From: Gammaproteobacteria bacterium
Lineage (GTDB): Bacteria > Pseudomonadota > Gammaproteobacteria > Steroidobacterales > Foliamicaceae
Length of the DNA stretch: 64,000 nt
Direction: 5' to 3'
Assembly (NCBI GenBank): GCA_011523505.1
Contig: WTGP01000008.1
Location: forward strand, 244,629 to 308,628
Shown: positions 1 through 64,000 of the stretch, one piece after another
Layout of the letters: each line of letters begins with the position of its first letter
How positions within the stretch are numbered: position 1 is the first letter of the stretch
The notes under the pieces: model-generated
What the model saw: the letters and a program-made list of their open reading frames with translations, nothing else
Told to the model about the DNA's origin: nothing
Databases searched by the model: none
Program-made: the position numbers and the translations under genes

Positions 1-1000
1 GACAACGCCGAGCCTGGCCCGGCTGCACGCCAACGAGCTGCCCTGGGCGCCCGATTACGATCCGGCGCCCGGCAAGCTTAATTTTTACCCGCTGCTTTTC
101 CCGGCGGAGCTGACCGAACGCATGGCCGAACACTACGGCGTGCGCCCGGAGGAGATTTCCGTCACGCGCGGCAGCAGCGAGGGCATCGACTGCCTGTACC
201 GGGCCTTCTGCGAATCCGGGCGGGATAGCGCGATCTTCTGTCCCCCGTCGTTCGAGATGTTCCGCTGGTACGGCCGTCTGCAGGGCGCGCGGGTCCTGGA
301 AGTTCCGTTGCGGGCCGAAGACGGCTTCTCGCTTGACGTGCCGGCCATCAAGGCCGCCTGGTCCGATGACGTGAAGCTCCTGATCCTGTGTTCCCCGAAC
401 AACCCCACGGGCAACCTGATGGACCCCGACGATCTCCTGGAACTGGTGGAATGCGCGCGCGAAAGAACCATTGTGGTGCTGGATGCCGCGTACGCCGAGT
501 TCGCGGGCCTGAACCCGGGCGCCGAATGGATCACCGCGCACCCGCACGTCGTGGTCCTGCGCACGGTATCGAAGGCCCTGGGGCTGGCGGGCGTGCGCTG
601 CGGGGCGATGATTGCCTGCGAGGAAATCGTCGGGCTGATGCGCCGCGTACAATCGCCGTACAGCTTTTCCGCACTGTGCGAACACACAGTACTCGAGGCC
701 ATGAAACCGGAAAGCCTGGCCAGGATGCAGGGCCGCATAGCACTTGTCATCGAGGAGCGCGAACGCGTCAGCGCTCTTCTGGCGGATCTCCCACAGGTAA
801 CGACCGTGTATCCCAGCCGCACCAACTTCGTGTTGCTGAAAGTCGCCGACGCCGACGGCTTCAACGCCGCGGCCCGCGACGGCGGCTACCTGCTGCGCAG
901 AATCCCCGACGAGCCGGGGCTGGAATCCTGCGTGCGCATAACGCTGGGCACGCCGGAGCAGAACGACGGCCTGCTGGCGACGCTGAGGGCGGCGGCATGA
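1..1000 (+). CDS. hisC: Histidinol-phosphate aminotransferase, 5' partial
   Basis: PLP-dependent aminotransferase that converts imidazole acetol-phosphate and glutamate to histidinol phosphate in histidine biosynthesis. The ORF track starts at the internal ATG at 122, but the same frame is open back to base 2 and encodes LHANELPW, the conserved HisC N-terminal substrate motif, so the gene enters from the left edge lacking only its first residues. Visible class I/II aminotransferase signatures are SPNNPTGN, the DAAYAEF segment with the PLP-contacting Asp/Tyr, and TVSKALGLAGVRCG, whose Lys should form the Schiff base. The stop overlaps the hisB start (ATGA), so the two are translationally coupled. 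hisG and hisD probably lie to the left, outside the window. Confidence 0.95.
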   Translation, partial: TTPSLARLHANELPWAPDYDPAPGKLNFYPLLFPAELTERMAEHYGVRPEEISVTRGSSEGIDCLYRAFCESGRDSAIFCPPSFEMFRWYGRLQGARVLEVPLRAEDGFSLDVPAIKAAWSDDVKLLILCSPNNPTGNLMDPDDLLELVECARERTIVVLDAAYAEFAGLNPGAEWITAHPHVVVLRTVSKALGLAGVRCGAMIACEEIVGLMRRVQSPYSFSALCEHTVLEAMKPESLARMQGRIALVIEERERVSALLADLPQVTTVYPSRTNFVLLKVADADGFNAAARDGGYLLRRIPDEPGLESCVRITLGTPEQNDGLLATLRAAA

Positions 1001-2064
1001 GCGCGCGAATCGCCTTCCTCGACCGTGACGGCACCCTGATCGAGGAACCGTCCGATTACCAGGTGGACAGCCTGGCGAAACTCAGGTTGGCGCAGGGCGT
1101 CGTGCCGGCGCTGCGCCGATTGCAGGACGCCGGTTTCGAACTGGTCATGGTCAGCAACCAGGACGGACTCGGCACGGACAGCTTCCCGCAAAACGACTTC
1201 GACGAACCGCAAGATTTCATGATGGCGCTGCTGGCCTCGCAAGGCATCGGTTTCGCCGAAGTGTTCGTGTGTCCGCACTTCGCCGAGGACGGCTGCGATT
1301 GCCGCAAGCCCCTGACCGGCCTGGTGAACGCGTTCATGCGCAATCGCCCCGTCGACCGGGCCGCGAGCGTCATGATCGGCGACCGCGAGACCGACCTCAA
1401 ATTCGCCGAGAACCTGGGCGTGCGCGGCTTCCGTGTCGATGCCGCGCAGCCGGGAAGCTGGAAGCGGATCGTTCGCGAGATCGTCGATGCGCCGCGGATC
1501 GGCCGCGCGCGCCGCAAAACCCGCGAGACCGACCTGAGCGTGGAGGTCGATCTCGACGCTCCGGCCGGCGCCGAGGTGGCCACCGGGATCGGTTTCTTCG
1601 ACCACATGCTGGAGCAGCTCGCCAAGCACGGCGGCTTCGGGCTGAAGCTGAGCTGCGCAGGCGACCTGGAGGTGGATGAGCACCACACCGTGGAGGACAG
1701 CGCGCTGGCGCTGGGCTCTGCGCTGAAGGAGGCGCTCGGCGACCGCCGCGGGATCGGCCGCTTCGCCTTCGAGCTGCCAATGGACGAGGCCGACGTCAAG
1801 GTCCTGCTGGACCTGTCCGGGCGCCCGTGGCTCAAGTTCAAGGGCAAATTCGAGCGCGAACGCGTCGGCGGACTGCCCACCGAACTGGTCGAGCATTTCT
1901 TCCGGTCGCTGGCGGAAGCCAGCGGCGCCACGCTGCATATCCGGGTGCGCGGCGAGAACACCCACCACATGATCGAGTCCTGCTTCAAGGGCGTCGGGAG
2001 GGCGCTGCGCCAGGCGATTGCGCGCGAGGGAGGCGACATTCCCAGCACCAAGGGCGTCCTGTGA
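997..2064 (+). CDS. hisB: Bifunctional histidinol-phosphatase / imidazoleglycerol-phosphate dehydratase
   Basis: Catalyses two histidine pathway steps: dehydration of imidazole glycerol phosphate and dephosphorylation of histidinol phosphate. The first ~165 residues are a HAD phosphatase (FLDRDGTL is motif I; the C-D-C zinc-loop region CPHFAEDGCDCRKP is present). The rest is the IGPD domain with GIGFFDHMLEQLAKHGGF and DEHHTVEDSALALG metal-binding histidines. The 355 residues match the enterobacterial bifunctional enzyme. The ORF track extends the frame back to 388, but that is inside hisC; the ATG at 997 overlapping the hisC stop is the credible start. The fused form is typical of Gammaproteobacteria and a few other groups. 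Confidence 0.96.
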   Translation: MSARIAFLDRDGTLIEEPSDYQVDSLAKLRLAQGVVPALRRLQDAGFELVMVSNQDGLGTDSFPQNDFDEPQDFMMALLASQGIGFAEVFVCPHFAEDGCDCRKPLTGLVNAFMRNRPVDRAASVMIGDRETDLKFAENLGVRGFRVDAAQPGSWKRIVREIVDAPRIGRARRKTRETDLSVEVDLDAPAGAEVATGIGFFDHMLEQLAKHGGFGLKLSCAGDLEVDEHHTVEDSALALGSALKEALGDRRGIGRFAFELPMDEADVKVLLDLSGRPWLKFKGKFERERVGGLPTELVEHFFRSLAEASGATLHIRVRGENTHHMIESCFKGVGRALRQAIAREGGDIPSTKGVL

Positions 2065-2666
2065 AGCGGGACGTGGCCCTGGTGGACTGCGGCGGGGCCA
2101 ACATCGCATCGCTGCGGTTCGCCCTCGAACGGCTGGGCGTGGAAGGGCACTTCACGCGGGACGCCGGCCGTATCGAGGCCGCGGAACTCGTACTGCTGCC
2201 GGGCGTCGGCGCCGCCGGGGCCGGCATGGCAAGGCTGGCCGACGCGGGCCTTCTGGAACTCATACCCCGGCTGACGCAGCCCGTGCTGGGCATCTGCCTG
2301 GGAATGCAGTTGCTCTATGAGGTATCCAGCGAGGACGATACGCCCTGCCTTGGCGTAATTCCCGGGCAGGTAGACCTGCTGGAAGCCTCACCCGAGCACA
2401 CGATCCCGCACATGGGATGGAACCAGGTGGAACGTCGCGCGGAATCGCGCCTGTTCGACGGAATCCCGGACGGCTCCTGGTTCTACTTCGTGCACAGTTA
2501 CGCCGCCCCGCCCGGCCAGCACTGCGTCGGCGATACCGAACACGGCCGCCGCTTCGCCTCGGTCGTCAACAAGGACAATTTCTTCGGTGTGCAGTTCCAC
2601 CCGGAGCGGTCCGGGCAACACGGCCAGCGGCTGCTGAAGAATTTTCTTGAACTTCCGTGGAACTGA
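2061..2666 (+). CDS. hisH: Imidazole glycerol phosphate synthase, glutaminase subunit
   Basis: Class I glutamine amidotransferase subunit that supplies ammonia to HisF. I place the start at GTG 2061, overlapping the hisB stop (GTGA); the longer ORF from 1827 is inside hisB. This gives 201 residues, normal for HisH. The nucleophile elbow GICLGMQLLYE holds the catalytic Cys, MGWNQV is the loop near the oxyanion strand, and VQFHPERSGQHG carries the His-x-Glu of the triad. It lies between hisB and hisA in the conventional order and overlaps hisA by about 10 bases. Confidence 0.95.
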   Translation: MKRDVALVDCGGANIASLRFALERLGVEGHFTRDAGRIEAAELVLLPGVGAAGAGMARLADAGLLELIPRLTQPVLGICLGMQLLYEVSSEDDTPCLGVIPGQVDLLEASPEHTIPHMGWNQVERRAESRLFDGIPDGSWFYFVHSYAAPPGQHCVGDTEHGRRFASVVNKDNFFGVQFHPERSGQHGQRLLKNFLELPWN

Positions 2667-3391
2667 TCCCTTCCATCGACCTGATGGGCGGCCAGGTCGT
2701 ACGGCTGCATCGCGGCCGCTTCGATGACGCGGTGTTCTATTCCAGGGAAGCCCTGGAACTGGCCCGAACCTGGTCCGGCCTGGGCGCGCGCAGCCTGCAC
2801 GTGGTGGATCTGGACGGCGCCCGCTCCGGCCGGCGTGAAAATGCCGACACCATAGCCCGCGTCGTGGAAAACACGACGCTCGCCGTGCAGGTCGGCGGCG
2901 GCATTCGCGACGACGAATCCCTCGAAGCGGTTTACGCCAGCGGCGCGGAACGGGCGGTAAGCGGCAGTGCGCTGGCCGAAGATCCTGCGCGTGCCGGCCG
3001 CTGGGTGGAGCGGTTCGGACCTGACCGGCTGGTGGCGGCCCTCGACGTGCGCGCCGGCAGCGAGCCCGAAGTGCTGACCAGGGGCTGGGTGCGCGAGAGC
3101 GGCCGCTCGCTCTGGGAACTGCTGGACCTGCTCCTGGACCAGGGTTACCGATGGTTTCTGTGCACCGACGTTGATCGGGACGGCATGCTGAGCGGCCCGA
3201 ACACGGACCTCTACGCCGAGTGCGTACGAAGGGCGCCCCAGGCCTCGTTTATCGCCTCCGGCGGCGTATCGCGGGCGGACGACCTTGAGGCGCTGGCCGA
3301 CACGGGGGTGGCGGCCGCTGTCTCCGGCAAGGCCTTGCTGGAAGGGCGCATCAGCGCCGAGGAAGCGGAGCGGTGCTGGCGCGGCGAATAA
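2657..3391 (+). CDS. hisA: ProFAR isomerase (phosphoribosylformimino-AICAR-P isomerase)
   Basis: TIM-barrel isomerase opening the ribose ring of ProFAR by an Amadori rearrangement in histidine synthesis. Begins with GTG. The N-terminal [17 protein letters not shown] carries the general base Asp, VAALDVR lies mid-barrel, and [14 protein letters not shown] carries the second catalytic Asp; GGGIRDDE and SGGVSRADD are phosphate-binding glycine motifs. The 244 residues are normal for the family. The start is inside the end of hisH and its end overlaps hisF by 19 bases, so the operon is tightly packed. Confidence 0.95.
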
Positions 3392-4140
3392 TCCCCTGCC
3401 TCGACGTGCGCGACGGCCAGGTGGTCAAGGGCGTGCGTTTCCGCGAGCACCGCGTGATGGGCGAGATATTGGACCTGGCGCGCCGCTACCGCGAGGAACA
3501 CGCCGACGAGGTCGTGTTCTACGACATCACGGCAAGCCCGCACGGCCGCTCCGTGGACCGGAGCTGGATCCTGCGCGTGGCCGATGTCCTGGACATACCC
3601 TTCTGCGTGGCCGGCGGCATTCGCGACGTCGCCGGGGCCGAGGAAGTGCTGATGAACGGCGCCGACAAGATTTCGGTCAACAGCCCGGCGCTGGCCGACC
3701 CCGACCTGATCGGCGAACTGGCCCGGCGGTTCGGTTCGCAGTGCGTCGTGGTGGGAATCGACAGCAGCGGCGGAAACGGCCGCTGGCGCGTGCACGAGCT
3801 GACCGGCGACCCCTCTCTCAGCCGCGAGGCGGGGCGCGACACGCTGGACTGGGTCCGCGAGGTCCAGGACCGCGGCGCGGGCGAAATCGTGCTCAACTGC
3901 ATGAACATGGACGGGGTGCGCCAGGGGTACGACATTGAACAGCTATGCGCGGTTCGCGACTGCTGCCGCGTTCCGCTGATCGCCTCGGGCGGCGCGGGGG
4001 CGCCTGAACACTTCGTCGAAGTCTTTCGCCGGGCGCGGGTGGACGGCGCGCTGGCCGCGACCGTGTTTCACTCGGGGCAGATCGCTATCCCCGACCTCAA
4101 GGAATACCTGGCCGCCCGCAACGTGTCCATCCGCGACTGA
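3373..4140 (+). CDS. hisF: Imidazole glycerol phosphate synthase, cyclase subunit
   Basis: TIM-barrel cyclase that, with HisH, forms imidazole glycerol phosphate and AICAR. GTG start inside his[19 protein letters not shown] holds the first catalytic Asp, and [11 protein letters not shown] the second; [18 protein letters not shown] and [13 protein letters not shown] are strongly HisF-like and close to the enterobacterial form. At 255 residues it is full length. It is the last plus-strand gene of the his cluster here: a hisIE gene would normally follow, but instead only 19 bases separate its stop from the stop of a convergent hisE. hisI is not in the window. Confidence 0.96.
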
Positions 4141-4159
4141 CGACAGCGCGCCCAGGGGT

Positions 4160-4462
4160 TCAGCGGCGGGAGCGCAGTTCCTCGAGGACTTCGGACAGCG
4201 AAACGCCGGCGCCCTCGAGCAGGACCAGCAGGTGATAGAGCACGTCGGCCGCCTCGGCGCGCACCGCCCGCGGGTCGCCGGCGGCCGCCGCCAGCGCCAG
4301 TTCCACCGATTCCTCGCCGAACTTCTGCGCCACGCGCTGAATGCCCTCGCCCAGCAGCCTTGCGGTGTAGCTTTCCTGCGGCGCGGCCTCGGCGCGCGAC
4401 CGGATTACCGCCTCGAGCTCCAGCAGGAAATCCGCCGAAGCGCCGTTGCCTTCACTGCTCAT
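4160..4462 (-). CDS. hisE: Phosphoribosyl-ATP pyrophosphohydrolase (stand-alone)
   Basis: Hydrolyses phosphoribosyl-ATP to phosphoribosyl-AMP, the second step of histidine synthesis. I use the ATG at 4462 rather than the 282-residue ORF, because the upstream part is inside lysAC and this ATG overlaps the lysAC stop as ATGA. The 100-residue product has the MazG-like all-alpha motifs QKFGEESVELALAAA and RAEAADVLYHLLVLL with the metal-binding acidic residues. Unusually it is not fused to hisI and faces the rest of the his genes, as the tail gene of the lysAC operon. Confidence 0.93.
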   Translation of the reverse strand: MSSEGNGASADFLLELEAVIRSRAEAAPQESYTARLLGEGIQRVAQKFGEESVELALAAAAGDPRAVRAEAADVLYHLLVLLEGAGVSLSEVLEELRSRR

Positions 4463-7047
4463 TCGATCACCTCCTCCGCGGCGGGTTCCCTCAGGTTGTA
4501 ATTCGATGCCATCACACGGCCGTAGGCGCCGGCGTTGGCGAAAAGCAGCACGTCGCCCTCCCGGCATTCGGGCAGCATGCGGTCGCGGGCCAGCACGTCG
4601 CCGCTCTCGCAGATCGGGCCCACCACGTTCACCAGCCGCGTCGCCGGCTCGTCCAGCCGGGTGAGATTGTGCACCTCGTGGTATGAACCATAAAGCGCCG
4701 GTCGTATCAGCGAGTTCATCCCGGTCTCCACGCCCACGTAGCGCGCCCCGCTCTTGCCCTTGACCTGGGTCACGCGCGCCAGCAGCACGCCGGCCTCGGC
4801 CACGACGTAGCGGCCGGGCTCGAGCCAGAATTCCAGTTCGCGCGGCGCGTCTTCGCGGTATCGCGCCAGGTTGGCGTCCAGCTCCGCGAGGTCCAGGCCC
4901 TGCTCGCCGCCGTGCTGGGGCACGCCCAGACCGCCGCCGAGATTCACGACGCGCACATCCGGAAAGTGCTCCAGGCATTCGAGCAGCGTCTCTGCGATCG
5001 GGGCCCATGCGCCGGGATCCATCACGCCGCTTCCCATGTGGGCGTGCAGCCCGGTAACCCGTGCGCCCGCGGCGGCGGCGGCCTCGGCGGCCCGCCGCAC
5101 TTCAAACAGCGGCACGCCGAACTTGGAATGCACGCCGGCTGTGCGCACATGCCGGTGGAGTCCGCGCCCGACGCCGGGGTCCAGCCGAAGAAACAGGTCC
5201 CTTCCGGCGAACAGTTCCGGCCAGTCGCGCAGCACGCCGAGGTTGTCCACGGTCAACTGAACGCCGGCCTCCAGTGCTTCGCCGTACTCGGAGCGGGCCG
5301 CGAAATTCGGGGTGAACAGGATGCGCCCGGGGTCGTGTTCCGGGAACAGCTCGCGCAGCAGCCGGACCTCGCCGGGCGATACGCACTCGAACTCCAGGCC
5401 GCTGTCGCGAACGCGCCGCAGCACGCCGGGGTTCGAGTTGGCCTTGATCGCGTAATAGACGCGGTCTATCGATTCCAGCCCCCTGAGCCGCTGGGCCTGC
5501 GCGGCCACCCGCCCGAGGCTGTAGGCGTAGGTCGCGCCGCGCTCTTCGGCCAGCTTCAGCAACTCGCCGCGACGTTCGGCCCACCACGGTGCGTCGGCGC
5601 CGGTGGGCGCAACGGGCGCCGCCTGCGTCAGTTCCTCCCATGCCGGACCGAACAGTTCGTCGCCATCGTCCGGCACGATCAGCCGCCCGTGCAGACGCTG
5701 CGCCAGCCGGCGGGCCTGCGCCGGCTCCACGACGAAACTGATGTTCAGGTCGCTGGCCGCCTGGCTTAGAAGATGAATCGGCTGCTCGCGAAACGCTTCC
5801 AGCGCCGGGCCGACCTCGTGCAGCACCGCCCGGATGCGCCTTCCGACAAGGGTCACGACGCTGGTATTGGTCGTGATGGTCACCTGGCCTATGCGCTCCA
5901 GTTGCGACCGCAGTCGGTCCATCAGCGCCGGCGTCAGCACTTCGGGATCGGTATCCAGCGTAACGGTCACGTTGCTCTCGGAGGTGGAAACCAGGTCCAC
6001 CGAAAGCCCGAGCTCGCCGAAGCAGGTGAATACCTCCTTGAGAAAACCGACCCGGCGCCACATCCCCAGCGTCTCCAGCGAGACCAGCGGCACGCCGCTG
6101 CGCAGCATGACCGCCTTGACCTGTGCGCTGTCGGACTCCTCGGCCGGCCCCACGGCCGTGCCGGGCAGTTCGGGGTGCAGCGTCGAACGCACGGTCATGC
6201 CGATCCGGCTGTCGCGCAGCGGAGCGATCGACAGCGGGTGCAGCACGCCGCCGCCTGAAGTCGCGATCTCCTGCGCTTCGGCGTAGCTGAGCCTGCGCAG
6301 CAGCCTCGCGCCGCTGATTTCCCTGGGATCGGCGCTGAATATGCCGGGCACGTCGGTCCACATTTCCAGCCGCCGGGCGCCGATGGACGCGGCCAGCGCG
6401 GCCGCCGATACGTCCGAACCCCCCCGGCCGAGCAGCACTTCCTCGCCCTCGGCATTGCGGGCGATGTAACCTTGTGTCAGCGGCACGCCCGGAAGGCTTT
6501 CGAGCAACGCGGCCGCTTCGGGATCGGGATCGTGCGCGCACACGGCATGCAGCATGGAGTCGCGTTCGCTGGCCCAGTCCCGCGCCGTGGCCCGCAACAA
6601 TTTCGCGGGATTCACCGGGGAAATCCCGATGCCCTTGAGCTCCAGCGCGGCGGCCCCAAGCCGCCCGGCCAGCCGCTCGCCCAGCGCGAGCACCTTGACC
6701 CGGGCCCGGTAGCCGGCCTCGCCGGTCAGGGCGATGCCGCGAAGCAACTGCGCCAGGTTCTCCAGTTCCGGTCCCAGGCAGCCTTCCGGGTCTTCGATAT
6801 TCATTTCCCGGGCCAGTTCGCGGTGGCGGTCGCCCAGCTCCCGCTCGAGGCCGGCGTGCTCGTCGCGGCGCGCCGCCTCGATCAGGGCTTCCAGCTGGTC
6901 GGTAACGCCGGCCACGGCCGAGTGCACGACGATGGGCCGCATGCCCTGCTCGCGGCGGCGGCGCACCAGGCGCGCAACCGCGTCCCAGCCGGCCGCGGTG
7001 GCCACGCTGGCGCCGCCGAATTTCAGCACTGCCCAGGGCGCGTTCAT
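4459..7047 (-). CDS. lysAC: Bifunctional aspartate kinase / diaminopimelate decarboxylase
   Basis: Fusion of the first and last enzymes of lysine synthesis. Residues ~1-470 are aspartokinase: VLKFGGASV (nucleotide/aspartate binding, with Ala for the usual Thr), GRGGSDVSAAALA, and a C-terminal ACT regulatory region around SVDLVSTSESNVTVTLD. Residues ~490-862 are a fold III PLP decarboxylase: YYAIKANSNP holds the PLP Lys near residue 533, VVNLGGGLGVP binds phosphate, and ICESGDVLARD carries the active-site Cys. The start is ATG 7047 (862 residues), overlapping the upstream oxidase gene; the track's longer form runs into that gene. Such fusions are known in Xanthomonas relatives. The ACT domain suggests feedback control by lysine or threonine, which is inference. 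Confidence 0.95.
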   Translation of the reverse strand: MNAPWAVLKFGGASVATAAGWDAVARLVRRRREQGMRPIVVHSAVAGVTDQLEALIEAARRDEHAGLERELGDRHRELAREMNIEDPEGCLGPELENLAQLLRGIALTGEAGYRARVKVLALGERLAGRLGAAALELKGIGISPVNPAKLLRATARDWASERDSMLHAVCAHDPDPEAAALLESLPGVPLTQGYIARNAEGEEVLLGRGGSDVSAAALAASIGARRLEMWTDVPGIFSADPREISGARLLRRLSYAEAQEIATSGGGVLHPLSIAPLRDSRIGMTVRSTLHPELPGTAVGPAEESDSAQVKAVMLRSGVPLVSLETLGMWRRVGFLKEVFTCFGELGLSVDLVSTSESNVTVTLDTDPEVLTPALMDRLRSQLERIGQVTITTNTSVVTLVGRRIRAVLHEVGPALEAFREQPIHLLSQAASDLNISFVVEPAQARRLAQRLHGRLIVPDDGDELFGPAWEELTQAAPVAPTGADAPWWAERRGELLKLAEERGATYAYSLGRVAAQAQRLRGLESIDRVYYAIKANSNPGVLRRVRDSGLEFECVSPGEVRLLRELFPEHDPGRILFTPNFAARSEYGEALEAGVQLTVDNLGVLRDWPELFAGRDLFLRLDPGVGRGLHRHVRTAGVHSKFGVPLFEVRRAAEAAAAAGARVTGLHAHMGSGVMDPGAWAPIAETLLECLEHFPDVRVVNLGGGLGVPQHGGEQGLDLAELDANLARYREDAPRELEFWLEPGRYVVAEAGVLLARVTQVKGKSGARYVGVETGMNSLIRPALYGSYHEVHNLTRLDEPATRLVNVVGPICESGDVLARDRMLPECREGDVLLFANAGAYGRVMASNYNLREPAAEEVIE

Positions 7048-8450
7048 GCGCTCAATACCTTGCCGGGATTCATGATCCCGCGCGGATCCACGGCGCGCTT
7101 GAGAGCGCGCATCAACTCGAGCTTGACGGGATCGCCAAGCCGTTCCAGTTCGTCCTTCAGCATCAGGCCCACGCCGTGCTCGGCGCTGAAGCTGCCGTCC
7201 ATCGACCATGCCAGTTCACGCAGTTCGGCGCTCAGCGGCCGGCCCTGCTCCAGGAACCGGTCCGGATCGACGTCCGGCGGACAGGGAACGGAGTAATGCA
7301 GGTTGCCGTCGCCCACGTGCCCGAACGGCACGGGCTCGGCGCCCGCAAAGTGCTTGCGGCACACCTCCAGCGCCGAATCGATGAAGTCGGCAATGCGTTC
7401 CGGCGGCACGGCCAGGTCATGGCGCAGGGCCGGTCCCGACCGGCGCACGGCCTCGGGAACGCCATGGCGCAGGCGCCAGATCGCCTCGCGCTGCGCCTCG
7501 CTGACCGCGCACACGGCATCGAGCAGCCCGCCCTGCTCGCGGGCGTCTTCCAGGAACCCGGCAAGGCGCTCGGCCAGCAGTTCTTCCGGCCCCGCGCCGG
7601 CCGCTTCGACGCAAAGCAGCCAGGGCGCATCGATGTCCCCGGGAATCGGTACCCCGTCCAGGTGCACCCCGCACAATTGCGCGGCCCCGCGTGAAATCAG
7701 TTCAAAGGCATTGAGGTCCTCGCCCAGCGCCGACTGCGCCCCGCGAAATAGCGCAACCGCCTGATCGGCGTCGGCCACGCCCAGAAGCGCGGTAATCCAT
7801 GCTCGCGGTCGCGGGTGCAGGCGCAGCGCGGCCGCGGTGATCACTCCCAGGGTCCCTTCCGCGCCGATGAAGAGCTGCTTGATGTCGTAACCGGTGTTGT
7901 CCTTGGCCAGCGGCTTCAGGTCCGACAGCACCCGGCCGTCCGGCAGCGCGACTTCCAGTCCCAGCACCATGTCGCGCGCCATGCCGTAGCGCAGCACGTG
8001 AATGCCGCCGGCGTTGGTGGACAGCACCCCGCCCAGCTGGCAACTGCCTTCCGAACCCAGGCTCAGCGGAAAGAGGTAGCCGGCCTCGTCGGCGCGTTCC
8101 TGCAGCGTGGCCAGAACGCATCCAGCCTCGGCGGTCAGGCAGCCGGCATTCAGATCGCGCACCCGCCTCTGGCGATGCAGGCTCAGCAGTATCTCGTTCG
8201 CTTGCGAATGGGTGCCGCCGCACAGCCCGGTGCGGCCGCCCACCGGCACCACGCCGACGCCGCGCCTGTTGCAGCAGGCCAGAACGGCGGCGGTTTCCCC
8301 GGCGCTGCCCGGGGCCACCAGCAGCCGCGACTCGCCGTGGTAGCGCCCGCGCGGCTCCTCCAGATACGGCTCAAGCAGCGCAGCGTCGGCAACGCAGTGC
8401 CGCTCGCCGACGATCGAGGCAAGCTCGTGGTGGACGGTCGCCGTGCTCAT
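7044..8450 (-). CDS. FAD-linked D-2-hydroxyacid dehydrogenase (GlcD / D2HGDH-like)
   Basis: Flavoenzyme expected to oxidise a D-2-hydroxyacid such as D-lactate, glycolate or D-2-hydroxyglutarate. The N-terminal half is a PCMH/VAO FAD-binding domain (VVPVGGRTGLCGGT, LGSEGSCQLGGVLSTNAGG, GAEGTLGVITAAALRLHP). The C-terminal FAD-oxidase domain ends with FGHVGDGNLHYS, SFSAEHGVGLM and PRGIMNPGKVL, which include the metal and carboxylate-binding His/Glu residues of this family. 468 residues is usual. Substrate cannot be set from sequence alone; D-2-hydroxyglutarate is attractive because serine or lysine routes generate it. It overlaps lysAC and the upstream perM-like gene by 4 bases each. Confidence 0.88.
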   Translation of the reverse strand: MSTATVHHELASIVGERHCVADAALLEPYLEEPRGRYHGESRLLVAPGSAGETAAVLACCNRRGVGVVPVGGRTGLCGGTHSQANEILLSLHRQRRVRDLNAGCLTAEAGCVLATLQERADEAGYLFPLSLGSEGSCQLGGVLSTNAGGIHVLRYGMARDMVLGLEVALPDGRVLSDLKPLAKDNTGYDIKQLFIGAEGTLGVITAAALRLHPRPRAWITALLGVADADQAVALFRGAQSALGEDLNAFELISRGAAQLCGVHLDGVPIPGDIDAPWLLCVEAAGAGPEELLAERLAGFLEDAREQGGLLDAVCAVSEAQREAIWRLRHGVPEAVRRSGPALRHDLAVPPERIADFIDSALEVCRKHFAGAEPVPFGHVGDGNLHYSVPCPPDVDPDRFLEQGRPLSAELRELAWSMDGSFSAEHGVGLMLKDELERLGDPVKLELMRALKRAVDPRGIMNPGKVLSA

Positions 8451-9508
8451 GGCTCATCCGGAGTTTCCGCCGGCGAGAATTCCTCTTCGAAAAGCCGCCA
8501 GGAAACAAGGAACAGAGCTGCCAGGACCGGCCCGATGACCAGTCCGGAGAACCCGAACACCGACAGCCCGCCGATGGTGGCCAGCAGCACCAGGTAGTCC
8601 GGCAGCCGCGCGGTCCGGCCGACCAGTATCGGCCGCAGCAGATTGTCCGCCAGCCCCACGATCAGGGTGCCGACGATCACCAGGATCAGTCCCTGGACCC
8701 ACATGCCGGATGCGAACAGCCAGATTGCGATCGGCGCCCACACCAGGCCGGGGCCGACCGCGGGTATGACCGACAGCACGCCCATCAGCACGCCGAGCAG
8801 AACCGGGCTGCCGATGCCCAGCAGCGCCAGCGTCACGCCCCCGAGTCCGCCCTGCACGACGCCGATCACGATCAGCGAGGTCACGCTGACCCTGGACACG
8901 GTCGCGAACTGGCCGAGCAGTTCGTATTCGCGCTCGTCGCCCAGCGGCAGGATGCGGACCAGCGTATCGACCAGCTTTTCGCCGTCGCGCAGGAAGAAAA
9001 ACAGCAGGTACAGCATCACCGCCAATTGCAGGAGCAGCTTCAGCGCCCCTTGCCCGGCGGCCACCAGGCCGGTCGCCGCGAAACGGGCGGCGTTGCCCAC
9101 CATCGAAGTCAGCCCGGAACGCAGCTTCTCGAAGTCCAGTCCGAAGTTGTCCAGGATTTCGCGCACCCAGGGCAGCCAGGCGCCGACCGTATCCAGGACG
9201 GCCCCGGGGTCCAGCGCGCCCCCTTCGACGGCGGCGTAGAACTCGCTGGATTCGCGCACCACCGCCCACCCCAGCAGCAGCACCGGCGCCACCACGCCGG
9301 CCAGCACAATGAGGAGAACGGCAGCCGCAGCCAGCGATCGCCTGTTCCAGAGCCGCGGGATCAGGCGCGCATACAGGCCGTGGAAGAGAATCGCCAGCAC
9401 CACCGCCCAGAAGACCGCCAGCAGGAGGTCGACGAGCAGCAGGATGAACGCCGCGGTCACCGCGGCGACCAGCACTAACAGGGAACTGCGCTGAAGGGTC
9501 TGGCCCAT
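8447..9508 (-). CDS. AI-2E family transporter (PerM-like membrane protein)
   Basis: Polytopic inner-membrane protein of the AI-2E/PerM family (some members are Na+/H+ antiporters, one exports autoinducer-2; most are uncharacterised). The N-terminus has two closely spaced hydrophobic helices around LLVLVAAVTAAFILLLVDLLL, then a long periplasmic/amphipathic segment, then a C-terminal helical bundle with LLGVLMGVLSVIPAVGPGLVW and VIVGTLIVGLADNLLRPILVG, both family hallmarks. I use the ATG at 9508 (353 residues); the track's extension would read through the tRNA-Pro gene. First gene of the operon continuing into the oxidase, lysAC and hisE. Confidence 0.9.
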   Translation of the reverse strand: MGQTLQRSSLLVLVAAVTAAFILLLVDLLLAVFWAVVLAILFHGLYARLIPRLWNRRSLAAAAVLLIVLAGVVAPVLLLGWAVVRESSEFYAAVEGGALDPGAVLDTVGAWLPWVREILDNFGLDFEKLRSGLTSMVGNAARFAATGLVAAGQGALKLLLQLAVMLYLLFFFLRDGEKLVDTLVRILPLGDEREYELLGQFATVSRVSVTSLIVIGVVQGGLGGVTLALLGIGSPVLLGVLMGVLSVIPAVGPGLVWAPIAIWLFASGMWVQGLILVIVGTLIVGLADNLLRPILVGRTARLPDYLVLLATIGGLSVFGFSGLVIGPVLAALFLVSWRLFEEEFSPAETPDEP

Positions 9509-9544
9509 GACTGAAACTATTGCACCAGGACGGCAAAAGGAAAA

Positions 9545-9621
<77 letters not shown>

Positions 9622-9655
9622 GACCGGGTGCAGATTCTATCGCGTGGCGGCCGCG

Positions 9656-10012
9656 CTATCGCAGCAAACGGAGCAACTCCTCCAGTTCGACCCGCATCTG
9701 GCGAACGATTTGTTTCATGTGACTCTGGTCCTGGCGCGAATCCTCGCCCTCCAGGCGCTGCCGGGCGCCGGCCAGCGTATAGCCTTCGACCTGCAGCAGA
9801 TGCCGGATCTGGCGGATCAGCATGATGTCCTGCGGCTGGTAGTAGCGGCGTCCGCCGCGGCGCTTGGTGGGGTTGAGCTGCGGAAATTCCTTTTCCCAGT
9901 AACGCAGCACATGTTGTTCCACCTGGCAAAGCGCGCTGGCCTCGCCGATGGTGAAGAGGCGTTTCGCCGGAATTGGCGGTAGCTTCAGGTCCCGGTCAAT
10001 CTGGTCCAGCAC
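9656..10012 (-). CDS. MerR-family transcriptional regulator (downstream of ihfA)
   Basis: DNA-binding regulator of 118 residues with an N-terminal winged helix-turn-helix ([27 protein letters not shown], then [15 protein letters not shown]) and a short coiled-coil C-terminus, without a recognisable metal-binding cysteine motif. The start is GTG inside the end of ihfA (17-base overlap). A small MerR protein after ihfA is a conserved arrangement in Gammaproteobacteria; its effector and targets are unknown. Confidence 0.9.
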
Positions 10013-10301
10013 CCGCTTCCACCAGTTGCCTCAGTTTCTGGCCCGCGGAAAAGGTCACTACCCTGCGTACGCTGATCGGAATGCTTTCGCCGGTGCGCGG
10101 ATTGCGCCCCGGCCGCTCGCCCTTGTCGCGCAGATCGAAGTTGCCGAAACCCGAGATCTTCACGCGGTTGCCTTCGACCAGCGCGTCGCTGATGCTCTCG
10201 AACACCGCGTTGACGACCATCGCGCTTTCCTGCTTGCTCATGCCGATATTGGCGTGCAGGGAACTGACAATCCCGGCCCGGGTAAGCATGTTTCGTTTCA
10301 T
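9996..10301 (-). CDS. ihfA: Integration host factor subunit alpha
   Basis: Nucleoid protein that with IhfB binds and sharply bends DNA, acting in transcription, replication and recombination. 101 residues with the HU/IHF signature [29 protein letters not shown], including the beta-arm with the intercalating Pro, and an N-terminal helical dimer region starting [14 protein letters not shown] overlap with pheT couples its translation to the synthetase genes, the classic pheST-ihfA layout. Confidence 0.97.
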
Positions 10302-12331
10302 TGCCGAACGCTGACCCCAAACTTCTCCACCAGAAGCGAAACGGCGTCCGCAACGGCCCGGTCCACTTCCGCGTCCGTAAGTGTGCGCGAAATTGACTGA
10401 AAAATCAAGCCTAAACCCACGCTTCTTGCATCAGAGTTCAAACTCTTGCGGTCCTCGTAAACGTCAAAAACGATCACTTCGCGCAACAATTCGCCCGCTT
10501 CCGCGCGGATCGCGCCGAGCAGGTCGCCGACTTGCACCGACGGCGGCGCTACCAGGGAAAGGTCGCGGCGCACGGCGGGGAAGCGGGAAACCTCGGCGAC
10601 CCGGGCCGCGCGGGATTCGAGCGCCGCGTCCAGGCGCAGCGCAAACAGTTGCGGCGCCGGGCCCCCGTCGGCAAGTTCCGGATGCAACTCGCCCACCCAG
10701 CCCACTTCGTCCTGGCCGCGCAGGACCCGGACCGAACGTCCGGGACGAAGGCCGGAATGTCCGGCGGCCCGGAATTCGAACCCGCGGTCCGGGCCGTCCA
10801 GGGCCAGGATCGCCTCGACGTCGCCGCGGGCATCGAAGAAGTCGGCGTCGCGCCGGGGTGCGCCCCACTGTTCCGGCATCGCGCCGCCGGCCAGCAAACC
10901 CGCCAGCCAGGTTTCCTCGCGGATTTCGTCGGGCGTGCCGGAAAAGCAGACGCCGATCTCGAACAGGCGGGCGTCCGTCGTCCCGCGGTCGCGATTGGTC
11001 CGGTAGTTGCGCAGCAGCCCCGGCCACAGCGACCGGCGCAGCACCGAGAGCTCTCCGGACAGCGGATTGGCCAATTCAAGTTCCTGCCCGCCGGAATGAA
11101 ACGGCTTGTGCGACTCCTCGTCGAGAAAGCTGTAGTTCAGGCACTCGTGGTAGCCGCGATCGACCAGCAGCGCCCGTACCCGGTCGGGATCGACCTGCCG
11201 CTCGGTGGATGCGGAGGGATGCGCGCTCCAGTTCGCCGGCGTTTCGGGAATGTTCTCGTAGCCGTGAATGCGCGCGATTTCCTCCACCAGGTCCGCCTCC
11301 ACGGCCAGGTCGAACCGGAACGACGGTGGCGTGACCCGCCAGCCCGCTTCGGTTTCCTCCACGGCCATGGTCAGCCGCCGCAGCATGGCGGACACGTCCC
11401 CGTCGGGCAACGCGACTCCCAGCAGCGCCGACAGCCGCCCGCGCCTCAGGTCGATCGCCCCGCGCCCCGGCAGGTCCTTTTCCGAGATGGAATCGATCAC
11501 CGGCCCCGGCTTCCCGCCCGCCGCCGCGACGATCAGTTCGGTCGCCCGCTCGACCGCCTCGACCTGGCCGGACGGGTCCACGCCGCGTTCGAACCGCAGC
11601 GAGGCTTCGGTCTGCAGCCCCAGCCTGCGGGCCCTGCCGGCGACCGCGACCGGTGCGAAGAACGCCGACTCCAGCAGGACATCGGACGTCCCGTCGTCCA
11701 CCGCACTGCCGAGTCCGCCCATGATCCCGGCGGCGGCGACCGCCTGGCTTTCGTCGGCGATCACCAGCACGTCGGATTCGAGTTTCAGTTCGGTCCCGTC
11801 CAGCAGGGTCAGCGATTCGCCCGGCTCCGCCCAGCGCGCGCACAGGCCGCCGTTCAACCGTTCAAGGTCATACGCGTGCATCGGCTGGCCTATCTCGAGC
11901 ATCACGTAGTTGGTTACGTCCACGAGCAGGTGCTGCGGCCGCTCGCCGGCGGCGGCAAGCCGCTTTTTGATGAATTCGGGCGTCTCCGCCCCCGGGTCAA
12001 GGCCCTCGATCACGCGGCCGGCGAAACGCGGGCAGGCGTCCGGCGCGACCAGCGCCAGGTCTCTCCGCGCATCGATCGAGGCCGGCGTCTCCGCCACGTC
12101 CCGCGCCGACAGCGGCGCCGAAAACAGGGCCGAAACTTCGCGCGCCACGCCGCGGACCGAAAAGCAGTCGGCCCGGTTGGGCGTCAGCGCCAGTTCCAGG
12201 ACGGCGGAACCGTCGGGACCGGATACGAGGTCGTCGACTTCCACGCCGGCCATCGTGAGCTGGTGCGCCAGGGCCTCGTCGCCTACATCCGGATCGCACC
12301 ACTCGCGCAGCCATGCCATGTCGATCTTCAT
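10298..12331 (-). CDS. pheT: Phenylalanyl-tRNA synthetase beta subunit lacking the EMAP/OB tRNA-binding domain
   Basis: Structural, editing and anticodon-recognising subunit of the (alpha-beta)2 PheRS. The product has B1 ([19 protein letters not shown]), B3/B4 editing ([18 protein letters not shown]), B5 ([13 protein letters not shown]) and a C-terminal B8 ferredoxin-like anticodon-binding domain ([13 protein letters not shown] ... [14 protein letters not shown]). It is 677 residues against about 795 in E. coli. The deficit is local: the text passes from [11 protein letters not shown] straight to [11 protein letters not shown], so the ~115-residue B2 tRNA-binding domain usually inserted there is absent. 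The frame is otherwise intact, so this looks like a real domain loss. ATGA overlaps join it to pheS and ihfA. Confidence 0.95.
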
Positions 12332-13314
12332 GGCGCGAACTGCCCCAGGAAGCGGATGTCGTTCTCGAAGAAGCGGCGGATGTCCGTGACGCCGTAACGC
12401 AGCATGGCCATGCGCTCCACGCCCATGCCGAACGCGTAACCCGTATAACGCTCGGGATCCACGCCGCCGTGGCGCAACACTTCCGGGTGCACCATTCCGC
12501 AGCCCAGGATCTCCAGCCAGCCGCCGTCGCCCCAGCGCACGTCCATTTCCGCGGAAGGTTCTGTGAAGGGAAAGTACGACGCGCGGAACCGCACCTCCAC
12601 CTTGCGCTCGAAGAAGCGCTCGGCAAATTCGTGCAACAGCGACTTCAGGTTCGCCAGGCTCACACTCTCGTCCACCGCAAGTCCCTCGACCTGGTGGAAA
12701 ACCGGCGTATGCGTCTGGTCCGAGTCGCGCCGGAACACCCGTCCCAGCGAGATGATCTTCAGCGGCGCGCCCTCGGCCAGCATCGACCGTATCTGCACCG
12801 GCGAGGTGTGCGTGCGCAGCAGCATGCCGGACGGCAGGTAGAAGGTGTCGTGCATCGCCCGGGCCGGATGGTTCTCGGGCATGTTCAGGGCCGTGAAATT
12901 GTGGAACTCGTCTTCCACCTCCGGACCCGACCGGGCCGAGAAACCGGCGCCGGTGAGGATGTCGCGCATCCTACGGATCGTACGCGTGACCGGATGCCGG
13001 GCGCCGGGCGGAATGCCGCGGCCCGGCAGCGTCACGTCGATGCCGCCGCCGCTCAGTTCCTCGTCAAGCCGGCGATCGCTCAGGGCCTGCCTGCGCGCCG
13101 CGATCGCGGCGCTTATCGCGTTCTTGGCTTCGTTTACGGCCTTGCCCGCCGCGGGACGCTCCTCGGGCGGCAGCGAACCCAGCGCCTTCAGTTGCGCGGT
13201 GATCTCGCCCTTGCGCCCGAGCAGGCGGACCCGAAGCTCCTCCAGCGCTTCCGGCGTGGCGGCGGATTCGATCTCCGTCAGCGCTTCGCGCGCCCTGTCC
13301 TCAAGGTCCCCCAT
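12328..13314 (-). CDS. pheS: Phenylalanyl-tRNA synthetase alpha subunit
   Basis: Catalytic class II aminoacyl-tRNA synthetase subunit that activates phenylalanine. I use ATG 13314 (328 residues); the track's start five codons upstream is TTG and aligns less well with known N-termini. An N-terminal coiled coil (residues ~1-90, [17 protein letters not shown]) is followed by the catalytic core with motif 2 [21 protein letters not shown] and motif 3 [25 protein letters not shown] marks the substrate pocket. It follows rplT by about 40 bases and overlaps pheT by 4. Confidence 0.96.
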
Positions 13315-13354
13315 GACGGCCGTGCCCAACGGCTATCCGGACACCGGCAGCGGC

Positions 13355-13705
13355 TCAGGCCGCCGCCGCGCGCTTCGCCAAATCGGCAAACGCCTCCCGG
13401 TAATGCACCGCGATGTGGGCCAGGACCTTTCGGTCCAGTTCGATTTCCGCCTTGCGCAATCCGCTCATGAAACGGCTGTACGACATGCCGTGCTGCCGCG
13501 CCGCGGCGTTGATGCGCATGATCCACAGCGCGCGGAAATTGCGCTTGCGCTGTCGCCGGTCCCGGTAGGCGTACTGGCCGGCCTTGGTGACGGCCTGGCG
13601 CGCCACCCGGTAGGAGCGGCTGCGCGCGCCCTGGTAGCCCTTGGCCTTCTTCAGGACTTTCTTGTGCCTTGCATGCGTCGTGACGCCACGTTTGACCCTG
13701 GCCAT
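13355..13705 (-). CDS. rplT: 50S ribosomal protein L20
   Basis: Basic 116-residue protein that binds 23S rRNA early in large-subunit assembly and represses its own operon in E. coli. [23 protein letters not shown] at the N-terminus and [25 protein letters not shown] are diagnostic. Lies 16 bases after rpmI within infC-rpmI-rplT. No obvious separate promoter was seen. Confidence 0.98.
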
Positions 13706-13721
13706 AGTGAATTCCTCCGGC

Positions 13722-13919
13722 TTACGCGTAGGGGAGAAGCCGCCTGGCGTTCTCCACGTCCGCTTTCGCCACCGTGGCGGGAGAGCCCAGCTTGCGCTTG
13801 CGCTTGCTGCTCTTCTTGGTGAGGATGTGATTGAGATGCGAGCGGGCGCGCTTGAACGAGCCGCCCCCGGTGCGCCTCAGGCGCTTGGCCGCGCCGCGAT
13901 TGGTTTTCTGCTTTGGCAT
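13722..13919 (-). CDS. rpmI: 50S ribosomal protein L35
   Basis: Small basic 65-residue ribosomal protein, [20 protein letters not shown] with the typical [18 protein letters not shown] central segment. It is placed between infC and rplT as in most bacteria, 25 bases after the infC stop. Confidence 0.98.
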
Positions 13920-13944
13920 ATCTTCTTTCAGGCTCTCTATCGGC

Positions 13945-14466
13945 TCAATTTTTCTTGCGCGGCGCCATCACCATCGTGAGCTGCCTCCCTTCCAGTTTCG
14001 GCTCCTGTTCCACCAGCGCGACTTCGCTCAGGTCCTCGCGCACCCGGTCCAGCAACTTCGCGCCCAGGTCCTGGTGCACCATTTCACGTCCACGGAAGCG
14101 CAAGGTGATCTTGGTCTTGTCGCCGTGCTCCAGAAACCGCAGCACATTGCGCAACTTGACGTCGTAATCACCCTTGTCCGTGCCGGGACGCAGCTTGATC
14201 TCCTTGACCTGAATCTGCTTCTGCCGCTTCCTTGCCGCGTGCGCCCGCTTGTTCTGCTCGAATACGTAGCGGCCGTAGTCGAGTATCTTGCAAACGGGAG
14301 GCGTGGCGTTGGGGTCCACTTCAACGAGGTCGAGACCTCGCTCCTGGGCGGTACGAAGCGCATCCTCGCGATTCATGACGCCGATCTGCTTGGAATCCTC
14401 GCCGATTACGCGAAGCTCGTAGGCTTCGATCTCCTCGTTGCGAAGAATCCGCTTCTTTTGAGCGAT
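13945..14466 (-). CDS. infC: Translation initiation factor IF-3, probable ATC start codon
   Basis: IF-3 binds the 30S subunit, prevents premature 50S joining and discriminates against non-AUG starts. The track begins at ATG 14376, but that drops the first part of the N-terminal domain. The same frame runs upstream through [19 protein letters not shown], which aligns with the IF-3 N-terminus (RINGEIRAQEVRLTG in E. coli). A GGAGG Shine-Dalgarno lies 8 bases before an in-frame ATC at 14464-14466, giving 173 residues. infC is known to use rare start codons such as AUU for autoregulation, so ATC is plausible. The C-terminal domain has [17 protein letters not shown] and [14 protein letters not shown]. 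The exact start is inferred. Confidence 0.93.
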
Positions 14467-14470
14467 ATTG

Positions 14471-14479
14471 ATATCCTCC
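14471..14479 (-). promoter_or_regulatory. Ribosome binding site deciding the infC start
   Basis: On the minus strand CGGAGGATA lies just upstream of the in-frame ATC codon of infC, with about 8 bases between GGAGG and ATC. No ATG, GTG or TTG is found at a suitable distance in this frame, which supports the unusual start. Confidence 0.7.
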
Positions 14480-14522
14480 GGGCAGCTAAGTTCTCATCAA
14501 TGCCTTGCGGAGCGCCCGATCC

Positions 14523-16418
14523 TCAAGCCGTTGTCCTGGCCATGAAATCATCGAGAGACATGGCGCCGAGATCGCCGTCCTCGCGGGACCGCACGGCTAC
14601 GGTGCCCTCCCTGGCCTCACGATCACCGATCACCAGGAGGTAGGGAACACCCTGCAAAGTGTGGTCGCGGATTTTATAGCCTATCGTTTCGCTTCTCAAG
14701 TCGGCATCGGCGCGCAATCCCCCGTCCTGCAAGGCATTCAGCACCTGCCGGGCATAGGCCTCCTGGCGCTCGGTAATGGCCAGCACGACTGTCTGCACCG
14801 GCGCCAGCCAGAACGGAAACTTGCCCGCGTAATGCTCGATCAGGATGCCGAAGAAGCGTTCCAGCGAACCCAGCAGGGCCCGGTGAATCATGATCGGCCT
14901 GCGCCGCGCTCCGTCGGCCGCGACATATTCCAGCTCGAAGCGTTCCGGCAGATTGAAGTCGAGCTGCACGGTCGAACACTGCCACTCGCGGCCGATGGCG
15001 TCGCGGATCTTGATGTCGATCTTGGGTCCGTAGAAGGCGCCTCCGCCCGGATCGACCTCGTAGCTCATCCCCTTATCGTTAAGCGCCGATTCCAGCGCAG
15101 CGGTCGCCCGGTCCCAGATTTCCGGCGTGCCGACGGCCTTTTCGGGCCGGGTCGCCAGCACGACGTTGAGTTCCTCGAAACCGAACGCGCCGAAGAGTTC
15201 CAGCGCCAGGTCCAGAATCCGCAGGATCTCGTCGGCGATCTGGTCCTCGGTGCAGAAAATATGGGCGTCGTCCTGGGTGAAGCCGCGCACCCGCATGAGT
15301 CCGTGCAGCGCGCCGGACATTTCCCGGCGGTAAACGGTCCCCAGCTCCGCCCAGCGCATCGGCAGCTCGCGGTGCGAGCGCAGCCGGTTGCGGTAGATGA
15401 GAATGTGAAACGGGCAGTTCATGGGCCGCAACTGGTAGCCCCTGCCCTCCTCCTCCACGGGCGAATACATCGACTCGCGGTAGAAGTCGGTGTGGCCGGA
15501 GCGGTCCCAGAGGTCCTCCAGCGCGATATGCGGCGTGTACAGCAGCTCATAGCCGGCCTGCTCGTGCCGCTCGCGCCAGAAGTCCTCGATCACCCGGCGG
15601 ATGCGGGCGCCCTTCGGATGCCAGAACACCAGGCCGCCGCCGGCGTCCTCCTGGATGCTGAACAGGTCGAGGTCGGTGCCGATGCGCCGGTGGTCGCGCT
15701 TCGCCGCTTCCTCCAGGCGCCTTAGGTAGGCCTTGAGCGACTTGGAATCGGCCCAGGCGGTGCCGTAGATGCGCCGCAGTTGCTCGTTGGACGAATCCCC
15801 GCGCCAGTAGGCGCCGGCGGTGCGGGTCAGCTTGAAGGCCTTGAGGTGCCCGGTGGAGGGCACATGCGGACCGCGGCAGAGATCCTTCCATTCGCCCTGG
15901 CCGTACAGCGTGATGGCCTCGTCGGCGGGAATGCCGGCGATGATCTCGGCCTTGTAATGCTCGCCGATGGACCTGAAATACTTCACCGCGTCGTCGCGGG
16001 CCACGGTCTCGCGCGACACGGGCAGGTCGGCCTTCGCCAGTTCCTTCATGCGTTTCTCGATGCTCTCGAGGTCCTCGGGAGTGAAACCGCGCTCGTAGGA
16101 AAAGTCGTAGTAGAAGCCGTCCTCGATTACCGGGCCGATCGTGACCTGGGCGCCGGGGAAAAGCTCCTGGACGGCCTGCGCCAGCAGGTGCGCGGTGGAG
16201 TGGCGCAGCACTTCCAGCCCGTCGGCGTCGCGGGCGGTCACGATCGCGACGTCGGCATCGTTTTCGATGCGGAAATCGGTGTCCACGAGTTCCCCGCTCA
16301 CTCTTCCGGCCAGCGCCGCGCGCGCCAGGCCGGGGCCGATATCGGCGGCCACGTCGGCCACGCTGGGAGGCTCGTCGTAGGAGCGGCGGCTGCCGTCGGG
16401 AAGCGTTATTTCCGGCAT
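14523..16418 (-). CDS. thrS: Threonyl-tRNA synthetase
   Basis: Class II synthetase that charges tRNA-Thr and edits mischarged serine. I take ATG 16418 ([10 protein letters not shown], 631 residues, like the E. coli enzyme); the longer track ORF adds 26 residues unlike any ThrS. Domains in order: TGS (~1-62), editing domain with [18 protein letters not shown] and the distal Cys-containing segment, catalytic core with the zinc Cys in RPMNCPFHI, motif 2 [23 protein letters not shown] (shortened here to its start), motif 3 [11 protein letters not shown], and a C-terminal anticodon domain. It lies 56 bases upstream of infC, the standard order. A 13-bp inverted repeat lies in its leader. Confidence 0.96.
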
Positions 16419-16438
16419 CCGGCGATTGTACGGGAGAT

Positions 16439-16475
16439 GCGCCGGCGCAGCTCGTTCCATTGGCTGCGCCGGCGC
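16439..16475 (-). promoter_or_regulatory. Perfect 13-bp inverted repeat in the thrS 5' leader
   Basis: GCGCCGGCGCAGC and its exact reverse complement are separated by 11 bases, starting 20 bases upstream of the thrS ATG. A transcript of the leader would form a very stable hairpin. ThrS autoregulates through leader RNA structure in E. coli, so an operator role is possible, but no tRNA-Thr anticodon mimic was identified. There is no T-run on either side. Confidence 0.4.
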
Positions 16476-16543
16476 TCGCTCGGGCCCCTGCGTCATGGGG
16501 CCCCGGGATCCCCCGCCGCTTCAGGGGGGAGGGAGGGGTCTAT

Positions 16544-17041
16544 CTATTCGTCGGCGGCGGGGTTTTCGGATTGTTCCTGTTTGTGACGTTGCCGCATCAT
16601 GCGCCGGGCCATTTCCCTTCTGCGCTCCATGCCGCGTCCACGGTCCATGCCGCGGCTCCAGCCTCTTCGCTCGGCGCCGCGCCGCATGATCGCGCGCTCT
16701 TTCATGCCCTCGCGCATATCGGAGAGCTGAGCGTTCTGTTCCTCGGTCAGCACGGCGGACAGCCGTTCCCGGGTCGCCTCGTTGATCGACCGGGTCTGCT
16801 GCCACCGGGCCCGTCGTTGCTCGATGGCGGCCTTGCGCTCTTCCCTGGCCTGCTCCCTGAGGGCCTCGCGCTGCTCCTGCGCCTCCGCATAGATCTCATT
16901 CACCTGCGCCTTCTGCTCGTCGTTCAGCTCCAGCCTCTCGCCGAGCCATTCGGCCCGCTGGGCAGCCGGATCGTGGGCCTGGGCGGCGGTGGCGCCGAGC
17001 GCCAGGAACACTGCGGCGGACGTGGTCAGAATCTTCCTCAT
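16544..17041 (-). CDS. Spy/CpxP-like periplasmic LTxxQ-type protein
   Basis: Small secreted protein of 165 residues. A signal peptide (MRKILTTSAAVFLALGATAAQAH, cleavage after AQA) precedes a highly charged helical region with LELNDEQKAQVNEIYAEAQEQREALREQ and a second related segment LSAVLTEEQNAQLSDM, resembling the paired LTxxQ helices of Spy/CpxP chaperones. The C-terminus is rich in Arg and Met (ERRREMARRMMRQRHKQE), which could bind nucleic acid, metal or acidic surfaces. Spy-type proteins protect periplasmic proteins under envelope or metal stress; here the role is inferred. It is followed by a GC-rich stretch leading to thrS. Confidence 0.7.
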   Translation of the reverse strand: MRKILTTSAAVFLALGATAAQAHDPAAQRAEWLGERLELNDEQKAQVNEIYAEAQEQREALREQAREERKAAIEQRRARWQQTRSINEATRERLSAVLTEEQNAQLSDMREGMKERAIMRRGAERRGWSRGMDRGRGMERRREMARRMMRQRHKQEQSENPAADE

Positions 17042-17123
17042 CGGTCTGTCTCCCTTCTTCAGGTCATGGCCGTAACGGCCCGTCTCGCTCTATGGATGCC
17101 GCAAACCGCAAGACGGTTGCGTT

Positions 17124-18023
17124 TCAGTCTGACAAAGTCCCTGGCCGGTCTTCCGCGCTGCGGCGCCGTTCCACCGTTTCGAGGTAGTCCGGCCCTTCGT
17201 CGAACTCGGGCGAGACGTCGAAAAGAGGGTTCCTTGCCCGGGCGTGGGCGATGTAGTCCTCGCCCAAGTCTTCCAGCGCGAACACCTTGGTGCTCTCGAA
17301 GTGCCAGACCATGTAGCCCTCCACGTCGGCCATGTCGAGCCAGTGGCTGAAGCCGCCGACGAACCAGCCGGCGCGCACGGCCGGAGACTGGACGGCGCTG
17401 TCGTCCAGCGCCACCTCGGCCGGAGCGAAGTAGGTGTGGGTTTCGTAAATGGGCCGTGGCGCAACCGGCGCGAACTTCTCGATTTCGAACAGGCGGATCG
17501 AGCCGTTGTCCACCCGCCAATCCAGGTCCAGCGGCCTGTCGTCGTACATTTCCGGAAATCGCGCCTTGCTGTTCTGAAAGTAGCTGCCCCTGGGGGTAAA
17601 CACCTCGCCGTCCTGGCGCCGCTGCAGGGCCGGCTCGAGCCGGACCGTGCGGCCTGTCAGCGGATTCTCGAAAGCGTCTATGAAAGCGCCGGTTTCCGGG
17701 TCGATGAAGAAATTGATCGACGACGGGTAGCGGCGGTAGTTCCCCTGCCCGTCGGGCCGCCACCACGATCTCTCACCGCCGCGGTTTTCGAGCAAGGGCG
17801 TCACGCCGTCCCGCGTCAGGGCGAATATGCGGCTGGCCCCCTGCCAGTAACTCTCCCCTTCGTCGGTGCGTCCCAGGATGCGCACCCTGGCGGCGTTCTG
17901 TTCGACCGGGTCCGTCGGCAATTCCTGCACGTGCTCGCCGGCACTGACCTGCCGCCAGGGCAGAACCGCGGGCCCCAGGCCCATGGCGGCAATCAACGCC
18001 GTCGCATCCCGCCGCGTAACCAT
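17124..18023 (-). CDS. DUF1838-like Tat/Sec-exported protein
   Basis: Protein of unknown function resembling the DUF1838 family. I choose ATG 18023 (299 residues) because it starts MVTRRDATALIAAMGLG, a twin-arginine-like leader ending near VSAGE, and the upstream 42 codons overlap the preceding gene. Features: aromatic-rich mid-section (INFFIDPETGAFIDAFENPLTG), paired pattern YFAPAEVALDDSAVQSP, and WLDMADVEGYMVWHFESTKVFALE near the end. Fourteen bases separate it from the secreted protein upstream, so the two are likely co-expressed, possibly with the catabolic operon further upstream. No catalytic motif is recognisable. Confidence 0.65.
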   Translation of the reverse strand: MVTRRDATALIAAMGLGPAVLPWRQVSAGEHVQELPTDPVEQNAARVRILGRTDEGESYWQGASRIFALTRDGVTPLLENRGGERSWWRPDGQGNYRRYPSSINFFIDPETGAFIDAFENPLTGRTVRLEPALQRRQDGEVFTPRGSYFQNSKARFPEMYDDRPLDLDWRVDNGSIRLFEIEKFAPVAPRPIYETHTYFAPAEVALDDSAVQSPAVRAGWFVGGFSHWLDMADVEGYMVWHFESTKVFALEDLGEDYIAHARARNPLFDVSPEFDEGPDYLETVERRRSAEDRPGTLSD

Positions 18024-18037
18024 GGCGGCCCTGCCGG

Positions 18038-18841
18038 TCAGGACCCCACCTCGGTGATGTCCAGGCTGACAAGTTCGAAGACCGAGCCATAGACGGCGCC
18101 GAAGTAGAGATCCATGCGCAGCAGGATGCGGTCCTCCTTGGTCAGCCAAACCTTCGTGCCGCTGACCATCTCGAACTTGTCGGCCAGGAAGGTCTTGCCG
18201 TCGGCGATGGTGATCTCCTCTTCGCCGAGATACGTGTATTGAGACAGGGCGATCACGCCGACCATCGTGCCGTGCAGGGTGCCGCCCATCCAGTAGATGC
18301 CGTGAGGCTGCTTGCCCGGTGCGTCGAAGTCGTAGTGAAGGAAATGCAGCCCGTCGGCCGAGGCGGGGCCGACCCCGATGGAATCCAGCCGGGCGAGAGC
18401 TTCTACTTCTTCGCGAATCATTCCTTCGCCGGCACGCTCGAACTCAAGATCGGAGGCCGCCACGTCCACGCTGTCTTCGCGCTTCACCACATAGGCCGAA
18501 CCGATAACGCCGTCTGTGGTCCAGGTGTTGAGAAAAGCCTCACGCGTGTCGCCTTCCGGATCGACCCAGACCATGGCGTGGCGTGCCTGACCGAAACGCA
18601 TGTTGTCGGACACCACGTGCATGTAGCGGCTGCCGTCCGCATGGAAATACAGGGTCCAGTATTCGGTGGCGCAACGGGCGTTGTCCCTGGACGGCTCACG
18701 GCATTCCGTGGTGCCGCGCGCGATCCTGACGATGCCCGGCGAGCGGTCTTCGGGCTCTATGGTTTCCACCTGGGCCGGTGCGTAAACGGGCGCCGCAAGA
18801 AGCGCAGCGAGAACGAGTCCGCTTGAGAATTGAATGCGCAT
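18038..18841 (-). CDS. Secreted protein of unknown function
   Basis: 267 residues with a Sec signal peptide (MRIQFSSGLVLAALLAAPVYAPAQ). The mature part contains a Cys pair (TTECREPSRDNARCATEYW) that could form a disulfide, beta-rich segments such as YWTLYFHADGSRYMHVV, and YFGAVYGSVFELVSLDITEVG at the end. I do not recognise the family with confidence; the sequence looks like a beta-barrel or lipocalin-like lipid-binding fold. Position between the cyclase and the DUF1838-like gene suggests a periplasmic partner in the same substrate's handling, which is inference. Confidence 0.6.
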   Translation of the reverse strand: MRIQFSSGLVLAALLAAPVYAPAQVETIEPEDRSPGIVRIARGTTECREPSRDNARCATEYWTLYFHADGSRYMHVVSDNMRFGQARHAMVWVDPEGDTREAFLNTWTTDGVIGSAYVVKREDSVDVAASDLEFERAGEGMIREEVEALARLDSIGVGPASADGLHFLHYDFDAPGKQPHGIYWMGGTLHGTMVGVIALSQYTYLGEEEITIADGKTFLADKFEMVSGTKVWLTKEDRILLRMDLYFGAVYGSVFELVSLDITEVGS

Positions 18842-18887
18842 GGACAGGGTTTCCTCCTGAGGTCGAACTGGCGGCGCAAGCCGCGCC

Positions 18888-19676
18888 TTATGCGGGAGCG
18901 GGGGTGAGCGCGAGGACGCGCAGGGGGCTGCCGGAACCTTCTTCCAGCTTGAGCGGCGCGGTGAACAGCACGGCGCCGGTGGGCGGCAGCCGGTCCAGGT
19001 TGTTCAGGCACTGCAGGCCGTACTTGCCGGCGCCGTGCATGTAGTAGTGGCAGGGGTACGGCGGGTTCAGGCGCTGCGCCTGGCCGCTGTCGGTGCCGAT
19101 GGTCTCGGTGCCGAAACCGAGCACGTCGCGCTCGTCCACCAGGAATCGTACGCAATCCACGTCGGGACCCGGCGTGTGCTGGCCGATCTCGTCGTAGTTC
19201 TGAAACGCCACCGGATCGTTGACCCGGCGCGCCCAGCCTGTGTGCATCAGCACCCAGGCGCCCGCGGGTATCCGCCCATGATCCGCTTCCCATTCCTCCA
19301 GGCGCTCGCGGGTCAGCAGGAAGTCTGCGTCGCGCTCGGCGTCCCTGGTGCAGTCCACCACGCAGGCCGGCGCGATCATGTGTTCGGGCGGAATCGTATC
19401 GACCGAGTTATTGGGCAGTTCGCGACCGGAAACCCAGTGGATGGGCGCATCGAAATGCGTTCCGGTGTGTTCGCAAAGCGTGAAGTTGTTCCAGTACCAG
19501 GCAGGGCCGCGGCCGTCGTAGCGGGAGATCTCCTCGCTTCGGTAAGGCAGCGCCTGGCCCATTTCCGGCGGAAGGCTAAGCTGGGGAAACGAGGGGCCCA
19601 GCGTGTGCGTCAGGTCGACGACCTTGAGCTTGTCGGCGGCGATTCCCGCCAGCAGGTCCTGGAGCAGGTCGGTCAC
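18888..19676 (-). CDS. Cyclase-family metal-dependent hydrolase (kynurenine formamidase-like fold)
   Basis: Member of the cyclase family (PF04199 type). The metal site motif HTGTHFDAPIHW is clear, preceded by VVDLTHTLGP and followed by GTDSGQAQRLNPPYPCHYYMHGAGKYGLQCLNNLDRL. Family members hydrolyse N-formylkynurenine or isatin and related cyclic or acyl substrates. I choose GTG 19676, which overlaps the upstream SDR stop as GTGA (262 residues), over the track start 33 bases upstream inside the SDR gene. It is the last gene of the coupled catabolic operon and may release a product by C-C, C-N or ester cleavage; the substrate is unknown. Confidence 0.82.
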   Translation of the reverse strand: MTDLLQDLLAGIAADKLKVVDLTHTLGPSFPQLSLPPEMGQALPYRSEEISRYDGRGPAWYWNNFTLCEHTGTHFDAPIHWVSGRELPNNSVDTIPPEHMIAPACVVDCTRDAERDADFLLTRERLEEWEADHGRIPAGAWVLMHTGWARRVNDPVAFQNYDEIGQHTPGPDVDCVRFLVDERDVLGFGTETIGTDSGQAQRLNPPYPCHYYMHGAGKYGLQCLNNLDRLPPTGAVLFTAPLKLEEGSGSPLRVLALTPAPA

Positions 19677-20401
19677 AGCGTCAGTGAACCCACGGAAGTG
19701 CCGCCGCAAACGTAGAGCGTCTGCCCGGTCACGAAGCCGTTGCCGCGGTCGAGGAAGAACAGGGCGGCGCGGGCGACGTCGGCGGGCCGGCCCAGGCGGC
19801 CGATCGGAATCGAGGAAGCCAGCTTGCCGGCGCGTTCGCTGCCCGGGGGCACGACGTCGTCGAACATTTCGGTCTGGGCGATCGGGCCGGGCAGGATGAC
19901 GTTGGCGGTCACCTTCTGCGGCGCCAGCTCCAGCGCCCAGGTGCGCGCCAGGCCCAGCATGCCGGCCTTGGTGGACGCGTAGGCGGTGCGCTTGGCCAGC
20001 CCCACGACCGCGCGGCTGGACATGAGCACGATGCGGCCCCAGCCGGCCTCGCGCATGCAGTCGAGACTGGCCTGCACCATCGCTACCGCCGCGCCCATGT
20101 GCAGGCGCGCCAGCGCGTCCATGTCTTCCTGCGTGACTTCCGGCAGCGGCCTTTCGCGGATCACGCCCGCGTTGTGCACCAGCCGGTTGGCCGGAACGCT
20201 TGCAGCCGCTTCCTCGAAGGCCTGCCGGGTCGCTTCGGGATCGGTGAGATCGACCGCGATCGATTTCACCGCGGCGGAGTCGGTCGCGGCGGGCCGGCGC
20301 GAGAAACAGATCACCTCGCTGCCCTGCTCCACCAGCATGTCCACGAGACAGGCGCCGATGCCGGAGCTCGCGCCCGTCAGCCAGACCCGGTCCCCGCTCA
20401 T
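19673..20401 (-). CDS. Short-chain dehydrogenase/reductase
   Basis: NAD(P)-dependent oxidoreductase of 242 residues with all classical SDR elements: WLTGASSGIG (Rossmann loop), VHNAGV, the catalytic Ser in VLMSSRAVVG and Tyr-x3-Lys in YASTKAG, and NVILPGPIAQT after it. The start is ATG 20401, overlapping the DUF35-SDR gene (ATGA); the 457-residue track ORF extends into that gene in the wrong frame. Probably oxidises or reduces a hydroxyl/keto group on a CoA-linked or free intermediate, given its operon. Confidence 0.9.
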   Translation of the reverse strand: MSGDRVWLTGASSGIGACLVDMLVEQGSEVICFSRRPAATDSAAVKSIAVDLTDPEATRQAFEEAAASVPANRLVHNAGVIRERPLPEVTQEDMDALARLHMGAAVAMVQASLDCMREAGWGRIVLMSSRAVVGLAKRTAYASTKAGMLGLARTWALELAPQKVTANVILPGPIAQTEMFDDVVPPGSERAGKLASSIPIGRLGRPADVARAALFFLDRGNGFVTGQTLYVCGGTSVGSLTL

Positions 20402-21648
20402 GCGGTCTGCGACTCCAGCGCCAGTTCGCGCTCCAGCACCTTGGGGTTGTGCTTCCACCGCTCCAGCCATTCCTTCGCGACGTCCCCCGGGAACAGGTCC
20501 TCGACGCCGTCGCGCAATCCCTGGACGATGTCCCGGGCCAGCCTTTCCGGCGCCAGCTTGGGCGGCGGCAGGGGCTGGTTCCATTCCTCGTCGATGGGGC
20601 CGGGGAACACGTTCACGACCCGGATTCCCGCGTCCTGCATCTCCGCGCGCAGGCATTGCGAGAGCGACAGCGCCGCGGCCTTCGAGGCCGAATACGTGCC
20701 CTGCGGCGGGTAGTTGCTGAGCGCGTAAACGCTGAGCACGTTCACCCAGGCCGTGGCCGACGCGCCGCCGTCGGCGCCGCGCGCGCGCATGGCCGGGCCG
20801 AAGGACTGGGCCAGGCGCAACAATCCCAGGTAGTTGACCTCCATTTCCCGCCGGGCCAGTTCCGCCCCGCCGCTGCCGGCTATGCCCTGGGTCCGGTGCA
20901 CCTCGGCGTTGTTGACGAGAATGTCCACCCGCCCGCCGATCTCCGCGCCGATGCGCTTGACCCCGCGTTCGTCGGTCAGGTCCAGCGGGATGACGGTGAC
21001 CTGGGGCAGCTTCTCGATGGCCTCCTGGCCCGCGTATTTCTTCCACGGCTCGGCCTGCCCCACCCAGATGACGGCCGCGCCGGCCGCCGCGAGCTCCCGT
21101 ACCAGCGCCTGGCCGACCCGGCTCTTGCCGTCGGTCACCAGCACCTTGCGGTGTTCGGGATCGCAGGAGAATTCCCCGTGACGTGGATCCGTGCTCATGT
21201 CTCCCAGTTCATCCGCGGGGAGCGCCACCAGCACGCCTCGGCCCGCCTTGTCCAGTTTAGCCGTAACGCGCACCGCGGCGGGCGGCGCCGGGCAATCGCG
21301 GTGCAGGTGCGCCACGACCACCGGACCCTCCTCGAGCCGGGTCAATCCCAGTCTCCAGGGCAGGCGTTCGCGATAGAAAGGATCGTTGCTGTGATGCAGG
21401 GTCGTGTGCGCCAGCAGCTCGCCGCGCCCCGACATCGGCGTCCAGAGCAACTCCTCGGAAAGACAGCCTCGGCAACTGTCCACCGGCGGGTATTGCACCC
21501 GGCCGCAGGACTCGCAGCGCTGCAGCGCAAACCGCCCTTCCGCCGCCTGCGCCGTCAGGCCCAGCGCCGTGCGGCTGCGCGGCATCGGCGGCGTCAGCGG
21601 CTGCCGCGTGCGCAGGATGGGGTTCTTGAGGCGGGGCCTGGCGCGCAT
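20398..21648 (-). CDS. DUF35 (zinc ribbon/OB-fold) - SDR fusion protein
   Basis: Two-domain protein of 416 residues. Residues ~30-155 form a DUF35 unit: a rubredoxin-like zinc ribbon with CESC (45-48) and CRGC (59-62), then an OB fold (GRGELLAHTTLHH ... EEGPVVVAHLHRD). Residues ~165-416 form an SDR: YSASK near 319 with the upstream catalytic Ser in NVLSVYALS. Its cofactor loop is degenerate (VTDGKSRVGQ in place of TGxxxGxG) and NNAG reads NNAE, so nucleotide binding may be altered. DUF35 proteins are obligate partners of thiolase-fold enzymes, and the thiolase-like gene lies three bases upstream. The fusion suggests that the SDR acts on the product released from that complex. Both activities are inferred. 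Confidence 0.85.
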   Translation of the reverse strand: MRARPRLKNPILRTRQPLTPPMPRSRTALGLTAQAAEGRFALQRCESCGRVQYPPVDSCRGCLSEELLWTPMSGRGELLAHTTLHHSNDPFYRERLPWRLGLTRLEEGPVVVAHLHRDCPAPPAAVRVTAKLDKAGRGVLVALPADELGDMSTDPRHGEFSCDPEHRKVLVTDGKSRVGQALVRELAAAGAAVIWVGQAEPWKKYAGQEAIEKLPQVTVIPLDLTDERGVKRIGAEIGGRVDILVNNAEVHRTQGIAGSGGAELARREMEVNYLGLLRLAQSFGPAMRARGADGGASATAWVNVLSVYALSNYPPQGTYSASKAAALSLSQCLRAEMQDAGIRVVNVFPGPIDEEWNQPLPPPKLAPERLARDIVQGLRDGVEDLFPGDVAKEWLERWKHNPKVLERELALESQTA

Positions 21649-21651
21649 GGC

Positions 21652-22815
21652 TCAGGGGCGGGCAAGGACGGCGGCGGCGCTGCACAGGCCGCGGTCGTAG
21701 TTGATCATGCCGAAACCGGAAACGGCGCCGTGCGTGGCGTCGGCAACCTGCCGGCCGAGCGGACGGCGAAGAAGCTGGCGCATCGCCTCCACCAGCCCAA
21801 GGAACCCGCCGGCGGCGCCCGCCTGGCCCATCGAGAGCTGGCCGCCGCAGGTGTTCAGCGGACAGTCGCCGTCATACGCGAACTCATGCTCGCGAACGAA
21901 TGCCGCACCCTCGCCCGTAGGACAGAAGCCCAGTTCCTCGATCTGCATCAGCGTGATCACCGGATAGTCGTCGTAAGCCTGGAAGAAATCCATGTCGCCC
22001 GGGCCCACGCCCGACTGCCCCCAGAGTTCGTCGCGGTCCAGCGCCCAGCCTCCGCGCATCTGCACGGGGTCGTCGGGAAAGGCATTGTGCCGTTCGATCG
22101 CGCCGAGCACCCGCACGGAGTCCAAACCCAAAGCGTCGGCGCGCTCCGCCGTCATGACAAGGTAGCCGTCCGCCCCGGCGCAGGGCATGACGCAGTCGAA
22201 CAGGTGCAGCGGCTCGGCTATGACCCGCGCGCCGAGGTATTGGTCAAGATCGAGCGGCTTGCGCAGCAATGCATGAGGGTTGTCCATGGCGTTGCGACGC
22301 TGGGCCACGCACAACTTGCCGAAGTCCTCCCGCTCGACGCCGAACTGCCGCATCCACCAGTCGGTGATGAAGGCGAAGCTGGCGTTGGGGCCGCCCGATC
22401 CGTACGGATAGACGGCGTCCTGGGCGAAGCGGCTGAAAGTGGAAAGCGTGCGCCGGAACGTGTCCACGTGATTGGTGTCGCCGGCGATGCAGGCGACGAT
22501 CTCCGCGTCGCCCGCCTGCACAGCGCGGGCCGCCCGCCTGAGGCAGACGATGCCGGAGGCGCCGCCCATCGGTACATGGTCCAGCCAGCGCAGCGACATC
22601 CCCAGGTGCTGCGTCAGGCCAACCGCCGTGTCCGGGCCGAGCGTGAAGCTGGATATGCCCAGGCCGTCGATGTCGTCCTTCTTCAACCCGGTGTCCTTGA
22701 GCAGCGCCGCCAGCGCCCGCGCTATCCACCAGTGCGCGTCGTGCGTGGAATAGCGCCGGTACGGAACCGTCACCGGCGCGGCCAGAGCGACGCCCTCGTA
22801 GTCGTGCCGGGTCAT
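21652..22815 (-). CDS. Thiolase-fold protein lacking the N-terminal catalytic Cys (SCP2/lipid-transfer type; possible acyl-CoA aldolase)
   Basis: 387 residues of the non-decarboxylating thiolase superfamily. At the position of the nucleophilic Cys (CASG in thiolases) the sequence reads MGGASGIVCLRRA near residues 82-94, so Cys is replaced by Gly. The later motif NTCGGQLSMGQAGAAGG corresponds to the usual NxxGGxxxxGHPxGATG but lacks the catalytic His. A C-terminal Cys lies in YDRGLCSAAAVLA. Similar Cys-less members (Ltp2) form retro-aldolases with a DUF35 partner in steroid side-chain degradation; a DUF35 protein follows immediately here. I therefore favour an acyl-CoA aldolase over a true thiolase. 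ATGA overlap with the ligase gene. Confidence 0.82.
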   Translation of the reverse strand: MTRHDYEGVALAAPVTVPYRRYSTHDAHWWIARALAALLKDTGLKKDDIDGLGISSFTLGPDTAVGLTQHLGMSLRWLDHVPMGGASGIVCLRRAARAVQAGDAEIVACIAGDTNHVDTFRRTLSTFSRFAQDAVYPYGSGGPNASFAFITDWWMRQFGVEREDFGKLCVAQRRNAMDNPHALLRKPLDLDQYLGARVIAEPLHLFDCVMPCAGADGYLVMTAERADALGLDSVRVLGAIERHNAFPDDPVQMRGGWALDRDELWGQSGVGPGDMDFFQAYDDYPVITLMQIEELGFCPTGEGAAFVREHEFAYDGDCPLNTCGGQLSMGQAGAAGGFLGLVEAMRQLLRRPLGRQVADATHGAVSGFGMINYDRGLCSAAAVLARP

Positions 22816-24464
22816 GCCGCCCTCGACGGGACGGGCCGTTTCAGCTTGCGGGTGTCCACGCAGTCGGCGCGGTCCAGCAGGTCCGCGGCCAGTGATTTCA
22901 GCGCCGCCCGGTCGAGCTTCTCCGTTGTAGTGTGGGGCAAGGCGTCCACGAACGCGACGTAACCGGGCGCCTTGAAGTAGGCAAGCCGCTCGAGACAGTA
23001 GCGCACCAGGTCTTTCGCCGCCGACTGCGCATCGCCGGAGTCCACGCTACCGGCCTTCAGCCGGATGCAGGCAAACACCTCGTCTCCGCGAATCTCGTCC
23101 GGCGCTGCCACGACGCCCGCTTCGGCGACGGCATCGTGCTCGGCCAGCACTCCTTCGACCTCCACGGCGGCGATGTTCTCGCCGCTGCGCCGGATCATGT
23201 TGCTCTTGCGGTCGACGAAGTGCATGTCGCCGTCGGCATCGCGCGCCACGACATCGCCGGTATGGAACCATCCGCCCGCCCATGCGGCATCGGTGGCCGC
23301 GGCGTCCCTGAAATAACCGGAGAAAAAGCCGAGCCGCGGATCGCCGCCGGCGTGGCGCACCCACAACTCGCCCGGCTGATCCGGGCCCACGTCGTTTGCC
23401 CGGTCATCGACGATGCGCACGTCCACCGCCGGCAAAGGCCGTCCGAAACAGGCGGTGCCCCGCTTGCGCGGTTCGCGGTTGGCGATCATCGCGGCGCTCG
23501 CGCCGGTCTCGGTCATCGCCCAGGCCTCCACCAGCGGAAACCCGAAGCGCTCCTCGAACGGCACGTGCTGGCGGCTGCCGACGCCCGCGCCGAACCCGAA
23601 TCGCACGCGGTGACGGCGCTCGGCCGGGTCCTCCTCCAGTTTGAGCAGTATCGCGGGCATCACGCCCAGGTAATGGACGATAGTCGCGCCGGATTCCCGG
23701 ACTTCCCGCCACCAGGTACGCGGGTGAAACCGGTCCAGCGGCACGATGCAGCCGCCGTTGACCAGCATGACCATGGTCGAGCAGGCCATCGCGTTCATGT
23801 GGTGCATCGGCAGCGGCGTGATCAGGCAGTCGCCGGCCTCGTCCAGCGAGCACAGTCCTCCCAGCGCCGTATACCAGTCCCCGATCATCGTGAAATAGCG
23901 GTTGCTGAGCATGCAGCCCTTGGGCTTGCCGGTCGTGCCCGACGTATACAGAAGCGCGCATTCCCGATCGGCGGCATCCGCGGGCTGCCGGCCGGCCCCG
24001 GACTGCGACCGCAATTGCGGAAGGTCTTCGCCAGGCGTGCGCACCGGCACATCCAGCCCTTCCGCCTGCACCACCTCCCGCAGTTCGTCCACCCGCTCCG
24101 GCAACGCGATCACAAGACTTGCCTCGCTGTGCGCGAGCGCGTAGCCCAACTCGGCCGAGCGCCAGGCCGGGTTCATCGGCGCGGCAGATATCCCCAGCGC
24201 GTTCAGCGCCAGCCAGTGCAGGAACATCTCCGGGCGGTTCTCCAGCAGCAGCGCGACGCGTTGTGGACCGCCGTCGGCTATTCTGGAGAATTCGCCGATC
24301 AGCGCCTGCGTGCGTTCCCAGGCTTCGGCATAACTCAGGTCGCCCGCCTCGATGCCCGTCCGCTCGGCCGTGTCCCGCGTAATGCGGAGAAACGGCTTAT
24401 CGGCGTGCCGCCGCGCCGCGTCCTCCAGCACGCGCGCCACGGTGCCCGGGGCTGCGACACTCAC
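22812..24464 (-). CDS. AMP-forming acyl-CoA synthetase
   Basis: ANL-superfamily ligase that activates a carboxylic acid to its CoA thioester via an acyl-adenylate. The P-loop LLYTSGTTGKPKG lies near residues 170-182; further motifs are VEAWAMTETGAS, GWFHTGDVVARDADGDMHFVDRKSNMIRRSGENIA (A8 hinge) and FKAPGYVAFVDALPHTTTEKLDR with the C-terminal catalytic Lys. 550 residues. It starts with GTG overlapping the oxygenase beta-subunit stop. The operon implies a ring or side-chain carboxylate as the substrate; chain length cannot be read from sequence. Confidence 0.92.
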   Translation of the reverse strand: MSVAAPGTVARVLEDAARRHADKPFLRITRDTAERTGIEAGDLSYAEAWERTQALIGEFSRIADGGPQRVALLLENRPEMFLHWLALNALGISAAPMNPAWRSAELGYALAHSEASLVIALPERVDELREVVQAEGLDVPVRTPGEDLPQLRSQSGAGRQPADAADRECALLYTSGTTGKPKGCMLSNRYFTMIGDWYTALGGLCSLDEAGDCLITPLPMHHMNAMACSTMVMLVNGGCIVPLDRFHPRTWWREVRESGATIVHYLGVMPAILLKLEEDPAERRHRVRFGFGAGVGSRQHVPFEERFGFPLVEAWAMTETGASAAMIANREPRKRGTACFGRPLPAVDVRIVDDRANDVGPDQPGELWVRHAGGDPRLGFFSGYFRDAAATDAAWAGGWFHTGDVVARDADGDMHFVDRKSNMIRRSGENIAAVEVEGVLAEHDAVAEAGVVAAPDEIRGDEVFACIRLKAGSVDSGDAQSAAKDLVRYCLERLAYFKAPGYVAFVDALPHTTTEKLDRAALKSLAADLLDRADCVDTRKLKRPVPSRAA

Positions 24465-24946
24465 AGGAAAAGCTGTATGGAAGGCAGCGCCGCGTCGCGG
24501 TTCAGCAATTCGATGCGCTTGACCGCGATCTTCAGACCGCCGTCCTCAAGGCGAAGGTCGTGGTGCGCGACGCCGCCCAGCATGAACTGCTCGTCCAGCC
24601 GTGTCTCGAGATAGACGAACGGCGTGCGCATCGCATATTCGCCCGCATCGTCGTCCCGCCCGACGAGTTCGGGGCGCTGCAGCACATGCTGGCAGAAGCT
24701 CGGCTGCTGCTGCGAATGCGACAGCGGGTTCTTCAGCCGCTCGATGCGCACCTTCAGCAGAAACCTGTCCTCGCAGAACAGCGAGGTGTGGCTGTGCGGG
24801 TCCGTCTGCCCGCGCACAAGCGGCATCCAGTACAGCGCGTCCTCCGTGAACAAGTCGTACCATTCGTCCAGCCGCTTCTCATCAATCAGCCGCGCCTCGC
24901 GATAAACGAACCGCGCCAACTCCGCCTTCCCCGGCCCCTTCGTCAC
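24461..24946 (-). CDS. Aromatic-ring-hydroxylating dioxygenase beta subunit
   Basis: Non-catalytic small subunit of Rieske oxygenases, an NTF2-like cone fold (161 residues). Motifs: ELARFVYREARLIDEKRLDEWYDLFTEDALYWMPL, typical of the family N-terminus, and RTPFVYLETRLDEQFMLGGVAHHDLR near the C-terminus. The start is GTG 24946, forming a GTGA overlap with the alpha subunit; the longer track ORF is antiparallel noise from inside the alpha gene. It is co-translated with the alpha subunit. Confidence 0.9.
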   Translation of the reverse strand: MTKGPGKAELARFVYREARLIDEKRLDEWYDLFTEDALYWMPLVRGQTDPHSHTSLFCEDRFLLKVRIERLKNPLSHSQQQPSFCQHVLQRPELVGRDDDAGEYAMRTPFVYLETRLDEQFMLGGVAHHDLRLEDGGLKIAVKRIELLNRDAALPSIQLFL

Positions 24947-26274
24947 GCGCCGGCCTCGCCGCGGGGAAGCATGTACTTGAGCCAGGCACGGAACTGGCCG
25001 CGCATCGAAACTTCGCTGGTGCCGTTGTAGACGCCGGCTATGCCCTCGTCCTCCGCGGGGTCGTAGTTGCGATGCAGGCTGACCCAATCGTTGCCCTGCG
25101 CGTGCAGACCCTGCTGGATCTCGCTGTAGCAGTGCAGGTCGTCGTGCCCCACCACCGAGGTAGGCGCGTTGATCAGCCGCGAATACGTCATCGTGCGTTT
25201 GAGCAGTTCCTCCGGCGCGCCCGCCAGGCGGAAAGTCCAGCTTTCCAGCACCGTCCTGTTGGCCGCCAGCGGACGCGCGACGCGGATCGCCTGGATCGCG
25301 CCCTTGATCGTGAGGCTGGGGAAATAGACCGTGTTGTGGCGGTTCTCGCCGAGAATCGCGTGGGCCCGTTCCTCGCCGTAGGCTTCGATCATCCGCCGCT
25401 CGTACTCCGGCTCCGCGGAGTACTTCGAGTGGATCGAGAACTTGACGCCGGTATAGGAGTGTCCGTTCTCGTAGATCTTCACGCCCATGTTGTCGAAAAA
25501 GTCGTAGTCGTTGACGAAGGGCGCGAACTGCTGCACCACCATCGGCGGTTCCCCTCCGTCGCCCTCCTCCTCCCAGAGCCGCTTGGCGATACCGGCCGAG
25601 GACTGGTGCGCCACCATCGGGTGCATCGCGTCGTTCAGGTTCTCCACGAACATCTTCCAGTTGCAGTCGTGGTCGTAGCGCAGCACGCCGCCGGCGATCT
25701 CCAGCCGGCCCTCCGGCGAGCGGTCGGCCATGTTGTCGATCGAACTCAGGGAATCGCCGAAATAGTCGTGAAAATCCGGTCCCTCGTTGCTGAGGCGCAC
25801 GAACACGAAGCCCCGGTAGATTTCCTGATTGGGCACCGGCGTCAGACCCTTCCAGTGGGCCGAATCGGAGATCTCCGTTCCCCGGTAGCCGCCCTTCATC
25901 GGGACCGTCCTTAGGCTGCCGTCAAGGCGATAGGTCCAGCCGTGGTACGGACATCGCAGCGCGCTCCCGCAGTTCCCTTCGACCGCGCTGACCACGCGCG
26001 TGCCCTTGTGCGCGCAACGGTTCAGAAAAACCCGCACCTGGTCGTCGCGTCCCCGCAGCATCACCAGCGGCGAGCCGGCGATGTCCGCCGTATAGAAGTC
26101 GCCCCGCTTCGGCACCTGGCTGTCATGACCCATGTAGATCCAGGTGTTGCGCCACAGCCGTTCCAGTTCCAGCTCGTAGAGTTCCTCGGATATGTACAGG
26201 TCGCGATGCACGGCGTCGGGCCGGACCAGGGCGCGCAGTGCGTCGGGATTGCTGGCGTATGAACGGGCGGTCAT
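24943..26274 (-). CDS. Rieske aromatic-ring-hydroxylating dioxygenase alpha subunit
   Basis: Catalytic subunit with an N-terminal Rieske [2Fe-2S] domain (CAHKG near residue 86 and CPYHGW near 108) and a C-terminal mononuclear iron domain (ENLNDAMHPMVAH, giving the D-x2-H-x4-H ligands near residue 215). The enzyme would insert dioxygen into an aromatic or ring substrate using electrons from a ferredoxin/reductase, neither of which is encoded in the window. I use ATG 26274 (MTARSYASN, 443 residues); the extension to 26337 adds no homology. It is the first gene of the catabolic operon ending at the cyclase gene, and is divergent from the serine hydrolase cluster. Confidence 0.94.
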   Translation of the reverse strand: MTARSYASNPDALRALVRPDAVHRDLYISEELYELELERLWRNTWIYMGHDSQVPKRGDFYTADIAGSPLVMLRGRDDQVRVFLNRCAHKGTRVVSAVEGNCGSALRCPYHGWTYRLDGSLRTVPMKGGYRGTEISDSAHWKGLTPVPNQEIYRGFVFVRLSNEGPDFHDYFGDSLSSIDNMADRSPEGRLEIAGGVLRYDHDCNWKMFVENLNDAMHPMVAHQSSAGIAKRLWEEEGDGGEPPMVVQQFAPFVNDYDFFDNMGVKIYENGHSYTGVKFSIHSKYSAEPEYERRMIEAYGEERAHAILGENRHNTVYFPSLTIKGAIQAIRVARPLAANRTVLESWTFRLAGAPEELLKRTMTYSRLINAPTSVVGHDDLHCYSEIQQGLHAQGNDWVSLHRNYDPAEDEGIAGVYNGTSEVSMRGQFRAWLKYMLPRGEAGA

Positions 26275-26351
26275 CGTTGCTGTCGCTATCGCGTAAGCCG
26301 CAGATTCTAGCCCGCGCAGGGCACGATGAGGCGGCACAAGCCTAACGCGCC

Positions 26352-27599
26352 ATGGCAGGAAGAACCGGCGGATTGGGGGATATGATTACGCGCTCGGCAG
26401 GGGTTGCAAACGGATTCGTGAAGAGATTGCTGCGCATCTTCGGACTGACCGTCGCCTGGGCGGTGGGCGGAGTCGTGGGCCTGGTCCTGCTGGTCGTGCT
26501 GGGCTTCCTGGTGGCCAAGCCGACCGAGACCATTCGCCTGTTCGGCCAGTTCGCGGGAAACCGTCCCGGTCACATGCAACGGGTTCCCGGCGCCCCGGAG
26601 CAGCCGCTTCCCAAGGCGTCTTTCGGCGAACGCGCCCTGTCCGTCGAGAGCCTGCAAGCGGCCATGGACTACGGCGCCCAAACCGGGTCCGACGCGCTGA
26701 TCGTCTGGCGCGGCGGCCGCGTTCAGCTCGAGCACTATTACGAGGGCGCCGACGAAAACACGCTAACCTCGACCCAGTCCATGCACAAGTCGGTGCTGGC
26801 CCTGCTGGTGGGCGTTGCGATCGCCGAGGGGCACATCGGCTCCGCGGACGATCCGATCAGCCGTTATCTGCCCGAGTGGGCTGGGGACGAGCGCGCAGCA
26901 ATCACGATTCGCCAGGCGCTCTGGCAAAGCAGCGGCATCGATTTCCCGACCTTCGCCTTCGGCAGCCTGGGGTCGATGATGGGCCTGCTGATCGGCCAGG
27001 ACATGCGTCCGATCACGTTCGAACAACAGGCGGTGGAACCGCCGGCCACAAGTTTCGAATACAACAGCATCAACCCGCTGGTCCTGGGCCTGGTCATCGA
27101 AAAAGCCACCGGCCGGCCGTATGCGGAATACCTGTCCGAAGCGCTCTGGAAGCCGCTGGGCGCCGGCGACGGCTGGGTGCAGATGGACACCGAGGGCGGC
27201 ATGGCCCGAAGCTACTGCTGCCTGGACATTCCGGCCCGCGGCTGGCTTCGTCTCGGCCTGCTGCACCTCGAAGACGGCCGCGCGAACGGCCGCCAGCTCG
27301 TGCCGGAGGAGTGGATCGCGGCCGTCCGCACGCCCGGCCCCAACAACCCGAACTACGGTTTCCTGACCTGGCTGGGCACGGAACACGTGGAGCAGCGCGC
27401 CTACAACTCGAAGGCTTCGCTGCGTGCATACCACTCGGAACCGTTCGCCGCCGATGACGTTACCTATTTCGACGGATTCGGCGGACAGCGCGTCTATATC
27501 ATTCCGAGCGCCGACATGGTGATCGTGCGCACCGGCGCGCTGGCCACGGACTGGGACGATTCGCGTCTGCCCAACCTGTTGCTGGCGGGACTGAGATGA
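26352..27599 (+). CDS. Serine hydrolase, beta-lactamase/penicillin-binding fold (paralogue 1)
   Basis: Class C beta-lactamase-like hydrolase of 415 residues anchored by an N-terminal hydrophobic helix (GLTVAWAVGGVVGLVLLVVLGFLVA). The nucleophile motif is SMHK (S143, K146), the second motif lies in FEYNSINPLVLG (Tyr retained), and the third element reads FDGFGGQRVYIIP in place of KTG. It shares long segments with the two downstream paralogues, notably AYHSEPFAADD and the CC pair in RSYCCLDIPA. Relatives include esterases and oligomer hydrolases (for example nylon oligomer hydrolase), so beta-lactamase activity should not be assumed. A second possible start is ATG 26382. Confidence 0.85.
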   Translation: MAGRTGGLGDMITRSAGVANGFVKRLLRIFGLTVAWAVGGVVGLVLLVVLGFLVAKPTETIRLFGQFAGNRPGHMQRVPGAPEQPLPKASFGERALSVESLQAAMDYGAQTGSDALIVWRGGRVQLEHYYEGADENTLTSTQSMHKSVLALLVGVAIAEGHIGSADDPISRYLPEWAGDERAAITIRQALWQSSGIDFPTFAFGSLGSMMGLLIGQDMRPITFEQQAVEPPATSFEYNSINPLVLGLVIEKATGRPYAEYLSEALWKPLGAGDGWVQMDTEGGMARSYCCLDIPARGWLRLGLLHLEDGRANGRQLVPEEWIAAVRTPGPNNPNYGFLTWLGTEHVEQRAYNSKASLRAYHSEPFAADDVTYFDGFGGQRVYIIPSADMVIVRTGALATDWDDSRLPNLLLAGLR

Positions 27600-27613
27600 A
27601 AGGAGACTTCCTT

Positions 27614-28891
27614 ATGAAAACGGGACATGGCATTGCGGCCGCCGTGATGCTGACCATCGGCGTCGCTGCCGCCCAGGAGCGGCCGAATACGCAAATGACG
27701 CCCGAGGAAATCCAGGCCCGGGTGGACTGGGTCAACGAGGTGGAGGCGCAGGACTTCCATTTCTGGCGGCGCTGGCGCGATCAGCCCGACCAGACCGCGT
27801 TCCGCCAGCCCCAGACCTGGTACAACCCCATGATCCTGGTGGACGGGGGCGTCTCCCAGCCGTTCTTCCCCTCTGCCGGCCCGGACGAGCCGCCCACCAT
27901 CGATCCCGAGGCCGTCGCCGTTGCCACGGCCTACGCAATGGAGCGGGAAACGCAGGCCTTCATGATCTATCACAAGGGCAAGATCCGTCACGCCGAATTC
28001 ATGGACGGATTTCACGAGAGCTCGCCGATCAGCTCCCATTCCTGGGTGAAGACACTGCACGGAATCGTCGCCGGCTTCGCACTGGCTGACGGCGATATCG
28101 GGAGCCTGGACGACCCGGTCGAGAAGTACATCCACGAGTGGAAAGGCGACCCGCGCGGGCAGATCACGGTGCGCCAGGTGCTGCACAACACCACCGGCCT
28201 GGAACTGCCGTTCGGCCAGCGTGGCCAAGGCCCCCAGCCGTACGCGAAGAGCATGCAACTGGTGGAGGGAAGCGATATCTACGGCACGGTGCTTTCGTTC
28301 GAGTTGGCGGAAGAACCGGGCACGACCTTCGCGCACAACAACCCCAACACGCAGCTCGCCGGCATGATCATCCACCGCGCCACCGGCAGGAACTTCGCGC
28401 ACTACCTCGGTGAGAAGTTCTGGCGGCCGCTGGGCGCGCAGCGCGGCGCCATGCGCCTGGACGGCCTTGAGGGCAATGTCATCTCGTATTGCTGCTTCCT
28501 GTCGGCGCCGGCCGACTGGATGCGGGTCGCGCACCTGCTCATGAAGGACGGCAAGCTGCCGGACGGCACGCAGCTTCTGCCGGACGGCTGGGTGGACGAA
28601 ATGCTCACCGGCTCGGAACCCAATCCGAACTACGGATTTCAGATCTGGACCGACACGGTGTACATGGAGCGGCGCCCGTACTACCCGAGCATGCCCCCGA
28701 ACTTCGCCAACTACCACTCGGAGCCCTTCGCCGTCGACGACCTGTTCTACCTGGACGGCGGCGGCAAGGTGCGGGTCTGGATCAGCCCCAAGCTGGACCT
28801 CATCGTGCTGCGCATGGGCTATCCGCCGCCGCGCGACAAGGGCTTCGACGAAGCCGTCATCCCCAACGCCGTCATTCGCGGCATCCTCTAG
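27614..28891 (+). CDS. Secreted serine hydrolase, beta-lactamase fold (paralogue 2)
   Basis: 425 residues. I choose ATG 27614 because AAAGGAG lies 8 bases upstream and the product then begins with a clean signal peptide (MKTGHGIAAAVMLTIGVAAAQE); the track start 18 bases upstream overlaps paralogue 1. The nucleophile motif is SWVK (S143), but the usual Tyr of the second motif is His (FAHNNPNTQLAG). The terminal segment NYHSEPFAVDDLFYLDGGGKVRVWI parallels the other copies. Co-directional with paralogue 1 and the following DUF1801 gene, so one operon is likely. Confidence 0.85.
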   Translation: MKTGHGIAAAVMLTIGVAAAQERPNTQMTPEEIQARVDWVNEVEAQDFHFWRRWRDQPDQTAFRQPQTWYNPMILVDGGVSQPFFPSAGPDEPPTIDPEAVAVATAYAMERETQAFMIYHKGKIRHAEFMDGFHESSPISSHSWVKTLHGIVAGFALADGDIGSLDDPVEKYIHEWKGDPRGQITVRQVLHNTTGLELPFGQRGQGPQPYAKSMQLVEGSDIYGTVLSFELAEEPGTTFAHNNPNTQLAGMIIHRATGRNFAHYLGEKFWRPLGAQRGAMRLDGLEGNVISYCCFLSAPADWMRVAHLLMKDGKLPDGTQLLPDGWVDEMLTGSEPNPNYGFQIWTDTVYMERRPYYPSMPPNFANYHSEPFAVDDLFYLDGGGKVRVWISPKLDLIVLRMGYPPPRDKGFDEAVIPNAVIRGIL

Positions 28892-28908
28892 CCTGCGTGG
28901 GCGGTCAA

Positions 28909-29337
28909 GTGGCGGCCAACCGGAACAAGACCCGTCCAACCGGCGCGGGAGTCGATACGTTTCTGGACGCCGTCGAAAACGAACGCCGGCGGGAGGATGC
29001 GCGAACGGTCAACGCCATGATGGAGCGGATCACCGGCTGGGAGCCGAGAATGTGGGGGCCGAGCATCGTCGGATTCGGCGAATATCACTACCGTTACGAC
29101 AGCGGCCGCGAAGGCGACTTTCTCATCACCGGATTTTCGCCGCGCAAGAACGCGCTTACCATCTACATCATGCCGGGGTTCGCGCGCTACGATGCGCTGA
29201 TGGCCAGGCTGGGAAAATTCAGGACGGGCAGGTCCTGCCTGTACATAAACAAACTCGACGATGTGGACCTTTCGGTTCTGGAGGAACTGATTGCGTCATC
29301 CGTGCAATACATGGTCGGGAAATACGGAGTGACATGA
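28909..29337 (+). CDS. DUF1801 family protein
   Basis: 142-residue cytoplasmic protein in a frame the track reports only as the tail of a longer shadow ORF. GTG 28909 gives VAANRNKTRPTGAGVDTFLDAVENERRRED; GTG 28897 is an alternative. Family features are MMERITGWEPRMWGPSIVGFGEYHY, DFLITGFSPRKNALTIYIMPGF and FRTGRSCLYINKLDDVDLSVLEELI, which match the DUF1801/YdhG-like fold. Function is unknown in the family. It lies between two serine hydrolases and couples by position to the cytochrome gene one base after its stop. Confidence 0.8.
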   Translation: MAANRNKTRPTGAGVDTFLDAVENERRREDARTVNAMMERITGWEPRMWGPSIVGFGEYHYRYDSGREGDFLITGFSPRKNALTIYIMPGFARYDALMARLGKFRTGRSCLYINKLDDVDLSVLEELIASSVQYMVGKYGVT

Positions 29338-29338
29338 A

Positions 29339-30184
29339 ATGATCAATCGCGCTGCCGCGGCATTCGCCCTTGCCGCCCTCGTCTGGCAGCTGCCGGCTTC
29401 GCCCGCCGGCGCGCAGGAGAGCCTGACCCGCGAGGCGCTGGCCGGGGCCGACTACGTGCGGGGCCGGCTGGCCTTTCAGCAGCGCTGCAGCGCCTGCCAC
29501 ACGCTCGCCGAGGGCGCCCTGCACCTGGCGGGTCCCAACCTGTGGGAGGTCATCGGCCGGACCGCCGGCTCCCGGGAGGAATTCACCTATTCCGAAACGC
29601 TCAGGGAGGCCGATTTCGCCTGGACGCCGGACCGCGTGGACGAATGGCTTGCCAACCCCGACAGCTATCTGCCGGGCAACACGATGCTGATTCCCGAACC
29701 GGTGCCCGAACGTGACCGCCTCCCGATGATCTCGTTCATGATGATGGAAACGGGCGGCGCCGACTGGCCGCGTCCCGAAATTGACATCGCCGCGCTCGAA
29801 ACACCCAGGGGCGAATCGCCCGCCGAGCGCTTTCCGAGCTTCTGGAACCATCTGATGCACAACACCACCCGTTACCGCTGGGTGGACGACGAGCAGGAAT
29901 TCGAGTTCGACGCCTACTACAACAAGGACGGCTCGGTCAGCTCCAGCATGGAAGGCGTGGACGGTTTCTGGCACATCAATGAACGCGATTTCTTCTGCTA
30001 CGCCCTGCAGGGGCTGCCGATAAGGCCGAACTACTTCGTCCAGTGCTTCCCGGTGGCGGCCATGGCCATACCGCGCTTCTCCGAGCAGTTGTGGCAATCG
30101 CCGATGTACGGCGGAGCGGTGCTCTACGGGGGCATTCTTCCCGGCCGGCCCACGGACGACGCGGAGACAGCCGCGCCCGAGTAA
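29339..30184 (+). CDS. Secreted c-type cytochrome with an unfamiliar C-terminal domain
   Basis: 281 residues. A signal peptide (MINRAAAAFALAALVWQLPASPAGAQ) precedes a single-haem class I cytochrome c domain: CSACH at residues 50-54, then GPNLWEVIGRTAGS and a probable distal Met in PGNTMLIP. The last ~140 residues (FPSFWNHLMHNTTRYRWVDDE ... GFWHINERDFFCYALQGLP ... YFVQCFP) are not a cytochrome and contain two Cys that may form a disulfide. I do not recognise this half; its pattern of DG and GxW turns suggests a small beta-rich sensor or binding domain. Likely an electron carrier in the periplasm; its partner is unknown. Confidence 0.75.
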   Translation: MINRAAAAFALAALVWQLPASPAGAQESLTREALAGADYVRGRLAFQQRCSACHTLAEGALHLAGPNLWEVIGRTAGSREEFTYSETLREADFAWTPDRVDEWLANPDSYLPGNTMLIPEPVPERDRLPMISFMMMETGGADWPRPEIDIAALETPRGESPAERFPSFWNHLMHNTTRYRWVDDEQEFEFDAYYNKDGSVSSSMEGVDGFWHINERDFFCYALQGLPIRPNYFVQCFPVAAMAIPRFSEQLWQSPMYGGAVLYGGILPGRPTDDAETAAPE

Positions 30185-30215
30185 GCGCGCGGCCCCGAAA
30201 CAAGAAGGAGACAAC

Positions 30216-31562
30216 ATGCTCAAGCGCATACTCAGAGGACTTGCCAGGACCGGCAAGTGGACGCTGATGGTCATCGCCGTAATCGGCGTGCTGGTCTATC
30301 TGCCTTCGCGGCTCGGCTGGTACGGCATCTACGCCAAGCGCTACGTCATCTCGCTGTCCGGCAATCCCATGAGCCCCGCACGCGCCTGGTACGACCCGCA
30401 GGAACTGGTGACCGGCAGCGACTACATGCCGCTGGAAGCCTGGCCGGAGGAGGAAAACCCGATCGATCCGGCCGTATACCAGGAAGCCGCCTCGTGGGCC
30501 GAGCAGCAAAGAAGCGATTCGCTGGTGGTGCTCTACAAGGGACGGCTGGCGCATGCCAGTTATTTCAACGACCAGGCCCCCGAGTCGGAGTTCAGCACCC
30601 ACTCGCTCACCAAGGTCCTGACCTCGATTCTCGTGGGTCACGCCATCGCCGACGGCCACATGGAGTCGGTCGATCAGCCGGCCGCGGATTTTCTCCCTGA
30701 ATGGGACACGGACGAACGCCGCGGCATTACCGTTCGGGACCTCCTGAACATGGCCGGGGGCCTTGAGGAGACGTTCGCCTTCTATCCGGGATCGGCGCGG
30801 CTGGCGCGCACGATGGGGACCGACATCGTTACCGCCAACCTCGACGTCGGCATCTACGCGCCCCCGGGAACGGCGTTCTCGCACGCCAATCCCAACAGCC
30901 AGGTGGCGGGAATCGTGGTGGAGCGCGCTACGGCCAAGCGTTTCGCCGACTACCTGTCCGAGAAGCTTTGGTCGCCGCTGGGGCTGCGCGACGGCTGGCT
31001 GCTCCTCGACCGCGAGGACGGCATGGTGCACACCGACTGCTGCATGTGGACCGCGATCGAGGACTGGGCGCGCATCGGACAGGCGCTGATGCAGAACGGC
31101 TGCTACGCGGGCCAGCAGGTCATTCCGGCCGGCTGGGTGGACGAGATGACCACCCCGTCGGCGGCCAACGAGAACTACGGGATGCAGCTATGGCTGGGAA
31201 CGTCCCATGAGCCCCTGCGCAAGTACGATCCGAGCATCGAGTTCATGGGCAATGTGCATTCGGAGCCGTTCGCGGCCGATGACGTGTTCTTCCTCGACGG
31301 CGCGGGCGACCAGCGGCTTTACATGATCCCGTCGCGGGAACTCGTGATCCTGCGCACCGGCAAGGACGGTCCTGAGTGGGACGACTCGCTGCTCCCCAAC
31401 TGGTTCACGCGGGCCGTGGATTCGATCAGCGGCCAGCCGGCGGAAACGCTCCCGACGCGCGCCGACCTGAACGCCGCCTGCCTCGGCTCAGGACAGGTCG
31501 TGGCCGACGCACAGCACCGTGCATCCGCCGTCGGTGGCGGGCTTGCGCGGCATGCGGAGTGA
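30216..31562 (+). CDS. Membrane-anchored serine hydrolase, beta-lactamase fold (paralogue 3)
   Basis: 448 residues behind a strong AAGGAG ribosome site. An N-terminal hydrophobic helix (WTLMVIAVIGVLVYLPS) anchors it. The nucleophile motif is SLTK near residue 130 and the second motif is HAN (AFSHANPNSQVAG), again with His for Tyr as in paralogue 2. The tail HSEPFAADDVFFLDGAGDQRLYMIP matches the other copies. The last ~45 residues extend past the homologous region into DNA that also encodes, on the other strand, the end of the cupin-like gene (75-base convergent overlap). Confidence 0.83.
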   Translation: MLKRILRGLARTGKWTLMVIAVIGVLVYLPSRLGWYGIYAKRYVISLSGNPMSPARAWYDPQELVTGSDYMPLEAWPEEENPIDPAVYQEAASWAEQQRSDSLVVLYKGRLAHASYFNDQAPESEFSTHSLTKVLTSILVGHAIADGHMESVDQPAADFLPEWDTDERRGITVRDLLNMAGGLEETFAFYPGSARLARTMGTDIVTANLDVGIYAPPGTAFSHANPNSQVAGIVVERATAKRFADYLSEKLWSPLGLRDGWLLLDREDGMVHTDCCMWTAIEDWARIGQALMQNGCYAGQQVIPAGWVDEMTTPSAANENYGMQLWLGTSHEPLRKYDPSIEFMGNVHSEPFAADDVFFLDGAGDQRLYMIPSRELVILRTGKDGPEWDDSLLPNWFTRAVDSISGQPAETLPTRADLNAACLGSGQVVADAQHRASAVGGGLARHAE

Positions 31563-32330
31563 AGCTCCGGTTCGCCACATCAGAAACGCCCCTTCCTGCA
31601 ACCCGATGTCGCGTCGCGCTCCGTTCTCCGCAACCTGAACTCCCAGGTCGCCGGAAATGACGAACAGCCAGGGCGCTGGGTCGTCCCCGGAGACAGCCAG
31701 TCCATCTCGTGGCGCGTTCCAGTCGGCGGGGATGTGCACGAGACTGACCGCCCCGGAATTTTCATGGGCGTCGGCGAGTGATTTGACTTTCCAGCCCGGC
31801 ACGACGGAATGCTGGCGCCAGGCAACCTCGCCGGTATCGAAAAGGCGGGCATCGCCAAATTCGGGAAAATCAATGTCGAAACTGTCGTCGAAAGGGATAT
31901 CAACCGATTCGACGGGCGCTTCCGGTTCGGCCACGCCCGTGCCCGGACCCGTGTTCCAGTAAAGGAGCACGCACCCGGTCTCGGACAGCGGTTCGGGCAT
32001 CAGCCCGTGAATGGTCTTCGGCGGCCGGTCCATGAACAGATGGCGGCGAAACACAATCATGTCGCCTTCAAGGTCTTCGGCCTCGCTGAACTCCCAGTGA
32101 GGAAAGTCGCCGTACAAGGTGTAGGCCCGTTCCGTTACCGTGTTGTGGTAATGGCGGTGCGGTAGTTCAAGCACGTCGGGAATGCAGCCAGGTGGCACGT
32201 AGTCGATTCGAATCTCGGATCCCTTCGAGTCGTCATGGACCAGGAGCCGGCGTTTGAAGCCGGGAATCCACGGATTGTCCTCCCAGGGCATGACATTCGT
32301 ATCCAGGTAGGTGAGAGCTTTCGTAGCCAA
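31488..32330 (-). CDS. Cupin-like protein of unknown function
   Basis: 280 residues from a TTG start at 32330 with GGAGG about 8 bases upstream; the track's longer ORF runs antisense through gdhA. Two similar halves are suggested: HRHYHNTVTERAYTLYGDF in the first, with clustered His residues like a cupin metal site, and APWLFVISGDLGVQVAENGARRDIGLQEGAFLMW in the second, a typical cupin barrel pattern. A small-molecule binding or dioxygenase role is possible. It lies 20 bases after gdhA on the same strand. I cannot name the family with certainty. Confidence 0.6.
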   Translation of the reverse strand: MATKALTYLDTNVMPWEDNPWIPGFKRRLLVHDDSKGSEIRIDYVPPGCIPDVLELPHRHYHNTVTERAYTLYGDFPHWEFSEAEDLEGDMIVFRRHLFMDRPPKTIHGLMPEPLSETGCVLLYWNTGPGTGVAEPEAPVESVDIPFDDSFDIDFPEFGDARLFDTGEVAWRQHSVVPGWKVKSLADAHENSGAVSLVHIPADWNAPRDGLAVSGDDPAPWLFVISGDLGVQVAENGARRDIGLQEGAFLMWRTGASLRMPRKPATDGGCTVLCVGHDLS

Positions 32331-32350
32331 TTGCTTTTCCTCCGTTGCGT

Positions 32351-33691
32351 TCAGACAACGCCGTAGGCCAGCATGGCCTCGGCGACCTTCGTATAGCCGC
32401 CGATATTGGCGCCCCGGCAGTAGTTGATGAAGCCGGACTCTTCGCCATGGCGAACGCACTGTTCGTGAATGTGGCGAATGATGTCGTGAAGCTTCGTGTT
32501 CACCTCCCCACGGGTCCAGCTGAACCGCTGGCTGTTCTGGCTCATCTCCAGGCCCGAAACGGCGACGCCGCCCGCGTTGGCGGCCTTTCCCGGCATGTGG
32601 GGCACGCGCGCCTCCGCCAGGAATTTCATGGCTGCCGGCGTGCTGGGCATGTTCGCGCCCTCGGCGATCGCCCGGCACCCGCCCTCGACCAGGCTGCGCG
32701 CGTCCGGCTCGTCGAGCTCATTCTGCGTGGCGCAGGGATAGGCCAGGTCGCAGGGCACTGCCCAGGGGCGCTCCCCGGCATGGAAATCGCAGCCGAATTC
32801 CTTTGCATACTCCTCGATTCGGCCGCGGCGCGACAGCTTCAGGTCGTAAACCCAGGCGAACTTGTCCGCGTCGATGCCGGCCGGGTCATGCACGAACCCG
32901 GACGAGTCGGAGAGCGTAACGACCTTCGCGCCCATGTGCATCAGCCGCTGGCAGCAATGAAGGGCCACGTTTCCTGAACCCGATACGACGCAGGTCCTGC
33001 CGTCCAGGTCCTCGTTCTTCAGCGCCAGCATCTCCTCCATCATGTAAACCACGCCGTAGCCGGTGGCTTCCGGGCGCATGTAGGAGCCGCCGAACTCGAG
33101 CGCCTTGCCGGTAAGCACGGCTTCGAAAGCGTTCTGGAGGCGCTTGTACTGGCCGAACAGGTAGCCGATTTCCCGATCGCCGACTCCGATGTCGCCCGCC
33201 GGCACGTCGGTGTTGGGGCCGATATGCCGGTGCAGCTCGGTCATGAAAGCCTGGCAGAACCGCATGATCTCGGCATCGGAGCGGCCCTTGGGATCGAAAT
33301 CGGAGCCACCCTTGGCGCCGCCGATGGGGAGGCCGGTCAGGCTGTTCTTGAAGGTCTGTTCGAAAGCGAGGAACTTGAGGATGCTCTGGTTGACCGACGG
33401 ATGGAAGCGCAGGCCGCCCTTGTAGGGCCCGATCGCATTGTTCCACTGGACGCGGTAGCCGCGGTTGATATGGATCCGGCGCCGGTCCGTTTCCCAGCAG
33501 ACGCGGAACGAAACGACCCGGTCCGGCTCCGCGAGCCGCTCGAATATTCGCGCCTCGCGGAACACGGGGTTCTTCGCCTCGAAGGGAATGATGTCGGTGG
33601 CGACTTCCCGGACCGCCTGGTGAAACTCCGTCTCGCCCGGGTTCCGCCGCACGACGCCGGCCATGAACGATTCCAGCGAGAACTCCGTCAT
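32351..33691 (-). CDS. gdhA: NADP-specific glutamate dehydrogenase
   Basis: Reductively aminates 2-oxoglutarate with ammonia. 446 residues, the usual length of hexameric bacterial GDH. Signatures: NNAIGPYKGGLRFHPSVNQSILKFLAFEQTFKNSL and LPIGGAKGGSDFDPKGRSD, with the catalytic Lys, and the nucleotide-binding VVSGSGNVALHCCQRLMHMGAKVV. It follows the coxE-like gene by six bases on the same strand, so it may be transcribed from the molybdenum-hydroxylase promoter, which would tie ammonia assimilation to that pathway (inference). Confidence 0.95.
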   Translation of the reverse strand: MTEFSLESFMAGVVRRNPGETEFHQAVREVATDIIPFEAKNPVFREARIFERLAEPDRVVSFRVCWETDRRRIHINRGYRVQWNNAIGPYKGGLRFHPSVNQSILKFLAFEQTFKNSLTGLPIGGAKGGSDFDPKGRSDAEIMRFCQAFMTELHRHIGPNTDVPAGDIGVGDREIGYLFGQYKRLQNAFEAVLTGKALEFGGSYMRPEATGYGVVYMMEEMLALKNEDLDGRTCVVSGSGNVALHCCQRLMHMGAKVVTLSDSSGFVHDPAGIDADKFAWVYDLKLSRRGRIEEYAKEFGCDFHAGERPWAVPCDLAYPCATQNELDEPDARSLVEGGCRAIAEGANMPSTPAAMKFLAEARVPHMPGKAANAGGVAVSGLEMSQNSQRFSWTRGEVNTKLHDIIRHIHEQCVRHGEESGFINYCRGANIGGYTKVAEAMLAYGVV

Positions 33692-33697
33692 CGTCCC

Positions 33698-34864
33698 CTA
33701 CTCTAACGCGTCGGCGAGCCCGAGCAGACTGTCGACGTTGTGGCCCGGGCGATGTTCGTGCACCGAGGGCAGCAGCGCACGCACGCCGCGGGCGCGCGGT
33801 TCGAAGTCCTTGTAGCCCAGCAGCGGGTTCAGCCATACCAGGCGCTTGCAGGAACGGCGCAGGCGCGCCGCCTCGAAGCGCAGTTCCTCCACGTAGGCCC
33901 GCTCCAGGCCGTCGCTGAACAGCAGCACCATGCCGGGCCGGGCCAGCACCCGGCGCGACCATTGCCGGTTGAACTGGCCCAGGGCCGACGCGATGCGCGT
34001 GCCTCCCTCCCAGTCGGGAGCGGCCCTGAGCGCCGCGGCTGTCGCCACGTCCGCGTCCCGCCCCCGCAGTTCGCGGGTCACGCGGGTCAGGCGGGTGGCG
34101 AAAACGAATGCCTCGACGTTGCGGCGGGCGCTGCACAGCGCGTGGGCGAAATGGATCGCCATGCGCGCATAGGTGGTCATGGAGCCCGAGACGTCGAACA
34201 GCAGCACCAGCGACATGGGTTCGGCGCGGCGCGCCTTGCGCTTCAGCCGCACCAGCTCGCCGCCCGATGCCAGGCCCGCCCGCAGCGTGGCCTGCAGGTC
34301 GATCCGCGGTCCGTGCGCGGCGGCCTTGTAGCGCCGGCCGATGCGTTTCGGGCAGAGCACGCCGCGGCGCAGCAGTTCCCGGGCCTGAGCCTGTTCCTCC
34401 GGCGTCATCTGCGCGAAGTCCGTGGACGCAAGCCGCTCCTGCGGCGAATAGCCGACGCCGGCAACGGCCCGCTCGGCGCCGGGCGCGGCGATCAGGTTGG
34501 ATGCGCTGTCCATGGCCCGCAGCATCCGCAGCGCGCCGGGCGGAGGCTTGGCCTCGCCCATGGAACGCAGGCCCAGTTCCTGCAGGTCCCCGAGCCTTGC
34601 AAACGCCGCGGCGTTGCCGAAGAACATCGCAAACGCGCAGTCGAAAAGCACGCCCTCGGCCGGACCGGCGGTCAGGACCGAACGCAGCGCGGCGGAAAAC
34701 TCGGCGCGATTGCCGATGTCGACGCGCCTGGCGGCCTGCAGCGCCAGCGCGCTCCGGCCCACGCCCAGCGGCAGCCCCGCCGCCCGCAGCGTGCGCACAA
34801 AGCTGACGATGCGCTCGGAGAGGCCCGGGACGCCCTCCCCCCGGGGGTCAGGCAGAGGCGGCAA
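33698..34864 (-). CDS. coxE: CoxE-like VWA-domain protein
   Basis: 388-residue protein with a C-terminal von Willebrand A domain; the MIDAS motif is FDVSGSMTTYARM near residue 223, and WEGGTRIASALGQFNRQW supplies the second site. CoxE works with the MoxR-type ATPase CoxD to insert the bimetallic or sulfurated active site into CO dehydrogenase-like molybdenum hydroxylases. The start is TTG, overlapping the coxD-like stop by 17 bases. The N-terminus (LSERIVSFVRTLRAAGLPLGVG) matches the family. Confidence 0.88.
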   Translation of the reverse strand: MPPLPDPRGEGVPGLSERIVSFVRTLRAAGLPLGVGRSALALQAARRVDIGNRAEFSAALRSVLTAGPAEGVLFDCAFAMFFGNAAAFARLGDLQELGLRSMGEAKPPPGALRMLRAMDSASNLIAAPGAERAVAGVGYSPQERLASTDFAQMTPEEQAQARELLRRGVLCPKRIGRRYKAAAHGPRIDLQATLRAGLASGGELVRLKRKARRAEPMSLVLLFDVSGSMTTYARMAIHFAHALCSARRNVEAFVFATRLTRVTRELRGRDADVATAAALRAAPDWEGGTRIASALGQFNRQWSRRVLARPGMVLLFSDGLERAYVEELRFEAARLRRSCKRLVWLNPLLGYKDFEPRARGVRALLPSVHEHRPGHNVDSLLGLADALE

Positions 34865-35735
34865 GGAGGCGATCGACGACCGACTCGTCGACCTGCTCCA
34901 GGTCTTCCTGGTACTTGAGCAGGGCGCCTAGGGTCTCAGAGACGGCGTGCGTGTCCACTTCGCGGGCGCCCATGGCCATCAGCGATTCGGCCCAGTCCAG
35001 CGTCTCCGACACGCCCGGCGACTTGAACAGGCCTTCCTTGCGCAGGCCCTGGACGAAACCGACCACCTTTGCGCGCAGGACTTCGGGCAGTTGCGGCACG
35101 CGGGCCTTGAGGATGCGTTCCTCGGCGGCTTGCGTCGGGTAGTCCACCCAGCAGTAGAGGCAGCGGCGCTTGAGCGCGTCGTGCACCTCGCGGGTGCGGT
35201 TGGACGTCAGCACGACGACCGGCGCCTCGGGCGCCCGGACCTCTCCCAGTTCCGGAATGCTCATCCGGAAATCGGACAGGAATTCAAGGAGATAAGCTTC
35301 AAACGGCTCGTCGGCCCGGTCCAGTTCGTCCACCAGCAGCACCGGCGGTCCCTCGGGACGGGGCGAAAGCGCCTCGAGCAGCGGGCGTTCGATCAGGAAT
35401 TCGCGGGAATAGAGGTCCTGCGCCATCTCGTCCACGCGCTTCTCGGCCTCCGCCAGGCGAATGGCGAGGATCTGGCGCGCATGGTTCCACTCGTACGCCG
35501 CCCCGGCCAGGTCCAGGCCCTCATGGCACTGCAGTCGGATGAGCCGGCGGCCCAGCGCCGCGGCCAGCGCGACGCCCAGTTCGGTCTTGCCGACGCCGGC
35601 CTCGCCCTCCAGGAACAGCGGGCGCCTGAGGCTGAGGGCCAGGAAGACGGCGGTGCTCAGGCGGTCGCCGGCGATGTAGTCCTGCCCCTCGAGCAGGCCG
35701 CGAACCTGCTCCACGGAGTCCGGTATTGCGGTCAA
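34848..35735 (-). CDS. coxD: CoxD-like MoxR-family AAA+ ATPase
   Basis: AAA+ ATPase of 295 residues with Walker A GEAGVGKTE near residue 45, Walker B LLVDELDRAD near 135 and sensor 1 VVVLTSNRTREV. MoxR-type ATPases pair with VWA proteins as maturation chaperones for metalloenzymes. I select TTG 35735, just after the coxM stop, since the frame before it is inside coxM; GTG a few codons in is an alternative. Location between coxM and coxE is that of CO dehydrogenase-type operons. Confidence 0.88.
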   Translation of the reverse strand: MTAIPDSVEQVRGLLEGQDYIAGDRLSTAVFLALSLRRPLFLEGEAGVGKTELGVALAAALGRRLIRLQCHEGLDLAGAAYEWNHARQILAIRLAEAEKRVDEMAQDLYSREFLIERPLLEALSPRPEGPPVLLVDELDRADEPFEAYLLEFLSDFRMSIPELGEVRAPEAPVVVLTSNRTREVHDALKRRCLYCWVDYPTQAAEERILKARVPQLPEVLRAKVVGFVQGLRKEGLFKSPGVSETLDWAESLMAMGAREVDTHAVSETLGALLKYQEDLEQVDESVVDRLLAASA

Positions 35736-35740
35736 ACCTG

Positions 35741-36538
35741 TCAGTCGAGGGCCATCGTGACGGCGCGGCGGGCCATGACGCCCACCAGGTGCGCGCGGTA
35801 GTCGGCGCCGGCATGCATGTCGTCGTTCAGGTTCGCCGCCGAAGCCGTCAGCCCGTCCAGTGCAAGCTCGGAGAAGTCGGTGTCCAGCGCGTCTTCGAAT
35901 TCGGCCAGCCGGTACACCGAAGCGCCTGCGCCGGTCACGGCCACCCGAACGCCCGTCTTGAACTGCGCCACGCAAACGCCCACCAGCGCGTAGCGCGTGG
36001 CCGGGTTGGGGAATTTCGCGTAGCCCGCCCGCTGCGGTATCGGGAACAGGACCTGCGTGACCATCTCGCCGCGCCCCAGGGCCGTCTCGAACATCCCGGT
36101 AAAGAAGTCGTCCGCGGAAATCTTGCGCTTGTTGGTGAAAATGGTCGCGCCCAGGCCCAGGGCCACCGCCGGATAGTCGGCCGCCGGGTCGTTGTTGGCC
36201 AGCGAACCGCCCAGCGTGCCGCGATTGCGCACCTGCGGATCGCCGATCGACTCGGCGGCATGCGGCACGACCGGAACCGCGGCCCGCAATTCCACGTTGC
36301 CGGCGACTTCCGCGTGCGTGGTGGTGGCGCCGATATGGGCCCCCTTGCGGGTCAGCTTGACGCCCCTGAGTTCGTCGATCCCGGCCAGGTCGATCAGTTC
36401 ACCGGGTTCGTTCAGGCGCATCTTGAGCGCCGGCAGCAGGGTCATTCCGCCCGCCAGCAGCATGGCGTTCCCGTTCGCGCCGAGGCGCTTGGCCGCGTCG
36501 CGCACCGACCCGGCGCGGTAGTAATTGAATTCGCGCAT
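35741..36538 (-). CDS. coxM: Molybdenum hydroxylase FAD subunit (CoxM-like)
   Basis: FAD-binding medium subunit of xanthine oxidase-family enzymes, 265 residues. It transfers electrons from the [2Fe-2S] subunit to an acceptor. FAD motifs MLLAGGMTLLPALKMR and NRGTLGGSLANNDPAADYPAVALGLGA are intact, as is the TTTHAEVAGN loop. It lies 27 bases downstream of coxL on the same strand. Gene order S-L-M agrees with form II (putative CO dehydrogenase) loci rather than M-S-L of true aerobic CO dehydrogenase. Confidence 0.93.
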   Translation of the reverse strand: MREFNYYRAGSVRDAAKRLGANGNAMLLAGGMTLLPALKMRLNEPGELIDLAGIDELRGVKLTRKGAHIGATTTHAEVAGNVELRAAVPVVPHAAESIGDPQVRNRGTLGGSLANNDPAADYPAVALGLGATIFTNKRKISADDFFTGMFETALGRGEMVTQVLFPIPQRAGYAKFPNPATRYALVGVCVAQFKTGVRVAVTGAGASVYRLAEFEDALDTDFSELALDGLTASAANLNDDMHAGADYRAHLVGVMARRAVTMALD

Positions 36539-36565
36539 TGCTCTGTTCTCCTCTACTCGCCGGTC

Positions 36566-38958
36566 TCAGTCGCCGGACCGGGCGACCTGAATCGCCTGCC
36601 AAACGGCTTGCGGCGTGGCCGGCATGTCGATGTGCGTAACGCCCAGCGGGCGCAGCGCATCCAGAACGGCGTTGATGACCGCCGGCGGCGCGCCGATCGC
36701 GCCGGCCTCCCCGCAGCCCTTGACTCCCAGCGGGTTGAAGGGTGTGGGCGTGCAGCGCGTGGCCACGACGAAATTCGGCAGGTCGTCCGCCCGCGGCATG
36801 CAGTAATCCATGTACGAACCGCTCAGCAGCTGGCCTTCGGGCGTGTACAGGCAGTGCTCCAGCAGCGCCTGTCCTATGCCCTGCGCCAGCCCGCCGTGCA
36901 CCTGCCCTTCAACCACCATGGGATTGATGATGTTGCCGAAATCGTCGGCGGCAACGAAATCGCACAACTCGACCTCGCCCGTTTGCCGGTCCACCTCGAC
37001 CTCGCAGATGTAGCAGCCCGACGGGAAGGTGAAATTCTCCGGATCGAAGAACGCGGTCTCCTCCAGTCCCGGCTCCAGTTCCTGCAACGGATAGTTGTGC
37101 GGAACGTAGGCCGCCAGCGCAACGTCCCCGAAGGACACCGCGCGATCGGTGCCGGCCACCCGGAACTGCCCGTCCGTGAACTCGATGTCGGCCGCCTCGG
37201 CCTCGAGCAGATGCGCGGCGATCTTGCGTCCCTTCTCCTCCACCTTGTCGAGTGCCTTGTACAGGGCGGTTCCGCCGACGGCCAGGGAACGGGAACCGTA
37301 GGTGCCCATTCCGAACGGGATTTCGCCGGTATCGCCGTGGACGATTTCCACGTTGCCGAAATCGATGCCCAGCCGCTCGGCGACGATCTGCGCGAACGTG
37401 GTCTCGTGGCTCTGGCCGTGGCTGTGGGACCCGGTCAGGACCTGCACGCTGCCGGAAGGATGCACCCGGACGGTGGCGACCTCGTAAAGCCCGGCGCGCG
37501 CGCCCAGCTGCCCGGCGGCCTGCGACGGCGCGGCGCCGCAGGCTTCGATGTAGAAGCACATGCCGCGGCCGCGCAGCTTGCCGCGGGCCTGGCTGTCCCT
37601 GCGACGTTCGTCGAATCTTTCGTAGGCGTTCAGTTCCCTGGCCAGGTTCAGGCAGCCTTCGAAGTCGCCCGAGTCGTAGAGCTGCCCCACCGGCGACTGG
37701 TAGGGAAACTCGTCGGGCTGAATGAAATTGCGCCTGCGCAGCTCGGCCGGATCCATGCCGATCTGCACGGCGGCCTCGTCCACGGCCCGCTCCACCGCGT
37801 AACAGGCCTCCGGCCGCCCCGCGCCCCGGTAGGCGTCGGTGGGCGTGGTGTTGGTGAACACGCCCTTGACGGTCACGTAAATGTTGGGCGTCTTATAGAC
37901 TCCCGCCAGCAGCGGCGCATAGAACACGGTGGGAATGGCCGGCCCGAATGCCGACAGCCATCCGCCCAGGTTGGCGATGGTGTCCACCCGCATGCCGGTG
38001 AACCGCGCATCGGCGTCCAGCGCCAGCTCCACGCGGGTCACGTGGTCGCGCCCCTGCGCGTCGGCCAGGAACGACTCGCTGCGCTCGGCGGTCCACTTCA
38101 CCGGGACCCCCAGCCGCCGCGACGCCCAGCAAACGGTCAGTTCCTCGGCATAGTGATAGATCTTCGACCCGAAACCGCCGCCGACGTCCGGCGCCACCAC
38201 GCGCACCTTGTGTTCGGGCATCCTCAGCGTGGCCGTGCACAGCAGCAGGCGGTTGACGTGCGGGTTCTGGCTGGTGGTGTAGAGCGTGAGCTGGCCGGTG
38301 GCCGGATTGAAATCCGCCAGGCTGGCGCGCGGTTCCATCGCGTTCGGGACCAGGCGGTTGTTCACCAGTTCCAGCGACACGACGTGCGCGGCCTCCTGGA
38401 AGGCCTTGTCCGTGTTGCTCCTGGCGTCCGGCGCCATGGCCGCCGGCAGCCACTCCCAGTCGAAGCACATATTGCCGGGCGCGCCCTCATGGATCAGCGG
38501 CGCGCCTTCCTCCACCGCCGCCGTCGCGCTGGACACGGACTCGAGTTCCTCGTAGTCCACGTTCACCATCTCGGCCGCGTCCCGGGCCTGGTTCCGCGAT
38601 TCGGCCACGACCACCGCCACCGGGTTGCCCACGTAGCGCACCCGGTCGGTGGCCAGCGCCGGGTACTCGGGCTCGAAGGCGGGCGAGCCGTCCCGGCTGG
38701 TTATGCCCCAGGCCACGGGCAGCGGTCCGACGCCGTCGGCCTGCATGTCCGCTCCCGTCAACACCGCCGTTACGCCGGGCATCTTCAGCGCGTCCGCCGC
38801 GTCCACGCCGCGCACCTCGGCGTGCGGGTGGGGCGAGCGCACGAACCAGGCGTACTGCTGCGAGCGCAGGTTGATGTCGTCCACATACCGGCCCCGGCCG
38901 GTGATGAAGCGCCGGTCCTCGGTGCGTGGCGCCGAGACGCCGATTCCCATACCGCCGC

Positions 38959-38962
<4 letters not shown>
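36566..38962 (-). CDS. coxL: Molybdenum hydroxylase large subunit, form II CoxL-like
   Basis: 798-residue catalytic subunit binding the molybdopterin cytosine dinucleotide cofactor. I use ATG 38962 ([22 protein letters not shown]), overlapping coxS as ATGA. The active-site loop near residue 380 reads AYRGAGRPE, the form II signature; true CO dehydrogenases carry AYxCSFR with a Cys binding copper, which is missing here. Also present: [15 protein letters not shown] (cofactor binding) and [14 protein letters not shown] with the catalytic Glu. Substrate is unknown: form II enzymes are poorly characterised and may oxidise purines, aldehydes or N-heterocycles. The neighbouring amidase and hydantoinase genes fit a heterocycle substrate, but that is speculation. 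Confidence 0.93.
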
Positions 38963-39438
<476 letters not shown>

Positions 39439-39531
39439 TCCCGCCCCTCCTTAACTTGCGATTACCCTCATCCGGCTATCGCCGGACCCTGGCGTGCCTT
39501 CCGACCACACCGCTTCCGATAATAACGCCAA

Positions 39532-40125
39532 TCACCAAGTCAACAACAGGAAAACGGCCAGCGCCCCCAGGCCGAGCAGCACGGCCGGAACGGCCCAGCG
39601 CAATACCCGGTTCCGGAAGACCCGGCCCAGGGCCACCTGGAACCAGACTCCCGGCCGTCTCGCCCCCGCCGCGCCCACCGGCCGCTTGCCCTCCAGAACC
39701 TGCGCGAAGCGCTCGAAAAAGTTGGCCGCGATCTTTCGCGTAATGCCCGACAACAGGCGCGATCCGACCTGCGCCAGTTTTCCGCCCAGTTGCAGTTTCG
39801 CCACGTAGCTGAGCTTCGTTCCGCCCCGGCCGTCTTCCTCCAGGCGAATGTCGGCCTGGCCGCGGCCGAAGCCGACGGCCGCCCTGGCATTGCCCTCCAG
39901 GCGGTAGGAGTGCGGCGGATCCGGATCGGCTATCCGTATCTCGACATCGAATCCTGCGCTTACCGGGCCGATATCGGCCTGCATGGCGGCGCGGTAGTGA
40001 TCCTCGGAAACCCGTTCGAAGGACTTGCAGCCGGGCACGCAGGCCCCCAGCACATCGGGATCGATCAGCGCCGCCCACACGTCTTCGCGCGGGTGCGCCA
40101 GGCTTTGTTCTCCCCTGATCTCCAT
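39532..40125 (-). CDS. coxG: CoxG-like SRPBCC protein with C-terminal membrane anchor
   Basis: 197 residues (ATG 40125; the upstream track extension lacks homology). The SRPBCC/polyketide cyclase-like fold begins MEIRGEQSLAHPREDVWAALIDPDVLGACVPGCKSFERV, with LRWAVPAVLLGLGALAVFLLLTW as a single hydrophobic tail. CoxG recruits CO dehydrogenase to the membrane so that electrons enter the quinone pool. The presence of the tail suggests the same for this hydroxylase. First gene of the cox-type run, divergent from the DeoR regulator gene. Confidence 0.85.
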   Translation of the reverse strand: MEIRGEQSLAHPREDVWAALIDPDVLGACVPGCKSFERVSEDHYRAAMQADIGPVSAGFDVEIRIADPDPPHSYRLEGNARAAVGFGRGQADIRLEEDGRGGTKLSYVAKLQLGGKLAQVGSRLLSGITRKIAANFFERFAQVLEGKRPVGAAGARRPGVWFQVALGRVFRNRVLRWAVPAVLLGLGALAVFLLLTW

Positions 40126-40220
40126 CGTTACGCACCGGAACCGGATTCGGGCGCTATCGTAACCGCAAGCACCCGCGCCGGTTGAGAAAATCAACGCGAG
40201 TGATTAGGATTTCGCCTCAA

Positions 40221-40255
40221 CCGGGGGGAATTCAAATAAGGCCGGGGGGAATTCA
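40221..40255 (+). repeat. 14-bp perfect direct repeat, probable DeoR-family operator
   Basis: CCGGGGGGAATTCA occurs at 40221-40234 and 40242-40255, 21 bases apart centre to centre (two helical turns). The second copy contains the G-rich ribosome site and touches the start codon of the DeoR-type gene. Spaced direct repeats next to a regulator gene are typical of autoregulatory operators. It also lies in the divergent region upstream of coxG. Confidence 0.6.
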
Positions 40256-41034
40256 TGTTGAGCCTGATCGAAAGGCGCTCCGAAATCGTGCGCCAGACTG
40301 AGTCCAAGGGCAAGGTAGGGGTGGAAGAACTGGCCCTGAAGCTCAATGTTTCGCAAGTCACCATCCGCAACGATCTGAACGCGCTGAACAGCAAGGGGCT
40401 GGTCGTGCGCGCCCGCGGCGGCGCCGTCGCCAGCAACCGTCTGACCCGCGAGCTTTCCCTGCAGGAGCGGCACAAGGACAACCTGTCCGTCAAGCGGCGC
40501 CTGGGGCGGGCCGTTGCGGATCTGATCGGCAACGAAGTCCGCACCATAGCGCTGGACTCCGGCACGACGACCGAGGAGGTGGCCCTCTGCCTGCTGGACC
40601 ATCGGGACCTCACGGTCGTCACCAACGGCCTGAACGTGGCGGCGGCGCTGGCCCGGGCCCGGCACATTGAAATCCTGGTCACGGGCGGAATACTGCGCAC
40701 CCGGTCGCTGAGCTTCTTCGGCAAGCATGCCGAGGATGGCCTGCGCCACATACATTTCGACAAGCTGGTACTCGGCGCCGACGGAATCGATACCGGAGTC
40801 GGAGTAACCTCTCACTTCGCGCAGGAGGCCAGCCTGAGCCGCCGGATGTGCAACATGGCCAGCGAGATCATCCTGGTGGCGGACTCGTCGAAATTCGGCA
40901 GGCGCTGCTCGCACATCATCTGCAGGTTCGACCGGATCGACACGCTGGTAACGGACGCGGGCATCCCCCGGGACATCGTTCGGCAACTGGCCCACGAGGG
41001 CGTCAACCTGCACATCGTCGACGAAACCGACTGA
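40255..41034 (+). CDS. DeoR-family transcriptional regulator
   Basis: 259 residues. An N-terminal DeoR helix-turn-helix (ERRSEIVRQTESKGKVGVEELALKLNVSQVTIRNDLNALNSKGLVVRARGGA, shortened here to its limits) precedes a phosphosugar-sensor domain with IALDSGTTTEEVA, VTNGLNVAAALA, VLGADGID and VADSSKFGR. Members bind sugar-phosphate-like effectors and usually repress neighbours. A 14-bp direct repeat precedes the start. It lies divergent to coxG and 77 bases upstream of the amidase, so either could be its target. Confidence 0.92.
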   Translation: MLSLIERRSEIVRQTESKGKVGVEELALKLNVSQVTIRNDLNALNSKGLVVRARGGAVASNRLTRELSLQERHKDNLSVKRRLGRAVADLIGNEVRTIALDSGTTTEEVALCLLDHRDLTVVTNGLNVAAALARARHIEILVTGGILRTRSLSFFGKHAEDGLRHIHFDKLVLGADGIDTGVGVTSHFAQEASLSRRMCNMASEIILVADSSKFGRRCSHIICRFDRIDTLVTDAGIPRDIVRQLAHEGVNLHIVDETD

Positions 41035-41111
41035 GGGCGGCCCGCCGCCTGGGTAGCGGCCATAATGATCGGCGTCAAGGCGTCGGACCCCGCTATGGCC
41101 GGACCACATCC

Positions 41112-42413
41112 ATGAAGCGCAATCCGGACTCCGGCTTCCGGTCGCAGGGTTTGTGGGCGAGGCTGGCGCGCGGCGAGGTCTCGAGCGAACAGGCGGTCGA
41201 ACATTGCATTGCGCGCTACGAGGACCGCGAGCAGGACGTGCAGGCGTTCGCGGCCTTCGACGCGGAGCGGGCGCTGGGCGAAGCGCGGGCCCGGGACCGC
41301 GAGCGCGAACTGCGCGGGCCGCGCGGCCCGCTGCACGGCCTGCCGTTCGCGGTCAAGGATGTGATCGACACGGTGGACCTGCCCACGCAGCGCGGTTCGC
41401 CGCGTTACGAGGGCCGGCGCGCCGAGCAGGACGCAGCCTGCGTGCGCCTGCTGCGCCAGGCCGGCTGCGTGCTGCTGGGCAAGGCGGACACGGTCGAATT
41501 CGCCGGCATCGGACGCGACCCGCCCACCGCCAACCCGCACGATCCCAAGCGCACCCCGGGCGGCTCGTCGGCGGGTTCGGGCGCTGCCGTGGCCACCGGC
41601 ATGGCGCCCATGGCGCTGGGAACGCAGACCGGCGGTTCGGTGATCCGGCCGTCCTCGTTCTGCGGCGTGGCCGGTTTCAAGCCCACGTACGGCCGGGTGC
41701 CGGTGCAGGGACTGTGGCTGCATGCGCCCAGCCTCGATACGGTGGGCTGGATGGCCGAGGACGTGGAACTGCTGGCGCGCACGGGGGAAGTCCTGAACCT
41801 GGGCGAATGGCAGGCGCCCGAAGCAGGCCGGAGCCTGCGGATCGGGCTTTACCGCACGCCCTACTGGCCCGACGCCGAGCCGGCCAGCCGGTCGGCCGTG
41901 CAGACCGCGGCGGACAGTCTTGCGGCCTCCGGCCATGGCGTCGAGGAGGTGGAGGAAATCCCGGGCGCGGAGAACCTCAACGAGTGGCAGGACGTGATCA
42001 TGCACGGCGAGGCGCGGATCTCGCTTATGGCCGAGTACGGCGCCGGCAAGCAGGGCCTGCACGAGGACATCATCGAGGAGGTCGAGGTCAACCGCGGGAT
42101 CACGCCGCGGGCAATGGCCGAGGCCTACGACGGCATCGGCGGCCTGCGCCCGGCGTTCGAAAAGCGCCTGGCCGATTACGACGCCTGGCTGACGGCCTCG
42201 GTGCCGGGTGAAGCGATACCGCGCAGGGACGGAAACGGCGAGGCCACGTTCAACCGGCTGTTCACGGCGCTGCAGCTGCCGTGCGTGACGATCCCGGGCC
42301 TGACCGGGCCGGCCGGACTGCCTGTGGGCGTGCAGTTCGTGGGGGCGCGGTTCGCCGACATGCGGGTGCTGGCCGCGGCAGCCATGCTGGAAAATTTGCT
42401 GGCCGGCGACTGA
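41112..42413 (+). CDS. Amidase-signature hydrolase
   Basis: 433 residues from ATG 41112. Ser-cisSer-Lys catalytic triad elements: Lys in FAVKDVIDT near residue 81, TPGGSSAGSGAAVATG near 148-163 with the cis-Ser, and LGTQTGGSVIRPSSFCG near 172-188 with the nucleophile Ser. The upstream portion of the 521-residue track ORF overlaps the DeoR gene and is not credible. It hydrolyses an amide or carbamoyl bond of an unknown substrate. Its stop abuts the stop of the convergent MmgE/PrpD gene. Confidence 0.92.
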   Translation: MKRNPDSGFRSQGLWARLARGEVSSEQAVEHCIARYEDREQDVQAFAAFDAERALGEARARDRERELRGPRGPLHGLPFAVKDVIDTVDLPTQRGSPRYEGRRAEQDAACVRLLRQAGCVLLGKADTVEFAGIGRDPPTANPHDPKRTPGGSSAGSGAAVATGMAPMALGTQTGGSVIRPSSFCGVAGFKPTYGRVPVQGLWLHAPSLDTVGWMAEDVELLARTGEVLNLGEWQAPEAGRSLRIGLYRTPYWPDAEPASRSAVQTAADSLAASGHGVEEVEEIPGAENLNEWQDVIMHGEARISLMAEYGAGKQGLHEDIIEEVEVNRGITPRAMAEAYDGIGGLRPAFEKRLADYDAWLTASVPGEAIPRRDGNGEATFNRLFTALQLPCVTIPGLTGPAGLPVGVQFVGARFADMRVLAAAAMLENLLAGD

Positions 42414-43772
42414 TCACGGCAATTCAGGAAGGTCTCCGACGCCGCCCATTTCATCCAGGCGCGATAAGCGATCAAACAGATCTGCAGCCAGATCGTCAGA
42501 AACTGCGCCGGTAACCGTCGCGCAATCCATGAACTTGGCGCGCAGCTCGTCCGGGGTAAGCGGGTTCTGCCCATGCCCCCGGTAGCGATGGACCGGCGCG
42601 CTTTCCAGCGCGGTTCCGTTGTCAAGCGCGACGCCGACCGTGTCATGGCGCGCCCCCACCGGGTAGATCGGATCGTCGTCCGGGCCTTCCTCCCGCTCCA
42701 CCTTCCGCATCAGCGCCTGCACGTCGTCGCTCCGCACGCAATCGTCGCGCATCTCCGTTAATCCCAGGCGCCCGAAGATCAGCGGCGCCGCGACCGCGAA
42801 CTCGAGACTGAACTTGGCCTGCATGGCATCGGCGGGCAGGCGGAACTGCATGACGGAAGAGTGCGCCTCGCTGATGCGGGCGGTCACGCGCCGGATCGCC
42901 GCGGGTTCCGGACCGTGGTCGGCGCGCAGTTGCAGGGCCGCATCCACGCAGCGCTGGGCCGCGCCCACGACCGGGTAGCGCTTGATGTTCAGCCCGTGTT
43001 CGGCCATGTACCAGTCCCGCCCGAGATCCGATGCGGCTGAGGCGCGGTCCACTCGGCCCGACGGCGAGATTACCTTCAGGAAGCCCCCTGCCCCATCCAG
43101 CGCATCCGGTCCCGCGTCCAGGCCGGCCAATGCCCGCCGCACCGCGGTAACGCCGGCTTCGGCCGCGCGCGCGGCCTGGTAGGGCTTGGCCTGGGTCCCG
43201 AAGTTGTCCATCACGCCGCCGCCGGCGGCTGCGGCCAGGCCCAGCGCGTTGCGGGTCTCGCGCCTGGACAGGCCGCGCAGCCGGATGAGCGCGGCTGCCG
43301 CTCCCACCGGGCCATAGACGCCGGTCGGGTGCCAGCCCGCCCCCTGCATGTAGTCCCGCTCACGCCGCGCGAAGACGCTCCAGACCTCGAATCCAGCCAG
43401 GTAGGCTTCGACCATGCGCGCGCCGGAAGCCTGAACGACTTCGGCTTCCGCGAGGATGGGCGGCACCAGCACCGCGCTGGTGTGGTTGGCGAACGCGTAG
43501 TCGTCGAGATCAAGCGCGTGGGCGGCGGCGGATCCGATCAGCGCCGCGGCCGAGGCCGGCATGCGCTGGCCGCTCAGCAGCAGCCGCGCCTCCGGGTCGC
43601 CCCCGCCGTCGGATTTCAGCAGGTTGCGCACCACCGGCTGGTCCACCCCCGCCAGGGCCACGCCGATACAGTCGATGAACCCGGTCACCGCAATACGCCG
43701 GGCGCTTGCCGGCGCGCGTGCGGGCAGCTCGCCGCACAGGAAGTCGAGAACGGATTCGGTCAGCGCACCCAT
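42414..43772 (-). CDS. MmgE/PrpD family protein (paralogue 1)
   Basis: 452 residues if started at ATG 43772; ATG 43787 is an alternative giving five more residues. Members include 2-methylcitrate dehydratase and cis-aconitate decarboxylase-like enzymes. Features: DLDDYAFANHTSAVLVPPILAEAE (helical active-site region), AGWHPTGVYGPVGAAAALIRL, and LNIKRYPVVGAAQRCVDAALQL, all family patterns. Function of this copy unknown; it may dehydrate or decarboxylate an acid. The long track ORF (717 residues) reads into the divergent hydantoinase gene. Confidence 0.88.
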   Translation of the reverse strand: MGALTESVLDFLCGELPARAPASARRIAVTGFIDCIGVALAGVDQPVVRNLLKSDGGGDPEARLLLSGQRMPASAAALIGSAAAHALDLDDYAFANHTSAVLVPPILAEAEVVQASGARMVEAYLAGFEVWSVFARRERDYMQGAGWHPTGVYGPVGAAAALIRLRGLSRRETRNALGLAAAAGGGVMDNFGTQAKPYQAARAAEAGVTAVRRALAGLDAGPDALDGAGGFLKVISPSGRVDRASAASDLGRDWYMAEHGLNIKRYPVVGAAQRCVDAALQLRADHGPEPAAIRRVTARISEAHSSVMQFRLPADAMQAKFSLEFAVAAPLIFGRLGLTEMRDDCVRSDDVQALMRKVEREEGPDDDPIYPVGARHDTVGVALDNGTALESAPVHRYRGHGQNPLTPDELRAKFMDCATVTGAVSDDLAADLFDRLSRLDEMGGVGDLPELP

Positions 43773-43850
43773 GGCCGCACGAACCATACACGACCCACGG
43801 TGTGCGAAAATTCGCCGTCTTTCGAAGCGCGCGAAGAGGCGCGGGCAACT

Positions 43851-45932
43851 TTGGCGCGTATCGGCATCGACATCGGCGGAACGTTCACCGACCTCATCGC
43901 CGCCGGCCGCGACGGACAGGTGCTGGCCACCCACAAACTCGCCTCCACCCCCGACGACCCGTCCCGCGCCGCGATGCAGGGCGCGGAAGAACTGCTGCGC
44001 AAGGCCGGCCTCGATTTCGCCGACGTCGAGTTCTGCTGTCACGGCACGACCGTGGCCACCAATGCGCTGCTGGAACGCAAGGGCGCCAGGACCGGGCTGA
44101 TCACGACCCGCGGTTTCCGCGACGTCCTGCACATCGGGCGCAAGGACCGCCCGTACAACTTCTCGCACTACCAGGAGATCGCCCGCCAGAGCCGCCCGCT
44201 GGCGCCGCGCCGCTGGCGGATGACGGTGCGCGAACGGGTCCGCGCGCCCGACGGCGAGGTCGAAGTGCCGCTCCACGAGGACGACGTACTCGAAGCCGTC
44301 GCGCTTCTCAGGGAACAGGGGATCGAATCCATCGCGGTCTGCTGCCTTTTCTCCTTCCTCAACCCGGAACACGAGCGGCGCATCGCGGACATCGCGCGGC
44401 GCGAGTTGCCCGAAGCCTTCGTCACCGCCAGCCACGAGATCGCGCCGCTGGTGCGCGAATACGAGCGCTTCTCCACCACCGCGATGAACGCCTACGTGGG
44501 CCCGGTAACCGGCCGCTACGTGCGCCGCTTCGCCGCCGCGCTCGAGGAGGCGGGCGTGCCGGCGCAACTGCGCCTGATGACGTCCAGCGGCGGCATGGTC
44601 GCCCCCGCCGAGGCCTGGCGGCGGCCGGTCAACCTATTGCTTTCCGGGCCGGTGGGCGCGCTGATCGCGGGCATCGAGGCCGGCGCCGAAATCGGGCGCA
44701 GGAACGTGATCACGCTGGACGTGGGCGGGACCTCCGCGGACATCGGCGTGGCGCCTGACGGCGAAATGCGCATGCGCAGCCTGCTCGATACTCGCGTCGG
44801 CGACTACGACGTGATGACGCCGATGGTCGATATCGCGACGCTGGGCGCCGGCGGCGGCTCGATCGCCTGGCTGGACCCCGAGGGCATGTTCCGCGTGGGC
44901 CCGCAAAGCGCCGGCGCCGATCCCGGACCGGCCTGCTACGGCAAGGGCGGCGACCGGCCCACCGTTACCGACGCGCTTCTAGTCAGCGGTTGGTACCGCG
45001 CCGACCACCTGGCGGACGCCGTCCCCACGCTGACGCCCGACCGGGCCCGCGACGCGATCCGCCGGCAGGTCGCTAAGCCGCTGGGCCTGACGCTGGAGGA
45101 CGCCGCCGGGGGCATCTTCGATATCGCGGTCAACAACATGGTCGAGGCGATGCGCCTGGCCAGCGTGTCCAAGGGCTTTGACCCGCGCGAATTCACGCTG
45201 GTAGCCTATGGCGGCGCGGGCGGGGCCTTCGCCGCGCCGGTGGCCGAAGCGCTGGCCATCGGCGAAGTGCTGATTCCGCCGCACCCCGGCGTTGGCGCGG
45301 CCGGCGGGCTCCTGTGCGCGCAGGTGCGCTATGAATTCAAGGCAACGCTTTGGGGCGATCTGGAAGACCTGGATTACGCGGCCGTGTCCGGCCGGTTCGA
45401 TGAGATGACGCAAGAAGCCACCCAGCGGCTGGCCGGCGACGGGTTCGGCGCGGACGAAGTGCGCCTGAAACTCTGGGCCGAGTGCCGCTATGCCGGCCAG
45501 GGCAACGAGCTGGCGGTGGATACGCCGCCCGGCGGCATCGATGCGCAGTGGGCCGCGGCGCTGCGCGAGCGCTTCGACGCAGAGCATGAGCGCGCCTATC
45601 TGCGTGCCTACCCGGACATGCCGGTGCGGGTGATCAACCTCGGCGTGTCCGCGTACGTGCCCGGCACGCCGCTGGTTTCGGCCCAGGCTCCGGAGGCGGC
45701 TTCCGGCGACGCCGAGCCGCTGCTGACCGCGCCCTGCCGCTTCCCCGGAGCCCGCGATGCGCTGGCCACGTCGTTCTACCGCCGCTCCGCTCTCAGGCCG
45801 GGCCACCGCATCGAAGGTCCCGCGATCGTCGAGCAGTCCGACACAACCACCGCAATCCCACCGGGCTGGCAGGCTCGCGTGGACCGCTATTCGAACCTCC
45901 GCCTGACCCCCGGGAGCGAGGACAGTCCATGA
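43851..45932 (+). CDS. hyuA: Hydantoinase/oxoprolinase subunit A (HyuA-like)
   Basis: ATP-dependent ring-opening enzyme for hydantoins or 5-oxoproline, or acetone/acetophenone carboxylase-like subunit. I take TTG 43851, which starts LARIGIDIGGTFTDLIAA; GTG 43800 is an alternative adding 17 residues. This gives 693 residues, usual for HyuA. Motifs: GIDIGGTFTD (phosphate loop), CHGTTVATNALLERKGARTGLITTRGF, LDVGGTSADIG and TLGAGGGSIA. Overlaps hyuB as ATGA. The substrate is unknown: hydantoin, oxoproline or related lactam. Confidence 0.92.
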   Translation: MARIGIDIGGTFTDLIAAGRDGQVLATHKLASTPDDPSRAAMQGAEELLRKAGLDFADVEFCCHGTTVATNALLERKGARTGLITTRGFRDVLHIGRKDRPYNFSHYQEIARQSRPLAPRRWRMTVRERVRAPDGEVEVPLHEDDVLEAVALLREQGIESIAVCCLFSFLNPEHERRIADIARRELPEAFVTASHEIAPLVREYERFSTTAMNAYVGPVTGRYVRRFAAALEEAGVPAQLRLMTSSGGMVAPAEAWRRPVNLLLSGPVGALIAGIEAGAEIGRRNVITLDVGGTSADIGVAPDGEMRMRSLLDTRVGDYDVMTPMVDIATLGAGGGSIAWLDPEGMFRVGPQSAGADPGPACYGKGGDRPTVTDALLVSGWYRADHLADAVPTLTPDRARDAIRRQVAKPLGLTLEDAAGGIFDIAVNNMVEAMRLASVSKGFDPREFTLVAYGGAGGAFAAPVAEALAIGEVLIPPHPGVGAAGGLLCAQVRYEFKATLWGDLEDLDYAAVSGRFDEMTQEATQRLAGDGFGADEVRLKLWAECRYAGQGNELAVDTPPGGIDAQWAAALRERFDAEHERAYLRAYPDMPVRVINLGVSAYVPGTPLVSAQAPEAASGDAEPLLTAPCRFPGARDALATSFYRRSALRPGHRIEGPAIVEQSDTTTAIPPGWQARVDRYSNLRLTPGSEDSP

Positions 45933-47761
45933 ACGCCGCCGAACTCTGGCCCGGACTCGACCAGGCGCGCAGCACCGGACTGGGCGCGCACGCCGAGCGC
46001 CGCTGGAACCGCGTCGAGGTGGACCCCGTTTCGCTGCAGGTGATCGGCGGCGCGCTGCACTCCATCGCCCACGAGATGGCCGAACTGCTCGTGCGCATGG
46101 CTTATTCCAGCGTCATGCGCGAGTCGCGCGACATCGGCGCGGCGCTGCTGGACTTCGACGGGCGGCAGTTGTGCGAGAGCGACTCCACGCCCATGCACTG
46201 CGGCTCCCTGCCCGCCTACGTGCGCGGCATCGACCGCAAGCACCGCGGGCGCTACCGGCCCGGCGACGTCTATCTGCACAACCACCCGTACCACGGCGCA
46301 TCGCACAGTCCCGACTACGGCGTGCTGCTGCCGCTGTTCGTGGGCGGCGTGCACGTCGGCTTCGCCGGCTGCACCGGCCACATGGTGGACATCGGCGCCG
46401 CCGACCCGGGATTCTCCGTGGACGTGCCGGACTTCTTCGCCGAGGGCCAGATCCTCGATGCGGTGAAACTGCACGCCGCCGGCGAACGGAGCGAGGGCCT
46501 CTGGTCGCTGATCATGGACAACGTGCGCACGCCCGAGGCCAACGCCGGCGATCTCGAGGCGATGATCGCCTGCTGCCGGCTGGGCGAGCGGCGTTTCGCG
46601 GGACTTGTCGCGCAGCACGGCCTGGACCGCGTGATGAGCGCGGCCGAGGAGTGGATGAACTACGCCGAGCGGCGGATGCGCGCGCGGATCGAGGAACTGC
46701 CCGACGGCGAGTACCCGGCGCCGGACGCCTGGCTGGAGGACGACGGCAAGCACTTCGGCAAGCCGCTGAAGATCGCGACGCGCGTTCTGGTGCGCGGAGG
46801 CGACATCTGCGTGGACCTGACCGGCTCCACGCCGCAGACCGCGACCGGCTTCAACTGCCCCTTCGAGGGCAGCGTGCTGCCGGCCGTGAACTTCGCGGTG
46901 CGGGCCCTGCTGCTGGACGAAACCGCCGAGGGCGCGGGCGTGCCGCAGAACGACGGCGTTTTTCGCCCGGTTTACGCCCACGCCCCGAAGGGCAGCATCT
47001 TCAACCCGATCTACCCGCGCGGCTGCGAGGCGCGCTTCACCCAGATCAACCGGATCCCCGACCAGGTCCTGGCGGCGCTGAGCGGGGCGCTGCCGGAGCG
47101 CGTCACCGGGGGCAACTCCGCCAATGTTTCGTGCTTCGTTTATTCGTTCGAGTCGTACCGGGGCAAATACCAGATCAACGTCGAGATCAACGAGGGCTCG
47201 TACGGCGGCCGCCACGGCCGCGACGGCCTCGACACCGTGGACACGCTGATGGCCAATACCCGCAACAATCCGCTGGAGGAGATGGAGCTGTCGGCGCCGA
47301 TGCTGTGCGAGCGCTACGAGCTGCGCGACGAAGCCCCGGCCCCCGGACGCTGGCGCGGCGGCATGGGCGCGGTCAAGACCTGGCGCTTTCTCGAGGGCGC
47401 GGCGGTCAGTTCCACCGGCGACAACCGCTCCGGCGATCCACCGCGCGGCATCTTCGGCGGCGCCGACGGACTGCCCGGCCAGGTAAAGGTCAATCCGGGC
47501 ACTCCCGACGAGCAGGAACTGCCGGCCAAGGTGTCGCACGCCCGTTTCGAGGCCGGCGACCGGCTGGAGATCACGCTGGTGTCCGGCGGCGGCTACGGCG
47601 ACCCGCTTCAGCGCGATCCCGCGAGCGTGGCCAACAACGTGCTCGACGGGCTGCTCTCGAGCGATGAGGCGCGCGAGCAGTACGGCGTCGTGATCGACCC
47701 GGAAACCGGCGCGCCGGACCTGCCCGCCACCGAAGCCCTGCGCTCCCGGGAGCAATCATGA
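45929..47761 (+). CDS. hyuB: Hydantoinase/oxoprolinase subunit B (HyuB-like)
   Basis: Second subunit of the ATP-dependent hydantoinase/oxoprolinase, 610 residues. Motifs include ARELLVRMAYSSVMRES-like AELLVRMAYSSVMRESRDIG, HCGSLPAYVRGI, GDVYLHNHPYHGASHSPDY (probable metal-binding His cluster), GHMVDIGA and the C-terminal VSGGGYGDPLQRDP. It starts inside the hyuA stop and ends inside the start of the second MmgE/PrpD gene, so the three are translationally coupled. Confidence 0.93.
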   Translation: MNAAELWPGLDQARSTGLGAHAERRWNRVEVDPVSLQVIGGALHSIAHEMAELLVRMAYSSVMRESRDIGAALLDFDGRQLCESDSTPMHCGSLPAYVRGIDRKHRGRYRPGDVYLHNHPYHGASHSPDYGVLLPLFVGGVHVGFAGCTGHMVDIGAADPGFSVDVPDFFAEGQILDAVKLHAAGERSEGLWSLIMDNVRTPEANAGDLEAMIACCRLGERRFAGLVAQHGLDRVMSAAEEWMNYAERRMRARIEELPDGEYPAPDAWLEDDGKHFGKPLKIATRVLVRGGDICVDLTGSTPQTATGFNCPFEGSVLPAVNFAVRALLLDETAEGAGVPQNDGVFRPVYAHAPKGSIFNPIYPRGCEARFTQINRIPDQVLAALSGALPERVTGGNSANVSCFVYSFESYRGKYQINVEINEGSYGGRHGRDGLDTVDTLMANTRNNPLEEMELSAPMLCERYELRDEAPAPGRWRGGMGAVKTWRFLEGAAVSSTGDNRSGDPPRGIFGGADGLPGQVKVNPGTPDEQELPAKVSHARFEAGDRLEITLVSGGGYGDPLQRDPASVANNVLDGLLSSDEAREQYGVVIDPETGAPDLPATEALRSREQS

Positions 47762-49134
47762 GCGTGGCCGAGAACGGGCGCAGCCTGGCGCTGGCCGAGG
47801 AACTGCTGGCGGTGGGCGACGCCTCCCTGGCCGAGCGCGACCTCAAGCAGGTCCGGAACCTGGTCCTCGACCACCTCGGCTGCTGCTACGCCGGTTCGCT
47901 GCTGGCCTGGGGCCGGCGCATGCACGAGTGGGCCGCGCCGCACGCGGGCTCGGGCAACGCGCCGCTGCTGGCTTCGCAAACGCGCCTGGCGCCCGGCCTT
48001 GCGGCGTTCGTGAACGCCACCGCCGCCCACGGCCTGGAACTGGACGACACCCACGACGAGTCAGTCAGCCATCCAGGCGCGGCGGTCATCGCCTCCAGCC
48101 TGGCGCTGGCGGCCCACCACGGTTTGAGCGGCGAACGGCTGGCCGCCGCAATCCATGCCGGCTACGAGGCGGTCGGCCGCGTGGGCGCGGCCACCAACGC
48201 GGCCGAGACCATCGAACTGGGCTTTCATCCCACCAGCCTGTTCGTCGGCTTCGGCGCGGCCGCCGCGGCGGCCGTGCTGCTGAACCTCTCGCCGAGGGAA
48301 CTGGCGCGCGCCTGGGGGCTTGTGCTGTCCATGGCCGGCGGCTCGATGCAGTTCAGCCAGGAGCCGGAAGGCACGACCGTCAAGCGCCTGCACGGCGGCT
48401 ACGCGGCGCTGCACGGCGTAATGGCCGCGGAACACGCCGGGCTCGGCATCGCCGGACCCGAGCAGGCGCTGGAGGGCCGCTACGGCCTGATCAGCAACTT
48501 CGGCGCCGATTCCGATCCCGAGCGTCTCAACCGCCCGCACCCCGACGGCCCGGAGATCCACCGCATCAGCTACAAGCCCTATCCCTGCTGCCGCCTGTTC
48601 CACTCCACCCTCGACGCCCTTGCAGAGGTCACGGACGATTTCAGCCTGGATCCGCAGGAAATCGAATCGATCGTCGTGGGCGGGCCCGACATCATGGTCA
48701 CCCAGCACATGCTGCGCCGGCCGACCTCGGAGATGGCCGCGCAATACAGCCTGCCGTTCACGCTGGGCGCGGCGCTCTACTACGGGCCGGCCTCGGTGGC
48801 CGGCTTCATGGGCGACGCGCTCGAGGACCGGCGCACGCTGGCGATCGCCGATCGGGTGGACGCGGTGGCGGACCCGGACATGCAGGCGGCCTTCCCGGCG
48901 CACTTCGGAAGCTGGCTGGAACTCAAGGACCGCAACGGCGAAACCCGCCGCTCGGACGTGCTCGACAGCCTCGGCACGCCCGCCAACCCGATGCGCCGCG
49001 ACGACCTGGTCGCGAAGTTCGATTCGCTGACCGCCGGCGACAACGGCATAAACGGCGCCGATATTGCCGCCATGCTCGAAGAATTGCACCAAATGCGTCT
49101 AATTGACGCTCTTCTTGCACCCTTCTGCAAGTAA
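47758..49134 (+). CDS. MmgE/PrpD family protein (paralogue 2)
   Basis: 458 residues. Typical motifs: FVNATAAHGLELDDTHDESVSHPGAAVIASSLALA, LGFHPTSLFVGFGAAAAAAVLL, and RISYKPYPCCRLFHSTLDALAE. It is in the coupled run hyuA-hyuB-prpD-like, and is the second PrpD-type protein in 6 kb. Possibly acts on the hydrolysed product (dehydration, decarboxylation or isomerisation). No active-site change obvious by eye compared with paralogue 1, but the two differ considerably outside these motifs. Confidence 0.9.
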   Translation: MSVAENGRSLALAEELLAVGDASLAERDLKQVRNLVLDHLGCCYAGSLLAWGRRMHEWAAPHAGSGNAPLLASQTRLAPGLAAFVNATAAHGLELDDTHDESVSHPGAAVIASSLALAAHHGLSGERLAAAIHAGYEAVGRVGAATNAAETIELGFHPTSLFVGFGAAAAAAVLLNLSPRELARAWGLVLSMAGGSMQFSQEPEGTTVKRLHGGYAALHGVMAAEHAGLGIAGPEQALEGRYGLISNFGADSDPERLNRPHPDGPEIHRISYKPYPCCRLFHSTLDALAEVTDDFSLDPQEIESIVVGGPDIMVTQHMLRRPTSEMAAQYSLPFTLGAALYYGPASVAGFMGDALEDRRTLAIADRVDAVADPDMQAAFPAHFGSWLELKDRNGETRRSDVLDSLGTPANPMRRDDLVAKFDSLTAGDNGINGADIAAMLEELHQMRLIDALLAPFCK

Positions 49135-49148
49135 ATACACCTAAAAGG

Positions 49149-49868
49149 ATGATTGCAACGCCTATGCCCAACGAACGCACGACCGCCGACCCGGTCCCGC
49201 AGGAGCAGTTGCAGGCCGACGTGGCCCTGCTGCTCGACACCATCGCAGCCGGCGAAGTGGCGATCGCGCCGCTGGACGTCGCCTACGCGATCAACGCCTG
49301 CACCGAGCCGGGCATCCGGCGCATCTACGCCGCCAAGAAGCGCAGCTACGAGAAACCGGGCGGGCTGTTCGCCAACACCACGATGAGCCGCGCGATCCAC
49401 GTCATGGACGACTGGAAGCACGACCTGGCCGCGACCATCGTGCGCGAGGAGAACATCCCCTTCTCGATCGTCGCGCCGTTTCGCGTCGGGCACGAGTTCT
49501 TCTCCAGCGTCGATCCCTTCGTGATGCAATCCTCCACCAAGGCCGAGACCATGGACATGCTGCTCAACGCCGGGCAGTTTCACAACGAGATCGCGCGCCA
49601 GTCCTGGGAGCGCGGCATGCCGGTGTTCGGCTCGTCGGCCAACACCTCGCTGCAGGGCTCGAAATACCGCTACGAGGACATCGAGGCGCCGGTGCGCGAG
49701 GCGGCCAGCGTGCATTTCGACTACGGGCTGTCGAAATACGCCAACCCGCACGGCCACTCCAGCACCATCATCGACTTCCGCGATTTCAGCGTGATCCGCG
49801 TGGGCGTCGTGTTCGACCAGGTCGCGGCCGCCTTCCTCAGGCACGGCAACGTCACCCTCAAGACCTGA
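49149..49868 (+). CDS. Sua5/YciO/YrdC-like protein
   Basis: 239 residues (ATG 49149; ATG 49164 is an alternative). The YrdC-like fold is suggested by EVAIAPLDVAYAINACTEPGIRRIYAAKKRSYEKP, which aligns with the PTDTVYGL..K.R region of threonylcarbamoyl-AMP synthases, and GSSANTSLQGSKYRYEDIE, matching their SAN segment. The usual PTDTVYGL is strongly altered, so it is unlikely to be the housekeeping tRNA t6A enzyme. YrdC domains bind carbamoyl-adenylate; linkage to HyuA/HyuB (whose product is an N-carbamoyl compound) suggests a role in carbamoyl handling. This is inference. Confidence 0.75.
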   Translation: MIATPMPNERTTADPVPQEQLQADVALLLDTIAAGEVAIAPLDVAYAINACTEPGIRRIYAAKKRSYEKPGGLFANTTMSRAIHVMDDWKHDLAATIVREENIPFSIVAPFRVGHEFFSSVDPFVMQSSTKAETMDMLLNAGQFHNEIARQSWERGMPVFGSSANTSLQGSKYRYEDIEAPVREAASVHFDYGLSKYANPHGHSSTIIDFRDFSVIRVGVVFDQVAAAFLRHGNVTLKT

Positions 49869-49904
49869 CCCGGGTAAAGAGCACGTCCCGCTCACGCTCC
49901 CGGA

Positions 49905-49934
49905 TTAGGTATTGCGCACGCAATCCGTTATCAT
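49905..49934 (+). promoter_or_regulatory. Putative promoter/operator of the TonB-receptor gene
   Basis: TATCAT at 49929-49934 resembles a -10 box. Just upstream, ATTGCG-CA-CGCAAT (49911-49924) is a perfect 14-base palindrome with a 2-base spacer. A -35 box is poor (TTAGGT). The palindrome would be an excellent place for a repressor that senses the receptor's ligand. No regulator gene lies adjacent. Confidence 0.4.
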
Positions 49935-49942
49935 TTCCGGCC

Positions 49943-49967
49943 CCCGGCGGCTGAGTGAGCCTCCGGG
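49943..49967 (+). promoter_or_regulatory. Leader hairpin upstream of the TonB-receptor gene
   Basis: CCCGG-C-GGCT, loop GAGTG, AGCC-T-CCGGG forms a near-perfect stem in the 5' leader, about 30 bases before the start codon. There is no T-run, so it is not a simple terminator. Its apical sequence CTGAGTGAG recurs in the hairpin just after the same gene. Confidence 0.4.
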
Positions 49968-50000
49968 TTCCCCGGAAAACATCCAACAGGAGAAGTTCGC

Positions 50001-52172
50001 ATGAATAATCGTTTACTGCGGCTATCGCTGGCCGCACTTACCGGCGGCTGCATGATGGTTGCGGCAAACGTGACGGCCCAGGAGAACGTCCTCGAAGAGA
50101 TCATCGTTACCGCGGAGAAACGCGAGGCGACGATCCAGGACACGGCCCTGGCCATCACCGCCGTCAGCGGCGACTTGCTTGAGAATGGCGGCCTGGACGA
50201 AATCGAGGACCTGAGCCTCGACGTGCCGTCGCTGGTATTCAGCCGGGCCGGCGGCGAAGCGCAGCTCTACATCCGCGGCGTGGGCACCAACCTGTTCGGC
50301 ATCGGCCAGGACTCGTCGGTGGCCGTGCACCAGGACGGCGTCTATCAGGGCCGCGCCCAGATGGGCCTGACCCAGTTCCTCGACGTGGAGCGCGTGGAGG
50401 TGCTGCGCGGACCGCAGGGCACGCTCTACGGCCGTAATGCCACCGCCGGCGTGATCAACATCATCCACCGCGCGCCCGGCGACGAGCCCGAAGGCTATGT
50501 GAACCTCAAGCTGGGCAACTTCAACCGTTACGACGGCGAGGCGGCCTACGGAGGCCCGATCGGCGACAACGCCGGCTTCCGTCTGGCGGTGCGCTACGGC
50601 AGCGACGGCGGCTTCACCGAGGACCTGGATCCCAGAGGCGGCGACGAGGTGGACGGCGGCGAGACCATGGCCGCCCGCGCGACCGTTACTTTCGCGGTTT
50701 CCGACACGGTCAATGCCAAGATCATCGGCGACTACACCGACTTCGACGGCGACAACCGCACCATCCGCCCGCGCGGCGACCTGCATCGCTCGGCGGCGGA
50801 AGGCGCCCAGCCGCTGCCGGACTTCGACCAGACCCGCAACGAAGTGGACAGCTTCCAGAAGTGGACGATCCGCGGCATTACCGCCGAAGTAACGGCGGAC
50901 CTGGGCGGCGGCCTGAGCCTTACCTCCATTACCGGCTACCGCCACTTCGAGGACAGCTTCCGCTTCAACACCGACGGCACCGAGATCTTCGTGACGCAGA
51001 CGCATTTCGAGCGCCACACCGACCAGCGCTCCCAGGAACTCCGCCTGGCCTGCGACTGCGAGGCCTACGAGTGGATCGCGGGCCTCTACTACTTCAACGA
51101 GGACAAGGAAGAGGCCCTCGGCCTGCCGGCCATCAACTTCGGCGGCGCATTCAACATCTTCGCCACCAACAAGACCGATGCCCTGGCCGGCTTCGGCGAG
51201 CTGACCTGGCATTTCAGCAACCGCCTCGACGGCATCGTGGGCGTGCGCTACAGCACTGAAGAGAAGGAAGACTGGAACCTTCGCGGGCTCACCGGCGGCA
51301 ACTTCGACGGCCTGTTCGGCGCCAGCGACCCACGCGCTTTTTCGTTCGCCTTCCCGCCGCGCAATACGACCGACGACTGGAACGCCTTCACGCCCAAGCT
51401 CGGACTGAAGTACGACTACAGCGACAACATCATGGTTTACGGCACGCTCACGCGCGGGTTCAAGTCCGGCGGCACCAACTCCCTGAGCGGCGACCCGGCC
51501 TTCGATCCCGAGTATCTGTGGAGCCTGGAGGTGGGCAGCAAGTCCACGCTGGCCGACGGCAGGGCGATCGCCAACGCTTCGGCCTTCTACTACGACTACA
51601 CCGACCTGCAGGTCTCGACCTTCGCGGAAGGAACGGTCAGGGTGAGAAACGCCGCGGAGGCCACGGTGTTGGGCATTGAACTGGACGTTTCCGCCGTGCT
51701 GTCCGACCAGTTCACCTGGGAGTCGTCCGCGATGCTGCTGAACGCCGAATACGACAAGTTCGTGACGCGCTACGGAACCCAGGTGCTCGACGTGGCTGGC
51801 AACATCATGGTCAACGCGCCGGAAGTCTCGCTCACGTCCACGTTGAGCTACAGCGCCGACGTCGGCCCCGGAACGTTCACGGCCCTGGCCCAGATCGCCT
51901 ACCGGTCTGAGGTTTTCCACAGCCAGTTCAACGAGGCCGAGGTCGGGCAGGACAGCGTCACGCTGGCCAACGTTCGCGCCGGGATCACGTTCCTGAACGG
52001 CGTGGAAGTCTCGTTCGTCGTGCGTAACCTGCTGGACGAGGAGTATTACCAGAATTCGGTGCGATTCACGTCGCTGAACGACCGCAGCAAGGACCTCACC
52101 GGCATCGGCGCGGCCCTGGGCTATCCCGGCGAAGGCCGCTCGATGGCGCTGCAACTGCACATGGGCTTTTGA
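50001..52172 (+). CDS. TonB-dependent outer-membrane receptor
   Basis: 723 residues with signal peptide (MNNRLLRLSLAALTGGCMMVAANVTAQ) and a TonB box-like EEIIVTAEKREATIQD. Plug domain ~45-170 includes IRGVGTNLFGIGQDSSVAVHQDG and VEVLRGPQGTLYGRNATAGVINI. The beta-barrel ends with an aromatic terminus (ALQLHMGF), as needed for outer-membrane assembly. A CDC pair (RLACDCEAYEW) in an extracellular loop is unusual. Ribosome site AGGAG lies 7 bases upstream. It probably imports the substrate metabolised by nearby genes; many such receptors in this group take up sterol-like or aromatic compounds. Confidence 0.93.
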   Translation: MNNRLLRLSLAALTGGCMMVAANVTAQENVLEEIIVTAEKREATIQDTALAITAVSGDLLENGGLDEIEDLSLDVPSLVFSRAGGEAQLYIRGVGTNLFGIGQDSSVAVHQDGVYQGRAQMGLTQFLDVERVEVLRGPQGTLYGRNATAGVINIIHRAPGDEPEGYVNLKLGNFNRYDGEAAYGGPIGDNAGFRLAVRYGSDGGFTEDLDPRGGDEVDGGETMAARATVTFAVSDTVNAKIIGDYTDFDGDNRTIRPRGDLHRSAAEGAQPLPDFDQTRNEVDSFQKWTIRGITAEVTADLGGGLSLTSITGYRHFEDSFRFNTDGTEIFVTQTHFERHTDQRSQELRLACDCEAYEWIAGLYYFNEDKEEALGLPAINFGGAFNIFATNKTDALAGFGELTWHFSNRLDGIVGVRYSTEEKEDWNLRGLTGGNFDGLFGASDPRAFSFAFPPRNTTDDWNAFTPKLGLKYDYSDNIMVYGTLTRGFKSGGTNSLSGDPAFDPEYLWSLEVGSKSTLADGRAIANASAFYYDYTDLQVSTFAEGTVRVRNAAEATVLGIELDVSAVLSDQFTWESSAMLLNAEYDKFVTRYGTQVLDVAGNIMVNAPEVSLTSTLSYSADVGPGTFTALAQIAYRSEVFHSQFNEAEVGQDSVTLANVRAGITFLNGVEVSFVVRNLLDEEYYQNSVRFTSLNDRSKDLTGIGAALGYPGEGRSMALQLHMGF

Positions 52173-52198
52173 GTAACGAGAACTCCAGGCGCTCGTTA

Positions 52199-52223
52199 CA
52201 GGCGCCCTGAGTGAGGGCGCCTG
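52199..52223 (+). terminator. Strong hairpin after the TonB-receptor gene (possible attenuator or terminator)
   Basis: CAGGCGCCCT, loop GAGTG, AGGGCGCCTG is a perfect 10-bp stem. Immediately before it GTAACGAG (52173-52180) and CTCGTTAC (52192-52199) form a second, partly competing stem. No U-tract follows, so it may be a Rho-type or regulatory structure separating the receptor from the MFS gene. Confidence 0.5.
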
Positions 52224-52239
52224 CCCCGGGAGGGAGGGC

Positions 52240-53562
52240 ATGTCGCCCTCCCCCCTCCAACCCATGAGCCGCAGGAGCTGGTACGTCGTCGGCGTCCTCA
52301 CGGTCGCCTACATCTGCTCGTTCATCGACCGCTCGGTGCTGGGCCTGATGGTGGGCCCGATCCGCGCCGAACTGGGCATCAGCGACACCCAGTTCAGCCT
52401 GCTGCACGGCTTCGCCTTCGCGATCTTCTACACGCTGCTGGGCATTCCCATCGCCTGGCTGGCCGACCGCGCCAGCCGTCGCAACATCATCGCCGCCGGC
52501 ATTGCCGTGTGGAGCCTGATGACCGCGCTGTGCGGCCTGGCGCGCACTTTCGGCGCGATGTTCATGGCCCGCGTGGGCGTGGGCGTGGGAGAAGCGGCGC
52601 TGTCGCCGGCCGCCTACTCGATGATCGCCGACCTGTTCCCGCGCGAGAAGCTCGGCCGCGCGCTGGGCATCTACTCGTCCGGCGTGTTCATCGGCATCGG
52701 CCTGAGCTTTATCCTGGTGGCCGAACTGATCGGCGCCCTGGACACGGTGACCTTGCCGGTGGTGGGCGAACTGACGCCTTGGCGGCTCACGCTCATCGTG
52801 CTGGGCGTTCCCGGCCTGGCGATCGCGGCGCTGTGCTTTACGTTTCGCGAACCGGCCCGCCTCGGGGCCGCGAAAGGCGGCGTCCCGCTGGGCGAAGTCG
52901 GCCGCTTCTTCGGGCAGAACTTCAGCCTCTACGCGCTGCATTTCATCGCCTTTTCCATGCTCACGCTGTTGTTCAACGCGGTGATGGCCTGGTTCGCCGA
53001 GTACCTGATCCGGATCCACGACATGGACCGGGGCGACGCCGGCTGGTACATCGGCCTGATCGTGACCTTCTTCGGCGGCGGCGGCATCATTTGCGGCGGG
53101 CTGCACGGCGACTATCTCAAGCGCCGCGGCGACAACGGCGGCGCGATCCGCTCGGCGCTGCTGGCGGCCTGCCTGCTGCTCCCCTTCGGCGCCGCCGCCA
53201 CGCTGATGCCGAACGCCGGGCTCTCCCTGCTGCTGTGCGCGCCGCTATTGTTCTTCTCGAGCTGGGTGTTCGCGCCGGCCACCGCCGCGTTGCAACTGTT
53301 CTCTCCGCCGGCCATGCGCGCGCAGTTCTCCGCCGTCTATCTGTTCGTCGTCAATCTCACCGGGATCGGATTCGGCGGCACCGCGGTGGCGTTGATTACC
53401 GACTTCGTGTTCCGCGACGACGGCATGCTGCACTACTCGATCGCCATCGCGGCCGCCTTGAGCGGCGCCGTAAGCGTCATCCTGCTGTGGCGGCTGCTCG
53501 GCATCTACCGGCGCGGCATGGACGATCGTGAACGGCAACTCGCCGCCGAGGCCGCGTCTTGA
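52240..53562 (+). CDS. MFS transporter, Spinster-like (paralogue 1)
   Basis: 440-residue major facilitator with about twelve hydrophobic segments. N-terminal IDRSVLGLMVGPIRAELGISDTQFSLLHG and the loop 2-3 motif WLADRASRRNIIAAG are typical; RVGVGVGEAALSPAAYSMIADLFP follows. A cytosolic-facing GDYLKRRGDNGG loop lies mid-protein. Spinster-like members carry sphingolipid-like or organic-acid substrates; specificity unknown. It probably moves the compound brought in by the receptor across the inner membrane. Its stop overlaps the VOC start (TTGA). Confidence 0.9.
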   Translation: MSPSPLQPMSRRSWYVVGVLTVAYICSFIDRSVLGLMVGPIRAELGISDTQFSLLHGFAFAIFYTLLGIPIAWLADRASRRNIIAAGIAVWSLMTALCGLARTFGAMFMARVGVGVGEAALSPAAYSMIADLFPREKLGRALGIYSSGVFIGIGLSFILVAELIGALDTVTLPVVGELTPWRLTLIVLGVPGLAIAALCFTFREPARLGAAKGGVPLGEVGRFFGQNFSLYALHFIAFSMLTLLFNAVMAWFAEYLIRIHDMDRGDAGWYIGLIVTFFGGGGIICGGLHGDYLKRRGDNGGAIRSALLAACLLLPFGAAATLMPNAGLSLLLCAPLLFFSSWVFAPATAALQLFSPPAMRAQFSAVYLFVVNLTGIGFGGTAVALITDFVFRDDGMLHYSIAIAAALSGAVSVILLWRLLGIYRRGMDDRERQLAAEAAS

Positions 53563-54335
53563 GCCGGGTCGCGCTGGACATCGACCACGTCGGCCTGGTT
53601 GGGCCGGACATCCTGCACACCGTGGCGGAGTTCCGGGCGCTGGGCTTTCGGGTCACCGATCCCGTCGAGCTGATGGGCACCGGACCCGACGGAAAGGAGA
53701 AAAGCCTCGATCAGCATAGCGCGCATTTCATCTTCGGCTCGACCTACGTGGAAATCAGCGAGGTCACGCGCCCCGGACCGGACCACCACCTTGGCGCCTG
53801 GCTGGGCGACGAGCCGGCCATCCGCATCCTGATCCTTCGCGCCGCGGACATCGACGCCGTCCGTGAGCACGCATTGGCCGCCGGTCAGGATCCCACGCCC
53901 GTGGGCGAGGCCAGCCGCGCGCTGCACTACGCCGACGGCGCGGTGGCGCGCTTCAAATGGCTGGCGCTGCCGCCGGAGACCTTCCCCGAAGCGCTGTGCG
54001 GCTACGTCCAGCACCTGACCCCGGAACTGGTGTTCTGGCAGGAGATGAACGCGCATCCCAACGGCGCGGTCGAACTGACCGGCATGACGCTGCACGCCGC
54101 GGACACGGGCGATGCCGAGCGCCGTTTCGCGCTGCTGGGCCGCGCGGGTGCGCCGGAACAGATCGACATCCGCCCGGCTGAAGATGGCCGAAGCGGCTTT
54201 ACCGCCCTGCACCTGCGCACCCGCAGCCTGGACCGGACCGGCGACGTGCTGGCCGCCGCCGGCAAGCCCTTCAAGCGCGACGCGGCCACTCTCACTGTCG
54301 CCGCCCCAGGCGTCCTCCTCGAGTTTCACGAATAA
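53559..54335 (+). CDS. VOC/glyoxalase_3-like protein
   Basis: 258 residues from a TTG start inside the MFS stop. Vicinal-oxygen-chelate pattern with two repeats: ALDIDHVGLVGPDILHTVAEFRALGFRVT and, in the second half, LTGMTLHAADTGDAERRFALLG. HFIFGSTYVEISEV and FTALHLRTRSLDRT supply candidate metal ligands. Family members act as dioxygenases, glyoxalases or isomerases; glyoxalase_3-type proteins are uncharacterised. Coupled translation with a transporter suggests that the substrate of the two is the same. Confidence 0.78.
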   Translation: MSRVALDIDHVGLVGPDILHTVAEFRALGFRVTDPVELMGTGPDGKEKSLDQHSAHFIFGSTYVEISEVTRPGPDHHLGAWLGDEPAIRILILRAADIDAVREHALAAGQDPTPVGEASRALHYADGAVARFKWLALPPETFPEALCGYVQHLTPELVFWQEMNAHPNGAVELTGMTLHAADTGDAERRFALLGRAGAPEQIDIRPAEDGRSGFTALHLRTRSLDRTGDVLAAAGKPFKRDAATLTVAAPGVLLEFHE

Positions 54336-54370
54336 TCCCTCCCATCGCGTAAGCTACGCCGCGGAGCTTC

Positions 54371-54376
54371 AGGAGG
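54371..54376 (+). promoter_or_regulatory. AGGAGG ribosome site that conflicts with the reported MFS start
   Basis: AGGAGG at 54371-54376 is nine bases before in-frame ATC (54386-54388) and 27 bases before the TTG start given above. It favours the ATC start or a sequencing difference at this codon. Confidence 0.5.
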
Positions 54377-54403
54377 GCGAAGCCAATCGACAGGCTGAAG
54401 AAA

Positions 54404-55684
54404 TTGGGGGCGTGGTACGCGGTGGCGCTGCTCACGGTCGCGTACACCTTCGCGCTGATCGACCGCTGGATCATCGGCCTGATGGTGGGGCCGATCAAGG
54501 CCGACCTCGGCCTCAACGACACGCAATTCAGCCTCCTGCAGGGCATCGCCTTCGCCCTGTTTTACTGCACCGTGGGCATCCCCATCGCCCGGCTGGCCGA
54601 CCGCTCCAGCCGGCGCAATATCGTCGCCGCCGGAATCGCGCTGTGGAGCCTGATGACCGCGCTGTGCGGGCTGGCCCGCAATTTCGGACAGCTCTTCCTG
54701 GCAAGGGTGGGCGTGGGCGTGGGCGAGGCCGCGCTGGCGCCGGCGGCCTTTTCGCTGATCACCGACCTGTTTCCCCGCAAACAGGTCGGCCGCGCGATAG
54801 GCGCCTATCAGATGGGCCTGTTCCTGGGCTACGGGCTGAGCGTGATACTCGGGGGCTGGCTGGTCGGCACGCTGGAGCAGCGCCCGCCGCTGGAATTTCC
54901 GTTGCTAGGCGAACTGTCGGCATGGCGGGCGACGCTGGTCATCGTCGGCCTGCCCGGCCTGGTGGTTGCCCTGCTGTGCCTGACGTTTCGCGAGCCGGTC
55001 CGCCAGGGCGCCGTGGAAGGCGGCGTTCCGGTCCCGGAACTGATCGACTTTCTGAAGAAAAATATCGCGGTTTACGGCAACCTGGTGGCCGCCTTCTGCA
55101 TGATCTCGCTGCTGTTCAACGCGGTCCTCGTGTGGGGTGCGGAGTACTTCATCCGGATCCACGAAATGCCCCGCGCCACCGTGGGACTCAGGCTGGGCCT
55201 GATCGTGGGAACGTTCGGCTGCGTCGGCTCCATCTTTGGAGGCCTGTACGCCGATTACCGCCACCGGCGGGGCGATCGCGGCGGCACCATTCGCTCCTCC
55301 ATCGTCGCCACCCTCGCGCTGGTGCCGTTGGCGGCGGTGACTTCGCTCATACCCGATCCCGATTACTCCCTGCTGATGTATGCGCCGCTGCTGTTCTTCG
55401 GAAGCTGGGTATTCCCTCCCGCCGTGATGACGCTGCAATTGTTCACGCCTCCTTCCATGCGTGCCCAGACCAGCGCGATATACCTGTTCATCGTGGCGAT
55501 CGTCAGCATGGGATTCGGCAGCACGTCGGTGGCGCTGATCACCGACTTCGTATTTGCCGACGACCTGATGCTGCATTACTCGATGGCGATCGTGGGCGCG
55601 ATCAGCGGCCTGCTGGGCCTGTTCTTCCTGTTGCGGCTGCTACCCATCTACCGCAAGGCCATGGCGGCCCGCAATCTGCCCTGA
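54404..55684 (+). CDS. MFS transporter, Spinster-like (paralogue 2)
   Basis: 426 residues, about 60% alike by eye to the carrier 2 kb upstream (IDRWIIGLMVGPIKADLGLNDTQFSLLQG, WSLMTALCGLARNFG). The TTG at 54404 lies 27 bases from the nearest ribosome site; an AGGAGG lies 9 bases before an in-frame ATC at 54386, which would add IDRLKK. Either the true start is ATC or an ATG was lost or misread. Same membrane pattern as paralogue 1. Three bases separate its stop from moeA. Confidence 0.88.
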   Translation: MGAWYAVALLTVAYTFALIDRWIIGLMVGPIKADLGLNDTQFSLLQGIAFALFYCTVGIPIARLADRSSRRNIVAAGIALWSLMTALCGLARNFGQLFLARVGVGVGEAALAPAAFSLITDLFPRKQVGRAIGAYQMGLFLGYGLSVILGGWLVGTLEQRPPLEFPLLGELSAWRATLVIVGLPGLVVALLCLTFREPVRQGAVEGGVPVPELIDFLKKNIAVYGNLVAAFCMISLLFNAVLVWGAEYFIRIHEMPRATVGLRLGLIVGTFGCVGSIFGGLYADYRHRRGDRGGTIRSSIVATLALVPLAAVTSLIPDPDYSLLMYAPLLFFGSWVFPPAVMTLQLFTPPSMRAQTSAIYLFIVAIVSMGFGSTSVALITDFVFADDLMLHYSMAIVGAISGLLGLFFLLRLLPIYRKAMAARNLP

Positions 55685-55687
55685 CCC

Positions 55688-56899
55688 ATGCAGACCGAGC
55701 TCACCGTCGCGCAGGCCGACCGGCTGATCCGGGAAACGGTTCCGGCGTGGCCGGCCGAGCAGGTCGCACTGCACGCAGCAACCGGCCGCGTGCTTCGCCA
55801 AAACGTGCTCGCCGAACGCGACCTGCCCCCGTACGACCGCGCCACGATGGACGGAATCGCGCTCGTCTGGCGCTCCTGGTCTTCCGGACAACGGGAATTT
55901 CCGCTGGAAGGAATGCAAAGCGCCGGCCAGGCTCCCGGCGCGCTGTCGAACGCAGGCGCCGCATGGCGTATCGCCACCGGCGCACCGATCCCCAGCGGCG
56001 CCGACACGGTTGTGCCAGTCGAGCGAATCGGCGACACGAAAGGCGGAGTCCGCATCAACGACGACTACCGCCCGAAACGCGGCCAGTTCATCCATAGGCA
56101 GGGATCGGACCGCCGGGCAGGCGCCCTGCTGCTTAAGGAAGGCCAGCGCATCGGCGGCGTCGAAATGGCGCTGCTGAGCGCCAACGGCGTGGCGCAACCG
56201 CGCGTCGGCCCCGATCCCCGCATCGCGCTGGTGTCCACCGGCGACGAACTCGTCGGCCTGGACTCCCGCCCCGAAAGCTGGCAGGTGCGCTCCAGCAACG
56301 GCCCCGCCATGTCGGCGCTGCTCAAGCGCCACGGCTTCGGCAAGGTGGCCGCCGCGCATGCTCCGGACGACCCGGACGTGCTCGCGCAACGCATCCGCAA
56401 GGCGCTGTCCGAGAGCGACGCGATGATCCTGAGCGGCGGCGTCTCGAAAGGCGCAAAGGACTACGTACCCGGCGTGCTGACCCGGCTCGGCGCACGGCCG
56501 ATACTCCACCGCATCCGCCAGCGCCCCGGCTTCCCCCTGTGGTTCGGCATGCACGCAGAAAAACCCGTCTTCGGTCTGCCCGGCAACCCCGTCTCGAGCC
56601 TCGTGTGCCTGCGCCGCTACGTCGTCCCCGCGCTCAACCAGGCACAGGGCGCGCAGCCCCCCGCCCCCGAACACGCGACGCTCACCGACGAAGTCGGCTT
56701 CAGGCCCAGCCTGACCTGGTTCCTTCCCGTACGCCTGTCCACCGACCGCGATGGCCGGCTCCTCGCCCAGCCCCGCCAAACCAACACCTCCGGCGATTTC
56801 GCCTCGCTGGCGCAAACCGACGGCTTCGCCCAACTCCCCGCCAACCGCACCCGCTTCCCCGCCGGCTACACCGCCCGCATCTTCCGCTGGAACGCTTGA
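55688..56899 (+). CDS. moeA: Molybdopterin molybdenumtransferase
   Basis: Inserts molybdenum into molybdopterin to form the Mo cofactor. 403 residues with LPPYDRATMDGIAL, RIATGAPIPSGADTVVPVE and the MoeA/MogA-type motif ILSGGVSKGAKDYVPG, where Lys and Ala replace the Val and acidic residue of the E. coli form but the key Asp is kept. FGLPGNPVSSLVCL follows. Relevant here because the form II molybdenum hydroxylase 17 kb away needs this cofactor. It starts three bases after the MFS stop, probably the last gene of that operon. Confidence 0.92.
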   Translation: MQTELTVAQADRLIRETVPAWPAEQVALHAATGRVLRQNVLAERDLPPYDRATMDGIALVWRSWSSGQREFPLEGMQSAGQAPGALSNAGAAWRIATGAPIPSGADTVVPVERIGDTKGGVRINDDYRPKRGQFIHRQGSDRRAGALLLKEGQRIGGVEMALLSANGVAQPRVGPDPRIALVSTGDELVGLDSRPESWQVRSSNGPAMSALLKRHGFGKVAAAHAPDDPDVLAQRIRKALSESDAMILSGGVSKGAKDYVPGVLTRLGARPILHRIRQRPGFPLWFGMHAEKPVFGLPGNPVSSLVCLRRYVVPALNQAQGAQPPAPEHATLTDEVGFRPSLTWFLPVRLSTDRDGRLLAQPRQTNTSGDFASLAQTDGFAQLPANRTRFPAGYTARIFRWNA

Positions 56900-56908
56900 C
56901 CTACGGGG

Positions 56909-58243
56909 TTATGAGAGGGAATCGAGGACGCGGGCGAGTTTTTCGACGAGTTCGGCGATGTGCGACTCTTCCGCGATCAGCGCGGGGCACAGCGCGATGG
57001 TGTCGCCGGTGGTGCGCACCAAAAGGCCGTTGTCGAAGCAATGCCGGAACGCTTCCTGCGCGCGCGCCGTGGGCTTGCCCGGCACCGGCTCCAGCTCCAC
57101 CGCGCCCAGCATCCCGAAGTCGCGGATGTCGATTACGTAGGGCTTGCCCTTCAAGGCCTGAAGCGCGTCGCCCAGCAGCTTGCCGGTTTCCTTGCCGCGC
57201 TCGAAAAGGCCCTGGTCCTGATACACGTCCAGCGCCGCGTGCGCGGCCGCCACCGCCAGCGGATGGCCCGAATACGTGTAGCCGTGGGCGAACTCAATGA
57301 GCTGCTCGGGGCCCTGCATGAAGTCGTCGTAGATGTCGCGGCGCGCCAGCACCGCGCCCATCGGCACCGCACCGCTGGTCAGGCCCTTGGCGAGCGTGAT
57401 GATGTCGGGCGTCACGCCGAAGGTCTGCGAAGCGAACGCCTCGCCGGTGCGCCCGAACCCCGTAATGACCTCGTCGAAGATCAGCAGCAGCCCGTGCTCA
57501 TCGCAGATCTCGCGAATCCGTTCCAGGTAGCCCTTCGGCGGGACCAGTACGCCGCCGGAACAGGCGATCGCCTCCACGATAACGGCGGCGATGGTCGACG
57601 CGTCGTGCAGCGCCACGATCTCCTCCAGTTCGTCGGCCAGGTGGGCGCCCCACTCGGGCTGTCCGCGACTGAAGGCCTGGTGCTCCAGGTCCTGCGTGTG
57701 CCTCAGGTGGTCCACGCCCGCCAGCAGCGCCCCGAACAGCTTGCGGTTCGATGAGATGCCGCCCACCGAAATGCCGCCGAAGCCCACGCCATGGTAGCCC
57801 TTCTGGCGCCCGATCAGTCGCACCCGCTGCCCCTCGCCGCGCATGCGGTGCCAGGCGAGCGCGATCTTCAGCGCCGTATCGACCGATTCCGAACCGGAAT
57901 TGGTGAAGAACACGCTGGTCAGGCCCTCCGGCGCCATCTCCGCCAGCCGGTTGGCCAGCTCGAAGGTGCGCGGATAGCCCATCTGAAACGCCGTGTAGTA
58001 ATCCAGCTTCGCCGCCTGCTCCTGGATCGCGGACACGATGTGCGGATGGCAGTGCCCCGCGTTGCAGCACCACAGACCCGAAACGCCGTCGAGCAACTGC
58101 TGCCCGTCGTGCGACGTGTAATACATGCCCTGGGCGTCCACCACGAAACGCGGGTCGCGCTTGAACTGCCGGTTGGCCGTGAACGGCATCCAGTACGCCT
58201 GCAAATCGGGCAGGTCCGTCATCACGCTCTTGCTCGTATCCAT
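56909..58243 (-). CDS. Class III aminotransferase (omega-amino acid:pyruvate type)
   Basis: 444 residues (ATG 58243, MDTSKSVMTDLPD; the longer track ORF is not supported). PLP aminotransferase of the beta-alanine/omega-amino acid:pyruvate group. Features: AYWMPFTANRQFKRDP, GSESVDTALKIALAWH, IFDEVITGFGRTGE and the Schiff-base Lys in DIITLAKGLTSGAVPMG. Likely transfers an amino group from beta-alanine or a related omega-amine to pyruvate, consistent with breakdown of a pyrimidine-like or hydantoin-derived compound in this neighbourhood (inference). Confidence 0.92.
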   Translation of the reverse strand: MDTSKSVMTDLPDLQAYWMPFTANRQFKRDPRFVVDAQGMYYTSHDGQQLLDGVSGLWCCNAGHCHPHIVSAIQEQAAKLDYYTAFQMGYPRTFELANRLAEMAPEGLTSVFFTNSGSESVDTALKIALAWHRMRGEGQRVRLIGRQKGYHGVGFGGISVGGISSNRKLFGALLAGVDHLRHTQDLEHQAFSRGQPEWGAHLADELEEIVALHDASTIAAVIVEAIACSGGVLVPPKGYLERIREICDEHGLLLIFDEVITGFGRTGEAFASQTFGVTPDIITLAKGLTSGAVPMGAVLARRDIYDDFMQGPEQLIEFAHGYTYSGHPLAVAAAHAALDVYQDQGLFERGKETGKLLGDALQALKGKPYVIDIRDFGMLGAVELEPVPGKPTARAQEAFRHCFDNGLLVRTTGDTIALCPALIAEESHIAELVEKLARVLDSLS

Positions 58244-58251
58244 GGCCCGGT

Positions 58252-58310
58252 ACCCTACCAGCCCAAGCCCCGCGCGCCCACCCCTTTCGGACGATCCGCT
58301 GTGGTAGGGT
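58252..58310 (+). promoter_or_regulatory. 9-bp inverted repeat in a divergent promoter region
   Basis: ACCCTACCA (58252-58260) and TGGTAGGGT (58302-58310) flank 41 bases between the aminotransferase and TlpA-like genes, the only intergenic region here facing both starts. A regulator operator or looped site is possible; no further support. Confidence 0.3.
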
Positions 58311-58344
58311 GAGTGCAAGTCTCCGAACCTCGCAGGATCGACCC

Positions 58345-59595
58345 ATGAGTTACCGCAAAACCAATATTCCGGGCTGGTTCTGCCAGCTGATCCTCCTGAC
58401 TCTGATTGCCCTGCCGGTCCTCGCCGATGAAGTTCCTGTCATGGTGCTCGAAGGCACGGCGATCGGGGGACGCGACAACGGCGACTTCATGGTCTTCGAT
58501 CCGGCGCTGGCGTGGAACCAGGACCAATTGGCGGAATGGCAGAAAACTGCAAAGGAAGGCGAATTTCCACCCATGGAAGAGGTTCTGGGCGCCATCGGAA
58601 AAGCTCGGATCGGTCCCGACCACAAGTTTCGTCTCGAAATACCCGCAGACCGTCCCCGCCGCGTCTATTTCGCCATCTTTAACGCAAAGTCTCCTGACGG
58701 AATGACCTACGGGCCAGTCAAGACGGGCAACAATTTCGTCCTGGAACCGGGGAAAGTAAATCTGCGAACCATACGCGGCAATTACTGGGTCATGACGGGC
58801 GGCTACTACAACGATGCCATTCACAGTTCGTGGCGGACTTCGGAGGAATACACGCAAGCGCAGGCCGACTACGAGCGGTATATGAATCCCGCAGAGGACG
58901 AGACCGAGGAAGCCAGGCGGCGCAGGGTGGACAAGCTGAATGAGGCCTCCATGCGGCTTACGCAAATCGAGATGGACGGCTTCGCAAAGGTCGCGCTGAA
59001 CCACGATGATCCCGAGGTAGTCAAGCATGCGATCCAGACAACCTGGCTGTTCGGTCCGTGGATGGGCGAAGCGATACAGAGGCTCGCGGAAATGACGCCG
59101 GAGGATCCGTGGGTCATTCGACGCCTCGCCGCGATGGAAGCGGCCGCGGCGAATGCCGAACAGAACAGGCAATTGCGCGTAGGCGAGAGCGTCCTGGACT
59201 TCACGGCCGAGACACTTGGCGGCGAAGAAGTAACGCTTTCCGATATACGCGCCGACAGCCGCTACTTACTGGTTGAGTTCTGGGCCTCCTGGTGCGGCCC
59301 CTGCCGGGTGGAAATACCGCACATGAAGCAGGCCTATGCGCGTTTCCGCGACAAGGGGTTTGAGATCGTATCGTTTACCGTCGACGAAGAGCGCGAGGAC
59401 TGGGAAGAAGCCTCCGCCGAGGAAGATCTGCCCTGGTTCGATCTCGGCATGGGATACGAGGCCGAGGCCGCAAAGGCCTACAATGTCCTCGGTGTTCCGA
59501 ACAACTACCTGGTGGAATCCAGCACCGGAAAAATCATTTCCAAGGACCTGCGGCAACACAAGCTCGATGAAAAACTGGAAGAGTTGCTGGAATAA
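58345..59595 (+). CDS. Secreted TlpA-like thioredoxin with unusual N-terminal domain (paralogue 1)
   Basis: 416 residues from ATG 58345. Signal or membrane segment WFCQLILLTLIALPVLADE. Residues ~30-270 form a domain with DUF4369-like traits (VPVMVLEGTAIGGRDNGDFMVF, NNFVLEPGKVNLRTIRG) and a helical segment. Residues ~280-416 are TlpA/AhpC-TSA thioredoxin: EFWASWCGPCRVEIPH holds the WCGPC active site near 316-320. DWEEASAEEDLPWF and NVLGVPNNYLVESSTGKI complete the fold. It would reduce disulfides in the periplasm. Strong paralogue of the gene at 61012. Confidence 0.87.
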   Translation: MSYRKTNIPGWFCQLILLTLIALPVLADEVPVMVLEGTAIGGRDNGDFMVFDPALAWNQDQLAEWQKTAKEGEFPPMEEVLGAIGKARIGPDHKFRLEIPADRPRRVYFAIFNAKSPDGMTYGPVKTGNNFVLEPGKVNLRTIRGNYWVMTGGYYNDAIHSSWRTSEEYTQAQADYERYMNPAEDETEEARRRRVDKLNEASMRLTQIEMDGFAKVALNHDDPEVVKHAIQTTWLFGPWMGEAIQRLAEMTPEDPWVIRRLAAMEAAAANAEQNRQLRVGESVLDFTAETLGGEEVTLSDIRADSRYLLVEFWASWCGPCRVEIPHMKQAYARFRDKGFEIVSFTVDEEREDWEEASAEEDLPWFDLGMGYEAEAAKAYNVLGVPNNYLVESSTGKIISKDLRQHKLDEKLEELLE

Positions 59596-59608
59596 GGGGT
59601 GACGCTCG

Positions 59609-60967
59609 ATGAAACTCGTGCTGTGGGCGTTAGCCGGCGCGCTGATCGTGCTGCTGATCCTGAGTTACACGGGAATCGCCCGGTTTGAGACCCCGCCGAG
59701 GGAAACCGCAACGCTCCCGCTCCCGGAAGGCATCACTCAGAAAAACCTTTGCCGCGACGACAGCTTCGGGCGCCACTGCTGGAAGGAAGTCGTGAACCGG
59801 CCGGGGTGCTTCACATGGGTCTTCGTGGAATCGCCGGACCAGGAATTCTATTGGCAGGGCGAATGCCCCGATGGCCTGGCGGAAGGAGAGCACGGTCTGG
59901 AATCGCGATCGCACCTCGATTTGTCCATTTTCGTCTTCTCGCTGCTCGACGGCAGGCACGAGGGAACGCTCGTCAGGGGCAAGCGGCAGGGCGATTGGTA
60001 CTCCCGGTACCTGGGCGGCAGGGAGGTGGAGCAGTCGTACTTGTACGGGTATCGGCACGGAATCCGCTGGGTCGCCCAAGGGAACGGAGAATTCGACGAA
60101 ATTCCCTACGTTCTGGGCCGGCAAAGCGATGCCCCGATCCGGTACAGACTGGGTGGAGAAAGAATCATCCACCCGTGGGAGCAGCGCTACGACGAGGATT
60201 GGCCGTACCACGACGGGTACCGGCACGGCTTTGAGCTTGTGTCAGGCACTGACGGAGAAACCCGGAGGGAGCTGTTTGTCGAGAACAGAAAAGTCGTCGC
60301 CTGGGGGCCCGCCGAATCGAATGACGAACCGGTTGACCGTCCGTTTCCCGATGGCGGGCTAACGGGACGCTACATGCTGCACCTTGCCGCCGGGAGTGAC
60401 GCAATCGAGCACTACTTTGATGGGACCGAAGCCGAAGGGCAATTCGCCGACGGAGTCATGCAGGGAGAATGGACCATCCGCGATCCCGGCGGAACGGTCC
60501 GCAGCGGGCGTTACCAGGACAACCGTCCGACAGGCCAATGGGTCGAGATCGACCACGGCAGGAGCTCCGCGCAGGGACCCTACCTGGGCCAATACAAGCA
60601 CGGCGACTGGGTGGTTCGATACGACGACGGCGCGGTGCACGAAGGCCCCTATGAGCACGGCGTTCGCGACGGCAAATGGCTGATGAAGGAAGCCGACGGG
60701 CGCGTGGTGGAAGGCGAATACCGGGGCGACAGGCCGAACGGCGAATGGATCTACCGTTATCCGGACGGAAAGATCGAGAGAGTTTCCCTGCTGGGCGGCA
60801 TCAGGCACGGAAAATGGACCACCACGCTGCCGGACGGCGCCGGGAGCGAAGGCTTCTACTGGGAAGGAAGCAAGTTCGGGGATTGGGTCGTGCGCAAACC
60901 GGACGGATCCGTTATAGAGGAATTCTGGGAGAACGGCGTGCTCGTCGAGACCGCATCCCTCAACTAG
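59609..60967 (+). CDS. MORN-repeat protein with N-terminal membrane anchor
   Basis: 452 residues; MKLVLWALAGALIVLLILSYTG anchors it. The C-terminal half (residues ~255-440) consists of about eight MORN-like repeats, for example YLGQYKHGDWVVRYDDG, YEHGVRDGKWLMKEADG and YRGDRPNGEWIYRYPDG. The N-terminal domain has Cys residues (NLCRDDSFGRHC) that could be a substrate of the flanking thioredoxin-like proteins. MORN proteins scaffold membranes or bind peptidoglycan or lipids. Thirteen bases follow the preceding gene's stop. Confidence 0.8.
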   Translation: MKLVLWALAGALIVLLILSYTGIARFETPPRETATLPLPEGITQKNLCRDDSFGRHCWKEVVNRPGCFTWVFVESPDQEFYWQGECPDGLAEGEHGLESRSHLDLSIFVFSLLDGRHEGTLVRGKRQGDWYSRYLGGREVEQSYLYGYRHGIRWVAQGNGEFDEIPYVLGRQSDAPIRYRLGGERIIHPWEQRYDEDWPYHDGYRHGFELVSGTDGETRRELFVENRKVVAWGPAESNDEPVDRPFPDGGLTGRYMLHLAAGSDAIEHYFDGTEAEGQFADGVMQGEWTIRDPGGTVRSGRYQDNRPTGQWVEIDHGRSSAQGPYLGQYKHGDWVVRYDDGAVHEGPYEHGVRDGKWLMKEADGRVVEGEYRGDRPNGEWIYRYPDGKIERVSLLGGIRHGKWTTTLPDGAGSEGFYWEGSKFGDWVVRKPDGSVIEEFWENGVLVETASLN

Positions 60968-61011
60968 CCTGCGTGATTCCCGACGAACCAATAAATCAAC
61001 GGAGAAACGAG

Positions 61012-62274
61012 ATGCGTAAATACATGATTACCCTCTTATTGGCACTGCTGGCGGCATCGCCGGCGCAAGCCGACGAAACGTCGGTGATGGTGCTGGAAGG
61101 CCGGACGGTAGCGCCGTACGACAATGGAAAATTCGCGGTGCTTGACAGCAGGCGAGGCTGGGACACCGCCCGATGGGAAGAATGGCAAAGTACGGCAAAG
61201 CCGGACGAACAGCCGCCCATTGAAGCCTACGGCGCCATCGCCTGGGCGCCGATTGGCCCCGATGGCGCATTTCGCCTGGAAATCGCGGTGGACCAGCCGC
61301 GCGTGGCCACCTTCGCCGTAATTGGCGCAGTGCTGCCCAACGGCGGTCGCTTGGGGCCGAACCGACAGGGCAACAATTTCATCCTGGAGCCCGGCGAACT
61401 CAAGTTGCAGATGATCCGCCAAGATTACTCGGAGATCACCGGCGGCCACTACAACGACGCCGTGTTCAACTCCTGGCGCCTTACCGACGAATACCGGCAG
61501 GCGTGGGCCGACGCCGAACAAGCACGAGCGGACCACGAGCAGGCGCAGGCCGAAATCGGGGACGAAGTCCTGCCGGGAGACGACCCGCGGGAGCAAGCCA
61601 GGCGGCGCCTTTGGGACCGCATGGGCGAGACCAATATGGAGTTGTATCAGCTTCAGGAACAGGGCATGTCCAAGGTCGCGCTCACCCATCCCGACCCGCT
61701 TGCACGAAAGTTCGCCATCCAGGCATCCTGGATTGTCGGACCGTGGATGAACGACGCGTTGCGCTCGCTCGCCAAACTGACGCCGGACGATCCGTGGGTC
61801 GCCGGCAGGCTCGCCCCCGCCACGAATGTGATAACAATCAAAGCTCCGAAGGTGGGTGACAGATTCGTGGACTTCTCCGGCGACACCCTTGAGGGCGTGG
61901 AGGTGCGACTGGCCGATGTGCAATCCGAAAACCGCCTGGTCCTGGTGGAGTTCTGGGCGTCGTGGTGCGGCCCCTGCCGGGTAGAGATTCCACACATGAA
62001 GCAAGCCTATGCCCGCTTCCATGACAAGGGCTTCGAGATCGTCTCATACACGGTCGACGAGGAACGCGAGGACTGGGAGGAGGCGTCGGCCGAGGAAGAC
62101 CTGCCCTGGATTGATATCGGCATGGGATTCGAGACGGAATTGGCGCAAGCCTACAGCCTCAGGAATCTGGGCATACCGAGGAACTACCTGCTTGATTCGA
62201 GCACCGGAAAAATCGTCGCGGCCAACCTTTACCAACACAAGCTCGACGAAAAACTGGAAGAATTGCTCGACTAG
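61012..62274 (+). CDS. Secreted TlpA-like thioredoxin with unusual N-terminal domain (paralogue 2)
   Basis: 420 residues from ATG 61012 with GGAG upstream; the track ORF from 60676 runs through the MORN gene. Signal peptide MRKYMITLLLALLAASPAQADE. The N-terminal domain and TlpA domain (WCGPC near 318) match the gene at 58345; the active-site neighbourhood is nearly identical in protein (RVEIPHMKQAYARF) but differs at many third codon positions, which suggests an old duplication kept by selection. The stop overlaps the convergent DUF393 gene by 4 bases. Confidence 0.87.
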   Translation: MRKYMITLLLALLAASPAQADETSVMVLEGRTVAPYDNGKFAVLDSRRGWDTARWEEWQSTAKPDEQPPIEAYGAIAWAPIGPDGAFRLEIAVDQPRVATFAVIGAVLPNGGRLGPNRQGNNFILEPGELKLQMIRQDYSEITGGHYNDAVFNSWRLTDEYRQAWADAEQARADHEQAQAEIGDEVLPGDDPREQARRRLWDRMGETNMELYQLQEQGMSKVALTHPDPLARKFAIQASWIVGPWMNDALRSLAKLTPDDPWVAGRLAPATNVITIKAPKVGDRFVDFSGDTLEGVEVRLADVQSENRLVLVEFWASWCGPCRVEIPHMKQAYARFHDKGFEIVSYTVDEEREDWEEASAEEDLPWIDIGMGFETELAQAYSLRNLGIPRNYLLDSSTGKIVAANLYQHKLDEKLEELLD

Positions 62275-63524
62275 GCCTTGTCCCGCAAGGAATTCGCCCA
62301 GGCGCTCGGCGAAAACGGTTCAATGGCTTCCAGGGACTTTTCCCGGAAGCGGGACTGCAGGCGAGGCGGCACGACGGGGCAAGCGGTTTCGGTGCGGCCG
62401 AACAGGCGGTAGCGGCGCTCGCCGACGAAGCGGTAGCCGGCATTTCTCCATCGCCTGGGGAAGGCGCCGAGAAACACCGCCAACACCAGCCACATTCCGC
62501 CCAGCATTTTCAGTATCCGAATTGCGGCATCGCTCTCCAGCAGCAGGCCCACGTCGCTCTTGAGCACAATGCTGTCCGGAAGCCCGGCCCGTTCTTCCGC
62601 CGTGAACGCCGCGCGAAAGAACTTGCTTTGCAGCGGCGAGAAAGTGATGCGCTCGTCGGTGTCCTCCGCCAGCACGAATCGGGCGAGGCGATGGCACAAG
62701 GCGCAGGTTCCGTCGTAGAACAGCGTTGCCCGCTCGGGCGGTTTGCGGCTTCTGATCCAACCGGGATCGAACGCGAACAGGTGAATCAGCAACAGGACAA
62801 TCGACGCCCCGGCAAAATCAACCAGAAAGGCAATACACATTTGAGTTGCGAAGAGCGCGCACCAGAACCAGACGCGGACTCTGTCGAACATCATGAATAG
62901 CGGGAACAAGTAGCCGACCAGCATTGCCTTCAACTCAAGCGCATCGACCAGAAACGGCGGCAGCGATCCAAGGAGATCCGGGGAAACGTATTCACGCAGG
63001 TACGGATCGGGAAACACATCCGGCAGGAATACTCCCGCCACCGTCTGCGGACCGAATGTCAGGGATTGGCCTGCCAGTAGATAGCTCCATGCCAATAGCA
63101 ACCAGGTACCGAGAACGAGTGCAGCCGGGAAACGCCAGCCCGCGCCCGGATCCGGTCGTGCTCGCGCCGCCAGGGAACCATATGGCGCCCTGCGCATAAG
63201 CAGGTGCGCCAACAGCATCCAAACCAGAGGGGTGACGCTCGCCTTGGGAAGCGCAGGATTCAGGCCGTACAGGTAAACCAGAATGAACCCGAGATAAAGC
63301 GCCGCCCACTTGTCGGCGAGCCCGACGATGAACAAGAGCGACGCGACCGCCGCAACGCAGGTGACGGCCAGCACAAACCCGGACGGCAAGTCCCAGGCCC
63401 AGAGCGAGAGCTGCACGAAATGCGACAGCAGAAAGCCGCCCAGCAGCACGCGAAAAATGCTGTATTGACCCCCGGTCCATCCAAAGGGCCAAGAACCCCA
63501 AACCCCATCTAACTTGCCGGCCAT
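62271..63524 (-). CDS. HTTM-like / DUF393 membrane protein
   Basis: 417 residues from ATG 63524 (GTG 63530 is an alternative). The N-terminal ~240 residues are polytopic (YSIFRVLLGGFLLSHFVQLSLW, FVLAVTCVAAVASLLFIVGLADKWAALYLGFI), like HTTM/VKG-carboxylase-type membrane domains. The last ~150 form a DCC/DUF393 thiol-oxidoreductase-like domain: TLFYDGTCALCHRLARF with CxxC near residue 270. The combination suggests membrane redox chemistry and fits next to two TlpA-type proteins. Just upstream in frame is the remnant of parE. Confidence 0.8.
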   Translation of the reverse strand: MAGKLDGVWGSWPFGWTGGQYSIFRVLLGGFLLSHFVQLSLWAWDLPSGFVLAVTCVAAVASLLFIVGLADKWAALYLGFILVYLYGLNPALPKASVTPLVWMLLAHLLMRRAPYGSLAARARPDPGAGWRFPAALVLGTWLLLAWSYLLAGQSLTFGPQTVAGVFLPDVFPDPYLREYVSPDLLGSLPPFLVDALELKAMLVGYLFPLFMMFDRVRVWFWCALFATQMCIAFLVDFAGASIVLLLIHLFAFDPGWIRSRKPPERATLFYDGTCALCHRLARFVLAEDTDERITFSPLQSKFFRAAFTAEERAGLPDSIVLKSDVGLLLESDAAIRILKMLGGMWLVLAVFLGAFPRRWRNAGYRFVGERRYRLFGRTETACPVVPPRLQSRFREKSLEAIEPFSPSAWANSLRDKA

Positions 63525-63529
63525 CGCCA

Positions 63530-63611
63530 CCTGCCCCCAACGCTCACGGGAGTATCGGTAGATTTCGTCGATGCGGAGTGCAGCCTATCCTTTGGCGCGC
63601 ACGACAATCAT
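63530..63611 (-). pseudogene. Truncated, stop-interrupted parE toxin remnant
   Basis: Starting at ATG 63611, overlapping the parD stop (ATGA), the frame reads MIVVRAKG, a TAG stop, then AALRIDEIYRYSRERWG, which resembles the ParE/RelE N-terminus (helix 1). The frame continues directly into the HTTM-like gene, so the toxin is cut off after about 28 residues. No toxin body remains in the window. The family assignment rests on a short stretch. Confidence 0.6.
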
Positions 63612-63874
63612 GGGCTGGGACACTCCTTGTTCCTGGCAATAACTTTGGAAGCGGAAAGCGGACGAAAGGATTTCTCCGGAGCAGCAAAGGCACGGGTCAA
63701 TTCAGCCTTCAACCGCTCGAAGGCCTCGTGCTCCGACCGCTCCTTGTCCCGCCGGATCAGATCGCGCACATACTCGCTAACGTTCTCGTAGGAACCGTTC
63801 TCCCCCACATTGGCGGATAGGAAGTCACGCAATGCTCCGCTGAGCCGAACCGTAATTGTCGTTTTGCTTGGCAT
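63608..63874 (-). CDS. parD: ParD-like ribbon-helix-helix antitoxin
   Basis: 88 residues. TTITVRLSGALRDFLSANVGENGSYENVSEYVRDLIRRDKERSE contains an N-terminal RHH DNA-binding strand and helices typical of ParD antitoxins, followed by a flexible toxin-binding tail. The ATGA overlap with a parE remnant supports the family. With its toxin broken, it could be an orphan regulator or anti-toxin protecting against other ParE proteins. Confidence 0.85.
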   Translation of the reverse strand: MPSKTTITVRLSGALRDFLSANVGENGSYENVSEYVRDLIRRDKERSEHEAFERLKAELTRAFAAPEKSFRPLSASKVIARNKECPSP

Positions 63875-63903
63875 GGAGCGTTCTATTCGATGGAAGAAAA
63901 TTC

Positions 63904-63932
63904 AATATAACCAATATGTAATACCTATACAA
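63904..63932 (-). promoter_or_regulatory. AT-rich promoter for parD
   Basis: On the minus strand TTGTAT (-35, 63927-63932) and TATATT (-10, 63904-63909) are separated by exactly 17 bases, about 30 bases upstream of the parD ATG. The AT-rich stretch is unlike the rest of the window and fits a mobile toxin-antitoxin origin. Confidence 0.6.
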
Positions 63933-63965
63933 TCCGGCTGGGCCACATGTCAGCCCAAAGTTGTA

Positions 63966-64000
63966 ATGTCCCCTTTCTCCAAAGTACAGATGTCCCCTTT
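63966..64000. repeat. Direct repeat ATGTCCCCTTT at the right edge, possible insertion sequence end
   Basis: ATGTCCCCTTT occurs at 63966-63976 and again at 63990-64000, 24 bases apart. Repeated short units near the tip are seen at ends of IS21-type elements. The element, if real, lies outside the window, so this stays tentative. Confidence 0.35.

Follow-up and report, generated by a model that had tools for sequence, protein, structure and literature searches.

Can an SDR domain with a degenerate cofactor loop, fused in one chain to a DUF35 domain, still act as a reductase on what the neighbouring aldolase-like protein releases? The question is raised by a gene at positions 20398..21648 of the window, which is the whole stretch of 64,000 nucleotides of gammaproteobacterial DNA that was analysed. 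A sequence-only reading had proposed that the aldehyde or ketone set free by the neighbour could be passed to the fused reductase. The gene, identified below as iadH, lies on the minus strand, as do all other genes of its operon and all motifs described here.

The iadH open reading frame starts with ATG, has no internal stop codons and encodes 416 amino acids. The DUF35 domain is formed by a zf-ChsH2 zinc ribbon (residues 34-67, 21448..21549, Pfam 5.5e-11) with the four zinc ligands Cys45, Cys48, Cys59 and Cys62, and by an OB_ChsH2_C OB-fold (residues 69-127, 21268..21444, 7.9e-12). The SDR-fold domain occupies residues 168-416 (20401..21147), with an adh_short match over residues 168-359 (4.7e-29). 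Each of the three matches exceeds the Pfam gathering cut-off. The AlphaFold2 model, computed with 30 homologues, has two confidently predicted domains (pLDDT 88.9, pTM 0.89). In a Foldseek search with this model the C-terminal part was found to resemble the NADP-bound SDR 5U4S with a TM-score, normalised by target length, of 0.92-0.94. The DUF35 part is matched best by the DUF35 domain of ChsH2 (6OK1_B, 4.7e-7) and also by that of Shy (9MYR_B, 2e-4). Of eight further genomes from the genus, seven have the same undivided reading frame (87-97% identity), and the fusion is a single reading frame in 132 homologues. The fusion is thus real, and a frameshift or an assembly error joining two separate genes, which would have undone the earlier proposal, is ruled out.

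The motifs quoted in the earlier reading (DGKSRVG, NNAE and an intact Tyr-x3-Lys) are all present in the IadH of the window. The dinucleotide-binding loop, canonically TGxxxGxG, reads TDGKSRVG (residues 172-179, 21112..21135), and the canonical NNAG reads NNAE (residues 246-249, 20902..20913). The catalytic Tyr319 and Lys323 are retained in the sequence YSASK (residues 319-323, 20680..20694).

The gene of the fusion belongs, as iadH, to an iad operon for the degradation of the auxin indole-3-acetate, arranged iadD-E-F-G-H-J-I between 26337 and 18888; the gene names D, E, F, G, H, I and J follow PMC12633357. This identity rests on the matches of the two outermost genes, together with F, G and a second SDR gene situated between them. 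The product of iadD (24943..26337), a Rieske oxygenase alpha subunit, matches the Variovorax paradoxus IadD structure 9O71 (E 1e-188), a structure assigned by its own paper to IadDE of CL014. The product of iadI (18888..19709), of the cyclase family (PF04199), matches the isatin hydrolases 5NMP (4e-104) and 5NNB (7e-103). Between them are iadE, a Rieske beta subunit (open reading frame 24461..25087, the true start being probably further downstream; Ring_hydroxyl_B, 2e-24), iadF, an AMP-forming acyl-CoA ligase (22812..24464; AMP-binding, 4e-59), the thiolase-fold, aldolase-like iadG (21652..22815) and iadJ, an SDR with the intact motifs TGASSGIG, HNAG and YASTK (19673..20401). The order D-E-F-G-H, accompanied by I and J, is conserved across the loci compared. 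A steroid side-chain cluster, the known setting of DUF35-aldolase pairs, was considered and rejected because of the iadD and iadI matches.

The operon of the window is iad-like but without iadC: searching its genome, which is 95% complete, with the Roseibium reductase gave no match at 1e-10. The iadC gene is accessory and was reported to be dispensable for degradation in Variovorax (PMC12633357). No homologue of a PDR/VanB-type reductase was found in the same 95% complete genome, so the electrons for IadDE must come from an unrelated reductase. Three genes of the beta-lactamase family (PF00144), probably esterases, adjoin the operon on the opposite strand (26352-27599, 27596-28891 and 30216-31562), and the region 33698-39142 holds genes for a molybdenum enzyme like xanthine dehydrogenase or CO dehydrogenase together with CoxE-like and AAA maturation genes. 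The closest named records among the matches listed are gammaproteobacterial MAGs (isolates RHO1, COS2 and CAR4), from whose isolate names we presume that the bacterium is probably associated with sponges.

The fusion is neither rare nor an orphan. Scanning 84,980 species genomes turned up 412 related stretches; the 80 that were examined all match the query over nearly its full length. Plasmids of Roseibium, Sulfitobacter, Paracoccus, Ruegeria, Agrobacterium, Novosphingobium and others carry 34 full-length IadH matches. At least 132 homologues from Alpha-, Beta- and Gammaproteobacteria have the fused architecture. Their genes adjoin that of the thiolase-like IadG, G and H being adjacent in nearly all loci, and the isatin hydrolase gene iadI is nearly always beside them. 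Of 399 genomes sampled evenly across the phylum, eight have IadH, and exactly the same eight have IadG. The concern that the architecture might be common and already characterised was therefore borne out in part: it is common and has been studied genetically as iadH, but its domain make-up is not described in the literature found. The terms DUF35, OB-fold and SDR are absent from the text of PMC12633357 and PMC10374108, and no description of the DUF35-SDR fusion in IadH was found in the open-access literature, although a paper outside it may note the DUF35 domain.

On Agrobacterium pusense pR76 and Pukyongiella p1, G, H and I occur without D, E and F in the stretch examined, and G-H-I thus looks like a core module. 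Their neighbours are either a TPP-binding protein and a zinc dehydrogenase or racemase-family proteins, which suggests a further substrate for the aldolase-isatin hydrolase module in these two replicons. The plasmid of Sulfitobacter sp. THAF37 carries a second thiolase paired with a stand-alone OB-fold (DUF35-like) protein just downstream of the iad operon (7749-9227 of the locus).

The motif table comprises 132 IadH sequences; as these are not independent, counts are also given for the 42 clusters that they form at 80% identity. The first glycine of TGxxxGxG is found in none of the 132 sequences, the second in three and the third in 123, and the glycine of NxAG is likewise found in only three. 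The catalytic Tyr is present in 31 sequences, and Tyr together with Lys in 21 (6 of 42 clusters). In most homologues the site of YSASK reads FxxxK, YxxxQ, HxxxH and the like, the Tyr position being filled by Y, F, H, T, A or V and the Lys position by K, Q, N, H, A, M, C, E or G. The state of the dyad has changed at least five times on the tree. The catalytic Ser is kept in 128 sequences. Not one sequence, and not one cluster, has all SDR motifs intact together, whereas the matched control IadJ, a stand-alone SDR of the same operons, has them intact in 94 of 94 sequences (32 of 32 clusters). The zinc-binding Cys4 set of IadH is complete in all 132. The degenerate loop is thus no quirk of the lineage of the window.

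These losses bear on the proposal, put forward in outline by the sequence-only reading and by a 2025 preprint (PMC12633357), that IadH is a working alcohol dehydrogenase or isatin reductase: IadG would release isatin, and the SDR domain would reduce it with NAD(P)H to dioxindole. The fold is intact in the model, and the clade of the window keeps Tyr, Lys and Ser, so that residual activity is possible there. The dyad has nevertheless been lost in most of the family, including all 26 Variovorax sequences, which read FxxxK, and the first loop glycine is gone throughout. The Roseibium protein has FxxxN, with neither Tyr nor Lys, and no loop glycine at all, and can hardly be the reductase in that organism. 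The loss of Tyr alone does not establish that cofactor binding has gone. The SDR of known structure closest to IadH by sequence and fold, 5U4S from Burkholderia cenocepacia, has Leu at the catalytic Tyr position and was nevertheless solved as an NADP complex; among the losses, that of the glycine motif alone therefore bears on cofactor binding. That protein is stand-alone and keeps NNAG, whereas the IadH of the window is fused and has NNAE. The SDR subfamily of 5U4S may hold further redox-dead members.

The SDR domain is not simply decaying. Its mean entropy of 1.33 bits compares with 1.24-1.49 bits for the DUF35 part, so the two are equally conserved. R252, R290 and Q358 are invariant, W356, W202 and R278 nearly so, and P363 is invariant or nearly so. 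To judge by sequence position, several newly conserved residues belong to stretches that form the walls of the cofactor cleft in an ordinary SDR: R252 after NNAE, G197 and W202 after beta2, and W356-Q358 after PGP. Our reading of this pattern is that the domain would have lost its redox function and retained another one, rather than drifting towards loss. The retained function might be purely structural, the domain stabilising DUF35 or IadG or driving oligomerisation while the old cleft stays free of ligand. The loss of the catalytic and cofactor residues is in keeping with this, and ChsH2, whose DUF35 likewise has a fused domain devoid of catalytic residues, sets a precedent (PMC11321319). 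However, the conserved residues along the cleft suggest a site for a ligand or partner, and a purely structural role is considered rather unlikely.

The sequence-only reading of IadG as aldolase-like and ketone-releasing is supported by its closest relatives of known structure. The best PDB match is 9MYR_A (1e-46), which we take to be Sal of Comamonas testosteroni on the grounds of its name, the DUF35 chain that accompanies it and its YDCY motif, followed by the thiolase-fold protein 4U4E and by Ltp2 (6OK1_A, 2e-37). Both Sal and Ltp2 were co-crystallised with DUF35 partners (PMC12329534). IadG has the features of the aldolase type: a thiolase fold without the nucleophilic Cys, and the base Tyr in a YDxx motif. 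Gly85 occupies the Cys position in an alignment to the thiolase-type 7YVY, which has the Cys. The motif itself is YDDY (residues 281-284, 21964..21975), found in 94 of 95 IadG sequences, the remaining one being gapped; its equivalents are YDCY in Sal and YDHF in Ltp2 (PMC12329534).

The catalytic acid of IadG appears to differ from those of both relatives. The Cys of YDCY is essential in Sal (PMC12329534), and IadG has Asp at the position of Sal Cys304. It also lacks a second Tyr like Tyr344 of Ltp2, having instead the conserved GGQLSxGQ that is present in Sal too. The acid would thus be a different residue, perhaps Asp283. IadG is predicted to work like Sal and Ltp2 while belonging to neither by its catalytic acid.

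An IadG that is a true thiolase, with a 3-oxoacyl-CoA as substrate and IadH as the maker of the 3-oxo group, would agree with the thiolase fold of the protein and with its published annotation as acetyl-CoA acetyltransferase or ketothiolase (PMC12633357). This is highly improbable, however, given Gly85 in place of the nucleophile, YDDY in place of HDCF (PMC12329534), and an aldolase as the nearest structure. The chemistry is also unfavourable: C3 of dioxindole-3-acetate is a tertiary alcohol, which cannot be oxidised to a ketone unless a bond is cleaved.

We consider it likely that, in iad auxin degradation, IadH provides the aldolase IadG with its DUF35 partner while carrying a conserved but redox-dead SDR domain. 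Dioxindole-3-acetyl-CoA is a beta-hydroxyacyl-CoA with a tertiary alcohol, and its retro-aldol cleavage to isatin and acetyl-CoA is redox-neutral. In the proposed pathway, dioxindole-3-acetic acid would be produced by IadDE(C) and the intact SDR IadJ, as indicated by published genetics and metabolomics, and IadF would convert it to the CoA thioester, a step published as likely from annotation. IadG, together with IadH acting through its DUF35 domain, would then split the thioester into isatin, the ketone in question, and acetyl-CoA. IadI would hydrolyse isatin to isatinate, which would be carried on to anthranilate. The SDR domain would be a pseudoenzyme that keeps its fold and a conserved, re-decorated cofactor cleft. 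Its role, the least certain part of the scheme, is probably that of a scaffold, or of a site where isatin or CoA is bound or handed over. We infer the IadG-IadH complex, its aldolase reaction, isatin as the product and the role of the cleft. A more specific version, in which the decayed cleft binds isatin (or CoA) and hands the reactive ketone from IadG-DUF35 to IadI within a three-protein G-H-I complex, is tentative and on balance doubtful.

In Roseibium algicola, the gene next to iadH, whose product is the IadH with FxxxN and no loop glycine, encodes an IadI identical at 249 of 257 positions to LaIHA (5NNB), an enzyme crystallised with isatinate and of published isatin hydrolase activity (PMC6117287); this near-identity concerns the substrate of the next step and not the fused protein. 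With IadI an isatin hydrolase, isatin need not be reduced. Mutants of iadF, iadG, iadH and iadI accumulate C10H9NO4, which the authors interpret as dioxindole-3-acetic acid, and Variovorax also yielded C8H7NO3, whose composition fits isatinate (PMC12633357).

An observation in favour of an isatin reductase is that C8H7NO2, the formula of dioxindole, and not isatin, accumulates when IadI is deleted; it was attributed to IadFGH, which were read as reductive (PMC12633357). We reinterpret this compound as isatin reduced by some other enzyme and most visible without IadI, and the accumulation means that our model needs another such reductase. Its dependence on IadFGH would be expected just as much if IadH served the aldolase and nothing else. 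With the first loop glycine lost everywhere, the dyad lost in most homologues, IadJ intact in the same operons and an isatin hydrolase encoded there too, the proposal of a working fused reductase is not supported and is regarded as improbable. The model is in conflict with the reductive step and the alcohol dehydrogenase of the 2025 preprint (PMC12633357), and this published label for IadH is probably wrong.

In Variovorax paradoxus CL14, IadH is encoded at the equivalent position of an iad operon (PMC12633357, PMC10374108); it is required there for the conversion of IAA to anthranilate (PMC12633357) and has been published only as 'alcohol dehydrogenase'. The Variovorax homologues are 62-65% identical to the IadH of the window over the full length, but have FxxxK in place of YxxxK. 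The operon and the gene are known; no description of the architecture and of its consequence for the pathway was found in the open-access literature.

The kind of system, a DUF35-aldolase complex, is already known. In Sal-Shy of C. testosteroni (9MYR), a thiolase-fold aldolase is paired with a DUF35 domain at the N-terminus of the protein encoded by the neighbouring gene and performs a retro-aldol reaction on a beta-hydroxyacyl-CoA, as proposed for IadG-IadH. However, Shy carries an active MaoC hydratase as its second domain and a zinc finger of the C3H1 type, whereas IadH has an SDR fold and Cys4, and Sal has YDCY where IadG has YDDY. In Ltp2-ChsH2 (6OK1), the substrate of the DUF35-bound aldolase is a tertiary C17 alcohol, from which cleavage yields a ketone, and dioxindole-3-acetyl-CoA is likewise a tertiary alcohol. 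ChsH2 resembles IadH in that its DUF35 is fused to a domain without catalytic residues, but this domain is MaoC and the DUF35 is C-terminal; Ltp2 itself differs from IadG by YDHF and the second Tyr.

IadH extends the range of DUF35 fusions by an SDR fold and would be a further case, after ChsH2, of a DUF35-fused domain that lacks catalytic residues. Root bacteria can remove auxin by means of the iad operon, and root-associated strains are being engineered to carry it. Its steps from dioxindole-3-acetate to isatin have so far been assigned by annotation only. If the model is true, the IadG-IadH step would be redox-neutral, the presence of an isatin hydrolase downstream would be explained, and dioxindole would be predicted as a side product.

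Follow-up and report, generated by a model that had tools for sequence, protein, structure and literature searches.

CtSal, the bile-acid side-chain aldolase of Comamonas testosteroni, has a thiolase fold with a Gly at the former Cys site and works together with Shy, a DUF35 protein. Catalysis depends on Tyr302 and Cys304, with Gln347 and Gln352 assisting (PMC12329534); CtSal residues are numbered here as in that paper, in which each number equals the PDB chain number minus 24. The TcLtp2–ChsH2 complex (PDB 6OK1) is likewise a DUF35-partnered retro-aldolase with a Tyr base and no nucleophile Cys, and it converts a tertiary β-hydroxyacyl-CoA to a ketone.

Through the iad pathway, the auxin indole-3-acetic acid is removed by Variovorax, Achromobacter, Alcaligenes, and many alphaproteobacteria; work is under way to engineer this pathway into root bacteria. 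Deletion of iadF, iadG, or iadH in Variovorax causes the buildup of C10H9NO4, which was assigned by mass and labeling and taken as dioxindole-3-acetic acid; the acetyl group is missing from the products that follow it (PMC12633357). Earlier metabolomics had detected dioxindole, isatin, isatinic acid, and anthranilate (PMC9613470). The side-chain step itself has so far been assigned only through the labels “ketothiolase” for IadG and “alcohol dehydrogenase” for IadH, both given by annotation alone (PMC12633357). Among open-access papers, none was found that names IadG a retro-aldolase.

The operon around iadG

The window, by which we mean the whole 64,000-nucleotide stretch analyzed here, comes from a 3.1-Mb draft genome that is ~95% complete. 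It contains a seven-gene operon on the minus strand in the order iadD, iadE, iadF, iadG, iadH, an iadJ-like SDR gene, and iadI, with ATGA or GTGA overlaps at every junction except that between iadG and iadH, which lie 3 bases apart. The initial annotation had placed iadG correctly at 21652–22815; it is read from the minus strand, with its ATG at 22815 and its TGA ending at 21652, and the plus-strand reading of this interval is only a spurious open frame. Upstream, iadF (22812–24464, minus strand, ATGA overlap with iadG) encodes an AMP-forming acyl-CoA ligase (PF00501, PF13193). The Rieske oxygenase β subunit is encoded by iadE (24461–24946, minus strand, GTG start), whose best PDB match is the β chain of 7YLS/8H2T/9O71 (E 2e-41). 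The α subunit, encoded by iadD (24943–26274, minus strand), matches 9O71 and 7YLS/8H2T at E ~1e-188, the next Rieske protein following only at 1e-48; 9O71 is Variovorax IadDE, as stated for the PDB entry. Downstream of iadH, and overlapping it by ATGA, the iadJ-like gene (19673–20401, minus strand) encodes an SDR by Pfam with intact catalytic motifs, as in 59/59 of these operons. The last gene, iadI (18888–19676, minus strand, probable GTG start), encodes an isatin hydrolase of the cyclase family (PF04199) that matches 5NMP, 5NNA/5NNB, and 4J0N at E values from 4e-104 to 6e-79.

Judged by these matches, the genes are those of the iad auxin-degradation operon, and the gene in question is iadG. 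An oxygenase and a ligase had already been recognized near the gene; the auxin-degradation identity of the operon had been missed. Gene content and the close IadD/IadE match mark the operon as the same as the iad locus of Variovorax paradoxus CL14, for which the deletion phenotypes are known and in which IadG and IadH were published under the two labels given above (PMC12633357). The iad genes F, G, H, I, and J are all present, in the order G-H-J-I here and G-H-I-J in Ruegeria and Roseibium. Ruegeria pomeroyi, Roseibium aggregatum, and Sulfitobacter carry the same operon genes on plasmids, together with an additional reductase gene. A search of the host genome for the IadC reductase gave only a weak match (E 5e-4); IadC is reported to be dispensable for IAA degradation in Variovorax (PMC12633357).

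The arrangement is conserved among 80 loci. A DUF35 gene follows iadG in all 76 loci with room to see it, an isatin hydrolase lies nearby in 60/60, and a Rieske α subunit is present in 57/66. Within Gammaproteobacteria, IadG is sporadic, since a match at E ≤ 1e-90 was found in only 4 of 229 genomes, including the window’s own. These data bear on an ipfABDEF-like route, in which IadG would be a retro-aldolase for another aryl-acyl-CoA and would convert an ipso-dioxygenated arylacetyl- or arylpropionyl-CoA to a catechol. Plasmid pIBU218, which encodes IpfD/IpfE, carries the same kit (Rieske α and β subunits, CoA ligase, Cys-less thiolase-like protein, and DUF35 protein), and retro-aldol cleavage in its ibuprofen route, which runs via catechol, has been described (PMC9195938). 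However, IadD matches the IadD structures far better than it matches any other Rieske protein, the isatin hydrolase that accompanies every scored locus has no evident role toward catechol, and IpfD, with YDAF and an Ltp2-type Tyr, sits on a long branch outside the IadG clade. We consider such a route unlikely, and an ibuprofen-type role was rejected after the comparison with pIBU218. A steroid role was also dropped, the neighbors being an auxin oxygenase and an isatin hydrolase.

Four loci without Rieske genes were inspected for another first step, and a luciferase-like monooxygenase was found nearby in two. These loci (L017, 6157–7338; L065, 16233–17830) contain iadG, iadH, isatin hydrolase, and luciferase-like monooxygenase genes, and L065 also contains a flavin reductase gene. 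In such loci, another type of oxygenase may supply the CoA/retro-aldol/isatin-hydrolase module. In the window, the minus-strand genes downstream of iadI are one at 18038–18841 with no Pfam or NCBIfam match and one for a DUF1838 protein (17124–18149), both outside the iad set of the literature. Divergent from the operon, on the plus strand at 26352–31562, lie a gene for a PF00144 β-lactamase-family serine hydrolase (the first gene, which was tested), two further genes similar to it by eye, and a c-type-cytochrome-like gene between them.

Active site and relatives of IadG

IadG (387 aa) reads GGASGIVC at residues 84–91, where thiolases have xCxSG, and GGQLSMGQAG at residues 324–333, where thiolases have GGxxxxGHPxG. 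Alignment with the Pyrococcus thiolase 7YVY, the benzoylsuccinyl-CoA thiolase BbsB, and an SCP2-type paralog from the same genome places G85 at the thiolase Cys, Y281-D282 at HD, and G330-Q331-A332 at GHP. Both the replacement of the nucleophilic Cys by Gly and the change of the GHP-type motif to GQAG had been noted in the initial annotation, and both are borne out in a set of 84 IadG sequences from gamma-, beta-, and alphaproteobacteria. G84, G85, Y281, D282, D283, Y284, Q326, Q331, A332, and G333 are invariant in 84/84, so the changes reflect neither sequencing error nor chance. None of the three SCP2-type thiolase features (nucleophile Cys, HDCF, and GHP histidine) is found in IadG, whereas the SCP2-type paralog of the same genome has all three. 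A second paralog in this genome, on contig C19, is an ordinary Cys/HDCF thiolase. A catalytic Cys elsewhere at the active site was looked for by alignment: IadG has other invariant cysteines (C109, C208, C212, and C298), none of which aligns with the catalytic Cys of thiolases, and C109, C208, and C298 are also present in Sal or Ltp2. In 4 of the 84 proteins, including those of L017 and L025, a Cys lies two residues past the lost nucleophile site (GGACG); this Cys, too, is out of register with the nucleophile of thiolases. IadG is currently labeled a thiolase, but it lacks the thiolase machinery and resembles a retro-aldolase whose active site is distinct.

The closest solved structure to IadG is CtSal (9MYR), by phmmer (E 1e-46) and by profile search (E 6e-65). 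An AlphaFold2 model of IadG has a pLDDT of 87.7 and a pTM of 0.90, with residues 125–141 poorly modeled. A Foldseek search with this model returns 9MYR first (E 6e-32, TM 0.86) and Ltp2–ChsH2 (6OK1) second, with ranks 1–3 all belonging to these two entries; Sal and Ltp2 are thus the nearest neighbors of the modeled fold. A tree of 44 rows places the IadG clade and two YDDY paralogs (~42% identical) as sister to CtSal with 99/96 support, and all ten rows that have the nucleophile Cys, with H replacing Tyr, group apart in a clade of their own (100/100). Y is present in the motif of each of the 34 rows that lack the nucleophile Cys, Ltp2 and IpfD included; the relative placing of Ltp2 and IpfD is weak. 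The likeness to Ltp2-type aldolases that had been proposed at the outset holds for the lost Cys and the DUF35 partner, but the nearest relative is Sal, not Ltp2.

The published alternative is that IadG is a ketothiolase cleaving a β-ketoacyl-CoA with free CoA, and that IadH is an active alcohol dehydrogenase. The thiolase fold, a match to Pfam Thiolase_C_1, and the annotation itself (PMC12633357) speak for a ketothiolase, as does an isomer of C10H9NO4, 2-formamidobenzoylacetate, which would be a β-keto acid and counts against the explanation that we prefer. Against these stand the absence of the nucleophile Cys and of the HD and GHP histidines in every IadG sequence and a tree that sets IadG apart from every Cys thiolase, and we regard a ketothiolase as quite unlikely.

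CtSal and IadG share a catalytic Tyr in a YDxY motif, two activating Gln residues, and a DUF35 partner that is the product of the adjacent gene and carries a further fused domain, at an overall identity of ~28%. Tyr302, Gln347, Gln352, and Gly89 of CtSal correspond to Y281, Q326, Q331, and G85 of IadG. In contrast, Cys304 is replaced by D283, which turns YDCY into YDDY and removes the catalytic Cys; the oxyanion residue Gln161 is P143, next to an invariant N144; and Gly391 is M370. These changes also weigh against the preferred explanation. In TcLtp2, which falls in a different clade, the motif is YDHF, and the loop past GGQL is shorter. An alignment check of the tyrosines that Ltp2 uses gave a divided answer: the base, Tyr294, corresponds to Y281, but the position of Tyr344 is taken by Gln331, as in Sal. 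The known catalytic acid, Cys304 in Sal or Tyr344 in Ltp2, is therefore absent, with D283 and Q331 in its place in 84/84 sequences, and IadG is filed as a variant that is neither Sal nor Ltp2. By alignment, IadG keeps the aldolase base, has none of the thiolase machinery, and carries a novel putative acid residue: an invariant Tyr-Asp pair is found instead of the Tyr-Cys of Sal or the Tyr-Tyr of Ltp2. A role for D283 is a prediction rather than a transfer from CtSal, because the C304A, C304S, and C304H variants of that enzyme are inactive (PMC12329534), and that the Asp acts as an acid is a guess.

Similar proteins occur beyond this clade. A second YDDY group, ~42% identical to IadG, adjoins an acyl-CoA ligase in Alcaligenes faecalis (L118, 7634–10429) and Achromobacter (L119, 6285–9052), with a DUF35 gene in the latter; near it, at these two loci, homologs of neither Rieske oxygenase nor isatin hydrolase were found. 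It is possibly a retro-aldolase for another acyl-CoA. The tree paralogs L098–L113 include numerous “thiolases” that lack the Cys and have YD[ACSG]F; several of them adjoin DUF35-like matches, and a good share of the proteins annotated as thiolases or lipid-transfer proteins may be retro-aldolases.

IadH, a DUF35 protein with an SDR-like domain

The gene that follows iadG, iadH (20398–21648, minus strand), encodes a 416-aa protein that was characterized by Pfam, motif counts, a structure model, and a fold search. The initial annotation had noted a DUF35 gene within three bases of iadG; the junction reads TGA-GCC-ATG, and both PF12172 and PF01796 are present. The SDR-like domain behind them (PF00106) had been overlooked. 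The N-terminal part combines a zinc ribbon (C45-C48-C59-C62, C-x2-C-x10-C-x2-C) with an OB fold. In the partner of CtSal, by comparison, the fusion is to a MaoC hydratase and the zinc site is C3H1 rather than C4.

If IadH were the active alcohol dehydrogenase of the published annotation, its dinucleotide motif should be sound, yet the first glycine of TGxxxGxG is Asp in 78/78 sequences, and the catalytic Tyr is retained in only 20 of 76 family members. The IadH of the window keeps YSASK and lacks the glycine motif. A shorter IadH, consisting of a DUF35 protein of 133–154 aa without the SDR part, is found in Alcaligenes (three loci), Schauerella, and one alphaproteobacterium. From these sequences, IadH is a DUF35 protein fused to a degenerate SDR domain that is absent in Alcaligenes and two other lineages; this domain is probably dispensable and catalytically dead, not an enzyme. 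Its dispensable, non-enzymatic nature would explain why deletion of iadH can behave like deletion of iadG. ChsH2 offers a precedent for such a protein, being a DUF35 partner with a non-catalytic enzyme domain. Both published labels, “ketothiolase” for IadG and “alcohol dehydrogenase” for IadH, are thus probably wrong.

Proposed reaction and its meaning for auxin breakdown

Sequence, fold, tree, and operon support the class that the initial annotation had proposed, an acyl-CoA retro-aldolase that has a DUF35 partner and receives its substrate from an oxygenase and a CoA ligase. IadG, together with the DUF35 part of IadH, is likely to be the retro-aldolase of the iad pathway, splitting off the acetyl side chain. 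C3 of dioxindole-3-acetate bears a tertiary OH, and its thioester is a tertiary β-hydroxyacyl-CoA, not a β-ketoacyl-CoA. Because this OH is tertiary, a Claisen-type thiolase should be unable to cleave the thioester, whereas a retro-aldolase could. In the proposed pathway, IadDE, with IadJ, would oxidize indole-3-acetate to dioxindole-3-acetate, and IadF would form the CoA thioester, which has its tertiary β-hydroxyl at ring carbon 3. IadG with the IadH DUF35 domain would then cleave dioxindole-3-acetyl-CoA to isatin and acetyl-CoA. Y281 is predicted to act as the base on the C3 hydroxyl, and C–C cleavage would release isatin and the acetyl-CoA enolate, which D283, held by Q326 and Q331, could protonate to acetyl-CoA. 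IadH would serve mainly as a structural partner through its DUF35 domain, and IadI would open isatin en route to anthranilate. The tertiary substrate and ketone product would be as for TcLtp2–ChsH2, with a heteroaromatic in place of the steroid substrate of CtSal.

Two further observations weigh against this proposal. One is that no convincing IadC was found in the host genome. The other is that in Variovorax lacking IadI, C8H7NO2 (the mass of dioxindole) is seen and not isatin, C8H5NO2 (PMC12633357). Some isatin must then be reduced elsewhere, a reaction of which the IadH SDR domain seems incapable. An open-chain route would account for this mass differently: IadG would act on a reduced substrate, cleaving 3-hydroxy-3-(2-formamidophenyl)propanoyl-CoA to 2-formamidobenzaldehyde (C8H7NO2) and acetyl-CoA, with IadH responsible for the reduction and IadI for deformylation. 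The reported masses C8H7NO2 and C7H7NO agree with it (PMC12633357), and IadI is distantly related to kynurenine formamidase. That relationship (3e-4), however, is far more remote than the one to isatin hydrolases, and the reductase domain that this route needs looks inactive and is missing from the lineages with a short IadH, making the route very unlikely.

Returning to cleavage of dioxindole-3-acetyl-CoA, we lean toward the view that IadG represents a third catalytic type (Tyr-Asp) of DUF35-dependent acyl-CoA retro-aldolase, with IadH as a DUF35 scaffold carrying a pseudo-dehydrogenase and the pair filling the side-chain step of bacterial auxin breakdown. For this step, the analysis proposes a defined substrate, a defined product, and a set of residues. 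If true, DUF35-dependent aldolase chemistry would extend past steroids and ibuprofen, and its acid residue would be evolutionarily changeable.
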